The position numbers and the translations under genes are program-made. A stretch of DNA of 64,000 nt from Pseudomonas xionganensis (lineage in GTDB: Bacteria; Pseudomonadota; Gammaproteobacteria; Pseudomonadales; Pseudomonadaceae), in contig NZ_WKJZ01000001.1 of assembly GCF_009763245.1 (NCBI RefSeq), positions 1,916,810-1,980,809 of the forward strand, given 5' to 3'. The notes below the pieces were generated by a model that saw only the letters and a program-made list of their open reading frames with translations, did no database searches and was not told where the DNA came from. Shown here piece by piece: positions 1-64,000 of the stretch; position 1 is the stretch's first letter; the number at the start of each line of letters is the position of its first letter.

Positions 1-290
1 GGGTGCGCCTTGCGCACCGGGCTTCACGCTCTGTGCTGCGCGCCGGAATGCAGCCTTGGGGTGGATGGCCGTAGCCATCCACCATGGTTATCGCAGGTGG
101 ATGAAAAGAGCGTCATCCACCCTACGCGCTCGGGTGGCGTAGGGTGCGCCTTGCGCACCGGGCTTCACGCTCTGTGCTGCGCGCCGGAATGCAGCCGTAG
201 GGTGGATGGCCGTAGCCATCCACCGTGGTTATCGCGGGTGGATGAAAAGAGCGTCATCCAGCCTACGCAGCGGTGGCGTAGTGGGGCTAC
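1..290. repeat. Tandem composite REP array upstream of pqqA
   Basis: Two copies of a roughly 141-bp unit lie head to tail (starting at 1 and 142) and are nearly identical. Each unit holds a hairpin of the GGTGCGC/GCGCACC type, a 36-bp linker identical in both copies, and two hairpins of the GGTGGATG/CATCCACC type. In the second copy the conserved GTAG head is visible before both hairpin types. These are REP-like elements. The open reading frame across this array is composed of repeat sequence and is not called a gene. Bases 291-401 hold the pqqA leader and no further gene. Confidence 0.85.
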
Positions 291-377
291 CTACCAAAGC
301 CAGCCCCGCTTCCTCCCAAAGTACCATTCTGCCCAGGGCCCTCGGGGTGCATAACTAGCACTGCCGGAATTCGCCGG

Positions 378-390
378 CATTCATAACAAG
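378..390 (+). promoter_or_regulatory. pqqA leader motif shared with ercA
   Basis: The leader just before the pqqA Shine-Dalgarno contains CATTCATAACAA, and the same 12 bases occur at the same place before ercA (8226-8237). AACAAGAG matches seven of eight positions of the AANAANAA motif bound by Hfq/Crc in Pseudomonas. Catabolite repression is inferred from this match. A short palindrome, TGCCGG/CCGGCA, lies just upstream at about 362-379. Confidence 0.4.
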
Positions 391-401
391 AGGACCGCGC
401 C

Positions 402-473
402 ATGTGGACTAAACCCGCCTTTACCGATCTGCGCATTGGTTTCGAAGTGACCATGTACTTCGCCAATCGCTGA
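402..473 (+). CDS. pqqA: PqqA, coenzyme PQQ precursor peptide
   Basis: This 23-residue peptide (MWTKPAFTDLRI...) is the ribosomally made substrate for PQQ. Glu15 and Tyr19 in the EVTMY stretch are the residues that PqqE crosslinks and that become the PQQ skeleton. The gene is too short for a normal ORF cutoff but is clear from the conserved E-x3-Y motif and from its place directly upstream of pqqB. An AGAGGA Shine-Dalgarno precedes the ATG. It is the first gene of the pqq operon. The identification is very secure. Confidence 0.97.
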   Translation: MWTKPAFTDLRIGFEVTMYFANR

Positions 474-521
474 CCCGCCCTGGCCCCGGCTGGTCCGGGG
501 CATCCCAATCGGTAACCTGCC

Positions 522-1436
522 ATGCATATCCAGATTCTCGGTTCCGCCGCCGGCGGCGGATTTCCCCAGTGGAACTGCAATTGCCGCAACTGCCGGGGTG
601 TGCGCGATGGCAGTCTGCGCGCGCAGCCGCGCAGCCAGTCGTCCATTGCCCTGTCCGATCACGGCAGCGAGTGGATTCTGTGCAACGCCTCCCCCGATAT
701 CCGCAGCCAGCTGGCCGCCTTTCCGGCCCTGCAGCCGGCGCGCAAACTGCGCGACACGGCGATTGCCGGGATCATCCTGCTGGACAGCCAGATCGACCAC
801 TGCACCGGCCTGCTGACCCTGCGCGAAGGCTGCCCGCACCAGGTCTGGTGCACCGAGATGGTCCATCAGGATCTGAGCAGCGGCTTTCCCCTGTTCACCA
901 TGCTCAGCCACTGGAATGGCGGCCTGCAGCATCAACTGATCTGCCTGGACTGCGAGCCTTTCAGCATCGCCGCCTGCCCGGAACTGGCCATCACCGCCGT
1001 GCCGCTGCTGAGCAGCGCGCCGCCGTATTCGCCGCACCGCGGCAACCCGCATCCTGGCGACAATATCGGTCTGTTTGTCGAGGATATGCGCACGGGCGGC
1101 AGCCTGTTCTACGCCCCCGGCCTGGGCCAGATGGACAAGCAGGTGCTGGCCTGGATGGCCCGCGCCGATTGCCTGCTGGTGGACGGCACGCTGTGGCGCG
1201 ACGACGAGATGCAGGTCTGCGAGGTGGGCGACAAGCTTGGCAGCGAGATGGGTCATCTGCCGCAGAGTGGCCCCGGCGGCATGCTGGAGGTGCTGGACGG
1301 GCTGCCGGGCAAACGCAAGATCCTCATACATATCAACAACACCAACCCGATTCTCGACCTGGACTCGCCCGAGCGCGCCGAACTGGACGCCCGGGGCATC
1401 GAGGTCGCCTTCGATGGCATGAGCATCGATCTGTAG
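522..1436 (+). CDS. pqqB: PqqB, PQQ biosynthesis metallo-hydrolase-like protein
   Basis: This 304-residue protein belongs to the metallo-beta-lactamase fold. The N-terminal [15 protein letters not shown] motif is typical of PqqB, and a variant metal site (DSQIDHCTG, near residue 90) replaces the usual HxHxDH. In the pathway PqqB hydroxylates the crosslinked tyrosine during PQQ assembly. It lies 48 bp after pqqA. Its TAG stop is part of the GTAG head of a REP element that begins at 1433, so the exact C-terminus may have been set by the repeat insertion. Length is normal for the family. Confidence 0.96.
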
Positions 1437-1484
1437 GGTGCGCCGTGCGCACCTGATGAACGCGGTGCGCATGGCGCACCCTAC
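1433..1484. repeat. REPIN between pqqB and pqqC
   Basis: Two GTAG-headed hairpins (GTAGGGTGCGCC...GCGCACC and its inverse ending in CTAC) face each other across a short spacer, the usual REPIN arrangement. The GTAG head overlaps the pqqB stop codon. The element fills most of the pqqB-pqqC gap and could form a hairpin in the operon mRNA. Confidence 0.85.
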
Positions 1485-1508
1485 GGAGCAAAGCACCGGA
1501 GAGTCTTG

Positions 1509-2261
1509 ATGAGCCAACCCGCCATGAGCCCCGCCGAATTCGAGCAGGCGCTGCGCGCCAAGGGCGCCTACTACCACACCCATCACCCTTACCATCAGGC
1601 CATGTACGAGGGTCGCGCCACGCGCGCGCAGATCCAGGGCTGGGTGGCCAACCGCTTCTACTACCAGGTGTGCATTCCGCTCAAGGATGCGGCGATCCTG
1701 GCCAACTGCCCGGACCGCGACACCCGCCGCGAGTGGATACAGCGTATTCAGGACCACGATGGCGCGCCGGGGGAGGAGGGCGGTATCGAGGCCTGGCTGC
1801 GCCTGGGCGAAGCGGTGGGACTGGACCGCCAGCAGCTGCTGAGCCAGGAGCTGGTGCTGCCCGGGGTGCGCTTTGCCGTGGACGCCTATGTCAATTTCGC
1901 CCGCCGCGCCTGCTGGCAGGAGGCGGCCAGCAGCTCGTTGACCGAGCTGTTTGCACCGACCATCCATCAGTCGCGCCTGGACGCCTGGCCGCAGCACTAC
2001 CCCTGGATCGATGCCGGCGGCTATGACTACTTCCGCAAGCGCCTGAAGGAAGCGCGTCGCGATGTCGAGCATGGCCTGCGCATCACCCTGGCCTATTACC
2101 GCACGGTCGAGGCGCAGCAGCGCATGCTGGACATTCTGCAGTTCAAGCTGGATGTGCTGTGGAGCATGCTCGATGCCATGAGCATGGCCTACGAGCTGGA
2201 GCGCCCGCCTTACCACACGGTGACGGCCGAGCGGGTCTGGCATCGGGGGATCGCGTTATGA
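1509..2261 (+). CDS. pqqC: PqqC, pyrroloquinoline-quinone synthase
   Basis: This 250-residue protein catalyses the last step of PQQ synthesis, the oxygen-dependent ring closure and oxidation of AHQQ. The sequence carries the PqqC/TENA-type helical fold signature, including the YYHTHHPYH and ANRFYYQ segments near residues 20-55 and the [10 protein letters not shown] segment. The ATG at 1509 is chosen over an in-frame TTG one codon earlier because GGAGAG lies just upstream. The stop overlaps an ATG (ATGA at 2258) that starts the longer possible pqqD frame. Confidence 0.96.
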
Positions 2262-2274
2262 GCCTCAATCCAGC

Positions 2275-2329
2275 GGTGCGCGCGGCGCACCCTACCGATG
2301 CACAGCCCGTAGGGTGCGCCATGCGCACC
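2275..2329. repeat. REP pair at the pqqC-pqqD junction
   Basis: Two hairpins of the GGTGCGC/GCGCACC type lie at 2275-2295 and 2309-2329. Their GTAG heads point inward, opposite to the normal REPIN layout seen after pqqB. The pair lies inside the open frame that leads into pqqD, so it is either translated or sits as a spacer between pqqC and a downstream pqqD start. Confidence 0.8.
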
Positions 2330-2344
2330 CTGGAGGTCGAACCC

Positions 2345-2611
2345 ATGCTGACCACTATCCCCGTTATCCGCCGCGGCTTTCGCCTGCAGTTCGAACCGGC
2401 TCAGGGCTGCCATGTACTGCTCTACCCGGAAGGCATGATCAAGCTCAACGACAGCGCCGGGGAGATTCTCCAGCAGGTCGACGGCCAGCGCTCGGTGGTC
2501 GAGATCATCGACCAGCTGCGCCAGCGCTTCCCCGATGTTCCCGGTATCGAGGAAGACATCCTCGCCTTTATGGAGGTGGCCCATGCACAGTTCTGGATCG
2601 AGCTTCGCTAA
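2345..2611 (+). CDS. pqqD: PqqD, PQQ peptide chaperone
   Basis: PqqD binds the PqqA peptide and delivers it to the radical SAM enzyme PqqE. The 88-residue form starting at 2345 has the family core ([23 protein letters not shown]) and a good GGAGG eight bases upstream. The frame is also open from an ATG at 2258 that overlaps the pqqC stop as ATGA. That form would be 117 residues, beginning MSLNP and carrying about 20 residues encoded by the REP pair. Other Pseudomonas PqqD proteins, as I recall them, also begin MSL, so 2258 may be the ancestral start. The stop overlaps pqqE by 29 bp. Confidence 0.93.
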
Positions 2612-3737
2612 ACCGGGCGTAGAGGTGGGGCAACCATTGTGGCTGCTGGCCGAGCTGACCTACCGCTGCCCGCTGCAGTGTCCGTACTGTTCCAACCCGC
2701 TGGATTTTTCCCAGCAGGGCGCCGAACTCTCAACCGCCGAATGGATCGAGGTGTTTCGCCAGGCCCGTGAGCTGGGGGCGGCGCAGCTGGGCTTTTCCGG
2801 TGGCGAGCCGCTGCTGCGTCAGGACCTGGCCGAGCTGATCAAGGCCGCGCGCGACCTGGGTTACTACACCAACCTGATCACCTCCGGCATCGGCCTGACC
2901 GAGGCGCGTATCGCCGAGTTCGCGCAAGCCGGCCTGGATCATATCCAGATCAGCTTCCAGGCCGCCGACGAGGAGGTGAACAACCTGTTGGCCGGCTCCA
3001 GAAAGGCCTTCGCCCAGAAGCTGGCCATGGCCCGTGCGGTCAAGGCGGCCGGCTACCCCATGGTGCTGAACTTCGTCACCCACCGGCACAATATCGACAA
3101 TATCGAACGCATCATCGAGCTGTGCCTGGAGCTGGAGGCGGATTTCGTCGAGCTGGCCACCTGTCAGTTCTACGGCTGGGCCGAACTCAACCGCGCCGGC
3201 CTGCTGCCGACCCGGGCCCAGCTGGAACGCGCCGAGCGCATCACCAATGAGTGGCGCGACAGGCTGGCGGCGCAGAACCATCCGTGCAAGCTGATCTTCG
3301 TCACCCCCGATTACTACGAGGAGCGGCCCAAGGCCTGCATGAATGGCTGGGGCAACCTGTTCCTCGATATCACCCCGGACGGCACCGCGCTGCCCTGTCA
3401 CAGCGCACGGCAGTTGCCGGTGCAGTTTCCCAATGTGCGCGAGCACAGCATCGAGCAGATCTGGCGGCATTCCTTCGGCTTCAACCGCTTTCGCGGCGAC
3501 GACTGGATGCCCGAGCCGTGCCGCTCGTGCGATGAAAAGGACCGCGACTTTGGCGGCTGCCGCTGCCAGGCCTTTATGCTCACCGGGGATGCCAGCAACG
3601 CCGACCCGGTATGCAGCAAGTCGGCCCACCATGGCGTGATCCTCGCCGCCCGCCAGCAGGCCGAAGACGCGCCACTGGGGTTGGAGCAGTTGCAGTATCG
3701 CAATGAAAAAGCCTCGCGAATCATATGCAAGGTGTGA
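2583..3737 (+). CDS. pqqE: PqqE, radical SAM PqqA peptide cyclase
   Basis: This 384-residue protein joins Glu and Tyr of PqqA by a carbon-carbon bond. The radical SAM cluster motif C-x3-C-x2-C is at Cys29, Cys33 and Cys36 (CPLQCPYC), followed by the GGEPLL SAM motif. A C-terminal SPASM region shows the expected cysteines (CHS, CRSC, GGCRCQ, VCSKS). The ATG at 2583 lies inside the end of pqqD, giving translational coupling. It overlaps the next gene by 13 bp. Confidence 0.97.
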
Positions 3738-5845
3738 TCGACCCGGACGCGATCTGGAGCGCCGAACAGGCCGCGGCGGCCAGTGTGGATTTCGCCGAGT
3801 TGCACGCCGCCCATGGTGGCCTGCTGTGGGTGGCCTTCGATCCGGCCCAGGCCCGTTGCGGGCTGTTCTACTGGCGTGATGGCCTGGCGCGTGAGCTGAC
3901 GTCGCCTGGGTTTTCCGTGCGCAGCCGGGTCTATGAATACGGCGGCGGTGCCTGCTGCGCCACGGAGCGGGGCGTGGCCTTTGTCAACGAGGCCGATCAG
4001 CAGATCTACCACCTGGCAATGGCGCACACTTCTGTAGGAGCGGCTTTAGCCGCGAACCGCGTTGAGACCAAGGGCTTCGCGGCTGAAGCCGCTCCTACGG
4101 GGGCTAACAGGCCGTTGAAAAACGTAGGCGAGGCAGGCAAGACAAGGCAGAAACGGCCGAAAAAGCGGAGTTTACGTGTTGTAAATGAGCATTTTGAGGC
4201 CGTTTTTAACGCAGGATTGCCCACGCAGGTAGTTTTTCAACGGCCTGCTAAGCCTCTGGCGCTGACGGCTCGCAGCCACTGCCGCTATGGCGAGCTGTCC
4301 TTTGTACCGGCCTGGCAGGCGCTGCTGGCGCTGGAGGAAAGCCACGAGGGCGAAGCCGTGGTGCATCGCCTGGTGCGCATCGGCCTGGACGCTAGCCGCC
4401 AGGTGCTGGTGGAGGGCGCCGATTTCTATGCCGGCGCGGTGGCCAGCCGCGATGGTCGGCAACTGGCCTGGATCGAGTGGAGCAGGCCGAGTCTGCCCTG
4501 GGTGGCGACCCGACTCTGCCGGCGCGATTCAGAGGGCGTCGTCAGCGTGCTGGCCGGCGCGCAAGATGACCAGGCCCTGCAGCAGCCGCGCTTTGATCCT
4601 GCGGGGCGACTCTGGGTCCTGAGTGATACCAGCGGCTGGTGGCAGCCATGGTGTCTTGACGCTGAACAAGTTGGTGCGCACGGCCTGGGCGGCCCCGCGT
4701 CACCCTACGATCATGCGCCTGCGCCCTGGCAGTTGGGCGGGTGCAGCTATCTGCCGCTGGCCAACGGCGAGATGCTGCTCACGCGCTTCGAGCAGGGTGT
4801 CGGGGTGTTGGTAGGGTGCGCCGTGCGCACCATTGATACCGGCGCAGAAGGCATGGGTGTGCACCGCCTAGGCGGCCCCGCGACACCCTACGCACAGCGT
4901 CTGGCCGAGGGTTTTACGCGCTTTCGCGCCCTGGCGGCGGATGCAGAGCATTACTACTGTATCGCCGCCTCACCGAACCGGTTGCCGGCTGTGCTGGCGA
5001 TAAGCCGAAGCGATGGCGCGGTGCGCATACTGGCCGGTGGTCAGTGTCCATTGAGCGACACGCACCTTTCCTGGCCGCAGCCCCTCGCCTGTGCCGTGGG
5101 CGAGGGCGAGCGCTGCCATGGCTTTTTCTACAAACCGGCCACTGGGGATAAACCGCCGCCGCTGGTTATTTTCCTGCACGGCGGCCCGACCTCGGCCTGC
5201 TACCCGGTGTTCGATCCGCGCATCGCCTACTGGACCTTGCGTGGCTACGCCGTGCTCGATCTCAATTACCGTGGCAGCAGCGGTTATGGCCGTGCCTACC
5301 GTCTGCGTCTGGCTGGGCAGTGGGGGGCGCTGGAGGTCGAGGATATCCGCGCCGCCATCGCCCAGCTGGCCGCTGAGGGGCGCATCGACCCGGCGCGGGT
5401 CTTTGTTCGCGGCGCCAGTGCCGGGGGCTACAGCGCGCTGCTTGCCCTGGCCGAGTTGCCGGGGCTGTGCGGCGGCGCCAGCCTCTATGGGGTCAGTGAC
5501 CCGCTGGCGCTGCGCCGGGTCACCCACAAGTTCGAGGCCGATTACCTGGACTGGCTGATCGGTGATCCCGAGCGCGACGCGGAGCGTTACCAGGCGCGCA
5601 CGCCGTTGCTGCAGGCCGGGCGCATCCAGAGCCCGGTGATCTTCTTCCAGGGCGGCCTGGACGCAGTGGTGTTGCCCGAGCAGACCGCAACCATGGTGGC
5701 AGCCCTGCGCCAGCGTGGCCGCTTGGCCGAGTACCACCTGTTCCGCGAGGAGCGCCACGGCTTTCGTCAGGCCGCCAATCTGGCCATGGCGCTGGCCGAG
5801 GAGTGTGCCTTCTATCAGGCCTGCAGCGCCGCGCCGCGGGCATAG
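3725..5845 (+). CDS. pqqH: PqqH-like S9 family prolyl oligopeptidase, carrying repeat insertions
   Basis: This 706-residue protein has an N-terminal beta-propeller region and a C-terminal alpha/beta hydrolase peptidase. The catalytic triad is visible: Ser565 in GASAGG, Asp646 in GGLDAV and His678 in ERHGF. The position after pqqE matches P. aeruginosa pqqH, thought to help process the PQQ precursor or act on the operon's behalf. The protein is about 100 residues longer than I recall for relatives. The excess is explained by a REPIN (residues about 104-125), a MITE (about 128-174), a REP (about 317-329) and a REPIN (about 363-390). All lie in the propeller half and none breaks the frame. Its end overlaps convergent dsdA by 31 bp. 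Confidence 0.9.
4034..4098. repeat. REPIN inside pqqH
   Basis: Two inverted copies of the Pseudomonas REP GTAGGAGCGGCTTTAGCCGC lie at the ends of this 65-bp element, with GTAG and CTAC at the outer edges. It lies inside the pqqH reading frame and is translated as part of [20 protein letters not shown]. Confidence 0.93.
4108..4247. mobile_element. 140-bp MITE with CTAA target duplication inside pqqH
   Basis: The element begins with CAGGCCGTTGAAAAAC (4108-4123) and ends with the exact inverse GTTTTTCAACGGCCTG (4232-4247). It is flanked by a direct CTAA at 4104-4107 and 4248-4251. A CTAR target duplication is typical of the IS5 group, so it may be a non-autonomous derivative of such an element. 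Element plus duplication is 144 bp, exactly 48 codons, and contains no stop in the pqqH frame. No transposase gene lies within it. Confidence 0.88.
4673..4709. repeat. Solo REP inside pqqH
   Basis: GGTGCGCACGGCC...CACCCTACG is a REP in inverse orientation, with the CTAC (GTAG inverse) at the right end and an extended GGCC stem. The same variant occurs as the right half of the element at 4811-4892. It is translated in the pqqH frame. Confidence 0.7.
4811..4892. repeat. REPIN inside pqqH
   Basis: The left half is GTAGGGTGCGCCGTGCGCACC-type and the right half is the longer variant that ends in CACCCTAC. The two face each other as a REPIN. The element remains in the pqqH frame as [12 protein letters not shown]...LGGPATPY. 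Confidence 0.82.
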
Positions 5846-7134
5846 AAATCCTGGTATTCGGCCTCCGGCACAAACAGCCCGCCGGTGGTCCAGAGCAGGT
5901 GGTTGGCCTGGGGCATGGCCGCCTGCAGGCCGTGGCGGGCCAGGTAGGCGCGGCCGGCGGGGCTCTGGCACAGCAGGGCGGGGCCGCCGAAGCCGGCTGC
6001 CGCCGAGGGCTCGATGCGCAGGCCCTGGCTGCTGCCGGCCAGGTACAGCTGCCTGAACAGCTGTGCGTCGGTCACGGTCAATACCCCGGACAACAGCGGG
6101 CGCATCAGTTCCAGAGCCAGGGCCGAAGCCCGTGGCACGGCCAGGCCATCGGCTTCGGTGCGGTTGTCCAGGCCGTGCTGATACACCGACGGCAACTGCC
6201 CGGGCTCGGCGGCCAGGCCGAGCAGAAAGCAGGGTGACTGGGTCGGCTCGGCGAAGAAGCAGTGCACATGGGCGCCGAACAGCTGCTTCAGGCCAAAGGC
6301 CACCCCGGCCGGGGCACCGCCCACGCCGCAGGGCAGGTAGACGAACAGCGGGTGTTCGGCATCCACGGTGATCCCGGCCTGCGTCAGCTGCTCGGCCAGG
6401 TGCAGGGCGGCGGCGCTGTAGCCGAGCAGCAGCGAGGGCGAGCGCTCGTCGTCGACGAAATAGCAGAAGGGGTCCTGTTCGGCCTGGCGTCGCCCGGCGG
6501 CGACCGCTTCCTCGTAGTCGCCCAGATGCTCGATCACGTTCACCCCGTGCTGGCGCAGGCGCGCCTTCTTCCAGGCCTTGGCGTCGGCCGACATATGCAC
6601 CTCGGCGCGAAAGCCCAGGGCGGCGGCCATGATGCCGATGCTCAGGCCGAGGTTGCCGGTGGAGCCGACCAGCACCCGGTAGCGGCCGAACAGCGCCCGC
6701 GCCGGCGCCTCGGCCAGTCGCCCATAGTCGTCACCCGGAGTGATCAGGCCCTCGGCCAGGGCCAGGCCCTCGGCGAACTCCAAAACCTCGTGGATGCCGC
6801 CGCGGGCCTTGATCGAGCCGGCCACCGGCAGGCTGTGATCGGCCTTGAGCCACAGCCGGCCGCTGCCAACGGGCAGGTTCAGGGCCTGTTGCAGGGCCGG
6901 GGTGGCGAGCAGGGGGGATTCGATGCGCCCGGCGCTGGCCGCCAGCTCCGGGAACAGCCGGGCCAGCAGCGGGGCGCAGCGCTGAAAGCGTGCCTGGGCC
7001 GCTCTAACGTCAGCTAGACTAATGCCGGTGTCCGCCTGGGCCGCCGTTTCGGGCTGGAAGCGCGGGTTGCACCAGAGCAACGGCTGGGCACTTCTCAGGG
7101 ACTGTTCCAGGTGATCTTGTGACATCTCGTGCAT
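5815..7134 (-). CDS. dsdA: DsdA, D-serine dehydratase
   Basis: This PLP enzyme (about 439 residues) converts D-serine to pyruvate and ammonia. The PLP lysine is in the GSIKARGG segment. The family motifs [24 protein letters not shown] and the glycine-rich [13 protein letters not shown] are intact. The start at 7134 (MHEMSQ) is one option and a second ATG three codons in (7125) is equally possible. An upstream extension of the frame to 7542 runs through dsdC and is rejected. It is divergent from dsdC, and its 3' end overlaps pqqH by 31 bp. Confidence 0.94.
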
Positions 7135-7198
7135 GGTGCTGTATCCGGCTGCGGGTGAGCCCTGCAGTGTCGACCCGAGCGGCCGATTCGGCAAACCG

Positions 7199-7220
7199 CT
7201 AATACTGCTATATGGATTAG
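7199..7220. promoter_or_regulatory. Candidate DsdC operator in the dsdA-dsdC gap
   Basis: An inverted repeat CTAAT-N12-ATTAG sits nine bases before the dsdC ATG, with a further ACTAAT next to the start codon. Palindromes of this kind in a divergent LysR/target gap are usually the regulator's binding site. Binding is inferred, not shown. Confidence 0.45.
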
Positions 7221-7228
7221 TAAAACTA

Positions 7229-8197
7229 ATGAACTTGTCCGCCTCGCTGCTCAGCTGGCTGCGCTGTTTCGAAGCCGCCGCCCGGCACCTGAGCTTTACC
7301 CGCGCCGCTGCCGAGCTGTGCATCACCCAGGGTGCGGTCAGCCAGCAGGTCAAGCAGCTGGAGCAGTGGCTGGGCCAGCCGCTGTTTCTGCGCCAGCCCC
7401 GGGGGTTGCTGTTGAGTGCCAATGGCGAGCGCCTGCGGGCGGTGCTGGGCGAGTCCTTCGCGGCCATCGACAGCTGCCTGGGGCTGCTGCGCCAGGACCC
7501 GGCCGGGCCGCTGGTGCTGTCCTGCTCACCGTCCTTTGCCATGGGCTGGCTGACGCCGCGCCTCGGTGACTTCTTCCGCGCCCATCCCGGGGTGGGGCTG
7601 CGCGTGTATGGCGAGTTCCACCCCCTGGATCATCGGCGCATGCAGGCCGAGGGCATTGCCGCCGCGGTGCGCTTCGACCTGGGCCATTACCCCGATCTGG
7701 CTGCCCGGGCCTTTCTCGATGAGTGGCTGCTGCCGGTGGCCAGCCCGGCCTTTGTCGCGGCTCACCCGGAGTTGCGTGGCCCGGAGAATTTGCGCGGCAG
7801 CCTGCTGCTGCATGACCAGAGCCCCTGGGCCGGGGCGGCGCCCTTTGCCGAATGGCAGCACTGGCTGGGTGCGGTGGGCGCACCGCGCGGCGATCTTGAG
7901 CAGGGCCAAAGCTTCAATCTGGCGCAACTGGCCCTGGCCGCCGCGCTGGCCGGGCAGGGCGTGGCCCTTGGGCGCAGCGCTCTGGTGCTGGAGGACATTG
8001 CCGCCGGCCGCCTGGTCGACCTGTTCGGCCTGTGCGTGCAGAGCCCTGCGCGCTATCACTTTATCTGCCCGCCCCAGGCGCATGCCGCCACCGCCCAGGT
8101 CGGTGACTGGCTGGCCGCCAGCGGCGCGGCGTTCCAGCGCCAGCGCAGCCAGCTGCTGGCTGCGCCCGGACCTACTACGGCGGTCGTATTGCAATGA
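7229..8197 (+). CDS. dsdC: DsdC, LysR family regulator of D-serine catabolism
   Basis: This 322-residue LysR-type protein has an N-terminal winged helix-turn-helix ([25 protein letters not shown], split here as residues about 20-45) followed by a substrate-binding effector domain. The ATG at 7229 is chosen because the upstream in-frame extension to 7133 runs into dsdA and lacks LysR character. Divergence from dsdA supports the role as its activator, responding to D-serine by family precedent. Confidence 0.88.
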
Positions 8198-8225
8198 GCG
8201 GTGTATGCAGTAGGCTGCCGGTGTT

Positions 8226-8240
8226 CATTCATAACAATAA
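8226..8240 (+). promoter_or_regulatory. ercA leader with Crc/Hfq-type motif
   Basis: The leader reads CATTCATAACAATAA directly before the AAGG Shine-Dalgarno of ercA. AACAATAA is a full match to AANAANAA, the Hfq/Crc catabolite-repression motif of Pseudomonas. The first 12 bases are identical to the pqqA leader, which suggests shared control. Confidence 0.5.
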
Positions 8241-8251
8241 AAGGCTGCCGT

Positions 8252-9415
8252 ATGAGCCAGGCTTTTTCTGCCTTGCGCAAGTTCGTTTCCCCGGAAATCA
8301 TCTTCGGTGCCGGCTGTCGGCATAACGTCGGCAACGTCGCCAGCAACTTCGGCGCGCGCAAGGTGCTGCTGGTGTCCGACCCCGGGGTGCAGGCCGCCGG
8401 CTGGGTCGCCGATATCGAGGCCAGCCTGCAGGCCCAGGGCCTTGAGTATTGCCTGTACACCGGGGTGTCACCCAACCCACGGGTGGAAGAGGTGATGAGC
8501 GGCGCCGAGCTATACCGCAGCGAGGGCTGTAACGTGATCGTCGCGGTGGGCGGCGGCAGCCCCATGGACTGCGCCAAGGGCATCGGCATCGTGGTCGCCC
8601 ATGGCCGCAGCATCATCGAGTTCGAGGGCGTGGACACCCTGCGCGTGCCCAGCCCGCCGCTGATTCTGATCCCCACCACCGCCGGTACCTCGGCGGACGT
8701 GTCGCAGTTCGTGATCATCTCCAATCAGCAGGAACGCATGAAATTTTCCATCGTCAGCAAGGCGGTGGTGCCGGACGTGTCGCTGATCGACCCGGAGACC
8801 ACCCTGAGCATGGATGGCTTTCTCAGCGCCTGCACCGGCATCGACGCCCTGGTGCACGCCATCGAGGCCTTCGTCTCCACCGGCTCGGGGCCCCTGACCG
8901 ACAGCCATGCCCTGGAGGCCATGCGCCTGATCAACGGCAACCTGGTGCAGATGATCGCCAACCCCGCCGATATCCTGCTGCGCGAAAAGATCATGCTTGG
9001 CAGCATGCAGGCCGGCCTGGCCTTTTCCAACGCCATCCTTGGCGCGGTGCACGCCATGAGCCACAGCCTGGGCGGCTATCTGGACCTGCCCCATGGCCTG
9101 TGCAACGCGGTGCTGGTGGAGCATGTGGTGGCCTTCAACTATGACGCCGCGCCGGATCGCTTCAAGTTGATCGCCGAGACCCTGGGCATCGACTGCCGCG
9201 GCCTCAGTCATGTGCAGATCCGCGCCCGCCTGGTGCAGCACCTGATCGACCTCAAGCATGCCGTGGGCTTCAACGAGACCCTGGCTTTGCACGGGGTGGG
9301 CAGCAGCGATATTCCCTTCCTCTCGCGCCATGCCATGCACGACCCCTGCATCCTCACCAACCCGCGCCAGTCCAGCCAGCGCGATGTCGAGGTGGTCTAT
9401 GGCGAGGCCCTCTGA
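8252..9415 (+). CDS. ercA: ErcA, iron-containing alcohol dehydrogenase family protein
   Basis: This 387-residue protein has the Fe-ADH fold, with a nucleotide-binding GGGSPMD motif, the TTAGTSADVSQF segment, and metal-site histidines in HAIEAF, HAMSHSLGG and HGLCNAVLVEH. It resembles ErcA of P. aeruginosa, which lies in the same position next to the pqq genes and is needed for control of the ethanol oxidation system. The ATG at 8252 is preferred over an earlier in-frame start because the Shine-Dalgarno lies at 8241-8244. It overlaps the downstream kinase by 17 bp. Confidence 0.92.
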   Translation: MSQAFSALRKFVSPEIIFGAGCRHNVGNVASNFGARKVLLVSDPGVQAAGWVADIEASLQAQGLEYCLYTGVSPNPRVEEVMSGAELYRSEGCNVIVAVGGGSPMDCAKGIGIVVAHGRSIIEFEGVDTLRVPSPPLILIPTTAGTSADVSQFVIISNQQERMKFSIVSKAVVPDVSLIDPETTLSMDGFLSACTGIDALVHAIEAFVSTGSGPLTDSHALEAMRLINGNLVQMIANPADILLREKIMLGSMQAGLAFSNAILGAVHAMSHSLGGYLDLPHGLCNAVLVEHVVAFNYDAAPDRFKLIAETLGIDCRGLSHVQIRARLVQHLIDLKHAVGFNETLALHGVGSSDIPFLSRHAMHDPCILTNPRQSSQRDVEVVYGEAL

Positions 9416-11132
9416 CAACCCGGACCAGGCCCTGGCCGGGTTGCTGGGCCTGAGCAGCCAGTCCCAGCGCAAGAGCCACTACCCCGAGCTGCTGGCCCGC
9501 CTGGAAGAGCTGGAAGCCGAGCGCAACCGCTACAAATGGCTGTTCGAGAACGCCGTGCACGGCATCTTCCAGGCCCGCCTGCAGCAGGGCCTGCTGGCGG
9601 CCAACCCGGCCCTGGCGCGAATGCTCGGCTACCCCAGCCCCGAGGCCCTGCTGGCCGAACCCCCGGACCTGGCCGCACAGCTGTTCGTCGGTGGCGAGGC
9701 CGAGCTGCAGCGCATTCGAGCCGCGCTGAAACAGGCCGGTGGCCTTTATGGTCATGAGGCCGAGCTGCGCCGGCGTGACGGCACGGTGATCACGGTCCTG
9801 ATGAACCTGCTGCTCAAGCCAGGGGAGCAGGGCCTGTTCGAGGGCTTTGTCGCCGATATCACCGAGCGCAAGCAGGCCCAGCAGCGCCTGCAGCAACTCA
9901 ATGACGAACTGGAGCAACGGGTGCTGGCGCGCACGGCCGAACTGCAGGAGGCCAACCTTGCCCTGCAATTGCAGATCGAGCAGCGCGGGCGCATCGAGCA
10001 GGATCTGCGTGAGGCCCGTGACGCCGCCGAGGCGGCCAACCGCAGCAAGGACAAGTACCTGGCCGCGGCCAGCCACGACCTGCTGCAGCCACTGAATGCG
10101 GCACGCCTGCTGATCGCCACCCTGCGCGAGCGGGCCTTGCCCAGTGCCGAGCTGAATCTGGTGGAGCGCAGCCAGCAGGCCCTGGAAGGCGCCGAAGACC
10201 TGCTCAGCGACCTGCTGGAAATCGCCAAGCTGGACCAGGCCGCGGTCAGGCCGGATCTGGATAGCTACAGCCTGGAAGAGTTGCTCGCACCCCTGGCCTC
10301 GGAGTTCCAGCCGGTGGCCGCCGCCGTCGGCCTGCAGCTGCGCGCGCGCATCCCGGCGTTGAGTGTGCGGACCGATGCGCGCCTGCTGACGCGCATCCTG
10401 CGCAACTTCCTGAGCAATGCCTGCCGCTATACCGAGCGCGGCGGCGTGTTGCTGGGCGTGCGCCGGCGGGGCGCCTGGGCCGAGTTGCAGGTGTGGGACA
10501 CCGGCATCGGCATTGCCGCCGAGCAATTGCCGCAGATCTTTCTGGAATTCAATCAGCTGGATCGTGGCCGCGCCGCCGAGCGCAAGGGCGTGGGGTTGGG
10601 GCTGGCCATCGTCGAGCGGATCGCGCGTATTCTCGATTGCCCGGTCCGGGTGCAATCGCAGCCAGGCCGGGGCTCGCTGTTCAGCATTCGCGTGCCCCTG
10701 GCGCTGCAGGCCCCTGTGCGTCAGGTTGCGGCGCAGCCCGCCTTGCCGGTCACGGGCGACCCCCTGCCAGGACGGCGCCTGCTGGTGATCGATAACGAAC
10801 AGAGCATCCTCGACAGCATGGCCTTGCTGCTTGAGCAGTGGGGCTGCCAGGTACTCACCGCCCTCGACCTGCCGGCGGCGCTGCAGGTGCTCGATGGCCA
10901 GGCGCCGGAGCTGATCCTGGCCGACTATCACCTGGACCACGGCATCACTGGCGCCGAGGTGCTGCAGGCGCTGCGCGAGCATTTCCAGCAGGCCATCCCG
11001 GCCCTGGTGATCAGCGCCGATCGCAGCGATGCCTGCCGCCGCGAGCTGCAGGCCCTGGGCGTGGCGCTGCTGAACAAGCCGGTCAAGCCCGGCAAGCTGC
11101 GCGCCAGTCTCAGCCAGCTGCTCAACCAGTAG
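9399..11132 (+). CDS. ErcS'-like hybrid sensor histidine kinase
   Basis: This 577-residue cytoplasmic kinase has a PAS domain (about residues 45-155), a coiled coil, a HisKA domain with His226 in SHDLLQPLN, a HATPase domain (GVGLGLAI) and a C-terminal receiver with Asp509. No transmembrane segment is seen. It overlaps ercA and shares its operon, matching ercA-ercS' of P. aeruginosa, where ErcS' helps control PQQ-dependent alcohol oxidation. The symbol is withheld because the assignment rests on position and domain content. The earlier in-frame start at 9258 lies inside ercA and is rejected. Confidence 0.87.
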   Translation: MARPSDNPDQALAGLLGLSSQSQRKSHYPELLARLEELEAERNRYKWLFENAVHGIFQARLQQGLLAANPALARMLGYPSPEALLAEPPDLAAQLFVGGEAELQRIRAALKQAGGLYGHEAELRRRDGTVITVLMNLLLKPGEQGLFEGFVADITERKQAQQRLQQLNDELEQRVLARTAELQEANLALQLQIEQRGRIEQDLREARDAAEAANRSKDKYLAAASHDLLQPLNAARLLIATLRERALPSAELNLVERSQQALEGAEDLLSDLLEIAKLDQAAVRPDLDSYSLEELLAPLASEFQPVAAAVGLQLRARIPALSVRTDARLLTRILRNFLSNACRYTERGGVLLGVRRRGAWAELQVWDTGIGIAAEQLPQIFLEFNQLDRGRAAERKGVGLGLAIVERIARILDCPVRVQSQPGRGSLFSIRVPLALQAPVRQVAAQPALPVTGDPLPGRRLLVIDNEQSILDSMALLLEQWGCQVLTALDLPAALQVLDGQAPELILADYHLDHGITGAEVLQALREHFQQAIPALVISADRSDACRRELQALGVALLNKPVKPGKLRASLSQLLNQ

Positions 11133-11272
11133 GGCAACCATCCATCGCCACCAGGGTGGCAATTTGCCGCTATGGCGGGCGCCTTTGACCTGCATCAACC
11201 GCCGCTCGCTGGTGGCGGTATACAAAGGCGCCTTTTCCACGAGGCCGTGTCTCCGTGAGTTGTTGCGCCCCT

Positions 11273-11319
11273 GTAGGAGCGGATTTATCCGCGATATTCG
11301 CGGCTCAAGCCGCTCCTAC
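11273..11319. repeat. REPIN downstream of the erc kinase
   Basis: GTAGGAGCGGATTTATCCGCGA is paired with the inverse CGGCTCAAGCCGCTCCTAC over 47 bp. It is the classic Pseudomonas REP family with outward GTAG ends, in the gap between the kinase and the small gene at 11382. Confidence 0.92.
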
Positions 11320-11381
11320 AAGTGCTGGGGCGACTCATCAACACTTAATAGAGGCATAGTCTTTTTCATGAGGCTCTGGCG

Positions 11382-11690
11382 ATGTGCAGTTTCAGAGACG
11401 AGGTAAAAGTGCTCTGCAACGACCCGGAACTGGTCGAGCAGATGCGTGAGCTGCTGGCCGGGCAGGTGGCGGCCGAGCAGGTGTTCTGCGAGGCGCGGGC
11501 CTGTAGCGAGGCGCCGCTGTGCCGCTGGCTGGGCGAGCTGCACCTGGGGCAGGCCGGGCGGGTGCAGGCCACCCTGCAGGAGGTGGTCGAACTGCTGCAC
11601 GGCACCCGCCATGCCTTCAAGTCCAAGGCCGTGGCCCAGGCCCGTAGCCGCCTGCATGACCTGCTCAGGGAGTTGTCAGAGCCAGCCTGA
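11382..11690 (+). CDS. Small conserved-looking protein of unknown function
   Basis: This 102-residue soluble protein is rich in Glu, Leu and Ala and predicted mostly helical. It contains a cluster of cysteines (MCSF, LCND, VFCEARACSEAPLCRW) in the first half. It has no signal peptide or membrane segment, and I do not recognise the family. Its codon use resembles that of neighbouring genes. It lies alone, ahead of a strong terminator at 11772. The ATG at 11382 has only a weak Shine-Dalgarno, so the start is uncertain. Confidence 0.6.
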   Translation: MCSFRDEVKVLCNDPELVEQMRELLAGQVAAEQVFCEARACSEAPLCRWLGELHLGQAGRVQATLQEVVELLHGTRHAFKSKAVAQARSRLHDLLRELSEPA

Positions 11691-11771
11691 TCAGGTAGAT
11701 ATGGCTGCGGTAGGCATCGCCCGAGGGCGATGGCCGGCTTTGCCGAGCAGGACACAGGGCCTGAAAGACAG

Positions 11772-11823
11772 AGCGCCAGGGTCGAACTTCGATTGTTTGA
11801 AGTTCGACCCTGGCGCTTTTTTT
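11772..11823 (+). terminator. Rho-independent terminator with a perfect 19-bp stem
   Basis: AGCGCCAGGGTCGAACTTC pairs perfectly with its inverse across a short loop and is followed by seven T. It ends transcription from 11382 and insulates the globin-GGDEF-EAL gene at 11860. The stem is longer than usual for a terminator. Confidence 0.88.
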
Positions 11824-11859
11824 ATGCCCAGGAAAAGACCCACAGGGCGGTGAGGAACA

Positions 11860-14133
11860 ATGAGAACAAAAGAGGATTTCGCCGAATTGCTCAGGCGCCT
11901 GCACCTGGGCCCGCAGGAGCAGGCCGAGCGGCTGAGCTTTCTGCAATGGAGCGCGGAGGATGCCCAGCGCCTGGCCGCCATGGCGGGGGCCATGGACCCG
12001 GCGCAGCAGGCCTTTGTCGATCAGCTCTATGACCATCTGCAGAATTTCGCCACCCCGGCGGCCCTGCTGCAGTCGCCGCAGACCATCGAGCGCCTCAAGC
12101 ACAGCCAGGGCAGCTATTACCAGGATCTGTGGCGCGGTCAGTTCGATGAAGAGTATGTCAACGGCCGCCTGCGCATCGGCATGATCCACCAGCAGGTGGG
12201 CCTGGAGCTGAAGTGGTACCTGGGGGCCTACCGTCTGTATCTGGATCGCATGCTCGGCGAGCTGTTCACCGGGCACCCGCAGCATCAGCTCTACGCCAGC
12301 CTGCTCAAGGCGGTGTTCTTCGACATCAGCCTGGCCCTGGATACCTACAGCGCGGCCCAGCATCGCGCCCTGGAAGACAGCGAGGCACGCTTTGCCCGGG
12401 CCCTGCGCGGGGCCAACGACGGCCTCTGGGACTGGCATGTGGAGCAGGATCGGCTGTACGTCTCGGAGCGCTGGGCCAGCATGCTCGGTATCAGCCGCGA
12501 GGCCATTGGCGATGCCAGTCAGGGCTGGTTCAGCCGGGTCCATCCGGATGATCTGCCCGGGCTGCGCCAGGCCATCGAGGCCCACCTGCAGGGGCGTACC
12601 GCTCTGCTGCATCACGAATACCGCATGCGCAAGCGCGACGGTGACTATGCCTGGGTGCTGGTGCGCGGGGTGGCGGAGGCGAGCGGGCCGGACCAGCAGC
12701 GCATGGCCGGTTCGCAGACCGATATCAGCGCACGCAAAAGCGCCGAGCAGCACCTGCAGCACGCCGCCCGTCACGACCCGCTGACCGGCCTGGCCAACCG
12801 CATGCGCCTGGACGAGCAGCTGCAGCAGGCTCTGCTACGCCAGGGCAAGGTCGGCGCCCGGGAAGCGGCGCTGCTGTTCGTCGACCTGGACCGTTTCAAG
12901 CTGATCAACGACAGTCTCGGCCACGCTGTGGGCGACCGCGTGCTGGTGGAGGTGGCGCAACGCCTCAAGGCCTGCCTGCGTCCGGGGGACGAGCTGTTTC
13001 GCTTTGGCGGCGATGAATTCGTTGTGCTGCTCGACGATCTGGCCTGTGCCGGCGATGCCGAGCGCGTGGCCCAGCGCATCCTCGATGGCCTGCATCATCC
13101 GCTGCACCTGGACGAGCGTACCCTGGTGGTCAACGCCAGCATCGGCATCGCCCCGTTGCAGGAACGCGGCAAGCCCCTGGACGCCCTGCAGGCCGCCGAT
13201 CTGGCCCTGTATCGCGCCAAGGCTGCGGGCAAGGCGCAGTTCGCCCGCTACAGCGAGGAGCTGCAGCGCGCGGCCCAGCACCACCTGGACATGGAGTCGG
13301 CCATGGGCCAGGCCCTGGACAACGGCGAGCTGGAGTTGCACTACCAGCCCATCTGCCAGCTGCAGCAGGGGCAGGTGCAACTGGCCGGGGTGGAAGCGCT
13401 GTTACGCTGGCGCAGCGGCGAGCGGCTGATCTCGCCACTGGAATTTATCCCGGCGCTGGAGGAGTCCGGGGAAATCGTCCGGGTCGGCGACTGGGTGCTG
13501 CAGCAGGCCTGTCGCCAGGTGCGCGCCTGGCAACTGGCGGGCCAGAGCCAGCTGCGCTGCTCGGTGAATATCTCCAGCCGCCAGCTGCAGCAGGCCAGTT
13601 TTATTCCAAGGCTGATCGACATCCTGCAGGACAGCGGCTTGCCGCCGGCCAGCCTGATCCTGGAAATCACCGAAAGCCAGCTGATGGAGGACACCGCCCA
13701 GACCCTGGTCAGCCTGCGCGAGCTGGCCAGCCTGGGGGTGCGCCTGGCCCTGGACGATTTCGGCACCGGCTACTGCTCCCTGGGTTATCTCAAGCGCTTC
13801 CCGCTGCACATCCTCAAGGTGGACAAGAGCTTTATCGGCGGTACGCCGGCCGATGGCGAACTGAGTGCGATCAGCCGCGCCATTATCGGCCTGGGCCACA
13901 GCCTGGGGCTGGAAGTGGTGGCCGAGGGCGTGGAGCGCGACGCCCAGCTGGACTTTGTCCGCCATGAGGGCTGCCACTACGCCCAGGGCTACTGGTTCAG
14001 CAAGCCTTTGCCTGGCGCCGAGCTGCAGGCGCTGCTCGGCCGTCCGGGAGCCTTTGCCGGCGCCGTTGCGGCGCTGCCTGAGGTGTTTGCACGGTCATCC
14101 TCAACATTGCCAAGGAGTCGGGTACAACAATGA
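11860..14133 (+). CDS. Globin-coupled PAS-GGDEF-EAL cyclic di-GMP enzyme
   Basis: This 757-residue protein begins with a protoglobin sensor domain (residues about 1-165), with the likely haem-ligand His110 in [14 protein letters not shown] domain follows (about 175-295). The GGDEF domain has an intact GGDEF motif at 383-387 and an RPGD inhibitory site five residues before it. The EAL domain has an intact EALLRW motif near 512. Both enzyme halves look active, so it may make or degrade cyclic di-GMP under oxygen control. The stop overlaps the Aer-like receptor gene as ATGA, so the two are translationally coupled. No Shine-Dalgarno stronger than GTGAGGA is seen. Confidence 0.92.
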
Positions 14134-15719
14134 AAATCAATCTCCCGGTCAGCGGTCGCCAGGTCGAATTTCCGGCCAGCGCCAATATCCTCTCCACCAC
14201 CGATGCCAAGGGCGTGATCACCTACGTCAACAGCGATTTCATCGGCATCAGTGGTTTTGCCGAGAGCCAGTTGCTGGGCAAGAGCCATAACGTGGTGCGT
14301 CACCCGGACATGCCGCCGGCGGCCTTCGCCCATATGTGGCAGACCCTCAAGGCCGGCCAGTCGTGGATGGGCCTGGTCAAGAACCGCTGCCAGAATGGTG
14401 ATCACTACTGGGTCAGCGCCTATGCCACGCCGGTGCTGCAGGACGGCCAGCTGCTGGAGTACCAGTCGGTGCGCACCCGCGCCAGCGCCGAGCAGGTGGC
14501 GGCGGCCGAAGCCCTGTATGCCCAGCTGCGCGCCGGCAAGACGCCGCGGACGCTGCGCCCGCCACGGCTGGCGCCGGGACCACGCCAGGCCCTGAGCAAT
14601 GCTGCCCTGGGCCTGGCTTGCTGCCTCAGCCTGGGCCTGGCCGGGGTGCTGGACTGGGGCCAGGCGGCGCTGCTGAGCGGTTTGCTCGCTGTGCTCCAGG
14701 GCGGCTGGCTGCTGCACAGCCTGCGCCCCCTTGATCTGCTGGTGCGCAAGGCCCGTGGTATCGCCGACAACCCCCTGAGCCAGCTGCTCTACACCGGCCG
14801 CAGTGATGCCTTCGGCCAGATCGACTTCGCCCTGCATATGCTCAAGGCCGAAACCCGCGCCGTGGTCGGGCGCATGGCCGATTCGGCGCGGGAGCTGCGC
14901 CAGGAGGCGGCCGAGCTGGTGGCGGCGGTGGATGGCAGCAACAGCGCCAGCGTCCAGCAACAGGGGGAAACCGCCCAGGTGGTCAGTGCCATCGGCCAAC
15001 TGGCGTGCAGCGTGCAGGAGGTGGCGCGCAATGCCCAGCTCACCGCCGCGGCGGCCAGCCTGGTCAATCAGGAAACCGACCGTGGCCTGCAGATGGTCGA
15101 ACTGACCCGTCAGCAGATCGATGGCCTGGCCGGCGAGGTGCAGCACAGCAGCGCGGTCATCCATCAGCTGGAACGCCATGGCCTGGAAATCAACCAGGTG
15201 CTTGCGGTGATCCAGGGCATTGCCGAGCAGACCAACCTGCTGGCCCTCAATGCCGCCATCGAGGCGGCCCGGGCGGGGGAGGCCGGGCGCGGCTTCGCCG
15301 TGGTGGCCGACGAGGTGCGCGGCCTGGCCTCACGCACCCAGGAATCCACCGCACAGATCCAGCAGACCATCGAAACCCTGCGGGCCAGCACGGCCCAGGC
15401 GGTACAGGCCATGCAGCGCAGTCACAGCCAGGCCGGGGCCAGTGTCGAGCAGGCCATGCAGGCGGCCCAGGCCCTGGACGGGATCAACCAGCGGGTTGCC
15501 GAGATCAGCGACATGAGCGTGCAGATTGCCGCGGCGGTGGAGCAACAGAGTGCGGTGGGCGACAGCATCCAGCGCAACCTGGACGGCATCCGCCAGGCCA
15601 CCGACGGGACGGTGGTGGCCAGTGATCAGAGCCGCAATGCCGCCGACCATGTGGCGGGCCTGGCCGAGCGCCTGCAGCTGCTGGCCGAGCAGTTCTGGGG
15701 GGAGCGCCGGGTGATGTAG
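14130..15719 (+). CDS. aer: Aer-like PAS methyl-accepting chemotaxis protein
   Basis: This 529-residue receptor has an N-terminal PAS domain of the Aer type ([21 protein letters not shown]) expected to bind FAD. Two close hydrophobic segments follow (about residues 152-195), then a HAMP-like stretch and the MCP signalling hairpin ([19 protein letters not shown], near 365-385). By family it reports redox or oxygen state to CheA. Its start overlaps the stop of the globin-GGDEF-EAL gene, so both proteins likely act in the same oxygen response. The symbol follows domain layout. Confidence 0.88.
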
Positions 15720-15782
15720 CGGGGAGAGACTCGCCCGAATTGCGCTGCGCTTACTCGGGTGATCGCTCGGGTAGGTGGGCGG

Positions 15783-16127
15783 CTACTTGCGCAGCCACTT
15801 GCCCTGCACCTGGATGTAGTGCCCGGCGGGGGTCTTGTCGATGGCCTTCTGCCCGGCGATGGCTTCCACGTCGCTGAGGGCGATGCCGTTCTGGCTGGCC
15901 AGCTTCTGGTATTCGGCGCGCCGCGCCTGGTTGATCAGGCGGGCGATCTCGGCCGCCTGGCCTTCGGGCTTGACCACCCCCAGGTAACCGTTGGGCATCT
16001 CGCCCAGCTGGCCGCTGGCCTTGGCATTGCCCAGGGCCGACATGGCCTGGTTGAGGTCGAGGGCCGCCGCCGACAGGCTCAGGCTGAGCAGCAGCAACAG
16101 GCTGGCGAAGCGTTTATACAGGCTCAT
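15783..16127 (-). CDS. ydbL: YdbL family periplasmic protein (DUF1318)
   Basis: This 114-residue protein has a clear signal peptide (MSLYKRFASLLLLLSLSLSA) and a DUF1318 core (AMSALGNAKASGQLGEMPNGYLG). In E. coli the ydbH-ynbE-ydbL operon works in lipid transport to the outer membrane, and YdbL is thought to help YdbH-YnbE assembly. It lies 11 bp after ynbE on the same strand, as expected. The identification rests on order plus the family core. Confidence 0.88.
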   Translation of the reverse strand: MSLYKRFASLLLLLSLSLSAAALDLNQAMSALGNAKASGQLGEMPNGYLGVVKPEGQAAEIARLINQARRAEYQKLASQNGIALSDVEAIAGQKAIDKTPAGHYIQVQGKWLRK

Positions 16128-16138
16128 GGTCGGGCTCC

Positions 16139-16327
16139 TCAGAACAGTCCGCTGGATTCGCTGAACATGCTGTCCAGGGCTTTATCCACCTTGATATAGA
16201 TTTCGTGTTCGATCTTCACGTTCAGGTTGATGTTGATCGGCTCGTTGGGCATCGCCAGCTGCACCGTGGGGGTGCAGGCCGTGCCGAGCAGGCCCAGTAG
16301 CAGGATGGTCAGGCAACGCAGGCGCAT
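16139..16327 (-). CDS. ynbE: YnbE family outer-membrane lipoprotein
   Basis: This 62-residue protein has a lipoprotein signal ending in LLGTAC, so it should be lipidated at that Cys. The mature part (NEPININLNVKIEHEIYIKV) matches the short YnbE beta-strand-rich form that extends YdbH to the outer membrane. The ATG at 16327 is chosen because the longer frame adds only a polar, arginine-rich lead before the signal peptide. The gap to ydbH is 16 bp. Confidence 0.88.
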   Translation of the reverse strand: MRLRCLTILLLGLLGTACTPTVQLAMPNEPININLNVKIEHEIYIKVDKALDSMFSESSGLF

Positions 16328-16343
16328 GGCGCATCTCCTCGGG

Positions 16344-18947
16344 TTATGGCGCACTGGGTAAGGTGTTCTGGCGCTGCAGCATACGCTGCTGCACGCGCTG
16401 GCGGATCACCTCGTTGACCTTGTCGGTCAATTGCAGGCTGGCCAGCAGGCTGGGGATATCTTCCTCCAGGTTGATGCTGAAATGAATCGGCCGGCCCTGT
16501 TCGATCGCCGGGTTCTGCCCCTCCAGGCGCATGGCCAGGTTCAACTTGCCCTGCTGATCATAGTCAAGCTGACTGCTCAGCACCTGATAACGAAAATCCT
16601 CCAGGGACTGGGTCACCAGCTGCATGGCCGGGTTGCTTTGACCCAGGGCGCGGATGCGTTCGGATTGGAACTGCAGCCGGCCACCGGGCTGACGCGCGCT
16701 GAGCTGACCCTGGCTGATGCTTGCGCCGCTGGCGTCGATACGCAGCGGCAGCTGCCCATCCAGGCTGCCGCTGCCGGCCAATCCCTCTGTGGGGTAGAGG
16801 ATAAAAAGCTGCTCAAGTTCCACGCCCTGCACCTCAAGGGGCAACAGCAGCGCCTCATCGGCCAGATTCCATTGTCCGGGTGCCAGGAGTACCTGACCGC
16901 CCAGCAGCGCCGTGTGGGCCTGGTCAATCTGCAGCAGGCCTTTATCCGGCTGGGCCGTGGCGGCCTGATAGCGGCCCCTGAGTTGCAACGGGCCGATGGG
17001 CAGGCCGGGGTTGATCTCGGCCAGATGCAACTCGTCCAGCTCCAGGGCCAGTTGACGGCCATCGCTGCGCAGTTGCAGGCGCAGATCCAGGCCGCTCAGC
17101 TCGCTGCGGTCATAGATCCCGGCCAGACCCTTGGCCTCTACTTGCCCTGTCATCACGGGCAGGTGGGCGCCGGGGGGCAGGCGCAGGCTGGCCTGGCCAC
17201 TCAGGCGGCCATTGTTCAGGCTGAGCAGCGGCGGCCAGGCGCTGAGGCTCTGCTGCAGCGGGTTGCCGCCGCGCAGAAAGATCTCGGCCAGGCGGGCATC
17301 CAGTTGCAGGCCGCTGGCAGCGGTGTGCTGCAGCTCCAGATCGAGGGCCAGGCCAGCGGCGTTGCCCAGCTTGCCGCTCAGGCGCTGCTGCTGGCCGGTG
17401 GCCTGCAGCCGGCCTTGCAGGGTCCAGCGCTGGGGCTTGAGCTGGGGCTGTTGCAGGCTGTCCAGGGTGAGGCTCAAGGGGCCTTGCAGCTGCCAATCCA
17501 GAGGGGCGTCTGCCGGGTAGGCAAGGCTGAGCTGTAACCCGCTGCTGCTGGCCCTGAGTTGCTGCAGGCGGCTGTCGGCATACTGCAGCTGACCCAGGCG
17601 CAGCTGCGAGTCGCTTGCCACCTGCAGGCTCAGCTGCTGGGCGTCGGCATAGCCGTCCAGGCTCAGCTGCAGTTCGAGGCGCTTGAGCTGCAGGTCCGCG
17701 AGTGTCAGAGAAGGCGTCTTGGCCTGCAGGCGGGTTTGTTGCCATTGCAGGCTCCAGGGCGCGGTGTTGGCCAGGGCCAGCTGGCCCTGTAGCTGGAAGG
17801 GGGCCGGCCCCTGGCCCTCCAGGCTGAAGGTCAGGGGCAGGGCCCGGCCCTGCAGTTCGCTGCGCAGATCGCTTGGCGCCTGGCCGGCTTGCAGGCGCAG
17901 CAGCAGGCGTTCGGGCCTGAGCTCGGCTGGCAGTTGGGCCAGCAGCTGGGCGCTGGGCTGGTCAAGCTGCAGCTGGCCATCCAGGGCCTCGGCCAGCCAA
18001 GGCCCCTGACTATTGAGCAAGGCCAGATTGAGGCGCCCCTGCAGTTGCCCGAGGCCTGGTACTGGCCAGGCCTCGGGCAGTTCGGCGCTGGCGCTGAAGC
18101 GGCCACGGGCCTGGCTCAGCATGGCGGCGTCGAGGGGGCCGGGGGGCAGGTGCAGTTGCCAGTCGGCACTGAGCCGGGCGGCGCCAGGCGCGCGTGGCAG
18201 CACCGGCAGATCCTCCGGCAGCCATTGCCCCAGCCAGGTTTGCAGGGCGTCGGCGGCGCTCAGCTCGGGCGCGCTCAGGCGGCCCTGCCACTGGCTGCCC
18301 TGGCGGTTCTGGGTGAGCTGGCTATGCAACTGCAGTTGCGGCTGTCCGGCCACCGCCAGTTCGAATTGCAGCGTGGTGTCATGGGCAGTGCCGTTCAGCT
18401 GGAGCTGGGTATTGAGCGCCGGGCCTGTGGCTGGGGTCAGATTGAGCCGTATCGCCAGGCGCTGATCCGTGCCGGCGGCCTGACGTTGCAGATGCAGATC
18501 GCCCTGCAGGGAGCAGCGGCCGCGGGGGCAGGGCAGGTCCAGCTGCAGCTGCTGGATCTGCAGTTGCTCCGGCAGCAGGGCGAGGCTGTCCAGCAGCTCG
18601 TGCAGGCCGGTGGCCGGGGCACTGGCTTCTGCTGCATTAACCGGCGCCTGCAACTGCAGGTGCAACTGGTTGATCTGCAGCTGCTGTGCATAAGGCGCGT
18701 CCAGGCTCAAGCCGGACCAGGGCAGGTGCAGTCCCTGCAGGTGCAACTGGCTGTCGCCCTGCGCCAGGCTCAGTGCCCGCAAATCGATGCCTCGGGCGGA
18801 CAGACCCAGCCCCTGAAACTGCTGCACGTCGATGCCGTACTGCTGCAACTGGCGTTGCACGCTGAAGTAGCCATAGCTGCCCAGCGCCAGGGCACACAGC
18901 AGCACAAGGACAAAGGGCAGCCAACTCCGTCGGCCGATCATGGGCAT
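16344..18947 (-). CDS. ydbH: YdbH family AsmA-like lipid transport protein
   Basis: This protein of about 867 residues has one N-terminal membrane anchor (residues about 8-28) and a long periplasmic part rich in alternating Leu/Gln strands, typical of AsmA-like bridge proteins. The C-terminal YdbH/dicarboxylate-transport domain (ILYPTEGLAGSGSLDGQLPL) is present. In E. coli it acts redundantly with TamB and YhdP in moving phospholipids to the outer membrane. ATGs at 18947 and 18941 are both possible. It heads the ydbH-ynbE-ydbL operon and is divergent from the Xre-RES pair. Confidence 0.88.
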   Translation of the reverse strand: MPMIGRRSWLPFVLVLLCALALGSYGYFSVQRQLQQYGIDVQQFQGLGLSARGIDLRALSLAQGDSQLHLQGLHLPWSGLSLDAPYAQQLQINQLHLQLQAPVNAAEASAPATGLHELLDSLALLPEQLQIQQLQLDLPCPRGRCSLQGDLHLQRQAAGTDQRLAIRLNLTPATGPALNTQLQLNGTAHDTTLQFELAVAGQPQLQLHSQLTQNRQGSQWQGRLSAPELSAADALQTWLGQWLPEDLPVLPRAPGAARLSADWQLHLPPGPLDAAMLSQARGRFSASAELPEAWPVPGLGQLQGRLNLALLNSQGPWLAEALDGQLQLDQPSAQLLAQLPAELRPERLLLRLQAGQAPSDLRSELQGRALPLTFSLEGQGPAPFQLQGQLALANTAPWSLQWQQTRLQAKTPSLTLADLQLKRLELQLSLDGYADAQQLSLQVASDSQLRLGQLQYADSRLQQLRASSSGLQLSLAYPADAPLDWQLQGPLSLTLDSLQQPQLKPQRWTLQGRLQATGQQQRLSGKLGNAAGLALDLELQHTAASGLQLDARLAEIFLRGGNPLQQSLSAWPPLLSLNNGRLSGQASLRLPPGAHLPVMTGQVEAKGLAGIYDRSELSGLDLRLQLRSDGRQLALELDELHLAEINPGLPIGPLQLRGRYQAATAQPDKGLLQIDQAHTALLGGQVLLAPGQWNLADEALLLPLEVQGVELEQLFILYPTEGLAGSGSLDGQLPLRIDASGASISQGQLSARQPGGRLQFQSERIRALGQSNPAMQLVTQSLEDFRYQVLSSQLDYDQQGKLNLAMRLEGQNPAIEQGRPIHFSINLEEDIPSLLASLQLTDKVNEVIRQRVQQRMLQRQNTLPSAP

Positions 18948-19022
18948 GGATCCTGGGTGAGTTGCTGGCAACTTACTGCATGGGCTGCGCCGCTGCCAGT
19001 CAGTTACATGGATAGTTTGTGT

Positions 19023-19056
19023 ATTTACATCATTAGATGCTAGTTTTGTCGTAAAT
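19023..19056. promoter_or_regulatory. Candidate operator of the Xre-RES operon
   Basis: ATTTAC (19023-19028) and GTAAAT (19051-19056) form an inverted pair in an AT-rich stretch, and CATCATTAGATG between them is a shorter palindrome. The position between ydbH and the antitoxin start suggests autoregulation by the Xre protein. This is inference. Confidence 0.35.
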
Positions 19057-19073
19057 GAACGCTGGAGGTGAGC

Positions 19074-19442
19074 GTGAGTGCATTACTCAAGACCCAGGTC
19101 GATGCCGATCGGGTACTGGCCAAGGCACTGCTCAATACCCGCGAGCAATTGGGGCTGACGCAGCAGGAGCTGGCCGAGATTGTCGGTGTGCACCGCACGG
19201 CGATACCCCGCTGGGCGGAGAACGGCCTGCGGGCAGGCAGCAAGAGCGCCGAACTGGCCCTGCTGCTGATCCGTATCTACCGCTCGCTATTCGCCCTGTT
19301 TGGCGGTGATCTTGACGATATGCGCCATTTTCTCCGCACCTATAACCACCATCTGCACGCCGTGCCCCTGCAGCTGATGTTGCAGGTGCAGGGGCTGGTT
19401 CGGGTGATGGAGTATCTGGATGCCATTCGTGGCAAGGCCTAA
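19074..19442 (+). CDS. Xre/MbcA/ParS family antitoxin
   Basis: This 122-residue protein has a helix-turn-helix (LGLTQQELAEIVGVHRTAI, about residues 28-46) and a C-terminal MbcA/ParS/Xre toxin-binding region that includes LFGG and MRHFL. It is followed 36 bp later by a RES-domain gene, the canonical partner. Such antitoxins neutralise RES toxins and repress their own operon. The GTG at 19074 is chosen because GGAGG ends six bases before it. The GTG at 19068 overlaps the Shine-Dalgarno and is less likely. Confidence 0.9.
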   Translation: MSALLKTQVDADRVLAKALLNTREQLGLTQQELAEIVGVHRTAIPRWAENGLRAGSKSAELALLLIRIYRSLFALFGGDLDDMRHFLRTYNHHLHAVPLQLMLQVQGLVRVMEYLDAIRGKA

Positions 19443-19478
19443 GCGTCATTGAACCGGCCGGACAAGGAGTCTCTGCCC

Positions 19479-20231
19479 ATGGATATCTGGCAGGTTTGCA
19501 ACGGGATACAGCAGATCAGACCCCTGCGTGGGCGCCTGGTGCGCTTGGTGGAAAGTCAGGCCCAGGTGGCCACCCTGCAGCTGGTCGATACCCTGGCCGA
19601 GCAGGCGCTGCTTGAGGAGCTGCTGGAGAACAGCAAACCACCGTTGCCGGACAGCCACGAGCCGCTGCACTACCTGCTGCATACCCCGTTTCGTTACCCA
19701 CCGCTGCGCTGGGGCTCGCGCTTTGGCCGGGTGCATGAACCCAGCCTGTTCTACGGCGCCCAGCGCCTGGAAACGGCCATGGCCGAAGCGGCCTACTACC
19801 GTTTCGTGCTGTGGAGCGGCATGGCCAACCCGCCGCCCAGCGGGCGTATTCGCTCCGAACACAGCAGTTTCGAGGCCCGCTATCAGGTGCAGCGCGGCAT
19901 TCAGTTGCAACGCCCGCCTTTTGCCGGTTATCAGGCTGCAGTGGGGCATCCGCGTGACTACGCCGCCAGTCAGGCCCTGGGCAGCGCCATGCGCGCCGCC
20001 GAGGTACAGGCTTTCGAGTATCGCTCGGCCCGCTGTCCCGAGGCCGGGATCAATGTCGCCTTGTTCGTGCCCGCCGCCCTGGCGGAAAAGCGTCCGCGCA
20101 ACCTGCAGGCCTGGCTGTGCGAAACCACGGCTGACTATGTCGCCTTCAAGCATGCCCAGGTGCCCGACCAGCCGCGTCTGTTCCCGTTGCAGGGTTTCCT
20201 GCTCGAAGGCCAGCTGCCGCTGCCGGCTTGA
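19479..20231 (+). CDS. RES domain toxin (NAD-degrading family)
   Basis: This 250-residue protein has the RES signature residues: Arg in the RFGR segment, Glu in METAMAEAAYYR-like context and Ser in YAASQALG. RES toxins are known to deplete NAD+ in the cell. The N-terminal 65 residues before the core look like the longer RES subgroup. The ATG at 19479 has AAGGAG nine bases upstream, and an earlier in-frame TTG is rejected. Paired with the Xre antitoxin it forms a type II toxin-antitoxin system. Confidence 0.9.
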   Translation: MDIWQVCNGIQQIRPLRGRLVRLVESQAQVATLQLVDTLAEQALLEELLENSKPPLPDSHEPLHYLLHTPFRYPPLRWGSRFGRVHEPSLFYGAQRLETAMAEAAYYRFVLWSGMANPPPSGRIRSEHSSFEARYQVQRGIQLQRPPFAGYQAAVGHPRDYAASQALGSAMRAAEVQAFEYRSARCPEAGINVALFVPAALAEKRPRNLQAWLCETTADYVAFKHAQVPDQPRLFPLQGFLLEGQLPLPA

Positions 20232-20406
20232 AAGGGCTTTGGCGAGGCTGAAAGTGCCCTCAAAAAGGGCGCTTCGGACAGCCAGGGGGCGGACTTGTGC
20301 ACAATTGCGAGGCGACTTGTCAATCGACTTTTTGTGATTGCGCTAAACCCTTGATTCTTCGTTACGATTTTATAAGTCAATGAAAAATATGAACTTTTTT
20401 AGCTGG

Positions 20407-20506
20407 TGAAAAAAACGCCAGTTTGACTCAAGCCCCCAAGGCATAGGCGCTGGCGGCGCTTGCGCCCATGTTATCCACGAAGTTATCCACAGCTTCTGTG
20501 GATTAA
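20407..20506. other. DnaA-box module, copy A, in a 450-bp gene-free region
   Basis: In the gap 20232-20681, an AT-rich tract is followed by AAAAAACGCC, a CAAGCCCCC block, then two forward DnaA-type boxes (TTATCCACG at 20471, TTATCCACA at 20483) and an inverted one (TGTGGATTA at 20497). A second copy with matching order and spacing lies at 35312-35409. It could bind DnaA, act as a regulatory site or be part of an untranslated RNA. No gene is seen in the gap. A possible promoter for the Sel1 gene is TTTACC-16-TAGAGT near 20622-20650. Confidence 0.55.
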
Positions 20507-20681
20507 GCCAAGCGCTTGCTCTAGATCGCGGGCTGCGCACAGTGGCGTCGCGGTCCGGCCCATATAGAGGACTGCAATGGGGTCGCGCAAGCGTGCGACA
20601 TTAGGCCTCCTGCGCAGGGCTTTACCTCGGCGAAAAAAGGAGTAGAGTGGCGCGCCTTCCCGGCTACCCCTTCCGTGTTTT

Positions 20682-21086
20682 ATGCCTCGTGCACTGACCC
20701 GCATTCCCGCACCCGCTTCTTCTTCGGTCAAACGTCTCCCTACCCGCGTTGCCCTCTGGCTGCTGGACAGCCCGCGCCTGGGCCATGCGGTCAGCGTCAA
20801 GCGCTTCGCCGGGCGCCTGCTCAAGCAGCCGGCCTTGCAGGGCGAGGTGCCGGCGCAGAGCCGCCTGGGTGCCATGCTCTGCCGCGAATGCGGTAACGCC
20901 CGTGATCGGCGTATCGGCCTGGAACTGCTGCGCCAGGCGGCGCGGGCCGGTGATCGACGTGCGCAACTGGAGCTCGGCCAACTGTGCCAGGAGTCCAGCA
21001 GCGAGCAGCAGCAGGCGCGTCACTGGCTGGAACTGGCCGCAGGCCAGGGTTGTGAGCAGGCCCGCCAGTTGCTCAAGCAACTCTGA
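20682..21086 (+). CDS. Sel1-repeat-like protein of unknown role
   Basis: This 134-residue protein has two degenerate Sel1-type helical repeats in its second half (LELLRQAARAGDRRAQLELG and ARHWLELAAGQGCEQARQLL). The N-terminal part is basic, with no signal peptide. It resembles the Sel1-type gene at 37444 in layout, with a basic N-terminus and then RLLx and AAxxG repeats. Sel1 repeats usually mediate protein contacts, but no specific function can be given. It lies just before rmuC. Confidence 0.75.
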   Translation: MPRALTRIPAPASSSVKRLPTRVALWLLDSPRLGHAVSVKRFAGRLLKQPALQGEVPAQSRLGAMLCRECGNARDRRIGLELLRQAARAGDRRAQLELGQLCQESSSEQQQARHWLELAAGQGCEQARQLLKQL

Positions 21087-21136
21087 TTCAGGTCTGATAC
21101 TGGTTATACTCCCAGTACTTTGCTGTGGAGTTGCCC

Positions 21137-22630
21137 ATGCCCATTGATCTTGTCCCGCTGCTGACCCCCTTGCTGCTCGGTTTTACCGCGGCGGCCCTGC
21201 CTCTGCTTTATCTGGCCTGGTCGCTGCAGCGGCGCCTGACCAGCCAGGCGTTGCAGCTCAGCCTGCTGCAGGAGCGCCTGGATCATGCCCAGCTGGCCCA
21301 GAGCGGCCTGGCCGCCCAGCTCGACGATTGCCGCGAAGAGCTGGTGGAAATCAGCGAGATCAAGGTCGAGCAACAGGCTGAACTGGCTGCGCTGCGCCGC
21401 GAGGCGGAGCTGCTGCAGCACGAGCGGCAGATTGCCCGCGAGGCGGCCCATGCCTGGCAGCAGCAGCGTGAGCAGCAGGAAGGTGAAATCCGCCGCCTGG
21501 ATGCCCAGCGCGCTGCCCTGGCGGCCGAGCTCAAGGAGCAGCAGGACAGCCACCAGCAGCGTCTGCAGGACCTGCAGGGTTCGCGCGACGAGCTGCGCGC
21601 CCAGTTCGCCGAGCTGGCCGGGAAGATCTTCGATGAGCGGGAGCAACGCTTTGCCGAGACCAGCCAGCAGCAGCTGGGCCAGTTGCTCGACCCGCTCAAG
21701 GAACGCATCCAGGCCTTCGAGAAACGGGTGGAGGACAGCTACCAGCAGGAGGCCCGCGAGCGCTTTTCCCTGGGCAAGGAACTGGAGCGCCTGCAGCAGC
21801 TCAACCAGCGCCTGGGCGATGAGGCGACCAATCTGAGTCGTGCCCTCAAGGGCCAGAAAACCCAGGGCAACTGGGGTGAGCTGGTGCTGGAGCGGGTGCT
21901 GGAACACGCCGGGCTGCAGAAGGGCCGCGAGTACCAGACCCAGGTCAGCCTGAAGAGCGCCGAGGGTGAGCGCTTCCAGCCCGATGTGCTGATTCGCCTG
22001 CCCGGTGAGCGTCAGGTGGTGGTGGACGCCAAGGTCAGCCTGAGCGCTTACCAGCAGTTTATTGCCGCCGAGGACGAGGCTACGCGCCAGCAGGCGCTCA
22101 AGCAGCATGCGCTGTCGCTGCGCAGCCATCTGAAGGGCCTGTCGCTGAAGGACTACCAGCGCCTGGAAGGGCTGCACAGCCTGGATTTCGTGCTGCTCTT
22201 CGTACCCATCGAGGCGGCCTTTGCCGCAGCCTTACAGGCTGACCCGGGGCTGTTTCAGGAGGCCTTCGATCAGCATATCGTGATCGTCAGCCCCACCACT
22301 CTGCTGGCCACCCTGCGGGTGATCGACAGCCTGTGGCGTCAGGAGCGGCAGAATCAGAACGCCCGGGAAATCGCCGAGCGTGCCGGGGCGCTGTACGACA
22401 AGTTTGTCGCCTTTGTTCAGGACCTGGATGAGATGGGCGCGCGCCTGCAGCAGCTGGACAAGGCCTATGCCGGGGCGCGCAACAAACTGTGCGAGGGCCG
22501 CGGCAATATCGTCAGCCGGGTGGAGAACCTCAAGCTGCTCGGCGCCCGGGCCAGCAAGAGCCTGGCGCCGGAGCTGCTGGAGCGCGCTGCGGGCCTGCCG
22601 CAGCTGGAAGAAAGCGCAGCCGGGGACTGA
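21137..22630 (+). CDS. rmuC: RmuC family DNA recombination protein
   Basis: This 497-residue protein has an N-terminal membrane anchor (residues about 5-28), a long coiled coil (about 35-190) and the RmuC nuclease-like domain (QGNWGELVLERVLEHAGL, DVLIRLPGERQVVVDAKVSL). RmuC limits DNA rearrangements. The ATG at 21137 has GGAG six bases upstream, and the GTG at 21125 is less likely. Its stop lies next to that of the convergent hydrolase gene. Confidence 0.94.
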   Translation: MPIDLVPLLTPLLLGFTAAALPLLYLAWSLQRRLTSQALQLSLLQERLDHAQLAQSGLAAQLDDCREELVEISEIKVEQQAELAALRREAELLQHERQIAREAAHAWQQQREQQEGEIRRLDAQRAALAAELKEQQDSHQQRLQDLQGSRDELRAQFAELAGKIFDEREQRFAETSQQQLGQLLDPLKERIQAFEKRVEDSYQQEARERFSLGKELERLQQLNQRLGDEATNLSRALKGQKTQGNWGELVLERVLEHAGLQKGREYQTQVSLKSAEGERFQPDVLIRLPGERQVVVDAKVSLSAYQQFIAAEDEATRQQALKQHALSLRSHLKGLSLKDYQRLEGLHSLDFVLLFVPIEAAFAAALQADPGLFQEAFDQHIVIVSPTTLLATLRVIDSLWRQERQNQNAREIAERAGALYDKFVAFVQDLDEMGARLQQLDKAYAGARNKLCEGRGNIVSRVENLKLLGARASKSLAPELLERAAGLPQLEESAAGD

Positions 22631-23536
22631 TCAGGCCGTCTCGCGCTGGGGCCGTGTTGCATGGCTTTCCTGCTGCCGGGCAAACTCGGCCACCCAGCCG
22701 GCCAGCCGCTGCGGCTGGCTCAGCAGTTGCCAATGCCCGGCGCGGGCCTCGCGGACACGCAAAGGTCCGGTCCAGTGCTGCAAACCGTCGAACAGTTGCG
22801 GCCGCACGAACAGATCCCGGTTCGGAATAATCAGCTGCACCGGCACTTGGGTATGGCGCTGACGGGGCCTGAACAGGCTGCGGATAAAGTTGGCGCGATA
22901 CAGGCGGATGCCGTGGATGGCATCGCTGAGCTGGCTCGGGTTGGCGGCTGGCTGCACCCCTTCCAGGCGACCGATCAGCCGGTGCCAGACCCTGGCCAGG
23001 CCCAGACGCCAGGTCAGCTCCGGCAGCCAGGGCAGGTGGAACAGCAGCACATACCAGGAATGCAGCAGCTGGCCGCCGGCCTCACCCCAGGCGCGCACGC
23101 TGGCCCGACCCAGGCGCTGGCGCAGCCAGTGACCGACATGATCCAGGCAGGGTCCGGAAATACTGGTGTAGGAGGCGAGAAAGTCGGTGCTGCGTGGCTC
23201 GCACACCGCTTCCCAGCTCTGGATTGAGCCCCAGTCGTGGGCGATCAGGTGCACCGGCCGGTCCGGGCTGACCGCGCGCACCACGGCGCGCAGGTCGCGG
23301 CCCAGCTGGGGCAGGCGGTAGGCGGCGTTGCCGGCAGGCTTGTCCGAGGCACCAAAGCCGCGCACATCGTAGGCGAACAGCTGAAACTCGTCCTGGAGCT
23401 GCTCGATCAGTGGCAGCCAGGTGTGGTGGCTGTCCGGATAACCATGCACCAGCAGCAGCGGTATGCCACCGGGCTTGCCCCAGCGGTAGACCGCCAGCTC
23501 CACGCCATCGCTGTTGACCCGCTGCACTGCCTGCAT
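22631..23536 (-). CDS. Alpha/beta hydrolase, epoxide hydrolase-like
   Basis: This 301-residue protein has the alpha/beta hydrolase pattern: oxyanion segment HGYPDSHHTW, a nucleophile elbow AHDWGS with Asp in place of Ser, and a C-terminal AGHWQ histidine. An Asp nucleophile is typical of epoxide hydrolases and haloalkane dehalogenases. The substrate is unknown. In some pseudomonads a similar domain is fused to a short-chain dehydrogenase, but no such fusion is seen here. Confidence 0.85.
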   Translation of the reverse strand: MQAVQRVNSDGVELAVYRWGKPGGIPLLLVHGYPDSHHTWLPLIEQLQDEFQLFAYDVRGFGASDKPAGNAAYRLPQLGRDLRAVVRAVSPDRPVHLIAHDWGSIQSWEAVCEPRSTDFLASYTSISGPCLDHVGHWLRQRLGRASVRAWGEAGGQLLHSWYVLLFHLPWLPELTWRLGLARVWHRLIGRLEGVQPAANPSQLSDAIHGIRLYRANFIRSLFRPRQRHTQVPVQLIIPNRDLFVRPQLFDGLQHWTGPLRVREARAGHWQLLSQPQRLAGWVAEFARQQESHATRPQRETA

Positions 23537-23610
23537 CGTCTCGTCCTCCTGCTGGATCGGCCGATTCTCGGTAATCGGGCGGCTGACCGCAGCCGGCGAA
23601 AAGTCGGGCG

Positions 23611-24867
23611 CTACAGCAGAAGCAGGATCAGGGCGCCGAACAGCAGGCCGGCGGCCATCACCGGCAGGATCAGCACGGCCAGGGCCCGGCCGCCAATCAG
23701 GACGACCAGAAAGGCCTTGACCAGGCTGTTGCTCAAGGCGGCGAGAAAGATGCCGCGTACAGCGACCTCATTGCCCAGCTCACCCTGGGCGCTGCGGGCC
23801 AGGGACAGGGTGATGGCATCGACATCCGCCAGCCCGGAGAGCAGGGCCACGGCATACACGCCGCGATCGCCGAACCAGGCCTGGGCCGCTTCCACCAGCA
23901 GCAGGATCAGCGCCAGCAGGGCGGCGAAGCGCAGGGCCGGGGCCAGTTCGAAGGGGTTTTTCAGCGGCGCATCGGCGCTGTCCGCCACTTCATTATCGGC
24001 ACGTCGGTAGTACAGCCAGGCGCCGCCGGCATAGATCAGGGTGGCGCCGAGCAGCGGCCAGATCAACTGCGGCAGCAGTCCGGGATTGACCAGGCCGACT
24101 TCCAGCAGGACGCGCGGGAACATCAGGGCCGAGGTCGCCAGCAGGCCGCAGGCCAGCAGTGCATTGAGCCTGCGGCCTTCGGCCAGGCGCGCCAGGGTGA
24201 CGGTCATGGCGGTGGAGGCGACGATGCCGCCGAGCAGGGCGGTGATCAGCAGGCCATGGCGGGTACCGACCAGGCGGATGGCGATATAGGCGGCAAAGCC
24301 GATGGCGGCGATCAGCACCACCATCCACCAGATCACATAGGGGTTGAACGCCTGCCAGGGGCCATAGCCCTGGTTGGGCAGGGCCGGCAGAAGCACCAGG
24401 GAGATAAACAGCAGCTTGAGGGTACCGGACAGTTCCTCCTCACTCAGTTGCTGCAGGGCGCCGTGCAGCACCCGTTTGAGGCTCAGCAGCAAGGCCACCG
24501 CCACGGCCCCGGCTGCGGCCAGGGGCGGGTGGCCGGCCACAGCCAGGCTGCCGAGCAGGAAGGTGATCAGCATGGCCACTTCACTGGTCAGGCCCATATC
24601 GCCGGTGCGCTGCAATTCGCCGAAGTAGGAGGCGATCACCAGGGCGGCGAAGCTGGCGAAGATCACCGCCCAGGCGACCACGCCAAAACGCTCGCCCAGC
24701 AGCAGGGCGAAGCCGCCGAGCAGGGCGCTGAGGGCAAAGGTGCGGATACCGGCCACCAACTGCCGGTCGTCATCATTGCGGCTTTGCCAGCCGCGCTCGG
24801 CGCCGATCAGCAGCCCGGCGGCCAGGGCACTGGCAAAGTTCAGCAGGGTGTCGAGGGCATCGGGCAT
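23611..24867 (-). CDS. MgtC/SapB family membrane protein with DUF4010
   Basis: This 418-residue protein has about a dozen hydrophobic segments. The N-terminal MgtC-type region (LLIGAERGWQSRN, GIRTFALSALLGG) is joined to a DUF4010 region. Relatives are poorly understood inner-membrane proteins, and some MgtC proteins are linked to magnesium-limited growth. No Mg riboswitch-like leader is seen. A GCCGGCAG hairpin lies just upstream, between this gene and the SSS kinase. Confidence 0.82.
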   Translation of the reverse strand: MPDALDTLLNFASALAAGLLIGAERGWQSRNDDDRQLVAGIRTFALSALLGGFALLLGERFGVVAWAVIFASFAALVIASYFGELQRTGDMGLTSEVAMLITFLLGSLAVAGHPPLAAAGAVAVALLLSLKRVLHGALQQLSEEELSGTLKLLFISLVLLPALPNQGYGPWQAFNPYVIWWMVVLIAAIGFAAYIAIRLVGTRHGLLITALLGGIVASTAMTVTLARLAEGRRLNALLACGLLATSALMFPRVLLEVGLVNPGLLPQLIWPLLGATLIYAGGAWLYYRRADNEVADSADAPLKNPFELAPALRFAALLALILLLVEAAQAWFGDRGVYAVALLSGLADVDAITLSLARSAQGELGNEVAVRGIFLAALSNSLVKAFLVVLIGGRALAVLILPVMAAGLLFGALILLLL

Positions 24868-24934
24868 GCTGCGGCCTTGAATTGGGGCGATGCCGGCAGT
24901 TTAGCTGCCGGCGTGCAGAGGGTGTTGCCTCAGC

Positions 24935-27900
24935 TCAACGCAGACTTAGATGACGGCTGAGCAGGGCGCGCAAGGCCGCCGGCTTGACCGGTTTGGCCAG
25001 GAAATCCAGACCCGCGGCGTGTACCTGGGCCACCAGCTCCGGACGGCCGTCGGCACTGATCACCACGCCGGGCAGCGGTTCGCCCAGGCGGGTGCGCAGC
25101 CAGGCCATCAGCTCGGTACCGGTTTCGCCTTCGTCCAGGTGGTAGTCCACCAGGGCCAGTTGCGGGCGCACGTCTTCGCTGAGCAGGTGCTCGCATTCCA
25201 GGCGGTTGCGCGCCGTCCACACCTGGCAACCCCAGCGCGACAGCAGGCTGTGCATGCCGGTGAGGATGCTGTCCTCGTTGTCGATGCACAGCACCTGGGC
25301 GCCGCTCAGGGCCTGGCCGTTGATTTCCACGGGCGCCGCCACGGGTTTGGGCGTGCTCTGCTGGGCCAGGGGGATGCAGACGCTGAACACGCTGCCTTTG
25401 CCCGGCCAGGAACGCACCTCCAGGCGATGACCGAGCACCCGGCACAGGCCGTCGGCAATCGCCAGGCCCAGGCCCAGGCCCTTTTCGGCGCGGGTCTGGT
25501 GGCTGTCCAGGCGTTTGAATTCCTCGAAGATCACCTTGCGCTTGTCCTCGGGGATGCCCGGGCCGCGGTCCCAGACTTCCAGGCGCAATTGCCCACCCTG
25601 GCGACGCACGCCCAGCAACACGCGGCCCTTGGCGTAGCGGAAGGCGTTGGTCAGGAAGTTCTGCAGCACCCGGCGCAGCAGCTTGCTGTCGCTGTCCACG
25701 CGCAGGCGGCTGCCACGGATGCGCAGGTCGATACCCTGCTCATTGGCCAGGGCGCGGAATTCGGTGCCCAGGGTGGCAAACAACTCATTGAGCACAAAGG
25801 GCTGGCGTTCCGGGTTGATACGGCCATTTTCCAGGCGCGAGATATCCAGCAGGTCGCTGATCAGGTCTTCGGCCGAGCGCAGTGAACTGTCCAGGTGCCG
25901 CACCAGTTCCCGGGCCTCCAGGGGCAGGCTGTCTTCCTGGTGGGACAGGGCGGCGGAGAACAGGCGGGCGGCGTTCAAGGGTTGCATCAGGTCATGGCTG
26001 ACGGCCGCGAGAAAGCGCGTCTTCGACTGGTTGGCGGCTTCGGCCACCGCCTTGGCATCGCCCAGCGCCTGGTTGAGCTGGGACAGCTCGAAGGTGCGTT
26101 CGGCCACCCGCTGCTCCAGGCCCTCGTTGGCTTCCTTGAGGGCGCGCTCGGCCTCGCGGAACTCGGTGATGTCGGTGAAACTCATGACGAAACCGCCGCC
26201 AGGCATGGGGTTGCCGATCAGTTCGATGACCCGGCCATTGGGGAACAGGCGCTCGGAGGTGTGCGCGGTGCCCTGGCGCATCCAGTACAGGCGCTTGCTC
26301 ACATGCTCCTCGATATCGCCACTGCCGAGCAGGCCGCGCTGGGCGTTGAAACGGATCAGTTCGGCCACCGGGCGGCCCACATAGACCTGGCCCTCGGGGT
26401 AGTTGAACAGCTCGATATAGCGGTGATTCCAGGCCACCAGGCGCAGGTTCTGGTCGACCACGCTGATGCCCTGGGTGATGTTCTCGATCGCGCCCTGCAA
26501 CAGGGCGCGGTTGAACTGCAGCACCTCGGATGCTTCGTCGACGATGCGTACGACGTCCTCGACCTGCATCTCGCGCCCTTCAATGGCGGCCTTGACCACC
26601 GCGCGGGTGCTGGAGGCGCCCAGTACCCCGGCCAGCAGGCGTTCGGTATGGGCGATCCAGTCGCTGTTGGCCGTCTGGTTGGGGTCGAAGGGCTTGCCCT
26701 GGCGGTAGGCGAAACGCATAAAGCTCTGCCGCGCCCGATCCTCGCCGACAAAGCGACTGGCCAGCAGCAGCAGATCGTCCACCTGCACCGCCAGCAGGCT
26801 GCGGCTGCTGGGTTTGGCGCCGAAGTCATGGCCGATAAAGCGCCCGGCCTGCCAGTGCTCGGCGACCCGGGTGCGGGAGAAATAGGACACCCAGGCAAAC
26901 AGCAGGAAGTTGCCTGCCAGGGACAGCAACACGCCGCGGGTCAGGGCGTCCATCTGAAAGCCGATGGGCGCATGCAGCAGGGTCTGCAGCCCGGGGAATA
27001 CCTCCAGCGGCCAGCCCAGGCCGCGGGCAATCAGGGGCAGGATCAGGGTGTAGAACCAGATCAGGGCGCCAAAGATTAGCCCGGCGAACACCCCCTGGCG
27101 GTTGGCCTGCTTCCACACCAGGGCGCCGAACATGGCCGGGGCCAGCTGGCCGATGGCGGCGAACGACACCTGGCCGATGGTGGCCAGGCTGGCGCCCTCG
27201 CCGAGCAGGCGATAGCAGACATAGGCCAGCAGCAGGATCAGCACGATGCTGACGCGGCGGGCCGTGAGCATCCAGTGGCGGAAGGCCTCGAAGGGGCGCT
27301 CGGTGTTTTTCCGGCGCAGCAGGGCCGGCAGCAGCATGTCGTTGCTGATCATGGTCGACAGCGCCACCGAGGCCACGATGACCATGCCGGTGGCCGCCGA
27401 GGCGCCGCCGATAAAGGCCAGCAGGGCCAGGGCCGGGTGGGCCTGGGCCAGGGGCAGGCTGATGACGAAGGAGTCCGGGGTGACGCCGACCGGCAGCAGC
27501 ATCTGCCCGGCCAGGGCGATGGGCACCACGAACAGTGCGGCCAGCACCAGGTAGGCGGGGAACACCCAGCGCGCCAGGTTGAGGTCCTTCGGCTCGATAT
27601 TTTCCACCACGGTGACATGGAACTGCCGCGGCAGGCAGATGATGGCGATCATCGCCAGGCCGGTCTGGGTCAGCATGGCCGGCCAGTTCACCGTATGCGC
27701 CCAGAACTCGTCGAGGGCCGGACTGGCTTTGGCCTGGCTGAACAGATCGCCGAAACCGTTGTACAGGCCGTAGGTGACAAAAGTGCCGACTGCGAGGAAG
27801 GCCAGCAGCTTGACCAGGGACTCGAAGGCAATCGCCAGGACCATGCCGCGGTGGTGCTCGGTGACATCCAGATTGCGCGTACCGAACAGAATGGTGAAGA

Positions 27901-28411
27901 GCGCCAGGATCAGTGACACGATCAGCGCCGTGTCCTGGGCGCGGGTGCCGGCGGACTCGGCCCCAGCCCCCACCAGCAGGTTGACCCCGAGGACGATGCC
28001 CTTGAGCTGCAGGGCGATATAGGGCAGCACGCCCACCAGGCAGATCAGCGCCACCACCACCGCCAGGTTCTGCGACTTGCCGTAGCGGGCGGCGATAAAG
28101 TCGGCGATGGAGGTGATGTTTTCCTGTTTGCTGATCATCACCATCTTCTGCAGCACCCAGGGGGTGAAGATCAGAATGATGATCGGCCCGAGATAGATCG
28201 GCAGAAAGGCCCACAACTGCTCGGCGGCCTGGCCCACGGCGCCGAAGAAGGTCCAGCTGGTGCAGTACACCGCCAGCGACAGCGAGTAGACCCAGGCGCG
28301 CACCTGCGGTGACATCGGGGCGCGACGGCGATCGCCATAGAAGGCGATGGTGAACAGCAGGGCCATATAGATCAGGGCAACGCTGGCAATCAGCCCGCTG
28401 GACAGGGTCAT
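24935..28411 (-). CDS. SSS-domain hybrid sensor histidine kinase
   Basis: This 1158-residue protein begins with a sodium:solute symporter-like domain of about 13 membrane segments (residues about 1-490). A PAS domain, a coiled coil, HisKA with His806 (SHDLMQPLN), HATPase (GLGLAIADGL) and a C-terminal receiver follow. The design resembles CbrA and PAO1 PA3271, in which a transporter-like module is coupled to a kinase. The ligand is unknown. The ATG at 28411 (MTLSSG) starts the first membrane segment. The longer frame to 29191 lies antisense to the GNAT gene and is rejected. Its H-box resembles that of the erc kinase. Confidence 0.92.
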   Translation of the reverse strand: MTLSSGLIASVALIYMALLFTIAFYGDRRRAPMSPQVRAWVYSLSLAVYCTSWTFFGAVGQAAEQLWAFLPIYLGPIIILIFTPWVLQKMVMISKQENITSIADFIAARYGKSQNLAVVVALICLVGVLPYIALQLKGIVLGVNLLVGAGAESAGTRAQDTALIVSLILALFTILFGTRNLDVTEHHRGMVLAIAFESLVKLLAFLAVGTFVTYGLYNGFGDLFSQAKASPALDEFWAHTVNWPAMLTQTGLAMIAIICLPRQFHVTVVENIEPKDLNLARWVFPAYLVLAALFVVPIALAGQMLLPVGVTPDSFVISLPLAQAHPALALLAFIGGASAATGMVIVASVALSTMISNDMLLPALLRRKNTERPFEAFRHWMLTARRVSIVLILLLAYVCYRLLGEGASLATIGQVSFAAIGQLAPAMFGALVWKQANRQGVFAGLIFGALIWFYTLILPLIARGLGWPLEVFPGLQTLLHAPIGFQMDALTRGVLLSLAGNFLLFAWVSYFSRTRVAEHWQAGRFIGHDFGAKPSSRSLLAVQVDDLLLLASRFVGEDRARQSFMRFAYRQGKPFDPNQTANSDWIAHTERLLAGVLGASSTRAVVKAAIEGREMQVEDVVRIVDEASEVLQFNRALLQGAIENITQGISVVDQNLRLVAWNHRYIELFNYPEGQVYVGRPVAELIRFNAQRGLLGSGDIEEHVSKRLYWMRQGTAHTSERLFPNGRVIELIGNPMPGGGFVMSFTDITEFREAERALKEANEGLEQRVAERTFELSQLNQALGDAKAVAEAANQSKTRFLAAVSHDLMQPLNAARLFSAALSHQEDSLPLEARELVRHLDSSLRSAEDLISDLLDISRLENGRINPERQPFVLNELFATLGTEFRALANEQGIDLRIRGSRLRVDSDSKLLRRVLQNFLTNAFRYAKGRVLLGVRRQGGQLRLEVWDRGPGIPEDKRKVIFEEFKRLDSHQTRAEKGLGLGLAIADGLCRVLGHRLEVRSWPGKGSVFSVCIPLAQQSTPKPVAAPVEINGQALSGAQVLCIDNEDSILTGMHSLLSRWGCQVWTARNRLECEHLLSEDVRPQLALVDYHLDEGETGTELMAWLRTRLGEPLPGVVISADGRPELVAQVHAAGLDFLAKPVKPAALRALLSRHLSLR

Positions 28412-28669
28412 GGGTACTCCACTGGTATAACGTCGGGCCTTGCCCGGTCGAGATGAGGGCCTGTGCAGCTTTCCTGACGGGGTCAGCCGGCCTGCGCATA
28501 CGCCGGGACAATACTGCATAACAGTGTTGCAGCAATATACCGGGGCGTCAGGCGCGACCAAGGTCGCAGGTCGGGCCTGGAGTCGGCAATCATCCCTGTT
28601 GTGGATTGTGCACAGCACGCGGGCCTGATAGCGTGCCCGCCTGCGCCGTATTCCGTGGAGGGATCCCCG

Positions 28670-29239
28670 ATGTTCAAGCCGCAACCTGTCAGTCTGCAAC
28701 GCGGAGCGTTGCGTCTGGACCCCATGCAGGAAAGTGATGTCCATGCCCTGGCCGAGTTGGCCGAGGCCAATCGCCAACAGCTCGTCTATATGAACGGCAC
28801 TCAGCGTCTGGACTGGTATCGCCAGGCCCTCAAGGAACAGAGCGCCGGCAAGGCCCTGCCGCTGGTGGTACGCCTGGGCGAGCAGCTGCTGGGCACTACC
28901 CGCTATGGCGACTTTATGACCAATCTGCCGGCCTGTGAGATCGGCTGGACCTGGCTGGATCAGGGCCAGCACGGCAGCGGGCTGAATACCCAGATCAAAT
29001 ACCTGATGCTCAAGCATGCCTTCGACAACTGGCAGATGGTGCGGGTGCAGCTGAAGACCGCGGCCAGCAATCTGCGCTCGCAGCGGGCCATCGAAAAGCT
29101 TGGGGCCGTGCGTGAGGGCTTGCTGCGCAATCATCGCCGCCTGGATGACGGTCGTCTGGACGATACGCTGCTGTACAGCATCACCGATCACGAGTGGCCG
29201 GCGCTCAAGCAGCAGATGGAGGCGCGCTTTAGCGCATAA
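28670..29239 (+). CDS. GNAT family N-acetyltransferase
   Basis: This 189-residue protein has a RimJ/RimL-like GNAT pattern: RLDPMQESDV at the start, the EIGWTWLDQGQHGSGLNT acetyl-CoA region, and LKTAASNLRSQRAIEKLGAVREGLLR near the C-terminus. The substrate is probably a protein N-terminus or amino compound, by family. The ATG at 28670 follows GGAGGG. It lies upstream of azlCD and may be cotranscribed with it. Confidence 0.9.
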   Translation: MFKPQPVSLQRGALRLDPMQESDVHALAELAEANRQQLVYMNGTQRLDWYRQALKEQSAGKALPLVVRLGEQLLGTTRYGDFMTNLPACEIGWTWLDQGQHGSGLNTQIKYLMLKHAFDNWQMVRVQLKTAASNLRSQRAIEKLGAVREGLLRNHRRLDDGRLDDTLLYSITDHEWPALKQQMEARFSA

Positions 29240-29256
29240 GTCATCGAGCCCGTGTT

Positions 29257-29979
29257 GTGACTGTCAGTCGTGCGCGCAGCCTGCTGCAGGGAATGCGTGA
29301 CAGCATTCCGATGATTGTCGGCATCCTGCCGTTCGGCCTGATCTACGGTGCGCTGGCCTCGCTGGCCGGCCTGACGCTGTGGCAGGCACTGGGCATGTCG
29401 CTGCTGGTGTATGCCGGTTCGGCGCAGTTTATCGCCATCAGCCTGCTGGGGCTGGGCAGTGGTATGGCGGTGATTCTGCTCACCACCTTTGTCGTCAACC
29501 TGCGCCATGTGCTCTACAGCGCCGCCCTGCAACCCTATGTCGGTGGCTTGTCGCAGCGCTGGCGCCTGCCCCTGGCCTTCGGCCTGACCGACGAAACCTT
29601 TGCCGTGGTGCAACGTCGTTACCTGAGCCGTGGCATGGCCGATCACGCGCAGTGGTATCACGCCGGTGTCGCCGTGGCGCTTTACCTGTCCTGGGTCGGC
29701 AGTTCGCTGGTGGGAGCGCTGTTCGGTCAGCAGGTGCCCAATCTGGCGGGCTGGGGCCTGGACTTCGCCATGCTGGCGACCTTTATCGGCATCGTCGTGC
29801 CGGCGCTGCGCAATCAGCCACAGATTGCCGCCGCCCTGGTGGCCGCGGCGGTGGCGCTGCTCTGCCATGCCTGGCCTTACAAGCTGGGGCTGATGGCCGC
29901 CGCCTTGAGCGGAATCGTCATCGGTGTGGCGCTGGAGCGACGTGAGTCGCCGGCGGCGGTCGAGGAGGGCGGGCGATGA
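29257..29979 (+). CDS. azlC: AzlC family branched-chain amino acid exporter subunit
   Basis: This 240-residue membrane protein has the AzlC signature (IPMIVGILPFGLIYGALASLAG, YAGSAQFIAISLLG) and about seven hydrophobic segments. With AzlD it forms an exporter of branched-chain amino acids in characterised relatives. The GTG at 29257 is called because it sets the family N-terminus, though the Shine-Dalgarno is weak. An ATG at 29293 is the alternative. It overlaps azlD by ATGA. Confidence 0.9.
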   Translation: MTVSRARSLLQGMRDSIPMIVGILPFGLIYGALASLAGLTLWQALGMSLLVYAGSAQFIAISLLGLGSGMAVILLTTFVVNLRHVLYSAALQPYVGGLSQRWRLPLAFGLTDETFAVVQRRYLSRGMADHAQWYHAGVAVALYLSWVGSSLVGALFGQQVPNLAGWGLDFAMLATFIGIVVPALRNQPQIAAALVAAAVALLCHAWPYKLGLMAAALSGIVIGVALERRESPAAVEEGGR

Positions 29980-30305
29980 GCATCTGGCTGCTGATTCTCG
30001 GCATGGCGCTGATCACCTTTGTGATTCGCTACAGCCTGTTCGCCTTTCCCGATCTGCGCTTCCCGGCATTGGTGCGCCAGGGCCTGCACTATGTGCCCAC
30101 CGCAGTGCTGACGGCCATTGTGGTGCCGGGCATGTTGCTACCTGATGGCCAGCACTGGCATCTGGCTCTGGACAATGCCTACCTGCTGGCGGGGCTGGCG
30201 TGTATTGCCATTGCTGCGCTCACCCGACACCTGCTGGCAACCATTGGCGGAGGCCTGCTGGTGTTCTTTCTGCTGCGTGGGTTGTTCGGCCAGTTACCCC
30301 TGTAA
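29976..30305 (+). CDS. azlD: AzlD family transport subunit
   Basis: This 109-residue, very hydrophobic protein has the AzlD pattern (FVIRYSLFAF, YVPTAVLTAIVVPGML). It partners AzlC, and the ATG overlaps the azlC stop as ATGA, so the two are coupled. Confidence 0.92.
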   Translation: MSIWLLILGMALITFVIRYSLFAFPDLRFPALVRQGLHYVPTAVLTAIVVPGMLLPDGQHWHLALDNAYLLAGLACIAIAALTRHLLATIGGGLLVFFLLRGLFGQLPL

Positions 30306-30418
30306 CTGCGTCATGGCGCCGATTTTGCGGTAAAAAACCGGCATTGTTGTGGCTTTGCGCAACGCTCTTGCAGTCAAATGCTCAACGCTCGCCTGGCTAA
30401 AACAGAGGTACACGGACG

Positions 30419-32293
30419 ATGACCCAACAATCGCAATTTGCCCTGCTGGGCAAGAAGCGCTTTCTACCGTTTTTTATCACCCAGCTGCTGGGTGCCTTTA
30501 ACGACAATATCTTCAAGCAGGCGCTGATCCTCACCATCCTGTTCAAACTCAGCGCCGAGGCGGACAAGAGCCTTTTGGTCAATCTCTGCGCCTTGCTGTT
30601 TATCCTGCCGTTCTTCCTGTTCTCCGCCCTGGGTGGCCAGTTTGGCGAGAAGTTCGCCAAGGATGCGCTGATCCGCCAGATCAAGCTGGCCGAGGTGTGC
30701 ATCATGGTCCTGGGCGCCGTCGGCGTGCTGCTGGGCAATCTGCCGCTGATGCTGGCGGTACTGTTCGCCATGGGTACCCAGTCGGCGCTGTTCGGCCCGG
30801 TGAAGTACTCGATCCTGCCCCAGCACCTCAGGGAGGAGGAACTGGTGGGCGGTAACGCCCTGGTGGAAATGGGCACCTTCCTGGCCATTCTCGCCGGCAC
30901 CATCGGCGCCGGTATCATCATGGCCAATAGCGCCTATGCCAGTATCGTGGCGAGCTCGGTGGTGGTGGTAGCGGTAGCCGGTTACCTGGCCAGTCGCGGC
31001 ATTCCCCGGGCGGCGGCGGCCATGCCGGAGCTTAGGCTTGACTGGAATATCCTGCGCCAGTCCTGGCTGATCATGAAGCTTGGCCTGGGCCAGCGCCCGG
31101 CGGTGTCGCGTTCGCTGATCGGCAACTCCTGGTTCTGGTTTCTCGGCGCCATCTACCTGACCCAGATCCCGGCCTACGCCAAGGACTGGCTGCACGGCGA
31201 CGAAGGTGTGGTGACCCTGATTCTTACCGTGTTCTCCTTGGGGATTGGTCTGGGCTCGATGCTCTGTGAGCGCATGAGTGGGCACAAGGTGGAGATCGGC
31301 CTGGTGCCGTTCGGCTCCATTGGTCTGACGGTTTTCGGCATGCTGCTGTGGTGGCATTCCGGTGGTTTCCCCGAGGCTGCGCAGCCCCATGACTGGCTGA
31401 GCCTGCTGGGCCATGGCCAGGCCTGGTGGATTCTCGGCTCGATCCTCGGTATCGGCCTGTTCGGTGGCTTCTATATCGTGCCGCTCTATGCGCTGATCCA
31501 GTCGCGCACGGTGGAGCATGAGCGGGCGCGGGTGATCGCCGCCAACAACATCCTCAATGCGCTATTCATGGTGATCTCGGCGATTGTCTCGATCCTCTTT
31601 CTCAGCGTCGCCGAACTGTCGATTCCGCAGCTGTTTTTGACCATTTCGCTGATGAACATCGCGGTCAACAGCTATATCTTCAAGATCGTCCCCGAATTCA
31701 GCATGCGCTTTATGATCTGGCTGCTCAGCCACTCGATGTATCGGGTAGAGCACAGGGGGTTGGAGGCAATCCCGGACGAAGGCGCGGCAGTGCTGGTGTG
31801 CAACCATGTGTCCTTTGTCGATGCACTGTTGATCGGTGGCGCGGTGCGCCGGCCGGTACGCTTTGTCATGTACTACAAGATCTACAACCTGCCGGTGCTC
31901 AACTTTATCTTCCGCACCGCCGGTACCGTGCCGATTGCCGGGCGTAACGAAGACCTGCTGATCTACGACGCGGCGTTCAAGAAAATCGCCGAATATCTGC
32001 GCAATGGTGAAGTGGTGTGCATCTTCCCGGAAGGCAAGTTGACCACTGATGGCGAGCTCAATGAGTTCAAGAACGGTATCGAACGTATCATCGTGGAAAA
32101 CCCGGTGCCGGTGATTCCCATGGCCCTGCAGGGCTTGTGGGGCAGCTTTTTCAGCCGTGATCCGCACAAGGGCCTGTTCAAGCGTCTGTGGTCGCGCATT
32201 ACCCTGGTGGCCGGTACGCCGGTAGCGCCCGATCTGGTCAGGCGCGAGTCGCTGCAGGCTCAGGTGGCCGAACTGCGGGGTGAGCGGCGTTAA
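30419..32293 (+). CDS. LplT-like MFS transporter fused to PlsC acyltransferase
   Basis: This 624-residue protein has an MFS domain (about residues 1-420) with the LplT-type start (QLLGAFNDNIFKQAL), followed by a PlsC domain with NHVSFVDALL (H-x4-D) and FPEGKLTTDGE. In enterobacteria LplT flips lysophospholipids that Aas then re-acylates. Here transport and acylation are on one chain, without the acyl-ACP synthetase part. It likely repairs or recycles inner-membrane phospholipids. A terminator lies 13 bp after the stop. Confidence 0.9.
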   Translation: MTQQSQFALLGKKRFLPFFITQLLGAFNDNIFKQALILTILFKLSAEADKSLLVNLCALLFILPFFLFSALGGQFGEKFAKDALIRQIKLAEVCIMVLGAVGVLLGNLPLMLAVLFAMGTQSALFGPVKYSILPQHLREEELVGGNALVEMGTFLAILAGTIGAGIIMANSAYASIVASSVVVVAVAGYLASRGIPRAAAAMPELRLDWNILRQSWLIMKLGLGQRPAVSRSLIGNSWFWFLGAIYLTQIPAYAKDWLHGDEGVVTLILTVFSLGIGLGSMLCERMSGHKVEIGLVPFGSIGLTVFGMLLWWHSGGFPEAAQPHDWLSLLGHGQAWWILGSILGIGLFGGFYIVPLYALIQSRTVEHERARVIAANNILNALFMVISAIVSILFLSVAELSIPQLFLTISLMNIAVNSYIFKIVPEFSMRFMIWLLSHSMYRVEHRGLEAIPDEGAAVLVCNHVSFVDALLIGGAVRRPVRFVMYYKIYNLPVLNFIFRTAGTVPIAGRNEDLLIYDAAFKKIAEYLRNGEVVCIFPEGKLTTDGELNEFKNGIERIIVENPVPVIPMALQGLWGSFFSRDPHKGLFKRLWSRITLVAGTPVAPDLVRRESLQAQVAELRGERR

Positions 32294-32305
32294 ATCGTCG
32301 AGATG

Positions 32306-32335
32306 AAAAAGCCCGCCAGCTTGGCGGGCTTTTTT
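32306..32335. terminator. Bidirectional Rho-independent terminator
   Basis: AAAAAGCCCGCCA pairs with TGGCGGGCTTTTT around a short loop. It can end transcription of the MFS-PlsC gene and, from the other strand, of sugE. Confidence 0.93.
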
Positions 32336-32350
32336 GTGCGTTTCGAGCGG

Positions 32351-32665
32351 CTAGTGGCTGAGCTTTAGCCCGATCAGGCCGCAGAGGATCAGGGCCACGC
32401 TGGCGATGCGCAGCAGGCTCAGGGCCTCGCCAAACAGGATGATGCCAGCAATTACCGTCCCGACTGCGCCGACGCCGGTCCAGATCGCATAGGCGGTGCC
32501 CAGGGGCAACTGCCTCATGGCCAGGCCGAGCAATGCCAGGCTGACGATCATCGCCGCAACAGTCAGCAGGGTAGGCAGGGGTCGGGTAAAGCCGTCGCTG
32601 TATTTCAGGCCGACAGCCCAGCCGACTTCGAACAGGCCGGCCAGCAGCAGAATGATCCAGGACAT
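32351..32665 (-). CDS. sugE: SugE/Gdx guanidinium exporter (SMR family)
   Basis: This 104-residue protein has four membrane segments and the key SMR glutamate (Glu13 in [12 protein letters not shown]). The GAVGT and GEALSLLR segments are typical of SugE/Gdx rather than EmrE. Family members export guanidinium ions. The ATG at 32665 follows AGTGGAGG, and the longer frame that reads through the leader is rejected. The leader holds a two-hairpin guanidine-II riboswitch, which supports the function. Confidence 0.93.
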
Positions 32666-32688
32666 ACAAACCTCCACTAACAGATAGA

Positions 32689-32736
32689 GGGGCCGTCCCG
32701 GGGTGGTCACTCGCAGAGTGGTGAGGTCGTCCTCAC
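32689..32736 (-). promoter_or_regulatory. Guanidine-II (mini-ykkC) riboswitch upstream of sugE
   Basis: Read on the minus strand, the leader contains GTGAGG-ACGA-CCTCAC (32721-32736) and then GGG-ACGG-CCC (32690-32699). Two hairpins with ACGR loops shortly before the Shine-Dalgarno are the hallmark of the guanidine-II riboswitch, which frees the ribosome site when guanidine binds. The first stem is six pairs and the second is at least three. The downstream gene is a guanidinium exporter, as expected for this class. Confidence 0.85.
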
Positions 32737-32812
32737 GTTGTGCGGTATTTTGCACATTGGCAGGGGGGGCAAGCCGCAGAGGATCAGTGGTCGCTCTGCG
32801 GCTGCGGGGCGC

Positions 32813-33733
32813 TTAGATTCCCTGGGGAATCTCTTCACCACCCAGGGCTTCGAACAGCGCCGGCAGGAAGTCCACCAGGGTCAGCATCATCAGGGTGAAG
32901 CTGGCGTCCTGCTGGCCCAGTGCGTCGTCACCGCCGTCCTGTTCCGCTTGCTCCTGCAGCAGGTCTTCGAAGCGCAGACGCTTGACCACCAGCTTGTCGT
33001 CCAGCACGAAGCTCAGCTTGTCCTGCCAGGCCAGGGACAGCTGGGTGACCTGCTTGCCAGAGGTCATGTGCAGCTGGATTTCGTCACTGGTCAGGTCCTG
33101 GCGCTTGCAACGCACCACGCCGCCGTCTTCATGGGTGTCACGCAGCTCGCACTCGTCCAGCACATGGAAGTCGGGGGCGGCCTGCTGAGCCTTGACCCAG
33201 TCGGTGAGGGTGGCGCTGGGAGCGATCTTCACGGTCAGTGGGCGCACCGGCAGCGAGCCGATGGCCTCACGCAGGGTCGAAAGCAGGTCTTCGGCGCGCT
33301 TGGCACTGGCCGAGTCGACCAGGATCAGGCCCTGCTTGGGCGCGATGGCGGCAAAGGTGGCGGATTTGCGAATAAAGGCGCGCGGCAGGAAGGTCTGCAC
33401 GATTTCGTCCTTGAGCTGGTCGCGCTCTTTCTTGTAGACCTTGCGCATCTGCTCGGCTTCGATCTCGTCGACCTTGTCCTTCAGTGCATCGCGCACCACG
33501 CTGCCCGGCAGGATGCGTTCTTCCTTGCGCGCGGCGATCAGCAGGAAGTCACCGCTGACGTGTACCAGTGGCGCGTCGCCGCCTTTGCCAAAGGGCGCGA
33601 TAAAGCCATAGGTGCTCAGTTCCTGGCTGGCGCAAGGGCGGGCCGGTTTAGCTAACAGCGCCGTTTCGAGCGCCTCGGCATCAAAGGGGATGTCCTGGGT
33701 GAGGCGATAGACCAGCAGGTTACGAAACCACAT
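32813..33733 (-). CDS. rdgC: RdgC, recombination-associated protein
   Basis: This 306-residue protein begins [13 protein letters not shown] and is the usual RdgC length. RdgC is a ring-shaped DNA-binding protein that limits RecA activity. The ATG at 33733 is chosen over an upstream in-frame ATG because it gives the family length and follows a purine-rich site. The sequence is complete with no disruption. Confidence 0.96.
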
Positions 33734-33952
33734 AGGGGGGTGAATCTCCATTGACAGGCCGGCCAGCAGGGGCGGGCAGCGGATGGGGCGGCAGCGTCTG
33801 GCTACAGAACGCTATACGGGCGGCGTCGATCCATCAGACCACGACGCGCCTGCCCGGTTTTATTTGGGGGCGCATTATTCCCTTGCTTGAGGCGTTAGGC
33901 CAAGCCTGCGCTAAACCATTGCTGCGCCAATAAAAAATTTTCAAAACAGTGC

Positions 33953-33981
33953 TTGCCAAGGTGTCGAAGGCTGTCTAGAAT
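33953..33981 (+). promoter_or_regulatory. Sigma-70 promoter for the tRNA-Val/tRNA-Asp operon
   Basis: TTGCCA and TAGAAT are separated by 17 bp and followed by a GC-rich GCGCCCC discriminator of the kind seen at stringently controlled stable RNA promoters. The first tRNA starts about 15 bases after the likely start site. Confidence 0.75.
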
Positions 33982-34002
33982 GCGCCCCACTTCGAGAGTG
34001 AA

Positions 34003-34078
34003 GGGTGATTAGCTCAGCTGGGAGAGCATCTGCCTTACAAGCAGAGGGTCGGCGGTTCGATCCCGTCATCACCCACCA
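34003..34078 (+). tRNA. tRNA-Val (anticodon TAC)
   Basis: The sequence folds as a normal tRNA of 76 bases with an encoded CCA end. The acceptor stem is GGGTGAT/ATCACCC, the anticodon loop is CTTACAA and the T loop GTTCGATCC is intact. It is the first gene of a two-tRNA operon. Confidence 0.97.
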
Positions 34079-34100
34079 AACTCGCTTTTTGAAGTTACGC

Positions 34101-34177
34101 GCAGCGGTAGTTCAGTCGGTTAGAATACCGGCCTGTCACGCCGGGGGTCGCGGGTTCGAGTCCCGTCCGCTGCGCCA
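34101..34177 (+). tRNA. tRNA-Asp (anticodon GTC)
   Basis: The 77-base sequence has acceptor stem GCAGCGG/CCGCTGC, anticodon loop CTGTCAC and an encoded CCA. A T-run follows at once (34178-34183), which may help end the tRNA transcript. Confidence 0.97.
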
Positions 34178-34378
34178 TTTTTTACTCCTCGCTTCACCTC
34201 CCCTGTGACAATCGCGTTTTATCTTGCCGTTCCGGCAAATCCTCAAATTTAAGCTAAACACCTGAACTTATACGCATTTTCCTGTTCCTAGCACGGTAGC
34301 CAGTGATCGCGACCGCCTGCTAAGCTCGCGCCTTCACTCGAATTGAAAGCCCCAGGGCCTAGCGGACAAGGAACAAGC

Positions 34379-35086
34379 ATGAAACAGCATCGTTTAGCAG
34401 CGGCAGTTGCCCTGGTGGGTCTGGTACTCGCCGGTTGTGATTCGCCAACCAGCGAAGTCAAACTGGAAACCGCCGCGCAGAAGGCCTCCTATGGCATAGG
34501 CCTGAACATGGGTCGCAGCCTGGCCCAGGAAGGCCTGGATGATCTGGATTCCCAAGCCGTTGCCCAGGGCATCGAAGATGCAATCGGCAAGAAAGAGCAG
34601 CGCCTGAAAGACGAAGAGCTGATGGAGGCCTTTGCCTTTTTGCAGCAGCGTTCCGAGCAGCGCCTGCAGTCGCTCAATGAAGAGTCGGCCAAGGCTGGCA
34701 AGGCCTTTCTGGAAGAGAACGGCAAGCGTGAAGGTGTGATCACCACCGCTTCGGGTCTGCAGTATGAAGTGATCAAGAAAGCCGATGGCGCTCAGCCGAC
34801 TGCCGATGATGTAGTGACCGTACACTATGAAGGCAAATTGACCGATGGCAGCGTATTCGACAGCTCCATCGAGCGTGGTAGCCCCATCGATCTGCCTGTG
34901 GGTGGTGTGATCCCGGGCTGGGTCGAAGGTCTGCAGCTGATGCATGTAGGTGAAAAGTACAAGCTGTATATCCCCAGCGAACTGGCCTACGGTGAGCAGA
35001 GCCCGACCCCGGCCATTCCCGCCAATTCGGTACTGGTGTTTGATCTGGAACTGATCGCTATCAAGGATGCCAACGCAGAGGGTTGA
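34379..35086 (+). CDS. FKBP-type peptidyl-prolyl isomerase lipoprotein
   Basis: This 235-residue protein has a lipoprotein signal ending in LVLAGC, an N-terminal Mip/FkpA dimerisation region (KASYGIGLNMGRSLAQ) and a C-terminal FKBP domain (VTVHYEGKLTDGSVFDSS, IPGWVEGLQLM, LAYGEQ). It should fold proteins in the envelope. The ATG at 34379 begins the signal peptide, and a 12-residue upstream extension is rejected. A strong terminator follows. Confidence 0.93.
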   Translation: MKQHRLAAAVALVGLVLAGCDSPTSEVKLETAAQKASYGIGLNMGRSLAQEGLDDLDSQAVAQGIEDAIGKKEQRLKDEELMEAFAFLQQRSEQRLQSLNEESAKAGKAFLEENGKREGVITTASGLQYEVIKKADGAQPTADDVVTVHYEGKLTDGSVFDSSIERGSPIDLPVGGVIPGWVEGLQLMHVGEKYKLYIPSELAYGEQSPTPAIPANSVLVFDLELIAIKDANAEG

Positions 35087-35104
35087 TCCTCCCTGTGTGC
35101 AGAC

Positions 35105-35130
35105 AACGCCCCGTCTCGACGGGGCGTTTT
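35105..35130 (+). terminator. Rho-independent terminator after the FKBP gene
   Basis: AACGCCCCGTC pairs with GACGGGGCGTT and is followed by T residues. It lies 19 bases after the stop codon. Confidence 0.92.
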
Positions 35131-35311
35131 CGTTTCTGCCTGCTGTCGATCAATTGGGCTTGACGGGAGGGCCGTAACCGGGCTGCATGGGGCGTGGCTG
35201 TTACTGTTATGCACATTTTTCGGGAATAGCTTGTGGGCGCTCGGTAACTTTCTGAAATATGCCGCTCTTTATCGGTAAAGCATTGATTTGTATGGGTTTT
35301 TGCTTGCTGGG

Positions 35312-35409
35312 TAAAAAACGCCCGATCTGTGTCGAGCCCCCGTGGGCTGGGCGTTTGCAGGGGTTATAAATAATCTGTTCACAAGGTTATCCACAGCTTT
35401 GGTGGATAA
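35312..35409. other. DnaA-box module, copy B, in the 35087-35452 gap
   Basis: AAAAAACGCCC, a CGAGCCCCC block and a GGGCGTTT that pairs with the first block precede a forward TTATCCACA (35387-35395) and an inverted GGTGGATAA (35401-35409). The two boxes are five bases apart, as in copy A, and the distance from ACGCC to the forward box is 65 bp against 64 bp in copy A. The rest of the gap is AT-rich, without a gene. The module sits upstream of the ykvA-like gene. Confidence 0.55.
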
Positions 35410-35452
35410 CCCCAGCCGACCCAGCAAGTACGCGGGCTGGCAAGGAGCGGGG

Positions 35453-35908
35453 ATGAAAACACCGAAAAACTTCTCGCGTTACCTGGGCTTGGCTCAGCGT
35501 TTCCTCAAGGCGGGGCGCTTGCCGGGATTACTCCTTTCGGCCTTGCGCAAGCGGGAAAAGCTTGGTTTGAGCATGTCCGCGCTGGGCCGTGATCTGCAGT
35601 TGCTGCAGGCATTGTGCATGGCCTGGTGGCGGGGTGAATACCGGGCGATCAATCCTCAGGCGCTGCTGACCATAGTGGCGGGGCTGGTTTATTTCGTCGC
35701 GCCTTTCGATGCGCTGCCGGATTGGTTGCCGTTGCTGGGGTTTGTCGATGACCTGGCCGTGCTGACCTGGGTCATGCACCGTTGGCGTGATGAGCTGGCA
35801 GCGTTTCAGGCATGGCGCGAGGCCCAGTCTCCGGATGTGCTGCGGGTGATAGAACGCCTGCCCCTGGATCCGAAAGCGCAGATCAAAACGGGGCAGCTGG
35901 AGGACTAG
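35453..35908 (+). CDS. YkvA family protein (DUF1232)
   Basis: This 151-residue protein contains the DUF1232 core (YFVAPFDALPDWLPLLGFVDDLAVLTWV split over residues about 80-110), with one or two hydrophobic helices. Function is unknown in the family. The ATG at 35453 has AAGGAG upstream, and the longer frame starting at 35342 reads through the DnaA-box module and is rejected. Confidence 0.85.
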   Translation: MKTPKNFSRYLGLAQRFLKAGRLPGLLLSALRKREKLGLSMSALGRDLQLLQALCMAWWRGEYRAINPQALLTIVAGLVYFVAPFDALPDWLPLLGFVDDLAVLTWVMHRWRDELAAFQAWREAQSPDVLRVIERLPLDPKAQIKTGQLED

Positions 35909-35916
35909 GTCGGGGC

Positions 35917-36654
35917 TCAGGGCGTGGCCAGCATCAGTTCGATCTGCCCCTGCTCGCGCAACTCCAGCAAGGCCTGATCCAGACGCGCGGCGTCGACTGG
36001 CAGCTGGGGGCTGTAGCTGCAGTGCATGTCGTAGCGCTCGATAATCCAGGGGCTGATCCTCAGGGGCGCATCCGGGTGCCTGGCCAGCTGAAAGCTGATC
36101 GGTCGGCGCATGTCGATCACGGCATCCAGGCGCTGGTGGCTCAGCAGATTGATGCTGGCATTCAGGTCCCGTACATCCTGGCGGGTAACCCGCTGCTCGG
36201 CGAAGGCCTGCATCAGTGGCGTGCTGTAGACGTAGCCGAGCTGAGTGCCCAGCACTTTTCCGTAGAGGTCTTCCAGGCTCTGGATGGCGGGCTGCTGGCT
36301 ATGGGTCAGCAGCACATCCTCTTCGCTGTAGAGTGGGGGCGACCAGTGAAAGCGCTGTGGTTCGTTTATCCACTGCGGGTTGGCGTTGCAGATCACATGG
36401 ATACGCCCGCGCAGCATAAATTCTTCGATGCGCTTGTTCGGGGTTTCCACGAAACGCGCCGGCACCCCCAGGCGCTGGCTGGCGGCATTGCCCAGTCGAT
36501 AGATAAAGCCGCCGCGCAGTTCTTGCTCATGCACCTCGACGTAAGGCATGCCATCGGCTGAGGCAAACCCCCAGCGCAATTCCTCGGCACTGGCGCCCAG
36601 CGCCAGGGTCAGTAGCAGCATGGCTGTGATGTTGCGCAAGACCTGTCCCCCCAT
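35917..36654 (-). CDS. Periplasmic solute-binding-like protein
   Basis: This 245-residue protein has a signal peptide (about residues 1-23, ending near ASAEE) and a bacterial extracellular solute-binding family 3-like fold (GGFIYRLGNAASQRLGV, DLYGKVLGTQLGYVYS, LDAVIDMRR). No permease or ATPase gene is adjacent, so it may be a stand-alone sensor or orphan binding protein. Ligand unknown. Its 3' end lies close to that of ykvA, convergent. Confidence 0.8.
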   Translation of the reverse strand: MGGQVLRNITAMLLLTLALGASAEELRWGFASADGMPYVEVHEQELRGGFIYRLGNAASQRLGVPARFVETPNKRIEEFMLRGRIHVICNANPQWINEPQRFHWSPPLYSEEDVLLTHSQQPAIQSLEDLYGKVLGTQLGYVYSTPLMQAFAEQRVTRQDVRDLNASINLLSHQRLDAVIDMRRPISFQLARHPDAPLRISPWIIERYDMHCSYSPQLPVDAARLDQALLELREQGQIELMLATP

Positions 36655-36763
36655 GACCTGCCAGACTCAATGCCGGGAGTATAGATCACGCGCTTTACCG
36701 CGCTCGGCTGTTAAGATGACGGCCTGCACGGGAGTTGTGAATGCGTTGCATGGAGATTGATAA

Positions 36764-37081
36764 ATGAGTGTGCAAGTGATTCAGCGCGACGGCGCACCGG
36801 AGTATGCGGTGCTGCCCTGGGCCGAGTACCAGGCGCTGCTGCAGGCTGCAGGGCAGGCCACAGCCACCACGGCGCCGGTGGTCGGTAGCCGTCCGCGTTT
36901 GAGCCAGTTGACGGCCCTGCGTGAAGCCAAGGGCCTGAGCCCTGAGCAGCTGGCGCGTAATGTGGGGATCAGCCCGCCTTATCTGGCCATGATCGAACGC
37001 GCCGAGCGCCAGCCGGACGATGCCATTTTGCGTGCCCTGGCCTGGCATCTGGGGGTGGAAGGCTGGGAGTCGGACTCTTGA
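36764..37081 (+). CDS. XRE family helix-turn-helix regulator
   Basis: This 105-residue protein has an N-terminal segment (VQVIQRDGAPEYAVLPWAEYQAL) that resembles the antitoxin-like part seen in some stability regulators, then a helix-turn-helix (LREAKGLSPEQLARNVGISPPYLAMIERAE). Its stop overlaps the next gene as TTGA. Despite the antitoxin-like features no clear toxin is beside it. The target is unknown. Confidence 0.82.
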   Translation: MSVQVIQRDGAPEYAVLPWAEYQALLQAAGQATATTAPVVGSRPRLSQLTALREAKGLSPEQLARNVGISPPYLAMIERAERQPDDAILRALAWHLGVEGWESDS

Positions 37082-37443
37082 GCGTGCGTATCAGTCGTCA
37101 GCACTGGCAGGCCCTGCTCAGTGAATTGGAAGATGCCCAGCGTCAGCGTCATCTGCTGACCTACCGGGCGCTGATCGAGCGCCTGGCCTTGCCCAGCCCG
37201 GCCATGCAGACCCTGGCCGCGGCCCTGGAGCATCTGGCAACCCTGGATGCCCGGGCCGAACGACCACTGCGCAGCGCCCTGGTGATCAGTCAGGGCGCCA
37301 GCCGCCTGCCGCGTACCGGCTTTTTCGACTGCGTCAGCCGTCTGGGCCGCTTTAACGGCGCCCCCGATGGTATTGCCGCCGCGTCCTGGCATGCCGCCGA
37401 AGTGGCACGGGTATTCGAATTTGCCTATCCCGAGGGCGAGTAG
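37078..37443 (+). CDS. Unknown protein between XRE regulator and Sel1 protein
   Basis: This protein of about 121 residues is soluble, with an Arg/Leu-rich N-terminal helical part and a C-terminal GFFDCVSRLGRFNG segment. I do not recognise a family with confidence. It starts at a TTG overlapping the XRE stop, or at a GTG two codons later (37084), and ends directly before the Sel1 gene. The tight packing indicates one operon and likely a shared role. Confidence 0.72.
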   Translation: MSVRISRQHWQALLSELEDAQRQRHLLTYRALIERLALPSPAMQTLAAALEHLATLDARAERPLRSALVISQGASRLPRTGFFDCVSRLGRFNGAPDGIAAASWHAAEVARVFEFAYPEGE

Positions 37444-37911
37444 GTGCTGAGCCGTCTGCGGGCGCGTCTGGGTTATGCCGTGGCCCGTCGTCTGCTGTCC
37501 TGGCCCTGGCTGGTGCGCCAGCCACGCCTGTGGCGCTGGATGGAAGGCCAGTTTGCGCGCCAGGCACGCCTGGGCGATCACCGGGCGCAGAGCTTTTACG
37601 GCCATATCCTGCTGTTTCGTGGCCAGGGCCTGGGGGCGCGGGAGGAGGGCCGGCGTCTGTTGACCCTGGCGGCCCAGAGCGGCGAGGGCAAGGCGGCCTA
37701 TCAGCTGGGGCTGTTGTGCTGGCAGGGCGACAGCGGTCGCAGTCCCGCTCCCCTTGATGCGCAGCGCTGGTGGCAGCTGGCGGCTGACGCCGGTCACCCG
37801 CTGGCGGCCCAGCGTCTGGCCAGGCTGTATGCCGAAGGTGCGCCAGGTATTGCCGTCGATAACGCGCTCAGCCAGCAGTATCGGGCGCGGGCGGCCGCGC
37901 TGGGCCTGTGA
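37444..37911 (+). CDS. Sel1-repeat protein
   Basis: This 155-residue protein has three Sel1-type repeats (AQSFYGHILLF, AAYQLGLLCWQ, AAQRLARLYAEG). The basic N-terminus (LSRLRARLGYAVARRLL) may associate with membrane or nucleic acid. The GTG start follows the previous stop without a gap, so translation is coupled. It resembles the Sel1-like gene at 20682 in layout. Confidence 0.8.
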   Translation: MLSRLRARLGYAVARRLLSWPWLVRQPRLWRWMEGQFARQARLGDHRAQSFYGHILLFRGQGLGAREEGRRLLTLAAQSGEGKAAYQLGLLCWQGDSGRSPAPLDAQRWWQLAADAGHPLAAQRLARLYAEGAPGIAVDNALSQQYRARAAALGL

Positions 37912-37918
37912 GGCTCGG

Positions 37919-39673
37919 TCAGGCCGATAGCTTGTGGGTGTCGATAATATGCAGGCTGTAGCCCGGTATTGCCTTGGCACTGCGCTTGGCCTCCGAAGCC
38001 AGGGCCGCCAGCTGGCCGGCATCCAGATGCGGGCATTGCTCGGGGTACAGGTGGACCACCCCCAGGGAAAGTGACAGCAGCGGGAACTCCCGGCGCTTGC
38101 CCTGGCGGTCACGGGAGATAAAACAGCCGGCCTGCAGGTCTTCCTCGCGATAGAAGCGCCGGCACTGGTTCTGGAAATCTTCCAGCAGGCGATTCAGACG
38201 TGGCCGCCAGTCCTCGGCGCTGAGCACCAGGAGAAAGTCGTCGCCGCCGATATGGCCGACAAAATCCCGCGCCGGATCGACCTTCTCCTTCAGGCACTGG
38301 GCCAGGCACAGCAGCACTTCGTCGCCCTTGGCATAGCCGTAGAGGTCGTTGAACGGCTTGAAACTGTCGATATCCACATAGCAGATCAACGCTTCACGGC
38401 CCTGCTCCAGCAGGCGGCCCAGGCACTGCTGGATGGGTACATTGCCCGGTAGCAGGGTCAGCGGGTTGGCGTGGCGGGCCTGCTGGATCTTCAACTCGGT
38501 GATCAGGCGCAGCACGTCGATCACCCGGCCCAGGCCCTTGTAGACGTTGCCCTGGGTGATGATGAAGTCTTCCTCGATGCGCTGCCGGGCGCGGTTGGTC
38601 AGCAGGCGGCTGACCTGTTGCAACGACTGATCGATTTCCACGGCGAGAAAGTCATCGCTCATCAGCCGGCTGATCGGCTTGCGTGCAAAGATTTCCGCAG
38701 CGAAGGGCTTGAGCAGGGCTTCGGACAGGCTGTTACGGTGGACGATGCCCACCGGTTGCTGCAGCGGGTTGAGTACCGCCAGGGAGTTGAGGCTGGCCTG
38801 GGCGCGGAACAGCTCCAGCACTTCGCAGATGGGCGTATCCAGCTGGACGGCGACCTGGGGGGTAAGCAGGCCATGCAGCTCGCAGGCTTCCTCGCTGAGC
38901 GGGTGGCAGGTGCGGCTGGGCAACAGCTGATGGGCCTGGCGCGGTGGCTGTTCCTGGGGGCGACTGAGCAGGTAGCCCTGAACCAGATCCACGCCCATCT
39001 CAGCCAGCACCTCCAGTTCTTCACTGAGCTCGATGCCTTCGGCGATCACCTGGGCGCGGGAGGCTTTGGCCATTTTCAGAATGGAATCGACGAATTCGCG
39101 CTTGACCGCATCCTGGTGGATGCCGTCGATAAAGTGGCGGTCGATCTTCACGTAGTCCGGGCGCAGTTCCGACCACAGGCGCAGGCTGGAGTAGCCGGCG
39201 CCCAGATCATCCAGGGCAATGGAGAAACCCATGGCGCGGTAGTGATGCAGGGCCGTGTCGAGCAGGGCAAAGTCTTCGGTAGGTGATTGTTCGGTCAGTT
39301 CGATGACCACCTGGCTGGGCGGAATGCCAAGGGTCTGCAGCAGTTGCAGGGTGCGGCCGGGCTGGTGGCGTGGCTCCAGCAGGGAGTCGGGTGAGACGTT
39401 GAGAAACAGCTTGCCTTGCAGTTTCTGCTCGCTGAAGGCCATGCAGGCCTTCTTCCGGCACAGCAGCTCCAGTTCGCTCAGGCGGCCGCTATGCCGGGCC
39501 ACGGCGAACAGGTTCAGGGGGGCGTGCAGGGCACTGTTGGACGGGCCGCGGCTCAGGGCTTCGTAGCCAAGGATGCTGCGTTCGGAGAGTGAGACGATGG
39601 GCTGGAACAGGCTGTGCAGCTCGCCTTTGGCAAGGATGCTGTCCAGCTCGCTCAACTGCTCGGTGATGATCAT
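37919..39673 (-). CDS. EAL-CBS-GGDEF cyclic di-GMP protein
   Basis: This 584-residue protein runs EAL (EAL at 38-40 in YEALSR), a CBS pair in the middle, and a GGDEF domain with GGDDF in place of GGDEF. The EAL domain looks complete (ELTEQS, DDLGAGYSSL, KIDRHF, EGIE), so phosphodiesterase activity is plausible. GGDDF may still be weakly active or bind substrate. The order next to prc matches, from memory, PA3258-PA3257 of PAO1. The ATG at 39673 is chosen because it begins the EAL domain without an unrelated leader. Confidence 0.9.
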   Translation of the reverse strand: MIITEQLSELDSILAKGELHSLFQPIVSLSERSILGYEALSRGPSNSALHAPLNLFAVARHSGRLSELELLCRKKACMAFSEQKLQGKLFLNVSPDSLLEPRHQPGRTLQLLQTLGIPPSQVVIELTEQSPTEDFALLDTALHHYRAMGFSIALDDLGAGYSSLRLWSELRPDYVKIDRHFIDGIHQDAVKREFVDSILKMAKASRAQVIAEGIELSEELEVLAEMGVDLVQGYLLSRPQEQPPRQAHQLLPSRTCHPLSEEACELHGLLTPQVAVQLDTPICEVLELFRAQASLNSLAVLNPLQQPVGIVHRNSLSEALLKPFAAEIFARKPISRLMSDDFLAVEIDQSLQQVSRLLTNRARQRIEEDFIITQGNVYKGLGRVIDVLRLITELKIQQARHANPLTLLPGNVPIQQCLGRLLEQGREALICYVDIDSFKPFNDLYGYAKGDEVLLCLAQCLKEKVDPARDFVGHIGGDDFLLVLSAEDWRPRLNRLLEDFQNQCRRFYREEDLQAGCFISRDRQGKRREFPLLSLSLGVVHLYPEQCPHLDAGQLAALASEAKRSAKAIPGYSLHIIDTHKLSA

Positions 39674-39758
39674 GGCGGGTCTCTGGGCAAAAAACGAGGG
39701 CGGGTCTGTGGGCCCGCCCTCGCATTTCACGACAGTTTGATGACCCTTTGATGACGGC

Positions 39759-41837
39759 CTAGTGTTTGGCCACGCGGGTATTGAGATTGAGGTAGTCAAG
39801 CAGGATGTGCCCGGCTTCGGCCAGGTAGGCATCGTCCTCGGCGCTGTTCTTGTCGTCCTCCATAACCAGGCTGTCTTCGTCTTCTTCCTTGAGCTTGTTC
39901 AGCGGGGCTTCGCCCTTGGCCTGGCGTCGGTTGTTCTCGATGGTCAGCTGGCGCGCCTCGATATCGTTCTGTTGCTGGCGACGTGTGCTCTCGTTGAGGC
40001 TGACACTGGTTTCGTTCATCAGCTCCTTGGCCAGGGCCAGGCGCTGGCGCACGAAGGTGAAGTCCGGATTGTTGCGGGTGCGGGCTTCGAAGCGTGCATG
40101 CAGTTCGGCGAGGAAGGGCTTGATCGGGTCCAGCTCCGGGGTGATGGCCGGGCGGATGCTGTCCCAGGGCAGGGCCTCGGGCAGGGCGCTTTCACCGATT
40201 TCCTTGGTGTCCATCATGTCCGGGTACTGGATATCCGGAATCACGCCCTGATGCTGGGTGCTTTGCCCGGAAACCCGGTAGAACTTGGCCAAAGTCAGCT
40301 TCAGCTCGCCGTGGTTGAGCGGCTGAATACTTTGCACCGTGCCCTTGCCGAAGGTCTGGCCACCGAGGATCAGGGCGCGGTGATAGTCCTGCATGGCGCC
40401 GGCGAAGATCTCCGAGGCCGAGGCTGACAGGCGGTTGACCAGCACCGCCAGCGGGCCCTTGTAGTAGACGCCGGTGTTTTCGTCGGCCAGTACATCGACC
40501 CGGCCATCGCTGTTGCGTACCAGTACGGTGGGGCCCTGGTCGATAAACAGGCCGGTCAGTTCGGTGGCTTCTTGCAGGGAACCGCCGCCGTTATTGCGCA
40601 GATCGATGACCACACCATCAACCTGCTCGTCTTTAAGCTCACTGAGCAGGCGTTTAACGTCGCGCGTGGTGCTCTTGTAGTTGGGATCACCGGCGCGGTA
40701 GGCCTTGAAGTCCAGGTAGAAGGCCGGGATCTCGATCACCCCAAGCTTGTAGGCGCGACCTTCATGCTGCAGTTCCAGCACCTGTTTCTTCGCCGCCTGC
40801 TCCTCCAGCTTGACCGCCTCGCGGACGATGGTGACCACCTTGCTGGTCTGATCGTTCGGCGCGTTGCTGGCCGGGATCACCTCCAGGCGCACGGTAGAGC
40901 CTTTTGGCCCGCGGATCAGCTTGACCACTTCATCCAGGCGCCAGCCGATCACGTCGACCATGTCCTTGTCGCCCTGGGCTACGCCGATGATCTTGTCCGC
41001 CGGGGCGATCTGCTTGCTTTTCTCCGCCGGGCCGGCCGGCACCAGGCGCACGACCTTGACGTGTTCATTGTCGTTTTGCAGCACCGCCCCGATACCTTCC
41101 AGGGACAGGCTCATGTTGATGTCGAAGTTTTCCGCGTTGTCCGGGGACAGGTAGGTGGTGTGCGGGTCGTAGGTGGTGGCGAAGGCATTGATATAAGCCT
41201 GGAATACGTCCTCGCCACGGGTCTGCTTGAGGCGCTTGAGCTGATTCTTGTAGCGCTTGGTCAGCAGATCCTCGATGGCCTTGGGTTCCTTGCCGGCGAT
41301 TTTCAGGCGCAGGACCTCATCCTTGACCCGCTTGCGCCAGAGTTCGTCCAGGGCGGCGACATCCTTGGCCCAGGGCGCGTTCTCGCGGTCGAGCAGCAGC
41401 TCCTCTTCGATGCTGAAGTCGATCTGCTCGACGCCACGGTTGAGCATGTCGATGGCGTAATGCAGGCGGCTTTCCAGGCGCTCCAGGTGGCGCTTGTAGA
41501 TGCTGAAGCCGGGCTGCAGATCACCACTTTTCAGCAGGTCATCGAAGCGCGTGCGCCACTGGTCGAATTCGGCGATGTCACGGGCGGTAAAGATGCTGCG
41601 CGACGGGTCGAGCAGCTTGAGGTAAGCCTCGTAGATCTTCACCGAGCGCTCGTCGTTGAGCGGCGGCTTGTTGTAGTGATGACGTTTGAGCAATTCCACC
41701 ACGTTGAGGCTGGCGATCACCTGCTGACGATCCGGGTCCAGGTAGGTCCAGTCGGTGACGCCGGTGGTCTTGGCCGCCAGTGGGGCGCTCAGGCCAATGG
41801 CCAGGGCGAAGGTGGCGCTGAGTAGGGATCGCTTCAT
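39759..41837 (-). CDS. prc: Prc/AlgO tail-specific periplasmic protease
   Basis: This 692-residue protein has a signal peptide (MKRSLLSATFALAIGL), a PDZ domain (SLEGIGAVLQ region) and the S41 protease with a Ser in the SASAS stretch at 471-475 and Lys498 (FGKGT). Prc processes misfolded and regulatory envelope proteins. In P. aeruginosa the homologue AlgO influences alginate control through MucA. The longer frame starting at 41870 adds no signal character. Confidence 0.94.
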   Translation of the reverse strand: MKRSLLSATFALAIGLSAPLAAKTTGVTDWTYLDPDRQQVIASLNVVELLKRHHYNKPPLNDERSVKIYEAYLKLLDPSRSIFTARDIAEFDQWRTRFDDLLKSGDLQPGFSIYKRHLERLESRLHYAIDMLNRGVEQIDFSIEEELLLDRENAPWAKDVAALDELWRKRVKDEVLRLKIAGKEPKAIEDLLTKRYKNQLKRLKQTRGEDVFQAYINAFATTYDPHTTYLSPDNAENFDINMSLSLEGIGAVLQNDNEHVKVVRLVPAGPAEKSKQIAPADKIIGVAQGDKDMVDVIGWRLDEVVKLIRGPKGSTVRLEVIPASNAPNDQTSKVVTIVREAVKLEEQAAKKQVLELQHEGRAYKLGVIEIPAFYLDFKAYRAGDPNYKSTTRDVKRLLSELKDEQVDGVVIDLRNNGGGSLQEATELTGLFIDQGPTVLVRNSDGRVDVLADENTGVYYKGPLAVLVNRLSASASEIFAGAMQDYHRALILGGQTFGKGTVQSIQPLNHGELKLTLAKFYRVSGQSTQHQGVIPDIQYPDMMDTKEIGESALPEALPWDSIRPAITPELDPIKPFLAELHARFEARTRNNPDFTFVRQRLALAKELMNETSVSLNESTRRQQQNDIEARQLTIENNRRQAKGEAPLNKLKEEDEDSLVMEDDKNSAEDDAYLAEAGHILLDYLNLNTRVAKH

Positions 41838-41966
41838 GCTGATTCGACGTGTGGGCAGTTGATAACGCATATTAGGCCGTCAATAAGGGCGCCTGGTTCC
41901 ATCGGCGCAATGCAGAAGCCCGGCGTTCAACGCCAGGCCAGGGTGTAAATGCACTATGGAGGCAGC

Positions 41967-42932
41967 ATGAAGGCATTGCAAGGCGTAGACGGCCGGGTTG
42001 AGTGGCTGCAACAGCCCACTCCGACCTGTGATGTGGGGGAAATTCGTATTCGCGTGGCGGCCGCCGGACTCAATCGTGCCGACCTGTTGCAGCGTGCCGG
42101 CCTTTACCCGCCGCCCCCCGGGGTCAGCGCGGCGCTGGGCCTGGAGTGCGCCGGCATCGTCACAGAGGTCGGCGCCGGGTGCGACTGGCAGGTGGGCGAC
42201 CGGGTCTGTGCGCTGCTGGCCGGTGGCGGCATGGCCGAGGAGGTGGTGGTCGATGCCCGCCATGCCCTGCCGGTGCCTGAGGGGCTGTCGCTGCAGGAAG
42301 CGGCGGCGCTGCCGGAGGTCTATGCCACCGCCTGGCTCAACCTGTTTCAGCTGGCCGGGCTCAAACCCGGGGAAAAGGTGCTGCTGCATGCTGGCGCCAG
42401 TGGCGTGGGCTCGGCCGCCATCCAGCTGTGCAGGGCCTTCGGCAGCCCCTGCTGGGTCAGCGTGGGTTCGACCGAGCGGCTGGCCTATTGTGAGCAGTTG
42501 GGAGCCCAGGGCGGGGTGCTGCGTGGCGAAGGCCAGTTGCAGGCCCTGGCCGATTTCGCCCCCTTTGATGTGATTCTCGACCCGGTGGGCGGCGCCTATG
42601 CCGAGCTCAACCTGCAACTGCTGGCGCTGGACGGGCGCTGGGTGAATATCGGCCTGATGGGCGGGCGTCAGGCCCAGCTGGACTTCGTGCAGTTGCTTGG
42701 CAAGCGCATCAGCCTGATCGGCTCGACCCTGCGCAGCCGCGATGCGCTGTTCAAGGCCGAGCTGATGCGCGAGCTGGGTCAGCATGTGTGGCCACTGTTT
42801 GCCGAGGGGCGGTTGAGTGCGCAACTGCAGGACAGTTTCCCGATCGAGCAGGCCGAGGCGGCCTTTGCTGCACTGGCGGGTAACCGGGTTAACGGCAAAC
42901 TGGTATTGGTGATAGATTCCTCTCTGACCTGA
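41967..42932 (+). CDS. Quinone oxidoreductase-like zinc-free MDR protein
   Basis: This 321-residue protein is a medium-chain reductase of the PIG3/QOR type: NRADLLQRAGLYPPPPG near the start, NADPH-binding GASGVGSAAIQ near residue 145. No zinc-binding cysteines are seen. It likely reduces quinones or reactive carbonyls with NADPH. The ATG at 41967 follows GGAGG. It is divergent from prc, as in PAO1. Confidence 0.9.
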   Translation: MKALQGVDGRVEWLQQPTPTCDVGEIRIRVAAAGLNRADLLQRAGLYPPPPGVSAALGLECAGIVTEVGAGCDWQVGDRVCALLAGGGMAEEVVVDARHALPVPEGLSLQEAAALPEVYATAWLNLFQLAGLKPGEKVLLHAGASGVGSAAIQLCRAFGSPCWVSVGSTERLAYCEQLGAQGGVLRGEGQLQALADFAPFDVILDPVGGAYAELNLQLLALDGRWVNIGLMGGRQAQLDFVQLLGKRISLIGSTLRSRDALFKAELMRELGQHVWPLFAEGRLSAQLQDSFPIEQAEAAFAALAGNRVNGKLVLVIDSSLT

Positions 42933-42940
42933 CGGCGGAT

Positions 42941-43007
42941 CGATTGGCTCTCTCAATCGTCACCATGCCGTCAATCAATAAGCTTTTTCCGTCAAACGGG
43001 CTACTAT
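42941..43007 (+). promoter_or_regulatory. Candidate ahpC promoter region
   Basis: A palindrome CGATTG-N7-CAATCG (42941-42959) lies upstream of a -10-like TACTAT (43002-43007) that has no good -35 box. Activator-dependent transcription would fit OxyR control of ahpC, known in Pseudomonas, but the palindrome does not match the full OxyR consensus. Confidence 0.3.
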
Positions 43008-43046
43008 GCGCCCCGTAGATTTCTCAACCCTCACAAGGAGTTATTG

Positions 43047-43610
43047 ATGTCCCTCATCAACACCCAGGTTCAACCTTTCAAGGCCACCGCTTTCCACAAC
43101 GGCGAGTTCATCGAAGTCACCGAACAGTCCCTGCAGGGCAAGTGGTCCGTGCTGATCTTCATGCCGGCTGCCTTCACCTTCAACTGCCCGACTGAAATCG
43201 AAGACGCGGCCAACAACTACGCCGAGTTCCAGAAGGCCGGTGCCGAGGTGTACATCGTCACCACCGACACCCACTTCTCGCACAAGGTATGGCACGAAAC
43301 CTCCCCGGCTGTGGGCAAGGCCAAGTTCCCGCTGATCGGCGACCCGACCCACCAGCTGACCAACGCCTTCGGCGTGCATATTGCTGAAGAAGGTCTGGCT
43401 CTGCGTGGCACCTTCGTGATCAACCCGGAAGGCGTGATCAAGACCCTGGAAATCCACTCCAACGAAATCGCTCGCGACGTCTCCGAGACCCTGCGCAAGC
43501 TGAAAGCTGCCCAGTACACCGCCGCTAACCCGGGTCAGGTTTGCCCGGCCAAGTGGAAAGAAGGCGAAGCCACTCTGGCGCCGTCCCTGGATCTGGTTGG
43601 CAAGATCTAA
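43047..43610 (+). CDS. ahpC: AhpC, alkyl hydroperoxide reductase peroxiredoxin
   Basis: This 187-residue typical 2-Cys peroxiredoxin has peroxidatic Cys47 (FTFNCPTE) and resolving Cys166 (GQVCPAKW). It reduces hydrogen and organic peroxides and is re-reduced by AhpF. The ATG at 43047 has AAGGAG six bases upstream. A REPIN and a terminator separate it from ahpF, so the two genes are probably on separate transcripts or linked only by read-through. Confidence 0.97.
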   Translation: MSLINTQVQPFKATAFHNGEFIEVTEQSLQGKWSVLIFMPAAFTFNCPTEIEDAANNYAEFQKAGAEVYIVTTDTHFSHKVWHETSPAVGKAKFPLIGDPTHQLTNAFGVHIAEEGLALRGTFVINPEGVIKTLEIHSNEIARDVSETLRKLKAAQYTAANPGQVCPAKWKEGEATLAPSLDLVGKI

Positions 43611-43623
43611 CAACGGTCGATCC

Positions 43624-43699
43624 GTAGGGTGGATGACGCTTTTTTCATCCACCTTTACCGGTTGCCCACGGCGGATGGGTGAAGCGTCATCCACCCTAC
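43624..43699. repeat. REPIN between ahpC and ahpF
   Basis: GTAGGGTGGATGACGCTTTTTTCATCCACC-type hairpin (written here in parts) faces its inverse ending CATCCACCCTAC. It is the same family as the GGTGGATG hairpins in the array at 1-290. Confidence 0.85.
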
Positions 43700-43740
43700 G
43701 CCAGCCCTTAAGAGCCTTACCTGATTCTTAACGGCCCCCG

Positions 43741-43772
43741 ATGCCCGGGCGCGATCCGTCCGGGCATTTTAT
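43741..43772 (+). terminator. Rho-independent terminator after ahpC
   Basis: ATGCCCGG pairs with CCGGGCAT and is followed by TTTATT. It lies downstream of the REPIN and likely ends the ahpC transcript. Confidence 0.85.
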
Positions 43773-43822
43773 TGCCTGCCATTCCATGGCGGCGACTCTG
43801 CAGGCCGTCGCTGCGCGACGTT

Positions 43823-43845
43823 AAAAATTGTTCCCGACAATTTTT
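43823..43845. promoter_or_regulatory. Palindrome in the ahpF leader
   Basis: AAAAATTGT and its exact inverse ACAATTTTT flank a TCCCG loop 38 bases before the ahpF ATG. It is too AT-rich for a strong terminator and may be an operator or a leader hairpin. Its function is unknown. Confidence 0.45.
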
Positions 43846-43882
43846 TATTGCCCAAAATTCTTGTCATTGAGGACTTGCCATC

Positions 43883-45439
43883 ATGTTGGACGCCAACCTG
43901 AAAACCCAGTTGAAGGCCTATCTGGAAAAGGTCACCCAGCCGTTCGAGATCGTCGCGTCCCTCGATGACAGCGCGAAATCCCAGGAGCTGCTGGGCCTTT
44001 TGCAGGATATCGTCGGCCTGACCGACAAGATCACCCTGAAGACCGACGGCAGCGATGTCCGCCGTCCGTCGTTCGCCCTCAACCGTCCGGGCGAAGACAC
44101 CGGTGTTGCCTTCGCCGGTATCCCCATGGGCCATGAGTTCACCTCGCTGGTGCTGGCCCTGCTGCAGGTCGGTGGCCATCCGTCCAAGCTGGACGCAGAC
44201 ACCATCGAGCAGATCAAGGGCATTGAAGGCAAATTCGAGTTCGAGACCTATTTCTCGCTCTCCTGCCAGAACTGCCCGGACGTGGTCCAGGCGCTGAACC
44301 TGATGGCGGTGCTCAACCCCAATATTCGCAACGTGTCGATTGACGGTGCGCTGTTCCAGGATGAAGTCGAGCGCCGCCAGGTCATGGCCGTGCCGAGCAT
44401 CTACCTGAACGGTGAGGTGTTTGCCTCCGGTCGCATGGAGGTGAAGGAAATCCTCGCCAAGATCGACACCGGTGCCGCCAACCGCGATGCCGAGAAGATG
44501 AGCGCCAAACAGGCCTTCGACGTGCTGGTGATCGGTGGCGGCCCGGCCGGCGCTGCGGCGGCCATCTACGCCGCGCGCAAGGGCATTCGCACCGCCATTG
44601 CCGGCGAGCGCTTCGGTGGCCAGGTGCTCGACACCATGTCCATCGAGAACTTCATTTCGGTCAAGGAAACCGAAGGGCCGAAGCTGGTGCGCGCCCTGGA
44701 AGAGCACGTCAAGGAATATGAAGTTGACGTGATGAACCTGCAGCGTGCCAGCGCCCTGGTGCCGGCCGCCAGTGAAGGTGGCCTGCACGAGGTGAAGTTC
44801 GACAATGGCGCTTCGCTCAAGGCCAAGACCCTGATCCTCTCCACCGGTGCCCGCTGGCGCGAGATGGGGGTGCCCGGCGAGCAGGAGTACAAGGCCAAGG
44901 GCGTGTGCTTCTGCCCGCACTGCGACGGCCCGCTGTTCAAGGGCAAGCGCGTGGCGGTGATCGGCGGCGGCAACTCCGGCGTTGAGGCCGCGATCGATCT
45001 GGCCGGTATCGTCAGCCACGTGACCCTGCTGGAGTTCGCCGACACCCTGCGTGCCGATGCCGTGCTGCAGAAGAAGCTGTACAGCCTGCCCAATGTGACC
45101 GTGATCAAGAGCGCCCAGACCACCGAGGTCAAGGGTGACGGACAGAAGGTTACCGGCCTGGTGTACAAGGACCGTACCAGCGAGGAGCTGCATACCGTCG
45201 AGCTGGAAGGCATCTTCGTGCAGATCGGCCTGCTGCCCAACAGCGACTGGCTCAAAGGCACCGTCGAGCTGAGCCGCTTCGGTGAGATCATCGTCGACGC
45301 CAAGGGCGCCACCAATATTCCCGGCGTATTTGCAGCAGGTGACGTGACCACCGTGCCCTACAAGCAGATCGTGATCGCAGTGGGCGAGGGCGCGAAGGCG
45401 TCGCTCAGCGCCTTCGACCACCTGATCCGCCATAACTGA
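43883..45439 (+). CDS. ahpF: AhpF, alkyl hydroperoxide reductase flavoprotein
   Basis: This 518-residue protein has an N-terminal double thioredoxin-like domain with CQNC, an FAD-binding [10 protein letters not shown] motif, an NADH-binding [10 protein letters not shown] motif and the thioredoxin reductase-like CPHC pair. It passes electrons from NADH to AhpC. The length is standard. It has its own leader after the ahpC terminator. Confidence 0.96.
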
Positions 45440-45480
45440 GGCCGGGCGCCGGGCCGCGCGACTCGGCGTGCCGTAATCGA

Positions 45481-45512
45481 TGCCGCTCACCTTCGGGTGA
45501 GCGGCATTTTTT
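45481..45512 (+). terminator. Rho-independent terminator after ahpF
   Basis: TGCCGCTCACC pairs with GGTGAGCGGCA around TTCG and is followed by TTTTTT. It lies about 40 bp after the stop. Confidence 0.94.
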
Positions 45513-45579
45513 ATGGCGCTTTACCAATCATTTGTTGCATTGAGGGCAGGCCCGGAGGCCTGTCTTGCAGAGGCGGCTA

Positions 45580-45641
45580 TGGGTGCGCTGTGCGCACCAC
45601 GTTTGGCAACTCAATACCGGTGCGCGCGGCGCACCCTATAG
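45580..45641. repeat. REPIN between ahpF and batD
   Basis: GGGTGCGCTGTGCGCACC faces GGTGCGCGCGGCGCACCC over 62 bp. It is the family found in the pqq operon. The GTAG heads are degraded here (TATGGG and CCCTATAG), suggesting an older copy. Confidence 0.8.
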
Positions 45642-45651
45642 ATCCAGTGCC

Positions 45652-47298
45652 TTAACGCGGATACAGCGGTGGCAGGGTACTGGTTTCCGGGTTGGCGGCG
45701 CTGTCGGCATCGTCCAGGGGCGGCAGGCTGCGGATGGCCAGCCAGAGTTCACGGCCCTGCCAGCGTTGGCCGCTCTCGCTGTACAGGGCGCCGTTAAGTC
45801 CGTCCAGAGCCGCGGACAGGGGCAGGTAGCGGGCAGCCATGTCGGCCAGGGTTTCCGGTTGCTGGCGCGCCCAGGCGTCGAGGGCGTGGCGGGTGGCCTG
45901 GGAGTCATTGGCCAGGCAGCTGCGCTTGAGTTCATCGAGCAGATCCCGCGGGCTTGGGCCGCTCTGTACGCTGCGCGCAATCGGCGGTTGCTGACGGGCA
46001 CGCCACCACAGACCAAAGCCACAGAGGCTGGTCAGCCCCAGCAGCAGGGTACTCAGTTGCCAGGGCCACAGCGGCGGCCCCTGAACCACCAGGGTCTGCG
46101 GCGCTTCGGCCAGGGGCAGGGGGGGCTCTTCCAGGGCCGGATTGCTGGCCACCTGCAGGGTTCTGGCCGGCAGGCTGCTGCGCACCAGGCGATCTTCCAG
46201 GGTGTTCCACCACAGCACTTCGATCGCTGGCAGCTCAATGGCACCCTCACGATTGGCCACCAGGGCTTCGCGTTCTTCACGGCTGCCGATCAGGCCCTGT
46301 TCGCTGGACTGATTGGCCAGTTGCGGCTGGTCCGGGTAGCGGCGCAAGCCCGGCGCCTGGGTGGCTGGCAGCGGCGGCAGTTGGGCGCTGGACAGGCCAT
46401 CGACCTTGAGCAGCAGGCTGCGGGTCAGGGATTCGCCGACCTTGATCTGCTCCGGTTGCGGGCTCCAGGCTTCCACCAGGCTCAGGCTGCGCGCCGGCAG
46501 CCAGGGGGCGTCGGCAGGGTATTCGGCAGGTTTGGCCCTGACTTCCAGGCGCAGCTGCGGTGACTTGACCCGGGTCACCCGGCCGCTGCGCGGGGCGAAG
46601 GGGTTGTAGTCGTTGTTACGGCTACGTTCGACCACGGTGGCGGTAAAGGTCTGGCCCGGGATCAGCAACTCGCCGCTCTGTTGCGGGTAGATGGCATAGC
46701 GCAACTCGATCACGCCATGACGGATGCCATTCAGATCCTTTTCATAGGTCTTGGGTTCGCCCAGGGACTCGACCCGGGCATCGGCCAAGTCCAGCTGGGT
46801 CAGGCTGCTGTCGTCATACAGCGACACGGAGTGGTAGATGCGCAGGGTCAGGATGCTCTGGGCCTGCACATAGACACTGCTCTGATCCAGGCTGGCGTCG
46901 ATAAACACCGGCGCCAGTTGGCCGCCGTCCTGGCCGCTGCCTTCCTGCACATGCAGGGTGATGGGCGGGCTCTGCAGTTCGCCCAGGGCCAGGGGCGGGA
47001 TCACCACATAGCCGCTCTGTTTGGGCTGCAGGGTGACGATCCACTGGGTGCTGGTGCGCGATTGGCCGTTGACCGTGTTCAGGCGGTTGACCTGGCGGCT
47101 GGCGACCACCTCGAACAGTTCATTGAGCGGCGTCAGATCGGGCTTGCCGAACAGGGTGGCATCGTTGCTTTCCAGGGTCAGTTCCAGGCTTTCCCCGGCG
47201 TTCAGGCGTGTGCGGTCCACAGTGGCGCTGAAGTGGCTGGTGCTGGCCTGAGCGCCCAGGTGCAGGCCGAGAAGCAGGAGGCAGAGCAGGCGGGTCAT
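45652..47298 (-). CDS. batD: BatD family oxygen-tolerance protein
   Basis: This 548-residue protein has a signal peptide (about residues 1-18), a long beta-rich periplasmic part (VDRTRLNAGESLELTLESND) and one C-terminal membrane segment near residue 410. It is the last gene of the moxR-bat operon, whose members are linked to envelope stress or protein maturation in other bacteria. The start overlaps the batB stop by ATGA. No direct function is known. Confidence 0.88.
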   Translation of the reverse strand: MTRLLCLLLLGLHLGAQASTSHFSATVDRTRLNAGESLELTLESNDATLFGKPDLTPLNELFEVVASRQVNRLNTVNGQSRTSTQWIVTLQPKQSGYVVIPPLALGELQSPPITLHVQEGSGQDGGQLAPVFIDASLDQSSVYVQAQSILTLRIYHSVSLYDDSSLTQLDLADARVESLGEPKTYEKDLNGIRHGVIELRYAIYPQQSGELLIPGQTFTATVVERSRNNDYNPFAPRSGRVTRVKSPQLRLEVRAKPAEYPADAPWLPARSLSLVEAWSPQPEQIKVGESLTRSLLLKVDGLSSAQLPPLPATQAPGLRRYPDQPQLANQSSEQGLIGSREEREALVANREGAIELPAIEVLWWNTLEDRLVRSSLPARTLQVASNPALEEPPLPLAEAPQTLVVQGPPLWPWQLSTLLLGLTSLCGFGLWWRARQQPPIARSVQSGPSPRDLLDELKRSCLANDSQATRHALDAWARQQPETLADMAARYLPLSAALDGLNGALYSESGQRWQGRELWLAIRSLPPLDDADSAANPETSTLPPLYPR

Positions 47299-49064
47299 GG
47301 GGCGTATTCCTGACGTTCTTGCTGTTCCAGCCAGAACTTGCGTCTAAGCAGTTCGGCCGGGTCATCGGGGATCTGGCGCAGCCATTGTTCCAGGGCTTGC
47401 CGGCGTTCGCCATCCAGCTCGCTGGGCGCCTCTGCGGCGCCGTCCGTGTTGGTTGGCGTGGCTTCGTTGGCGCTGCCCGCACTGGCTTGCTCGCCCGGCG
47501 GTGAGGCGCTCTGGGCGGTGGCCTGGCTCTGTTCGGCAGCGGTCTGTTCGGCGGGCTGTGCGTCGGATGGCTCAGGCTGACCGGCGCCGCCAGCCGTTTG
47601 GCTCTGACTCTGGCCCTGACTGGCGCTCTGGCTGGGCGCTTCGTTTGCCGGGTCATGGGACTCGGCCTGATCGGCGGACTGTCCCCGGTCTGCCTGCTCC
47701 TTCTGTTTGAGCAGCTCTTCGATCAGGGCCATATTCTGTTGCGCCTGGCTCAGTTCCGGTTGCAGGCGCAGGGCCTGGGCATAGGCGTCCAGGGCGGCTT
47801 CGAGTTCATTGCTCAGGGCCAGGGCATTGCCGCGGTTGTAGTGGGCGATGGCATCCTCACCCTGGGCGAAACGCTCGGCCGCACCGGCATAGTCGCCGGC
47901 CTGATACAGGGCCAGGCCTTGCCATTGCGGGTCCTTGAAGCGCTTGGCCGCCTCGGCCGGGCGCTGGGCGTCGAGCAGGCGCTGGCCCTGCTGGTCGGCG
48001 CGCAGCCAGAGATCATCAAAGCTCAGGGCGTAGCTCGGTTGCGGCAGGCATAGCAGCAAAGGCAGGCACAGCAGCCAGCCGCGCCGGGCACTGGCGGCAG
48101 CCAGCATCAACAGGGGCAGCAACAGCCAGTGGCCTTGCTCGGCCCAACGCTCCAGGCGGGTCTGTTCCGCGTCGTGGCGCACCGCCGGGCTGCGTTCCAG
48201 CAGGCCCAGGCTGCGCAGGTCCTGCTCGTCCAGGCTGGCGCGCTGGTAAGCCCCGCCCAGCTGCGCGAAGAAGGTACGCAGGCTGTTGCTGTCCAGGCGC
48301 GGCACCAGGATTGCGCCTTCGGCATCCTTCATAAAACTGCCATCCTCCTGCTGGATCGGCGCGCCCTGGCTGCTGCCAAAGCCGATCATCTGCAGGCGCG
48401 TATCGCTGTCGGCCAGGGCCTGGGTGATGGCGCTGCGCTCATCGGCTTGCAGGCTGCTGCCGAGCAGCAGCAGGCGACCCTCTCCCAGGGCGCCCTGTTC
48501 CAGCAGTTGCAGGGCGCGGGTCAGGGCCAGGTCGGCGCGCTGTCCCGGCTCGGGCATGATCGAGGGCTTGAGGGCATCGAGCAGATTGCGACTGGTGCCC
48601 AGGTCGTCCGACAGCGGCACCAGGGTATGGGCGCTGCCGGCGTAGACGACGATGGCGGTCTGGGCGTCCTGGCGCGCTTCGAGCAGATCCAGCAGTTTGC
48701 GCTTGGCTTGCTCCAGACGATTGGGGGTGGCGTCGCCGGCGAGCATGCTGGGCGTCAGTTGCAGCAGCACCACCAGCGGGTCGGCCGGTTTCAGCCGATC
48801 CTGCTCCAGCTTCTGCCAGCTGGGGCCGAGCAGGGCGAGCAGGGCCAGGAGCCAGGCCAGGGCCAGAAGCAGCAGGGGCAGACGGCTGCGTCGGTTGTGC
48901 CCGCCACGCAACAGCACGGCATGGAAGGCGGCGGGCAGCAACTGCTGCCACTGGCCGCTGCGTTGCTTGCGTTGCCACAACGACCACAGCAGCCAGCCCA
49001 GCACGGGCACAGCGAGCAGCCAGAGGGGGCGGGCCCAGTGGGGCCAGAGGGCGAGCAGGCTCAT
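47295..49064 (-). CDS. BatB-like VWA protein with TPR tail
   Basis: This 589-residue protein has two N-terminal membrane segments, a VWA domain, a central membrane segment and a TPR region (AIAHYNRGNALALSNELEAAL), followed by a low-complexity Gln/Ser/Ala tail. The VWA metal site is degenerate: the usual DxSxS is LTPSM, without the first Asp. It joins BatB and BatC-like parts in one chain, as in other pseudomonads. It overlaps batA and batD by a few bases. Confidence 0.87.
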   Translation of the reverse strand: MSLLALWPHWARPLWLLAVPVLGWLLWSLWQRKQRSGQWQQLLPAAFHAVLLRGGHNRRSRLPLLLLALAWLLALLALLGPSWQKLEQDRLKPADPLVVLLQLTPSMLAGDATPNRLEQAKRKLLDLLEARQDAQTAIVVYAGSAHTLVPLSDDLGTSRNLLDALKPSIMPEPGQRADLALTRALQLLEQGALGEGRLLLLGSSLQADERSAITQALADSDTRLQMIGFGSSQGAPIQQEDGSFMKDAEGAILVPRLDSNSLRTFFAQLGGAYQRASLDEQDLRSLGLLERSPAVRHDAEQTRLERWAEQGHWLLLPLLMLAAASARRGWLLCLPLLLCLPQPSYALSFDDLWLRADQQGQRLLDAQRPAEAAKRFKDPQWQGLALYQAGDYAGAAERFAQGEDAIAHYNRGNALALSNELEAALDAYAQALRLQPELSQAQQNMALIEELLKQKEQADRGQSADQAESHDPANEAPSQSASQGQSQSQTAGGAGQPEPSDAQPAEQTAAEQSQATAQSASPPGEQASAGSANEATPTNTDGAAEAPSELDGERRQALEQWLRQIPDDPAELLRRKFWLEQQERQEYAP

Positions 49065-50089
49065 GGCTGGTGCCTCCTGCGTGACAGGCGAGCCCGCCCG
49101 TGCAGCAGCGCCTGGGGCCAGAGGTTGCGGCTGACCAGCAGGGCGCTGAGCAGCAACGCCAGGGCCAGCGGCCAGGGGTAGAGCACGGCGATCTGCCGGC
49201 TCAGGGCCGGGTCCTGCTGCACCGGCTCCAGGCGATCCAGGGTCGCCTCAATACGTTGCAGCTCCTGGCCATCGCGGGCGCGGAAATATTCGCCGCCGGT
49301 CAGCTCGCTGATGCCGCGCAGGGTCGGTTCGTCCAGATCCAGCCCTGGGTTGAGGCCGAGCATGCCGAGCACACCGCCGCTCTGCGGGTCGGCGCCGATG
49401 CCGATGGTGTAGATACGCACGTTTTCGCTGGCGGCTAGGCGAGCGGCGGTCATGGGGTCGATCTCACCGCTGTTGTTGGCACCGTCGGTAATCAGGATCA
49501 GCACCCGGCTTTCATTGGGGCGCAGGCGCAGGCGCTTGAGGGCCAGGCCGATGGCGTCACCGATGGCGGTCTGCGGCCCGGCGATATTGTGCCGGGCTTC
49601 ATCCAGCCAGGTGCGTACGGTCTTGCGGTCGAAGGTCAGGGGCGACTGTACAAAGGCGCGGCTGCCGAACAGGATCAGGCCCACCCGGTCGCCATGGCGC
49701 GCTTCGATAAAGTCGCCGAACAGCTGCTTGACCAGGTGCAGGCGGGTGACCTCCTGATCCTGCCAGCGCATATCGGCATAATCCATGGAGCCGGACACAT
49801 CCACCGCCAGCAGCAGGTCGCGCCCGCTGGCCGGTTGTGCCACGGCCTCGCCCAGCCACTGCGGGCGCGCTGCCGCCAGCAGCAGGCACAGCCAGATCAG
49901 TACCAGTGGCGCCTGCTGTCGCCAGTTTGGCAGCGTGCTGCGAGCCTGGCGCCCGCTCAGGCCTTCCAGCTCGGCGATAAAACTCACCTGCAAGGCCGCC
50001 TCGCCACTGTCGGCGGCAGGCAGCCGCCGACGCAGCAGCCAGGGCAGGGGCGCGAGCAGAAAGATCCAGGGCCAGGCGAATTCAAACAT
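49061..50089 (-). CDS. batA: BatA-like VWA membrane protein
   Basis: This 342-residue protein has membrane segments near both ends and a VWA domain with an intact MIDAS site (AVDVSGSMD, GSRAFVQSPLT, ITDGANNSG). It likely works with BatB in a membrane complex activated by the MoxR ATPase. The ATG at 50089 is chosen over an in-frame TTG three codons earlier. It overlaps the DUF4381 gene by 8 bp. Confidence 0.9.
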   Translation of the reverse strand: MFEFAWPWIFLLAPLPWLLRRRLPAADSGEAALQVSFIAELEGLSGRQARSTLPNWRQQAPLVLIWLCLLLAAARPQWLGEAVAQPASGRDLLLAVDVSGSMDYADMRWQDQEVTRLHLVKQLFGDFIEARHGDRVGLILFGSRAFVQSPLTFDRKTVRTWLDEARHNIAGPQTAIGDAIGLALKRLRLRPNESRVLILITDGANNSGEIDPMTAARLAASENVRIYTIGIGADPQSGGVLGMLGLNPGLDLDEPTLRGISELTGGEYFRARDGQELQRIEATLDRLEPVQQDPALSRQIAVLYPWPLALALLLSALLVSRNLWPQALLHGRARLSRRRHQP

Positions 50090-50576
50090 GCTTGCCAATC
50101 CAGATGGCCACGGCCTGGTACAGGCTGTCGATGGCCTTGTCGTCCAGTTGGCAATGGGGCTTGTAGGCGCCTTCCACCAGCACCATCCAGCGGGTCAGGC
50201 CGGCGGCCGGGCAGCGGCTGTCGAGAAAGGCCAGCCAGGCGCGGCTGCTCAGGGTATGGCTGTGGCTATCGGGGTAGCGTTCGCGGCACAGGCGCTTGAG
50301 CAGGGCATTGATCTGCTGCAGCCAGGGGCCGGCATCGGCGCCATAGTAGGGTTTGGGCAGGCGCTCCAGTTCGTCCAGGGCGGCCTGGCGCAATGGGTCG
50401 AGGACCTGTGCGGGCGCGCTCGTGCGGCGCTGACGCAGCAGCGTGCGGCCCAGGCGCCATAGGCCAAAGAGCGCCAGGGGCACGAGCAGGGCCAGCAGCC
50501 ACCAGCCGGGGGCCGGGGGCCACCAGTGAATGGCTGGCGGGGCGATCACGGGTTGCAGCTGCTCAAGCAGGTTCAT
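50082..50576 (-). CDS. DUF4381 membrane protein of the bat operon
   Basis: This 164-residue protein has a single N-terminal membrane segment (PGWWLLALLVPLALFGLW) and a cytoplasmic helical domain. DUF4381 genes occur only in moxR-bat type operons and their role is unknown. The ATG at 50576 overlaps the DUF58 stop. The upstream extension is arginine-rich shadow sequence. Confidence 0.9.
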   Translation of the reverse strand: MNLLEQLQPVIAPPAIHWWPPAPGWWLLALLVPLALFGLWRLGRTLLRQRRTSAPAQVLDPLRQAALDELERLPKPYYGADAGPWLQQINALLKRLCRERYPDSHSHTLSSRAWLAFLDSRCPAAGLTRWMVLVEGAYKPHCQLDDKAIDSLYQAVAIWIGKHV

Positions 50577-51514
50577 GGCGCTTTCCTGCCGGCGGGAGCG
50601 TTGAGCTGCTCGCGCAGCTGCTCGACCATCTCCCGTTGGCTGCCCAGCGGCAGCAGGGGCACGGCCAGTTTCTGCGCCAGGCGCTGCCACTGGGCCTGGC
50701 GCCTGGCCGCCAGCTCGCTGTAGGCCAGGCGCAACTCGCGGCTGTGGGTGTCCAGCTCCAGCTGGCCGGCGCCCTGGGCAAAGCGCAGCAGGCCGGCAGC
50801 GGGCAGGGCATGGTCCAGCGGATCGGATACGGGCAGCAGAAGCAGGTCGGTATGCCGCGCCAGCAGGCTGAGTTGCTGCTCGCTGCTGTCCGTCAGGCTG
50901 CGTTCGTCGCAGATGATCACCGCCAGGCTGCCGGGGCGCAGCACCTCGCGGGCACGGCGCAGGGCCAGGGTGAAGGCCTCGCTGGGGGCCGCGCTGTGGC
51001 TACTGAGGGCCTGATTGGCGCGGGCCAGGCGGTTGAGCAACTGCAGCAGGCTCTGCTTGCTGCGCCGGGGCTTAATCTCGTGAGGTTCGCTACCGCCAAA
51101 CACCAGGCCGCCGATACGGTCGTTGTGCTCCAGGGCCGACCAGCCGATCAGGCTGGCCGCCTGGGCCGCCAGCACCGACTTGAACAGCAGGCTGGAGCCG
51201 AAGAACAGCCGTGGGCTCTGCTCCACCATGATGTAGATGGGCCGCTCGCGCTCCTCGTGGAACAGCTTGGTATGGGGCTCCTGGGTGCGCGCGGTGACGC
51301 GCCAGTCGATGCTGCGCACGTCGTCGCCGGGCTGGTAGATGCGTACCTGATCGAAATCTACCCCGCGTCCGCGCAGCTTGGAATGGTGCAGGCCGATCAG
51401 CGGGCTGCGCCGCGCCGGGGTGGAGAACAGTTGCACCTCGCGCACGCGATGGCGCATCTCGATCAGCTCGGCGAGGCTGATCTGGATCGCACTGGGTAGG
51501 GGCTGGGCGTGCAT
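50573..51514 (-). CDS. DUF58 domain protein
   Basis: This 313-residue protein carries the DUF58 signature (GRGVDFDQVRIYQPGDDVRSIDWRVTART in parts, residues about 48-77) and a C-terminal VWA-like half. It is soluble and is the usual partner of MoxR ATPases. A hairpin repeat lies between it and moxR, so coupling to moxR may be weaker than in relatives. Confidence 0.92.
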   Translation of the reverse strand: MHAQPLPSAIQISLAELIEMRHRVREVQLFSTPARRSPLIGLHHSKLRGRGVDFDQVRIYQPGDDVRSIDWRVTARTQEPHTKLFHEERERPIYIMVEQSPRLFFGSSLLFKSVLAAQAASLIGWSALEHNDRIGGLVFGGSEPHEIKPRRSKQSLLQLLNRLARANQALSSHSAAPSEAFTLALRRAREVLRPGSLAVIICDERSLTDSSEQQLSLLARHTDLLLLPVSDPLDHALPAAGLLRFAQGAGQLELDTHSRELRLAYSELAARRQAQWQRLAQKLAVPLLPLGSQREMVEQLREQLNAPAGRKAP

Positions 51515-51541
51515 GGGGGCTCAGGTCGCGTCGACTACAAA

Positions 51542-51635
51542 CCCCCTCTCCCATGCATGGGAGAGGGCTGGGGAGAGGGCTGAACCAGTTGTGGTTCTCT
51601 CCCCCGGCCCCTCTCCCGCAAGCGGGCGAGGGGAG
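51542..51635. repeat. Inverted hairpin repeat between moxR and DUF58 gene
   Basis: CCCCTCTCCC-GGGAGAGGG and CCCTCTCCC-GGGCGAGGGG hairpins face each other across a short spacer. Single copies of the same hairpin type lie at 57829 and 58037. The element is inserted inside the moxR-bat operon. Confidence 0.85.
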
Positions 51636-51654
51636 CTAAGTAGGCTGCCCGGCA

Positions 51655-52614
51655 TCATGCGACCGCCACTACATCGAGGATGCGCTGGATCACCCGGTCC
51701 TGATCGATGCCAGCCGCTTCGGCCTCGAACGACAGGATGATGCGGTGGCGCAGCACGTCGAACAGCACCGCCTGGATATCCTCGGGGCTGACGAAGTCGC
51801 GCCCGGCCAGCCAGGCATGGGCCCGCGCGCAGCGATCCAGGGCAATCGAGCCGCGCGGGCTGGCGCCATAGGCGATCCATTCGGCCAGCTCGGCATCGAA
51901 CTTGGCCGGGGTGCGGCTGGCCATCACCAGCTGCACCAGGTATTCCTCCACCGCGTCGGCCATATACAGGCCGAGGATTTCCTCGCGGGCGGCGAAGATG
52001 GCCTGCTGGCTGACTAGGCGCTCCGGCTTGGTTTCGCCGTGCAGGGCCTCGCCGCGGGCCTGGGCGAGGATCTTGCGCTCCACGCTGGCGTCGGGGAAGC
52101 CGATCTTCACATGCATCAGAAAGCGGTCGAGCTGGGCTTCCGGCAGCGGGTAGGTGCCTTCCTGCTCGATGGGGTTTTGCGTGGCCATCACCAGAAACAG
52201 CGGCGACAACTCATAGGTGCTGCGGCCCACCGACACCTGGCGCTCGGCCATGGCTTCGAGCAGCGCCGACTGCACCTTGGCCGGGGCGCGGTTGATTTCG
52301 TCGGCCAGCACCAGGTTGTGGAAGATCGGCCCCTGCTGGAACACGAAGCTGCCGGTTTCCGGGCGATAGATCTCGGTGCCGGTGATATCGGCCGGGAGCA
52401 GGTCGGGGGTGAACTGGATACGGTGGAACTCGGCCTCGATACCTTCGGCCAGCTCCTTGATCGCCTTGGTCTTGGCCAGCCCCGGCGCTCCTTCGACCAG
52501 CATATGGCCGTCGGCGAGCAGGGCGATCAGCAGTCTTTCGATCAGTTTTTCCTGGCCGAGGATCTGGGCTGAAAGAAAATGTCGCAGCGCGATAAGCGCG
52601 TCACGGTGTTCCAT
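51655..52614 (-). CDS. MoxR family AAA+ ATPase
   Basis: This 319-residue AAA+ ATPase has Walker A GAPGLAKTK, Walker B LVLADEINRAP and sensor 1 MATQNPIEQEG. It heads the bat-type operon and likely remodels or inserts cofactors into partner proteins with the VWA components. ATGs at 52614 and 52626 (four codons earlier) are both possible. It is divergent from gdhB. Confidence 0.94.
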   Translation of the reverse strand: MEHRDALIALRHFLSAQILGQEKLIERLLIALLADGHMLVEGAPGLAKTKAIKELAEGIEAEFHRIQFTPDLLPADITGTEIYRPETGSFVFQQGPIFHNLVLADEINRAPAKVQSALLEAMAERQVSVGRSTYELSPLFLVMATQNPIEQEGTYPLPEAQLDRFLMHVKIGFPDASVERKILAQARGEALHGETKPERLVSQQAIFAAREEILGLYMADAVEEYLVQLVMASRTPAKFDAELAEWIAYGASPRGSIALDRCARAHAWLAGRDFVSPEDIQAVLFDVLRHRIILSFEAEAAGIDQDRVIQRILDVVAVA

Positions 52615-52753
52615 CGTTAAGCTCATCCGGCAAATGTGACCAGCGAGTCGTAGACGTCGCCTAGAGTAAGAGGCAGCACTTTAATGCAATCGCGGCCTCC
52701 TAGACTAACGTTGAGCTACAAGGTTGTGGCGAAAGTCATCCAGCCCCCAGTCG

Positions 52754-52761
52754 AATAACAA
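52754..52761 (+). promoter_or_regulatory. Crc/Hfq-type motif upstream of gdhB
   Basis: AATAACAA, a match to AANAANAA, lies 18 bases before the gdhB ATG. Catabolite repression of glutamate use would fit, but a single motif of this type also occurs by chance. Confidence 0.35.
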
Positions 52762-52779
52762 GCCAAACGGAGCAAACCC

Positions 52780-55700
52780 ATGGCGTTCTTTACGGCGGCC
52801 AGCAAAGCCGATTTCCAGCATCAACTGCAAACGGTACTGGCGCAGCACGTTAGCGAGCAGGCCCTGCCACAAGTAGCCCTGTTCGCCGAGCAATTTTTCG
52901 GCATCATCGCTCTGGAGGAGCTGATCCAGCGGCGCCTGTCCGATCTGGTGGGCTGTACCCTCTCGGCCTGGCGCATGCTGCAGCGTTTCGAAGCGAGCAA
53001 GCCGCAGGTACGGGTATTCAACCCCGACTATGAAAAGCACGGCTGGCAGTCGACCCACAGTGCCGTGGAAATCCTGCACCGTGACATCCCCTTCCTGGTC
53101 GACTCCGCGCGCATGGAGCTCAACCGTCGCGGTTACAGCATCCACACCCTGCAGAACAGTGTGTTCAGCGTGCGTCGCAACAAGAGCGGCGAATTGCTGG
53201 AGATCCTGCCCAAGGGCACCCAGGGCAAGGACGTGCAGCAGGAAGCCCTGATGTTCCTGGAAATCGACCGTTGCTCCAGTGCCGGCGAGTTGAAGAGCCT
53301 GGAAAAGGCCCTGCTCGATGTATTCGGCGATGTGCGCATGAGCGTGGCCGACTTCCAGCCGATGAAGGCCAAGGCCCGCGAGCTGCTGGCCTGGCTGGAC
53401 AAGGCCAAGCTCAAGGTCGATGGCGCCGAGCTGGACGAGATCAAGGTGTTCATGAGCTGGTTGCTCGATGACCACTTCACCTTCCTCGGTTATGAAGAGT
53501 TCACCGTGGTCGACGTCCCCGGTGGCGGCAGCATGCAGTATGACGAAGGCTCCCTGCTGGGCCTGTCCAAGCGCCTGCGCAGCGGCCTTAAGGCCGATGA
53601 ACTGCATATCGAGCCGGAAGCCGTGGCCTACCTGCGCGAGCCGCAGCTGCTGTCCTTCGCCAAGGCCGCCGTGCCCAGCCGCGTGCACCGTCCGGCCTAC
53701 CCGGACCTGGTGTCGATCCGCGAGCTGGACGCCAAGGGCAATGTGGTCAAGGAATGCCGCTTCATGGGCCTGTACACCTCGGCGGTGTATGCCGAGAGCG
53801 TGTGGAACATCCCCTACATCCGCCGCAAGGTGGATGTGATCGAGCACCGCTCCGGCTTCGACAGCAGTGCCCACCTGGGCAAGGAGCTGGCCCAGGTGCT
53901 GGAAGTGCTGCCGCGCGATGACCTGTTCCAGACCTCGGTGGACGAGCTGTTCAACACCACCATGTCCATCGTGCAGATCCAGGAGCGCAACAAGATCCGC
54001 GTGTTCCTGCGCCGCGATCCCTATGGCCGTTTCTGCTACTGCCTGGCCTATGTGCCGCGTGATGTCTACTCCACCGAAACCCGCATGAAGATCCAGCAGG
54101 TGCTGATGGAGCGCCTGCAGGCCACCGATTGCGAGTTCTGGACCTTCTTCTCCGAGTCGGTGCTGGCGCGGGTGCAGTTCATCCTCAAGGTCGACCCGAA
54201 AAACCGCGTGCAGATCGACCCCCTGCGCCTGGAGAAGGAAGTCGTCCAGGCCTGCCGTTCGTGGAAGGACGACTACTCCAGCCTGATCGTCGAAAGCCTC
54301 GGCGAAGCCCAGGGCACCGAAGTGCTGAGCGAGTTCCCGGAAGGCTTCCCGGCCGGCTACCGCGAGCGTTTCGCCCCGCATTCGGCGGTGGTGGACATGC
54401 AGCACCTGCTCAGCCTCAACAGTGATCGTCAGCTGGTGATGAGTTTCTACCAGCCTTTGACCCAGGCCGGCCAGCAGCTGCACTGCAAGCTGTACCACGC
54501 CGACACGCCGCTGCCGCTGTCGGATGTGCTGCCGATTCTGGAAAACCTCGGCCTGCGCGTACTCGGCGAATTCCCCTACAAGCTGCGCCGCGCCGATGGC
54601 CGCGAGTTCTGGATCCACGACTTCGCCTTCACCTATGCCGAAGGCCTGGATGTGGATATCCAGCAGCTCAACGACACCCTGCAGGACGCCTTCGTCAAGA
54701 TCGTTGGTGGCGCGGCGGAGAACGATGGCTTCAACCGCCTGGTGCTGATGGCCGCCATGCCCTGGCGCGACGTGGCCCTGCTGCGCGCCTACGCCCGTTA
54801 CCTCAAGCAGATCCGCCTGGGCTTTGACTTGAGCTATATCGCCGCCACCCTGGTCAACCATGCCGATATCGCCAAGGAACTGGTGCGTCTGTTCAAGACC
54901 CGCTTCTACCTGGCGCGCAAGCTCAGCAGCGAAGACCTGGACGGCAAGCAGCAGAAGCTGGAGCAGGCGATTCTCGCCGCCCTGGACAATGTCGCGGTGC
55001 TCAACGAAGACCGCATCCTGCGTCGCTACCTGGACCTGATCAAGGCCACCCTGCGCACCAACTTCTACCAGACCGACGCCAGCGGCGCGCCGAAGAGCTA
55101 CTTCAGCTTCAAGCTCAACCCCCGCGCCATCCCGGAGATTCCGCGGCCCACGCCCAAGTTCGAGATCTTCGTCTACAGCCCGCGCGTCGAAGGCGTGCAC
55201 CTGCGCTTCGGCGACGTGGCCCGCGGCGGCCTGCGCTGGTCGGATCGCGAGGAAGACTTCCGCACCGAAGTGCTCGGCCTGGTCAAGGCGCAGCAGGTGA
55301 AGAACGCGGTAATCGTGCCCATGGGTGCCAAGGGCGGCTTCGTGCCGCGCAGGATGCCGGTGGGCGGCTCGCGCGACGAGGTGCTGGCCGAGGGCATCGC
55401 CTGCTACCGCATCTTTATTTCCGGCCTGCTGGACATTACCGACAACCTCAAGGACGGCGCCGTGGTGCCGCCGGCCAACGTGGTACGCCATGACGGCGAC
55501 GACCCCTACCTGGTGGTGGCGGCGGACAAGGGCACCGCGACCTTCTCCGATATCGCCAACGGCATCGCCGCCGACTACGGCTTCTGGCTGGACGACGCCT
55601 TCGCCTCCGGCGGCTCGGCCGGCTACGACCACAAGGGCATGGGCATTACCGCCAAGGGCGCCTGGGTGTCGGTGCAGCGTCACTTCCGCGAGCGCGGCAT

Positions 55701-57621
55701 CGACGTGCAGCAGGACAACACCACGGTGATCGGCATCGGCGACATGGCCGGCGACGTGTTCGGCAACGGCCTGCTGCTGTCGGACAAGCTGCAGCTGGTG
55801 GCCGCCTTCAACCATATGCACATTTTTATCGACCCCAACCCGGATGCGGCCAAGAGCTTTGTCGAGCGCCAGCGCCTGTTCGACCTGCCGCGCTCCAGCT
55901 GGGCCGACTACGACACCGCGCTGATCTCCCAGGGCGGCGGCATCTTCCTGCGCAGCGCCAAGAGCATCGCCATCAGCCCGCAGATGAAGGAGCGCTTCGA
56001 CATCACGGCGGACAAACTGGCGCCGACCGAGCTGCTCAATGCCCTGCTCAAGGCCCCGGTGGACCTGATCTGGAACGGCGGCATCGGCACCTACGTCAAA
56101 TCCAGCAAGGAAAGCCATGCCGATGTCGGTGACAAGGCCAACGACGGCCTGCGCGTGGACGGCTGCGAACTGCGCGCCAAGGTGGTGGGCGAGGGCGGCA
56201 ACCTGGGCATGACCCAGCTCGGCCGCGTCGAATTCGGCCTGCACGGCGGCGCCAGCAACACCGACTTTATTGACAACGCCGGCGGCGTGGACTGCTCCGA
56301 CCACGAGGTCAATATCAAGATCCTGCTTGGCGAAATCGTCAGCGCCGGCGATATGACCGGCAAGCAGCGCAACAAGCTGCTGGCCGAGATGACCGATGCG
56401 GTGTCCAGCCTGGTGCTGGGTAACAACTACAAGCAGACCCAGGCCCTGTCCCTGGCCGAACGCCGCGCCCGCGAGCGGGTTGGCGAGTACAAGCGCCTGA
56501 TGAACGCCCTGGAAAGCGCCGGCAAGCTGGACCGTGCCCTGGAGTTTCTGCCCAGTGACGACGAGCTGACCGAACGCGCCAACAAGGGCCAGGGCCTGAC
56601 CCGCCCGGAACTCTCGGTGCTGATCTCCTACAGCAAGATCGACCTCAAGGAGTCCCTGCTCAAGTCCCAGGTGCCAGACGACGACTACCTGGCCCGCGAG
56701 ATGGAAACCGCCTTCCCGGCGGTGCTGACCCAGAAGTTCGGCGAGGCCATGCGCCGTCACCGCCTCAAGCGCGAAATCGTCAGCACCCAGATCGCCAACG
56801 ACCTGGTCAACCACATGGGCATCACCTTCGTGCAGCGCCTGAAGGAGTCCACCGGCATGAGCGCGGCCAACGTGGCTGGCGCCTACGTCATCGTCCGCGA
56901 CCTGTTCCGCCTGCCGCACTGGTGGCAGCAGATCGAGGCCCTGGACCACAAGGTACCGGCCGACCTGCAGCTGCAGCTGATGGACGAGCTGATGCGCCTG
57001 GGCCGCCGCGCCACCCGCTGGTTCCTGCGCAGCCGTCGCAACGACCTGGATGCCGCCCGCGATGTGGCCCACTTCGCCCCACGCATCGAGGCCCTGGTGG
57101 GCTGCCTGGACGAACTGCTCGAAGGCCCGGCCCGCGAACAGTGGCTGGCGCGCTTCCAGGCCTATGTGGAAGCCGGTGTGCCGGAGGAGCTGGCCCGCGT
57201 GGTTGCGGGCACCAGCCACCTCTACACCCTGCTGCCGATCATCGAGGCGTCGGACGTTACCGAACAGGAACCGGCCCGTGTCGCGGCGGCCTACTTCACC
57301 GTGGGCGGCGCCCTGGACCTGTCCTGGTACCTGCAGCAGATCACCAGCCTGCCGGTGGAAAACAACTGGCAGGCCCTGGCCCGCGAAGCCTTCCGCGACG
57401 ATCTGGACTGGCAGCAGCGCGCCATCACCGTATCGGTTCTGCAGATGGCCGAAGGCCCGGACGATATCGAAGCCCGGGTCGGCCTGTGGCTCGACCAGCA
57501 CCGCCGCCTGGTGGACCGCTGGAAGGTCATGCTCGGCGAACTGCGCACCGCCACCACCACCGATTACGCCATGTATGCCGTGGCCAACCGGGAGCTGATG
57601 GACCTGGCGCTCAGTGCCTGA
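52780..57621 (+). CDS. gdhB: NAD-specific glutamate dehydrogenase, large type
   Basis: This 1613-residue protein belongs to the 180-kDa NAD-GDH class. The central dehydrogenase domain shows the catalytic lysine region (KAQQVKNAVIVPMGAKGGF), the DGGVR-like GGLRWSDREEDF motif and NAD-binding GIGDMAGDVFGN. Long N- and C-terminal regulatory domains are typical of the class, which is activated by arginine in P. aeruginosa. It degrades glutamate to 2-oxoglutarate. Length is normal. A strong terminator follows. The equally long antisense frame is a shadow. Confidence 0.96.
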   Translation: MAFFTAASKADFQHQLQTVLAQHVSEQALPQVALFAEQFFGIIALEELIQRRLSDLVGCTLSAWRMLQRFEASKPQVRVFNPDYEKHGWQSTHSAVEILHRDIPFLVDSARMELNRRGYSIHTLQNSVFSVRRNKSGELLEILPKGTQGKDVQQEALMFLEIDRCSSAGELKSLEKALLDVFGDVRMSVADFQPMKAKARELLAWLDKAKLKVDGAELDEIKVFMSWLLDDHFTFLGYEEFTVVDVPGGGSMQYDEGSLLGLSKRLRSGLKADELHIEPEAVAYLREPQLLSFAKAAVPSRVHRPAYPDLVSIRELDAKGNVVKECRFMGLYTSAVYAESVWNIPYIRRKVDVIEHRSGFDSSAHLGKELAQVLEVLPRDDLFQTSVDELFNTTMSIVQIQERNKIRVFLRRDPYGRFCYCLAYVPRDVYSTETRMKIQQVLMERLQATDCEFWTFFSESVLARVQFILKVDPKNRVQIDPLRLEKEVVQACRSWKDDYSSLIVESLGEAQGTEVLSEFPEGFPAGYRERFAPHSAVVDMQHLLSLNSDRQLVMSFYQPLTQAGQQLHCKLYHADTPLPLSDVLPILENLGLRVLGEFPYKLRRADGREFWIHDFAFTYAEGLDVDIQQLNDTLQDAFVKIVGGAAENDGFNRLVLMAAMPWRDVALLRAYARYLKQIRLGFDLSYIAATLVNHADIAKELVRLFKTRFYLARKLSSEDLDGKQQKLEQAILAALDNVAVLNEDRILRRYLDLIKATLRTNFYQTDASGAPKSYFSFKLNPRAIPEIPRPTPKFEIFVYSPRVEGVHLRFGDVARGGLRWSDREEDFRTEVLGLVKAQQVKNAVIVPMGAKGGFVPRRMPVGGSRDEVLAEGIACYRIFISGLLDITDNLKDGAVVPPANVVRHDGDDPYLVVAADKGTATFSDIANGIAADYGFWLDDAFASGGSAGYDHKGMGITAKGAWVSVQRHFRERGIDVQQDNTTVIGIGDMAGDVFGNGLLLSDKLQLVAAFNHMHIFIDPNPDAAKSFVERQRLFDLPRSSWADYDTALISQGGGIFLRSAKSIAISPQMKERFDITADKLAPTELLNALLKAPVDLIWNGGIGTYVKSSKESHADVGDKANDGLRVDGCELRAKVVGEGGNLGMTQLGRVEFGLHGGASNTDFIDNAGGVDCSDHEVNIKILLGEIVSAGDMTGKQRNKLLAEMTDAVSSLVLGNNYKQTQALSLAERRARERVGEYKRLMNALESAGKLDRALEFLPSDDELTERANKGQGLTRPELSVLISYSKIDLKESLLKSQVPDDDYLAREMETAFPAVLTQKFGEAMRRHRLKREIVSTQIANDLVNHMGITFVQRLKESTGMSAANVAGAYVIVRDLFRLPHWWQQIEALDHKVPADLQLQLMDELMRLGRRATRWFLRSRRNDLDAARDVAHFAPRIEALVGCLDELLEGPAREQWLARFQAYVEAGVPEELARVVAGTSHLYTLLPIIEASDVTEQEPARVAAAYFTVGGALDLSWYLQQITSLPVENNWQALAREAFRDDLDWQQRAITVSVLQMAEGPDDIEARVGLWLDQHRRLVDRWKVMLGELRTATTTDYAMYAVANRELMDLALSA

Positions 57622-57663
57622 CGGCTAAAGCCAGGGCTTTGCGGCCCTGGTTGCGTTAACCGA

Positions 57664-57698
57664 AAGCGAGCCACCCTGGCGGGTGGCTCGCTTTTTTA
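57664..57698 (+). terminator. Rho-independent terminator after gdhB
   Basis: AAGCGAGCCACCC pairs with GGGTGGCTCGCTT and is followed by TTTTT. An imperfect CAGGGC/GCCCTG hairpin precedes it. Confidence 0.95.
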
Positions 57699-57743
57699 TG
57701 GGCGGTGGTTTTGTTCAGTCTGTACCAAACAGCGCCTGACCCC

Positions 57744-57765
57744 GTAGGAGCGTCTTCAGCCGCGA
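57744..57765 (+). repeat. Solo REP
   Basis: GTAGGAGCGTCTTCAGCCGCGA is a slightly diverged single copy of the classic Pseudomonas REP. It opens a gene-free stretch of about 1.2 kb (57622-58861) filled with repeats. Confidence 0.8.
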
Positions 57766-57828
57766 ACCTGGGTCGTGTGTTTGCTGGTTTGTGGCTGATA
57801 GGAATGATTTGAAGCGTGCACGACCGGC

Positions 57829-57867
57829 TCCCCTCGCCCTTTGGGAGAGGGGCTGGGGGAGAGGGCG
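57829..57867. repeat. CCCCTCGCCC-type hairpin repeat
   Basis: The hairpin CTCCCCTCGCCC/GGGAGAGGGG is followed by TGGGGGAGAGGG. It is the same type as at 58037 and 51542. Confidence 0.75.
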
Positions 57868-57898
57868 CTTGGCTATCGCTTGCCCCACGACAAACCCT

Positions 57899-57961
57899 GT
57901 AGGAGCCAGCTTGCTGGCGATGCTTTTGAACTGCCGGGATCGCCAGCAAGCTGGCTCCTAC
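57899..57961. repeat. REPIN of the GTAGGAGCCAGCTTGCTGGC family
   Basis: GTAGGAGCCAGCTTGCTGGC faces its exact inverse across a 23-bp spacer, with outward GTAG. This hairpin differs from the other REP families in the window. Confidence 0.92.
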
Positions 57962-58036
57962 AAGGCCTGGACAATGGGTGGCTTTGGGTTTGGCGCCTAG
58001 ATGATTGTTGCGATGAGTGGCGTTGTTGCACGCTCA

Positions 58037-58075
58037 GCTCCCCTCGCCCCGTGGGAGAGGGGTTGGGGGAGAGGG
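58037..58075. repeat. CCCCTCGCCC-type hairpin repeat
   Basis: A second copy of the 57829 element, in the same orientation and with high similarity. Confidence 0.75.
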
Positions 58076-58117
58076 TAGAAGACACCACGGCGCTGGCCGT
58101 TATTCAGCGAGCAGTCT

Positions 58118-58140
58118 GTAGGAGCGGCTCCTAGCCGCGA
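58118..58140 (+). repeat. Solo REP
   Basis: GTAGGAGCGGCTCCTAGCCGCGA, a single copy of the classic Pseudomonas REP family. Confidence 0.82.
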
Positions 58141-58202
58141 GTCTTTGTTGTGGTGATATCCGGCTTGGCGCCTGGATGATTGTTGCGTCGATCATTCGTT
58201 TT

Positions 58203-58801
58203 GGTTGCGCCCCTCACGGGCGCGTCACTTTCTCTTGCTTGCCCAAGAGAAAGTAACCAAAGAGAAGGGCACCCGGCATCCGGGTTTCGCTTCGCTCAAC
58301 TCCCCTCGCTCCGGTGCTGCTCCGGGGGCCGGCTTAAAGGGCCATCCCTGGCCCTTTAAGCCTCTCGCCGCATCCATGCGGCTCGTCCCCCTACGCAACA
58401 CCTGCGCTCGGCCTCCTGACGGGACCGGGTCGCGAGCTTGCAAGATTTTCTTAATCAGGCACTGCGCAGTGTCTGTGCTTTTGCTCTTTAGCCGCGCTTG
58501 TACAGACGACGCCCAAGTCCCCATCAGGAGGCCGAGTGGAATCACTGCGTAAGGGGTTGAGCGGCATGGATGCCGCGAGAGCCGCGACGGGCCAGGGATG
58601 GCCCTTCGCTGCGTGCCCCTGGAGCGGTGATGGAGCGAGGGAACCCCGGCGTAGCCGGGGCCGGATGGAGGGGTGTGTTTCTTTGCTTACTTTCTTTGCA
58701 CAAGCAAAAGCTACGAAGCGAAGCGGAGTAACAGCCGCAGGCTGGCCCGAAGGGTGAGCGCAGCGAATCAAGTGAGTCGCCCGTAAGGGGCGAAACCCAA
58801 C
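58203..58801. repeat. Long imperfect inverted repeat, about 600 bp
   Basis: The left arm (about 58203-58430) and the right arm (about 58523-58801) are diverged copies of one sequence in opposite orientation. Shared blocks include GGGCCATCCCTGGCCC, GCATCCATGC, CTCGGCCTCCTGA and AGAAAGTAA.C.AAAGA. The spacer is about 90 bp. Short frames in it are repeat-derived and not called genes. No transposase is present. It may be a relic of a non-autonomous element or a fold-back intergenic repeat. Confidence 0.8.
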
Positions 58802-58861
58802 CGCCCAGCACTCGCGCCAATGGCTCATGCCAAGCCATCGAGAAACCCAAATAAGCCAGCT

Positions 58862-60811
58862 TTACACCTCCCCCCAAGGCGCCGGCGCCCCCAGCAGGCG
58901 TCCCATGGCGCCAAATAGGCCCAGTTCGCCGAGAACTTGCAATTCCCCCTCGGTTTCCACCATCTCCGCAATCAACGGCAAATCAATACTGTTGGTCGCA
59001 CGGAACACCGCCTCGATAAAGATGCGTTTATCACTCTCCTGATCGATCGCCCGGATATAAGTCCCATCAATCTTCAGATAGGCCAGCCCCAGGTGGGTCA
59101 GGTTGCCGATCAGGCTAAAGCGCCCACCGAAGTGCTGCAGGCCCAGGCTGTAGCCGGTGTCGCGGATGGCCTGGCTGATGCGCTCCAGTTCGCTGGACGG
59201 TGGCAGGTGGCGTTCGTCCATTTCCAGGGTGAGCAAGGGTGCCTGCTGCGGGTGTTGCTTGAGAATCTCCAGCAGTCGCTCCAGGTGCTCGGCTTCGCGC
59301 AGGGTGGCGGCGGAGAGGCTTAGGGCCAGGGGGGCGGGGTGTTGGGCCAGGTGGGCCAGGCAGTGTTCGAGCATGGCCAGGTCGAAACGGGCGGTCCAGC
59401 CCAGGCGTTCGATCCAGGGCAGGAAGCGGCCGGCGGCGATGGCTTCGCCCTGGGGATCGAGCAGGCGTGCCAGGACCTTGTGGTGCAGCAACTGCTGGCG
59501 GTTGGCGCAGTGTGCCACCGGCTGGAAGTACAGCTGCAGCTTGCGCTTGTTCAGGGCGTCGTCGATCCAGGTGCGCCAGTCGTGCAGGCCCTGGGTCGGT
59601 TGCTGGTTGAAGTCGTCCAGGCGCACCCAGTCGCGGCTTGGGTCGTTCTGGGCCTGGGCCAGGGCCTGGTCGGCGCGGCCGATCACCTGGCTGGCTTCTT
59701 CACCCAGGCGGAAGGCGGCGATGCCCATATGGGCCACCGGTTTGCAGTCGCTGGCGCCGGTCTGGCGCAGGCTTTCCAGGCCGGCGTGCAGTTCGCCGGC
59801 CAGCAGGTCGGCTTCCTCGCTGCCGATACCGGGGGCGAGCAGGCTGAATTCGCCGCCACGGCTGCGTGAGGCTAGCCAGTCGGCGCGGGTAGCGTGGCCG
59901 AGCAGGCGCTTGAGCAGCTCGCCAATGGCGGCGATCAGGGCGTCGGTTTTCTGCCCGCCCAGGCGCTGGTTGAGGCCGCCCAGGTCGTTGACCCGCAGCA
60001 GGATCAGGTAGCCCTCGGCATGCTGTTCGGACACCAGCAGCTGGTTGGCCAGGCGGATATCGAACAGGCGGCGGTTGGCCAGGCCCGTGATGCTGTCCTG
60101 GTAGGCTTCCTCGCGCAGTTTTTCGCTGCGAGCGGCTTCTTCGGCGAACAGGGTTTTGAGTTTTTCCACCATCTGGTTCATGGCGGTGACCACGCGCTTG
60201 AGTTCGGGGGTGCGCGGCACCTTGGGCAGGGTCATGAATTCGCGGCGGGTGATGGCCTGGGCCTGTTGCACCATATTGTCCAGGGGGCGCAGCTGGGTGC
60301 GCAGCAGCCAGCCGCCGAGGATGGCGCTGACCAGGCCGCACAGCAGCAGCCAGATCAGGCTGCCGATGGCGCTGTCCCACAGTTTGGCCAGGGCGAATTG
60401 CGGGTGGCTGAGCACTTCGACCCGGGCGGCCTGTTCCCAGCCGCGCATGATCAGGGCGTCACCGCCCTGGGCTTGGAGGTTGACCAGGTTGCCGAACCAG
60501 GGCGGCACGCTGCCGGTGACTTCGTCGCTGCTGCGCTCGACGATCACCTCGTCGGTGGGGATGCGCACCACGCGGATGCTGGCGAAGTAGCCGCTGTCGA
60601 AAATCGAGCTGACCATCAGCTCGATCATCGCCGGGTCGTCCACGTGTGGGGTCATGGACAGGCCCAGGGCGGTAGCGGCGTCCTGGGCATGGGAGCGCAG
60701 CTGGCTAATCAGTTGTTCTCGGGAGCTCTCCACCCCGGCGATAAAGCTGCCGGTGAAGGCCACCACCAGAAACAGGCAGATGGCGAGAAAGAGTTGTTTG
60801 AGTAGAGACAT
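58862..60811 (-). CDS. lapD: LapD, cyclic di-GMP receptor controlling LapG
   Basis: This 649-residue inner-membrane protein has two membrane segments (about 1-24 and 150-170) around a periplasmic domain, then HAMP, degenerate GGDEF (RGGEF) and degenerate EAL (KVLARLL) domains. Loss of the enzyme motifs with retention of the EAL fold is the LapD pattern: it binds cyclic di-GMP and then holds LapG away from the adhesin. It lies 10 bp after lapG in the same operon. Confidence 0.93.
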   Translation of the reverse strand: MSLLKQLFLAICLFLVVAFTGSFIAGVESSREQLISQLRSHAQDAATALGLSMTPHVDDPAMIELMVSSIFDSGYFASIRVVRIPTDEVIVERSSDEVTGSVPPWFGNLVNLQAQGGDALIMRGWEQAARVEVLSHPQFALAKLWDSAIGSLIWLLLCGLVSAILGGWLLRTQLRPLDNMVQQAQAITRREFMTLPKVPRTPELKRVVTAMNQMVEKLKTLFAEEAARSEKLREEAYQDSITGLANRRLFDIRLANQLLVSEQHAEGYLILLRVNDLGGLNQRLGGQKTDALIAAIGELLKRLLGHATRADWLASRSRGGEFSLLAPGIGSEEADLLAGELHAGLESLRQTGASDCKPVAHMGIAAFRLGEEASQVIGRADQALAQAQNDPSRDWVRLDDFNQQPTQGLHDWRTWIDDALNKRKLQLYFQPVAHCANRQQLLHHKVLARLLDPQGEAIAAGRFLPWIERLGWTARFDLAMLEHCLAHLAQHPAPLALSLSAATLREAEHLERLLEILKQHPQQAPLLTLEMDERHLPPSSELERISQAIRDTGYSLGLQHFGGRFSLIGNLTHLGLAYLKIDGTYIRAIDQESDKRIFIEAVFRATNSIDLPLIAEMVETEGELQVLGELGLFGAMGRLLGAPAPWGEV

Positions 60812-60821
60812 GAGGTTCCTC

Positions 60822-61514
60822 CTAGCCTTCGCCGATGGCGAAGCCCTCTGCGCGCATTTTTTTCAGAATGTCCTGCCAGCGTGACAGCTTCTTGGTGTCG
60901 CTTTTCTTCACGTTGGAACCCGCCAGATAGAGGCCTTCGGCATTGAAGGCGTAGACCGGCAGCAGGTCGCGGCGCTGCGAGGCGGGCTTGATGTCGTTGA
61001 TCAGGTTGTCCAGTACCAGGGGCTCGGCGCCGGGGCTGGCGTAGTAGGTGAGCACCATATGGGCCTGGTTGTAGTTGAGGGCCTTGACGTAGGTGATGCG
61101 CAGCTTGTCGGCCGGCACGCCCAGGCGGCGCAGGGTGAAGTATTTGCCGATGGAGTAGTCTTCGCAGTCGCCTGCGCCCTTGACCAGCATTTCCACGGGG
61201 GTGGCCCAGTAGTCGTTGACCCGCCACAGGGCGATATCGTTGGTAAAGCGCACCTGGCGGTTGAAGAAGCGGTTGACGGCGGTGAGCTTGTCTTTTTCGG
61301 CCAGGTTGCCGCTGCTCTTGATCAGCTCGTCCCAGGCCTGGATGCGCTGCTTGGCCGGGCCGAGGTTGCCGTAGCGGCTTTCCGCGGTGCGGATGATCTG
61401 GCCGAAGTCCCAGTTGGCCAAGGCGCTGGCCAGCCCGACGAGCAGCACCAGCACACACAGCAACGGCCGCTGCAGGTGTCGGTACCATCCATGAGTAGGC
61501 TGACGTGGCGGCAT
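60822..61514 (-). CDS. lapG: LapG, periplasmic adhesin protease
   Basis: This 230-residue transglutaminase-like cysteine protease has one N-terminal hydrophobic segment and the triad Cys117 (GDCEDYS), His152 (QAHMVL) and Asp169 (LVLDNL). LapG cleaves a large surface adhesin (LapA or CdrA type) to release biofilm cells, and LapD restrains it. No adhesin gene is in the window. The ATG at 61514 is chosen because the upstream extension is basic and lacks signal character. Confidence 0.93.
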   Translation of the reverse strand: MPPRQPTHGWYRHLQRPLLCVLVLLVGLASALANWDFGQIIRTAESRYGNLGPAKQRIQAWDELIKSSGNLAEKDKLTAVNRFFNRQVRFTNDIALWRVNDYWATPVEMLVKGAGDCEDYSIGKYFTLRRLGVPADKLRITYVKALNYNQAHMVLTYYASPGAEPLVLDNLINDIKPASQRRDLLPVYAFNAEGLYLAGSNVKKSDTKKLSRWQDILKKMRAEGFAIGEG

Positions 61515-61660
61515 CGCGCATGCCTCGGGCAATGATTGGGCAAGTCTAGGTGCTGCTGGGCGACTTTGCAGCCCGCGCTGTATCGAAGTGTTAGCGCGAC
61601 GGCTCGGATTGCCTTTGTGCCGCAACCAGCCTAGCGCAGGGGGGGCACACGCTTGATCGC

Positions 61661-61727
61661 GTAGGAGCGGCCCCTGGCCGCGAAAGTGTCAGAGCGGGCG
61701 CAGATCGCGGGCATGGCCCGCTCCTAC
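61661..61727. repeat. REPIN between lapG and ybaN
   Basis: GTAGGAGCGGCCCCTGGCCGCGA faces its diverged inverse ending GCCCGCTCCTAC over 67 bp. It is in the classic Pseudomonas REP family and sits upstream of lapG. Confidence 0.88.
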
Positions 61728-61776
61728 AAGAAATTGCGGCATGCAACCGCTGGGTTCTGTTGAACCTGGGCCTGTA

Positions 61777-62184
61777 TCAGCGCTGCATGGGCGGTGGCAG
61801 GGTCTTCTGCTTGAGGATATAGAGGCTGACCAGCACCGCGCTGGTCAGCATAAAGGCCCGGGCCCAGAACAGCGGCACCAGATAGCTGGATACGCCGATG
61901 CTCAGCCACATCAGGCCGATGGCGTAGACCTTGCCTTTAAGGGGAATGCCCTGGCCTTGCAGGTAGTCGACGATCCAGGGGCCGAGCTGGCGGTGGTTGA
62001 CCAGCCACAGGTAGAAGCGCCTTGAACTGCGCATAAAACAGGCGGCGGCCAGTAGCAAGAAGGGGGTGGTGGGCAGTACCGGGAGGAAGATGCCGATCAC
62101 CCCGAGCACCACGCTCAGCCAGCCAACGGCAATCAGCACGCCGCGCAGCAGCGGGTTGCGCTGCTGCTGGAGATCCTCGGTCAT
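61777..62184 (-). CDS. YbaN family inner-membrane protein (DUF454)
   Basis: This 135-residue protein has four hydrophobic segments and the DUF454 signature (LGVIGIFLPVLPTTPFLLLAAACF). Function is unknown. It lies 13 bp after the YgfB/YecA-type gene on the same strand, so the two may be cotranscribed. Confidence 0.9.
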   Translation of the reverse strand: MTEDLQQQRNPLLRGVLIAVGWLSVVLGVIGIFLPVLPTTPFLLLAAACFMRSSRRFYLWLVNHRQLGPWIVDYLQGQGIPLKGKVYAIGLMWLSIGVSSYLVPLFWARAFMLTSAVLVSLYILKQKTLPPPMQR

Positions 62185-62197
62185 CCCCGGGCTGGCG

Positions 62198-62785
62198 TCA
62201 GTGGCGCTGGGGCTTGAGCAGGGCGGGTTTTTCTTCCGGGGCCTGGCACAGCAGGAACAGGGCGGTGAGCAGTTCGGGGATCTGCTCGACCATGCTGTCC
62301 ACCAGATCGCGGTCGCGGGCGATTTCGGCGAATTCCGGCTGCTCGTCGAACAGGCCGGAGCCGACCATGATCGGCAGCAGCAGCTCGCTCACTTCATCTT
62401 CGGCATCGTCGAACCAGGCGGCTTCGCGCAGGAACACGCCTTCCATAAAGCCGATGCACCAGCCGCGCAGGTCGGAATCGTCCGGTTCATCGCCCAGGTC
62501 CAGCTCGCAGGGCACTTCCGGATCATCGTCGCTGGCCAGCTGGCGGGCGATATGGCTGTGCAGCTGAACCAGGGTGGCTTCGATGTCGTCGCGCTCGGCG
62601 TCGCTGCGGTAGTGCGGCGGCTCGCTGAACAGGGCGTCGATCCATTCGCGCTGCGGCACCGGGTCCGGGCAGATGGCCAGGGCGGTCAGGTAGCCATGGG
62701 CGGCGATGTAGTCCAGGGCCTCTTCGTGCAGCTCATCGGCGTCGAGGAAGGCTTGCAGGCGGGACAGTTGCTCGGCGAAGGACAT
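62198..62785 (-). CDS. YgfB/YecA family (UPF0149) protein
   Basis: This 195-residue acidic protein matches the UPF0149 pattern (ALDYIAAHGYLTALAICPDPV, GWCIGFMEGVF). It lacks the C-terminal SEC-C metal-binding motif of longer YecA proteins, so it is closer to YgfB. It is soluble, role unknown. It is divergent from recQ. Confidence 0.87.
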   Translation of the reverse strand: MSFAEQLSRLQAFLDADELHEEALDYIAAHGYLTALAICPDPVPQREWIDALFSEPPHYRSDAERDDIEATLVQLHSHIARQLASDDDPEVPCELDLGDEPDDSDLRGWCIGFMEGVFLREAAWFDDAEDEVSELLLPIMVGSGLFDEQPEFAEIARDRDLVDSMVEQIPELLTALFLLCQAPEEKPALLKPQRH

Positions 62786-62945
62786 CGGGGGCTACCTTAG
62801 ATGGTTTTATCGAGGCTGGATTCTAGTCTAGAGCGGGCAGAGCGGCCATAGCCGCGGTAAATACCAGCGGCGCGGGCCGCCGTCCGGTGGCCGCCTGCAA
62901 CCGGGTGACTTGCGTATAATGCCGGCCTCGTTTCGGAGACCCAGC

Positions 62946-64000
<1,055 letters not shown>

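Follow-up and report, generated by a model that had tools for sequence, protein, structure and literature searches.

Do two distant clusters of DnaA boxes in Pseudomonas xionganensis take part in the recharging of DnaA, a process worked out in E. coli? The clusters are located in a stretch of 64,000 nucleotides (contig NZ_WKJZ01000001.1, positions 1,916,810 to 1,980,809; hereafter the window), and a preliminary description had suggested that they might control replication in the manner of DARS or datA. The first module, on the Sel1/RmuC side, was designated copy B, and the second, at FKBP|DUF1232, copy A. The intergenic gap of copy B is bordered by a RES-domain gene and by a Sel1-like ORF that is followed by RmuC, and that of copy A by an FKBP-type isomerase gene and a DUF1232 gene. 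Both modules were confirmed where they had been placed, and each TTATCCACA was followed after exactly 5 bp (GCTTC in copy B, GCTTT in copy A) by an inverted box. The genes next downstream scored 29.1 bits for the Sel1-like ORF, which is below the Pfam cut-off of 30.7, and 46.8 bits for the DUF1232 gene (cut-off 23). The gap from ACGCC to the box was 63 and 64 bp on recounting, in contrast to the 64 and 65 bp given earlier. Allowing up to one mismatch, TTATCCACA was matched 14 times against a shuffled mean of 3.77, and 14 was reached in 0 of 100 shuffles. In first-order Markov windows (n=200), 0 box pairs (both at least 8/9, with box II required to contain TGTGGAT) were found at the module spacing, and 0 triples. 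A repetitive or mobile element was rejected: when 141 bases of the first copy were compared with the own genome, short matches were obtained but no second full copy, and the best short match was the second copy itself.

In this study, a scan against TTWTNCACA identified a third DnaA box in both copies, 3 bp before TTATCCACA, which the preliminary description had overlooked. As shown in Table 1, the core of each copy consists of box I, 5 bp, an inverted box II, 3 bp and box III, and box I is oriented opposite to boxes II and III. Read on the minus strand, the core is TTATCCACC-aaagc-TGTGGATAA-cct-TGTGAACAG in copy A and TAATCCACA-gaagc-TGTGGATAA-ctt-CGTGGATAA in copy B. Box III of copy A is a weak match (7/9), an observation that counts against the DARS reading.

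Table 1. Coordinates in the window of the DnaA boxes, flanking sites and downstream genes of the two modules.
Feature	Position	Strand	Sequence and remarks
Copy A box I	35401..35409	-	TTATCCACC, 8/9
Copy A box II	35387..35395	+	TTATCCACA, 9/9, 5 bp from box I
Copy A box III	35375..35383	+	CTGTTCACA, 7/9, 3 bp from box II
Copy A T-run block containing a Fis-consensus match (at most one mismatch) at +51	35309..35323	-	holds AAAAAACGCC on the other strand, starting at 35313
Copy A IHF-consensus match at +86	35276..35288	-	AATCAATGCTTTA, perfect
Copy A fourth DnaA box (IV) at +159	35207..35215	+	TTATGCACA, direction as II and III
Copy A downstream gene, DUF1232	start taken at 35453		
Copy B box I	20497..20505	-	TAATCCACA, 8/9
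Copy B box II	20483..20491	+	TTATCCACA, 9/9
Copy B box III	20471..20479	+	TTATCCACG, 8/9
Copy B T-run block at +44	20404..20426	-	holds AAAAAACGCC on the other strand, starting at 20410; no Fis-consensus match within one mismatch
Copy B IHF-like site at +85	20373..20385	-	TTTCATTGACTTA, two mismatches
Copy B second IHF-consensus match at +114	20344..20356	-	AATCAAGGGTTTA, perfect
Copy B fourth DnaA box (IV) at +167	20295..20303	+	TTGTGCACA; palindromic, also reads 20296-20304 on the other strand
Copy B downstream gene, Sel1-like ORF	20682-21086		

The cores were then compared with DnaA-binding sites of E. coli. Offsets of 14 and 12 and the box orientations were common to copy A, copy B, DARS1 (TTATCCACT-attcc-TGTGGATAA-cca-TGTGTATTA) and DARS2 (TTATTCACC-ttttc-TGTGGATAG-agt-TGTGAAGAA). 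A review describes this three-box arrangement as the structure common to DARS1 and DARS2, and the head-to-head pair of boxes I and II as a hallmark of DARS (PMC5742627). E. coli polA, purH, nrdA, oriC/mioC and datA had a pair resembling boxes II and III, but their box I matched at only 3 to 5 of 9 positions; rpoH had no such pair. The DARS geometry was not found in the E. coli dnaA stretch, in datA or in three Pseudomonas dnaA loci. Identity with oriC was rejected, the geometry being absent from the E. coli oriC stretch. Among the DnaA-bound E. coli sites examined, the three-box geometry distinguished DARS from the others. The earlier guess of a replication-control site is thereby supported in its DARS part, the geometry being that of DARS1 and DARS2, whereas the geometries of datA, oriC and the DnaA-bound promoters examined did not fit.

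Further copies or conservation in other Pseudomonas genomes had been named beforehand as the test on which the idea could fail, and they were found: the two-box pattern was present in 99/99 genomes of the genus and the core pattern in 96/99, own genome included, with 0 in the reversed control. Of the genus places read with their flanks (n=30), 29 had the FKBP|DUF1232 setting (locus A; exception L026). Copy B was present at 29/30 RmuC loci (locus B), own included and with L097 lacking it, among the best-scoring 30 from the 59 genomes with RmuC. Named Pseudomonas FKBP loci had the core in 77/80 cases; the three without it were L244, L289 and L296, of which L244 alone stops 185 bases past the gene. 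Across the family, the relaxed core was found in 93/198 genomes and 10/19 genera, and was missing in 105/198 genomes.

Past box III, both copies have a common layout: a T-run block is placed at +44, followed at +85/86 by an IHF-like site and at +159/167 by a fourth DnaA box, which the preliminary description had likewise overlooked. The AAAAAACGCC noticed previously is the opposite strand of the +44 block. A single block, with a consensus picked post hoc after inspection, was best placed at +44 in every sequence of locus A (n=30) and of locus B (n=29), that is, in 59/59. A Fis-consensus match (at most one mismatch) was found at +51 in 30/30 locus A sequences and 76/77 named Pseudomonas loci, and the 29 locus B sequences showed no Fis-match peak at +51. 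With two-mismatch CATTGACTT forms counted, which were also picked after inspection, an IHF-like site in the same direction was found near +85 in 22/30 locus A and 25/29 locus B sequences, and was absent by this measure from 8/30 and 4/29, respectively. Among named locus A sequences, 66/77 had an IHF match (at most one mismatch) at +85/86, and a perfect second IHF site at +113/114, as in copy B, was present in 13/29 locus B sequences. Box IV was found at +130 to +200 in 68/78 named A loci, but in 2/29 of the genus-wide sample, and in 28/28 other locus B sequences.

Alternatively, the T-run block might terminate transcription or belong to a small RNA, with the boxes incidental. A single terminator-like match in copy A (minus strand, 35337-35320) agrees with this, but none was found in copy B, and the block keeps its fixed offset from the boxes in 59/59 sequences. 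The consensus fold of 28 distinct locus A sequences had no pairs on either strand, and 29 locus B sequences gave no consensus pairs on the element's strand; the fold of the other strand of locus B (-0.8 kcal/mol, z -5.0 vs column shuffles) was trivial. No Rfam family was matched at gathering score. A terminator or RNA origin of the block is thus highly improbable, and the small RNAs that the preliminary description had suggested looking for found no support in the Rfam search or, the trivial one aside, in the consensus folds. A structured RNA was also rejected as a candidate, since Rfam scans gave only three weak, sub-threshold matches and the consensus folds of loci A and B, the trivial one aside, were negative.

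We examined the same register across the Gammaproteobacteria. The relaxed core pattern was found in 186/377 genomes of the class, own included, with 0 in the reversed control, and was missing in 191/377. From the matches listed, 110 loci were picked, none from the genus or family of the window and some genomes contributing two; 107 were left after L138 was dropped for its short flank and two near-identical flanks were removed. Since these loci had been selected by the core pattern, only their flanks count as evidence. Fis matches (at most one mismatch) at +51 numbered 70 in the 107 loci, whereas no offset had more than 8 in 100 shuffles, and IHF matches (at most one mismatch) at +84 to +86 numbered 57, compared with a shuffled mean of 1.07 and a maximum of 5 (300 shuffles). 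Box IV, at least 8/9 and in the direction of boxes II and III, occurred 95 times at +150 to +179 in 87/107 loci, and shuffled controls gave a mean of 3.98 and a maximum of 9 (100 shuffles). A flank profile of the class, with the genus of the window left out, scored copy A at z 6.4 and copy B at z 7.3 (0/2000 shuffles as high), the 30 locus A sequences at z 3.2 to 7.6 and the 29 locus B sequences at z 5.3 to 7.5. The neighbour genes differed from one class locus to another. In a tblastn search for neighbours in common, 30 class loci showed no match to a panel with dnaA, dnaN, rpmH, mutH, FKBP, RmuC and others, a query file that does give matches in another set, and none to mnmG, rsmG or mioC; uvrB gave one weak match among 90 loci.

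Another possibility is that the boxes are operators and the modules DnaA-regulated promoter elements for DUF1232 and Sel1/rmuC. Both copies lie upstream of genes, and at E. coli promoters DnaA is described as binding double boxes 3 bp apart (PMC11317965), an arrangement of two same-direction boxes that polA, purH and nrdA share with the modules. However, these three promoters are without box I (3/9), no sigma-70-like promoter was found in either gap, the class loci adjoin differing genes, and the conserved flank extends away from the downstream gene. An operator function is therefore quite unlikely as the explanation of the modules. DARS1 and DARS2 are themselves reported in promoter regions (PMC5835720), so DARS and promoter roles could coexist.

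Because DnaA boxes flank the IHF site, the strongest rival is a datA-like or combined site, in which IHF would bend the segment that separates the core from box IV, and ATP-DnaA would be hydrolysed or merely titrated, not recharged. The IHF-like site is flanked by the core and box IV in both copies, and DnaA boxes are placed in this way in 87/107 class loci. DnaA boxes also stand on either side of an IHF site in datA, the minimal form of which is described as boxes 7 and 2, the IHF site and box 3 (PMC5742627). In contrast, E. coli datA has no DARS-type core, its DARS-spaced box I matching at 5/9, and the same review describes the head-to-head pair of boxes I and II as a mark of DARS. We consider a datA-like role unlikely, if somewhat less so than an operator function.

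Each copy is probably a DARS-type element that would recharge ADP-DnaA to ATP-DnaA, with core, Fis, IHF and box IV arranged in an order unlike that of E. coli DARS1 or DARS2; we put the probability of this reading at about 0.7. Counting against it, besides the weak box III of copy A, are the failure of the Fis match in copy B, the two mismatches of its IHF-like site at +85, the loci that lack an IHF-like site or box IV, the class and family genomes that lack the core, the departure from the DARS2 order and the outlying arm positions of the own genome and of G029. Its relation to the two E. coli elements differs in detail. DARS1, in the bioD-uvrB gap, has the identical three-box geometry, and its flank fits the class profile (z 4.3, 0/2000 shuffles as high). 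Unlike the Pseudomonas copies, it showed no match to the IHF consensus at up to one mismatch over the stretch scanned, its Fis block is degenerate by our reading of the profile result, and its neighbour uvrB did not adjoin the loci examined, one weak match aside. DARS2, upstream of mutH, also has the identical geometry, and on its box III side there are sites resembling those of IHF and Fis. However, by our scan its IHF-like sites are at +58 and +74 and stand 3 bp apart, the distance described in the literature for IBS1 and IBS2, and its perfect Fis match is at +110. IHF thus precedes Fis in DARS2, whereas in the Pseudomonas copies the T-run/Fis block at +44/+51 precedes IHF at +85/86, and the order core, Fis, IHF, box IV therefore differs from that of DARS2. 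Its neighbour genes are also different, and its flank is a poor fit to the class profile (z 1.7, 86/2000 shuffles as high), the fit improving with an 11-base gap. Both copies have the IHF site on the box III side as in DARS2, in a register unlike that of DARS2, and the Fis match of copy A lies before IHF and not beyond it. Judged by this arrangement, the two copies would not be filed under the DARS2 subtype.

Where a DARS lies on the E. coli chromosome is described as important (PMC5010248). Across 26 single-contig genomes, the median position of locus A was 0.57 of the way from dnaA to a dif-like site, and in 24/26 the locus was at 0.45-0.70 of the arm, the exceptions being 0.85 (G014) and 0.04 (G029). 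The loci of the own genome were at 0.76-0.77 (locus A at 0.77), and by the same measure E. coli DARS1 is at 0.66 and DARS2 at 0.41. Loci A and B were on opposite arms in 5/16 genomes with both placed. These positions were obtained with rounded genome lengths and with RmuC as a proxy for copy B, and G012 was dropped for a match of another type. The relative distance from oriC was conserved, as expected of DARS, and gene order alone could explain this. As for the proteins concerned, genes for DnaA and IHF-beta are present in the own genome, as are an Hda-like domain, which scored 83.5 bits and so fell short of the cut-off of the DnaA model, and a homologue of Fis (61% over residues 25-96).

In E. 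coli, DnaA molecules that face each other on box I and box II are described as driving ADP release, an effect aided at DARS2 by IHF and Fis (PMC5742627 among the sources). By analogy, box I and box II of the Pseudomonas modules would be occupied by ADP-DnaA in a head-to-head arrangement, and box III by a further DnaA. Bending of the DNA by IHF and by Fis, the latter bound at the +51 block, would carry box IV to the core. Strain in this complex would release ADP, and apo-DnaA would leave and then pick up ATP, raising the ATP-DnaA available for the next start at oriC. The parts given here to Fis and IHF are transferred from E. coli DARS2 and may apply. The geometry, its conservation and the fixed register can be read from the sequences, and we infer from them the DnaA-recharging function.

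The DARS2 core and its IHF and Fis sites are described as conserved among relatives of E. coli, and given that report DARS outside E. coli is not new as such (PMC4245941). Our literature search found no Pseudomonas DARS and no register of core, Fis, IHF and box IV, and such a site may be named in the original DARS paper (Fujimitsu 2009) or in supplements. The layout of the DnaA boxes is like that of E. coli, and the wider layout recurs in many relatives; the module therefore looks like a conserved candidate switch for chromosome copying. More tentatively, and with the odds somewhat against it, the module of approximately 210 bp (DARS core, Fis at +51, IHF at +85 and box IV near +168) may be an ancestral gammaproteobacterial DnaA-recharging switch kept in two copies in Pseudomonas, of which DARS1, DARS2 and perhaps datA would be rearranged or reduced descendants. 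The fixed register allows exact mutations with which to probe how IHF, Fis and the distant box IV would drive ADP release, and also allows one to ask whether a single site can serve for both recharging and hydrolysis of DnaA. If the sites work, Pseudomonas and many other Gammaproteobacteria would share a uniform and easily deleted element that controls the timing of replication.

Besides copies A and B, the genome of P. xionganensis holds three further cores with DARS geometry. Box III was weaker in these cores and their flanks fitted the profile from 107 other gammaproteobacterial loci more poorly (z 3.6, 1.6 and 0.8). By eye, one of the three comes after a GcvR-like gene, and a YqhA-like gene lies near two of them; a locus in another genome (L059) looks like the same YqhA locus as this pair.

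In several genomes, the Hda-like gene, RmuC (beside copy B) and copy A were spaced about 20 kb apart, as exemplified by genome G036. The Hda-like gene of P. xionganensis is about 150 kb distant. Within the window, the two genes directly left of copy B are likely a toxin-antitoxin pair. Two tRNA genes and an RNA-family match in the window are included in the table.

Coordinates of further cores, neighbouring genes, tRNA genes and an RNA match
Feature	Position	Strand	Remark
Further core	L001:1501-1535		own genome, contig C1:769547
Further core	L004:1501-1535		own genome, contig C3:315969
Further core	L004:2020-2054		own genome, contig C3:316488
Hda-like gene, RmuC (copy B), copy A	G036:C1 1979279, 1999593, 2019367		example of ~20-kb spacing
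Xre/MbcA/ParS-type antitoxin gene, then RES-domain gene	window 19068-20231		directly left of copy B
Two tRNA genes	window 34003-34174		upstream of FKBP gene
TwoAYGGAY RNA match	window 58325-58389	minus	44.8 bits, barely above gathering score of 43

The gene neighbours of the DARS-type element differ in other families. Judged by eye from translations, its neighbours resemble an LptF/G permease and TelA at three loci (L122, L123, L125), and an aspartate kinase appears to lie beside it at two (L126, L127).
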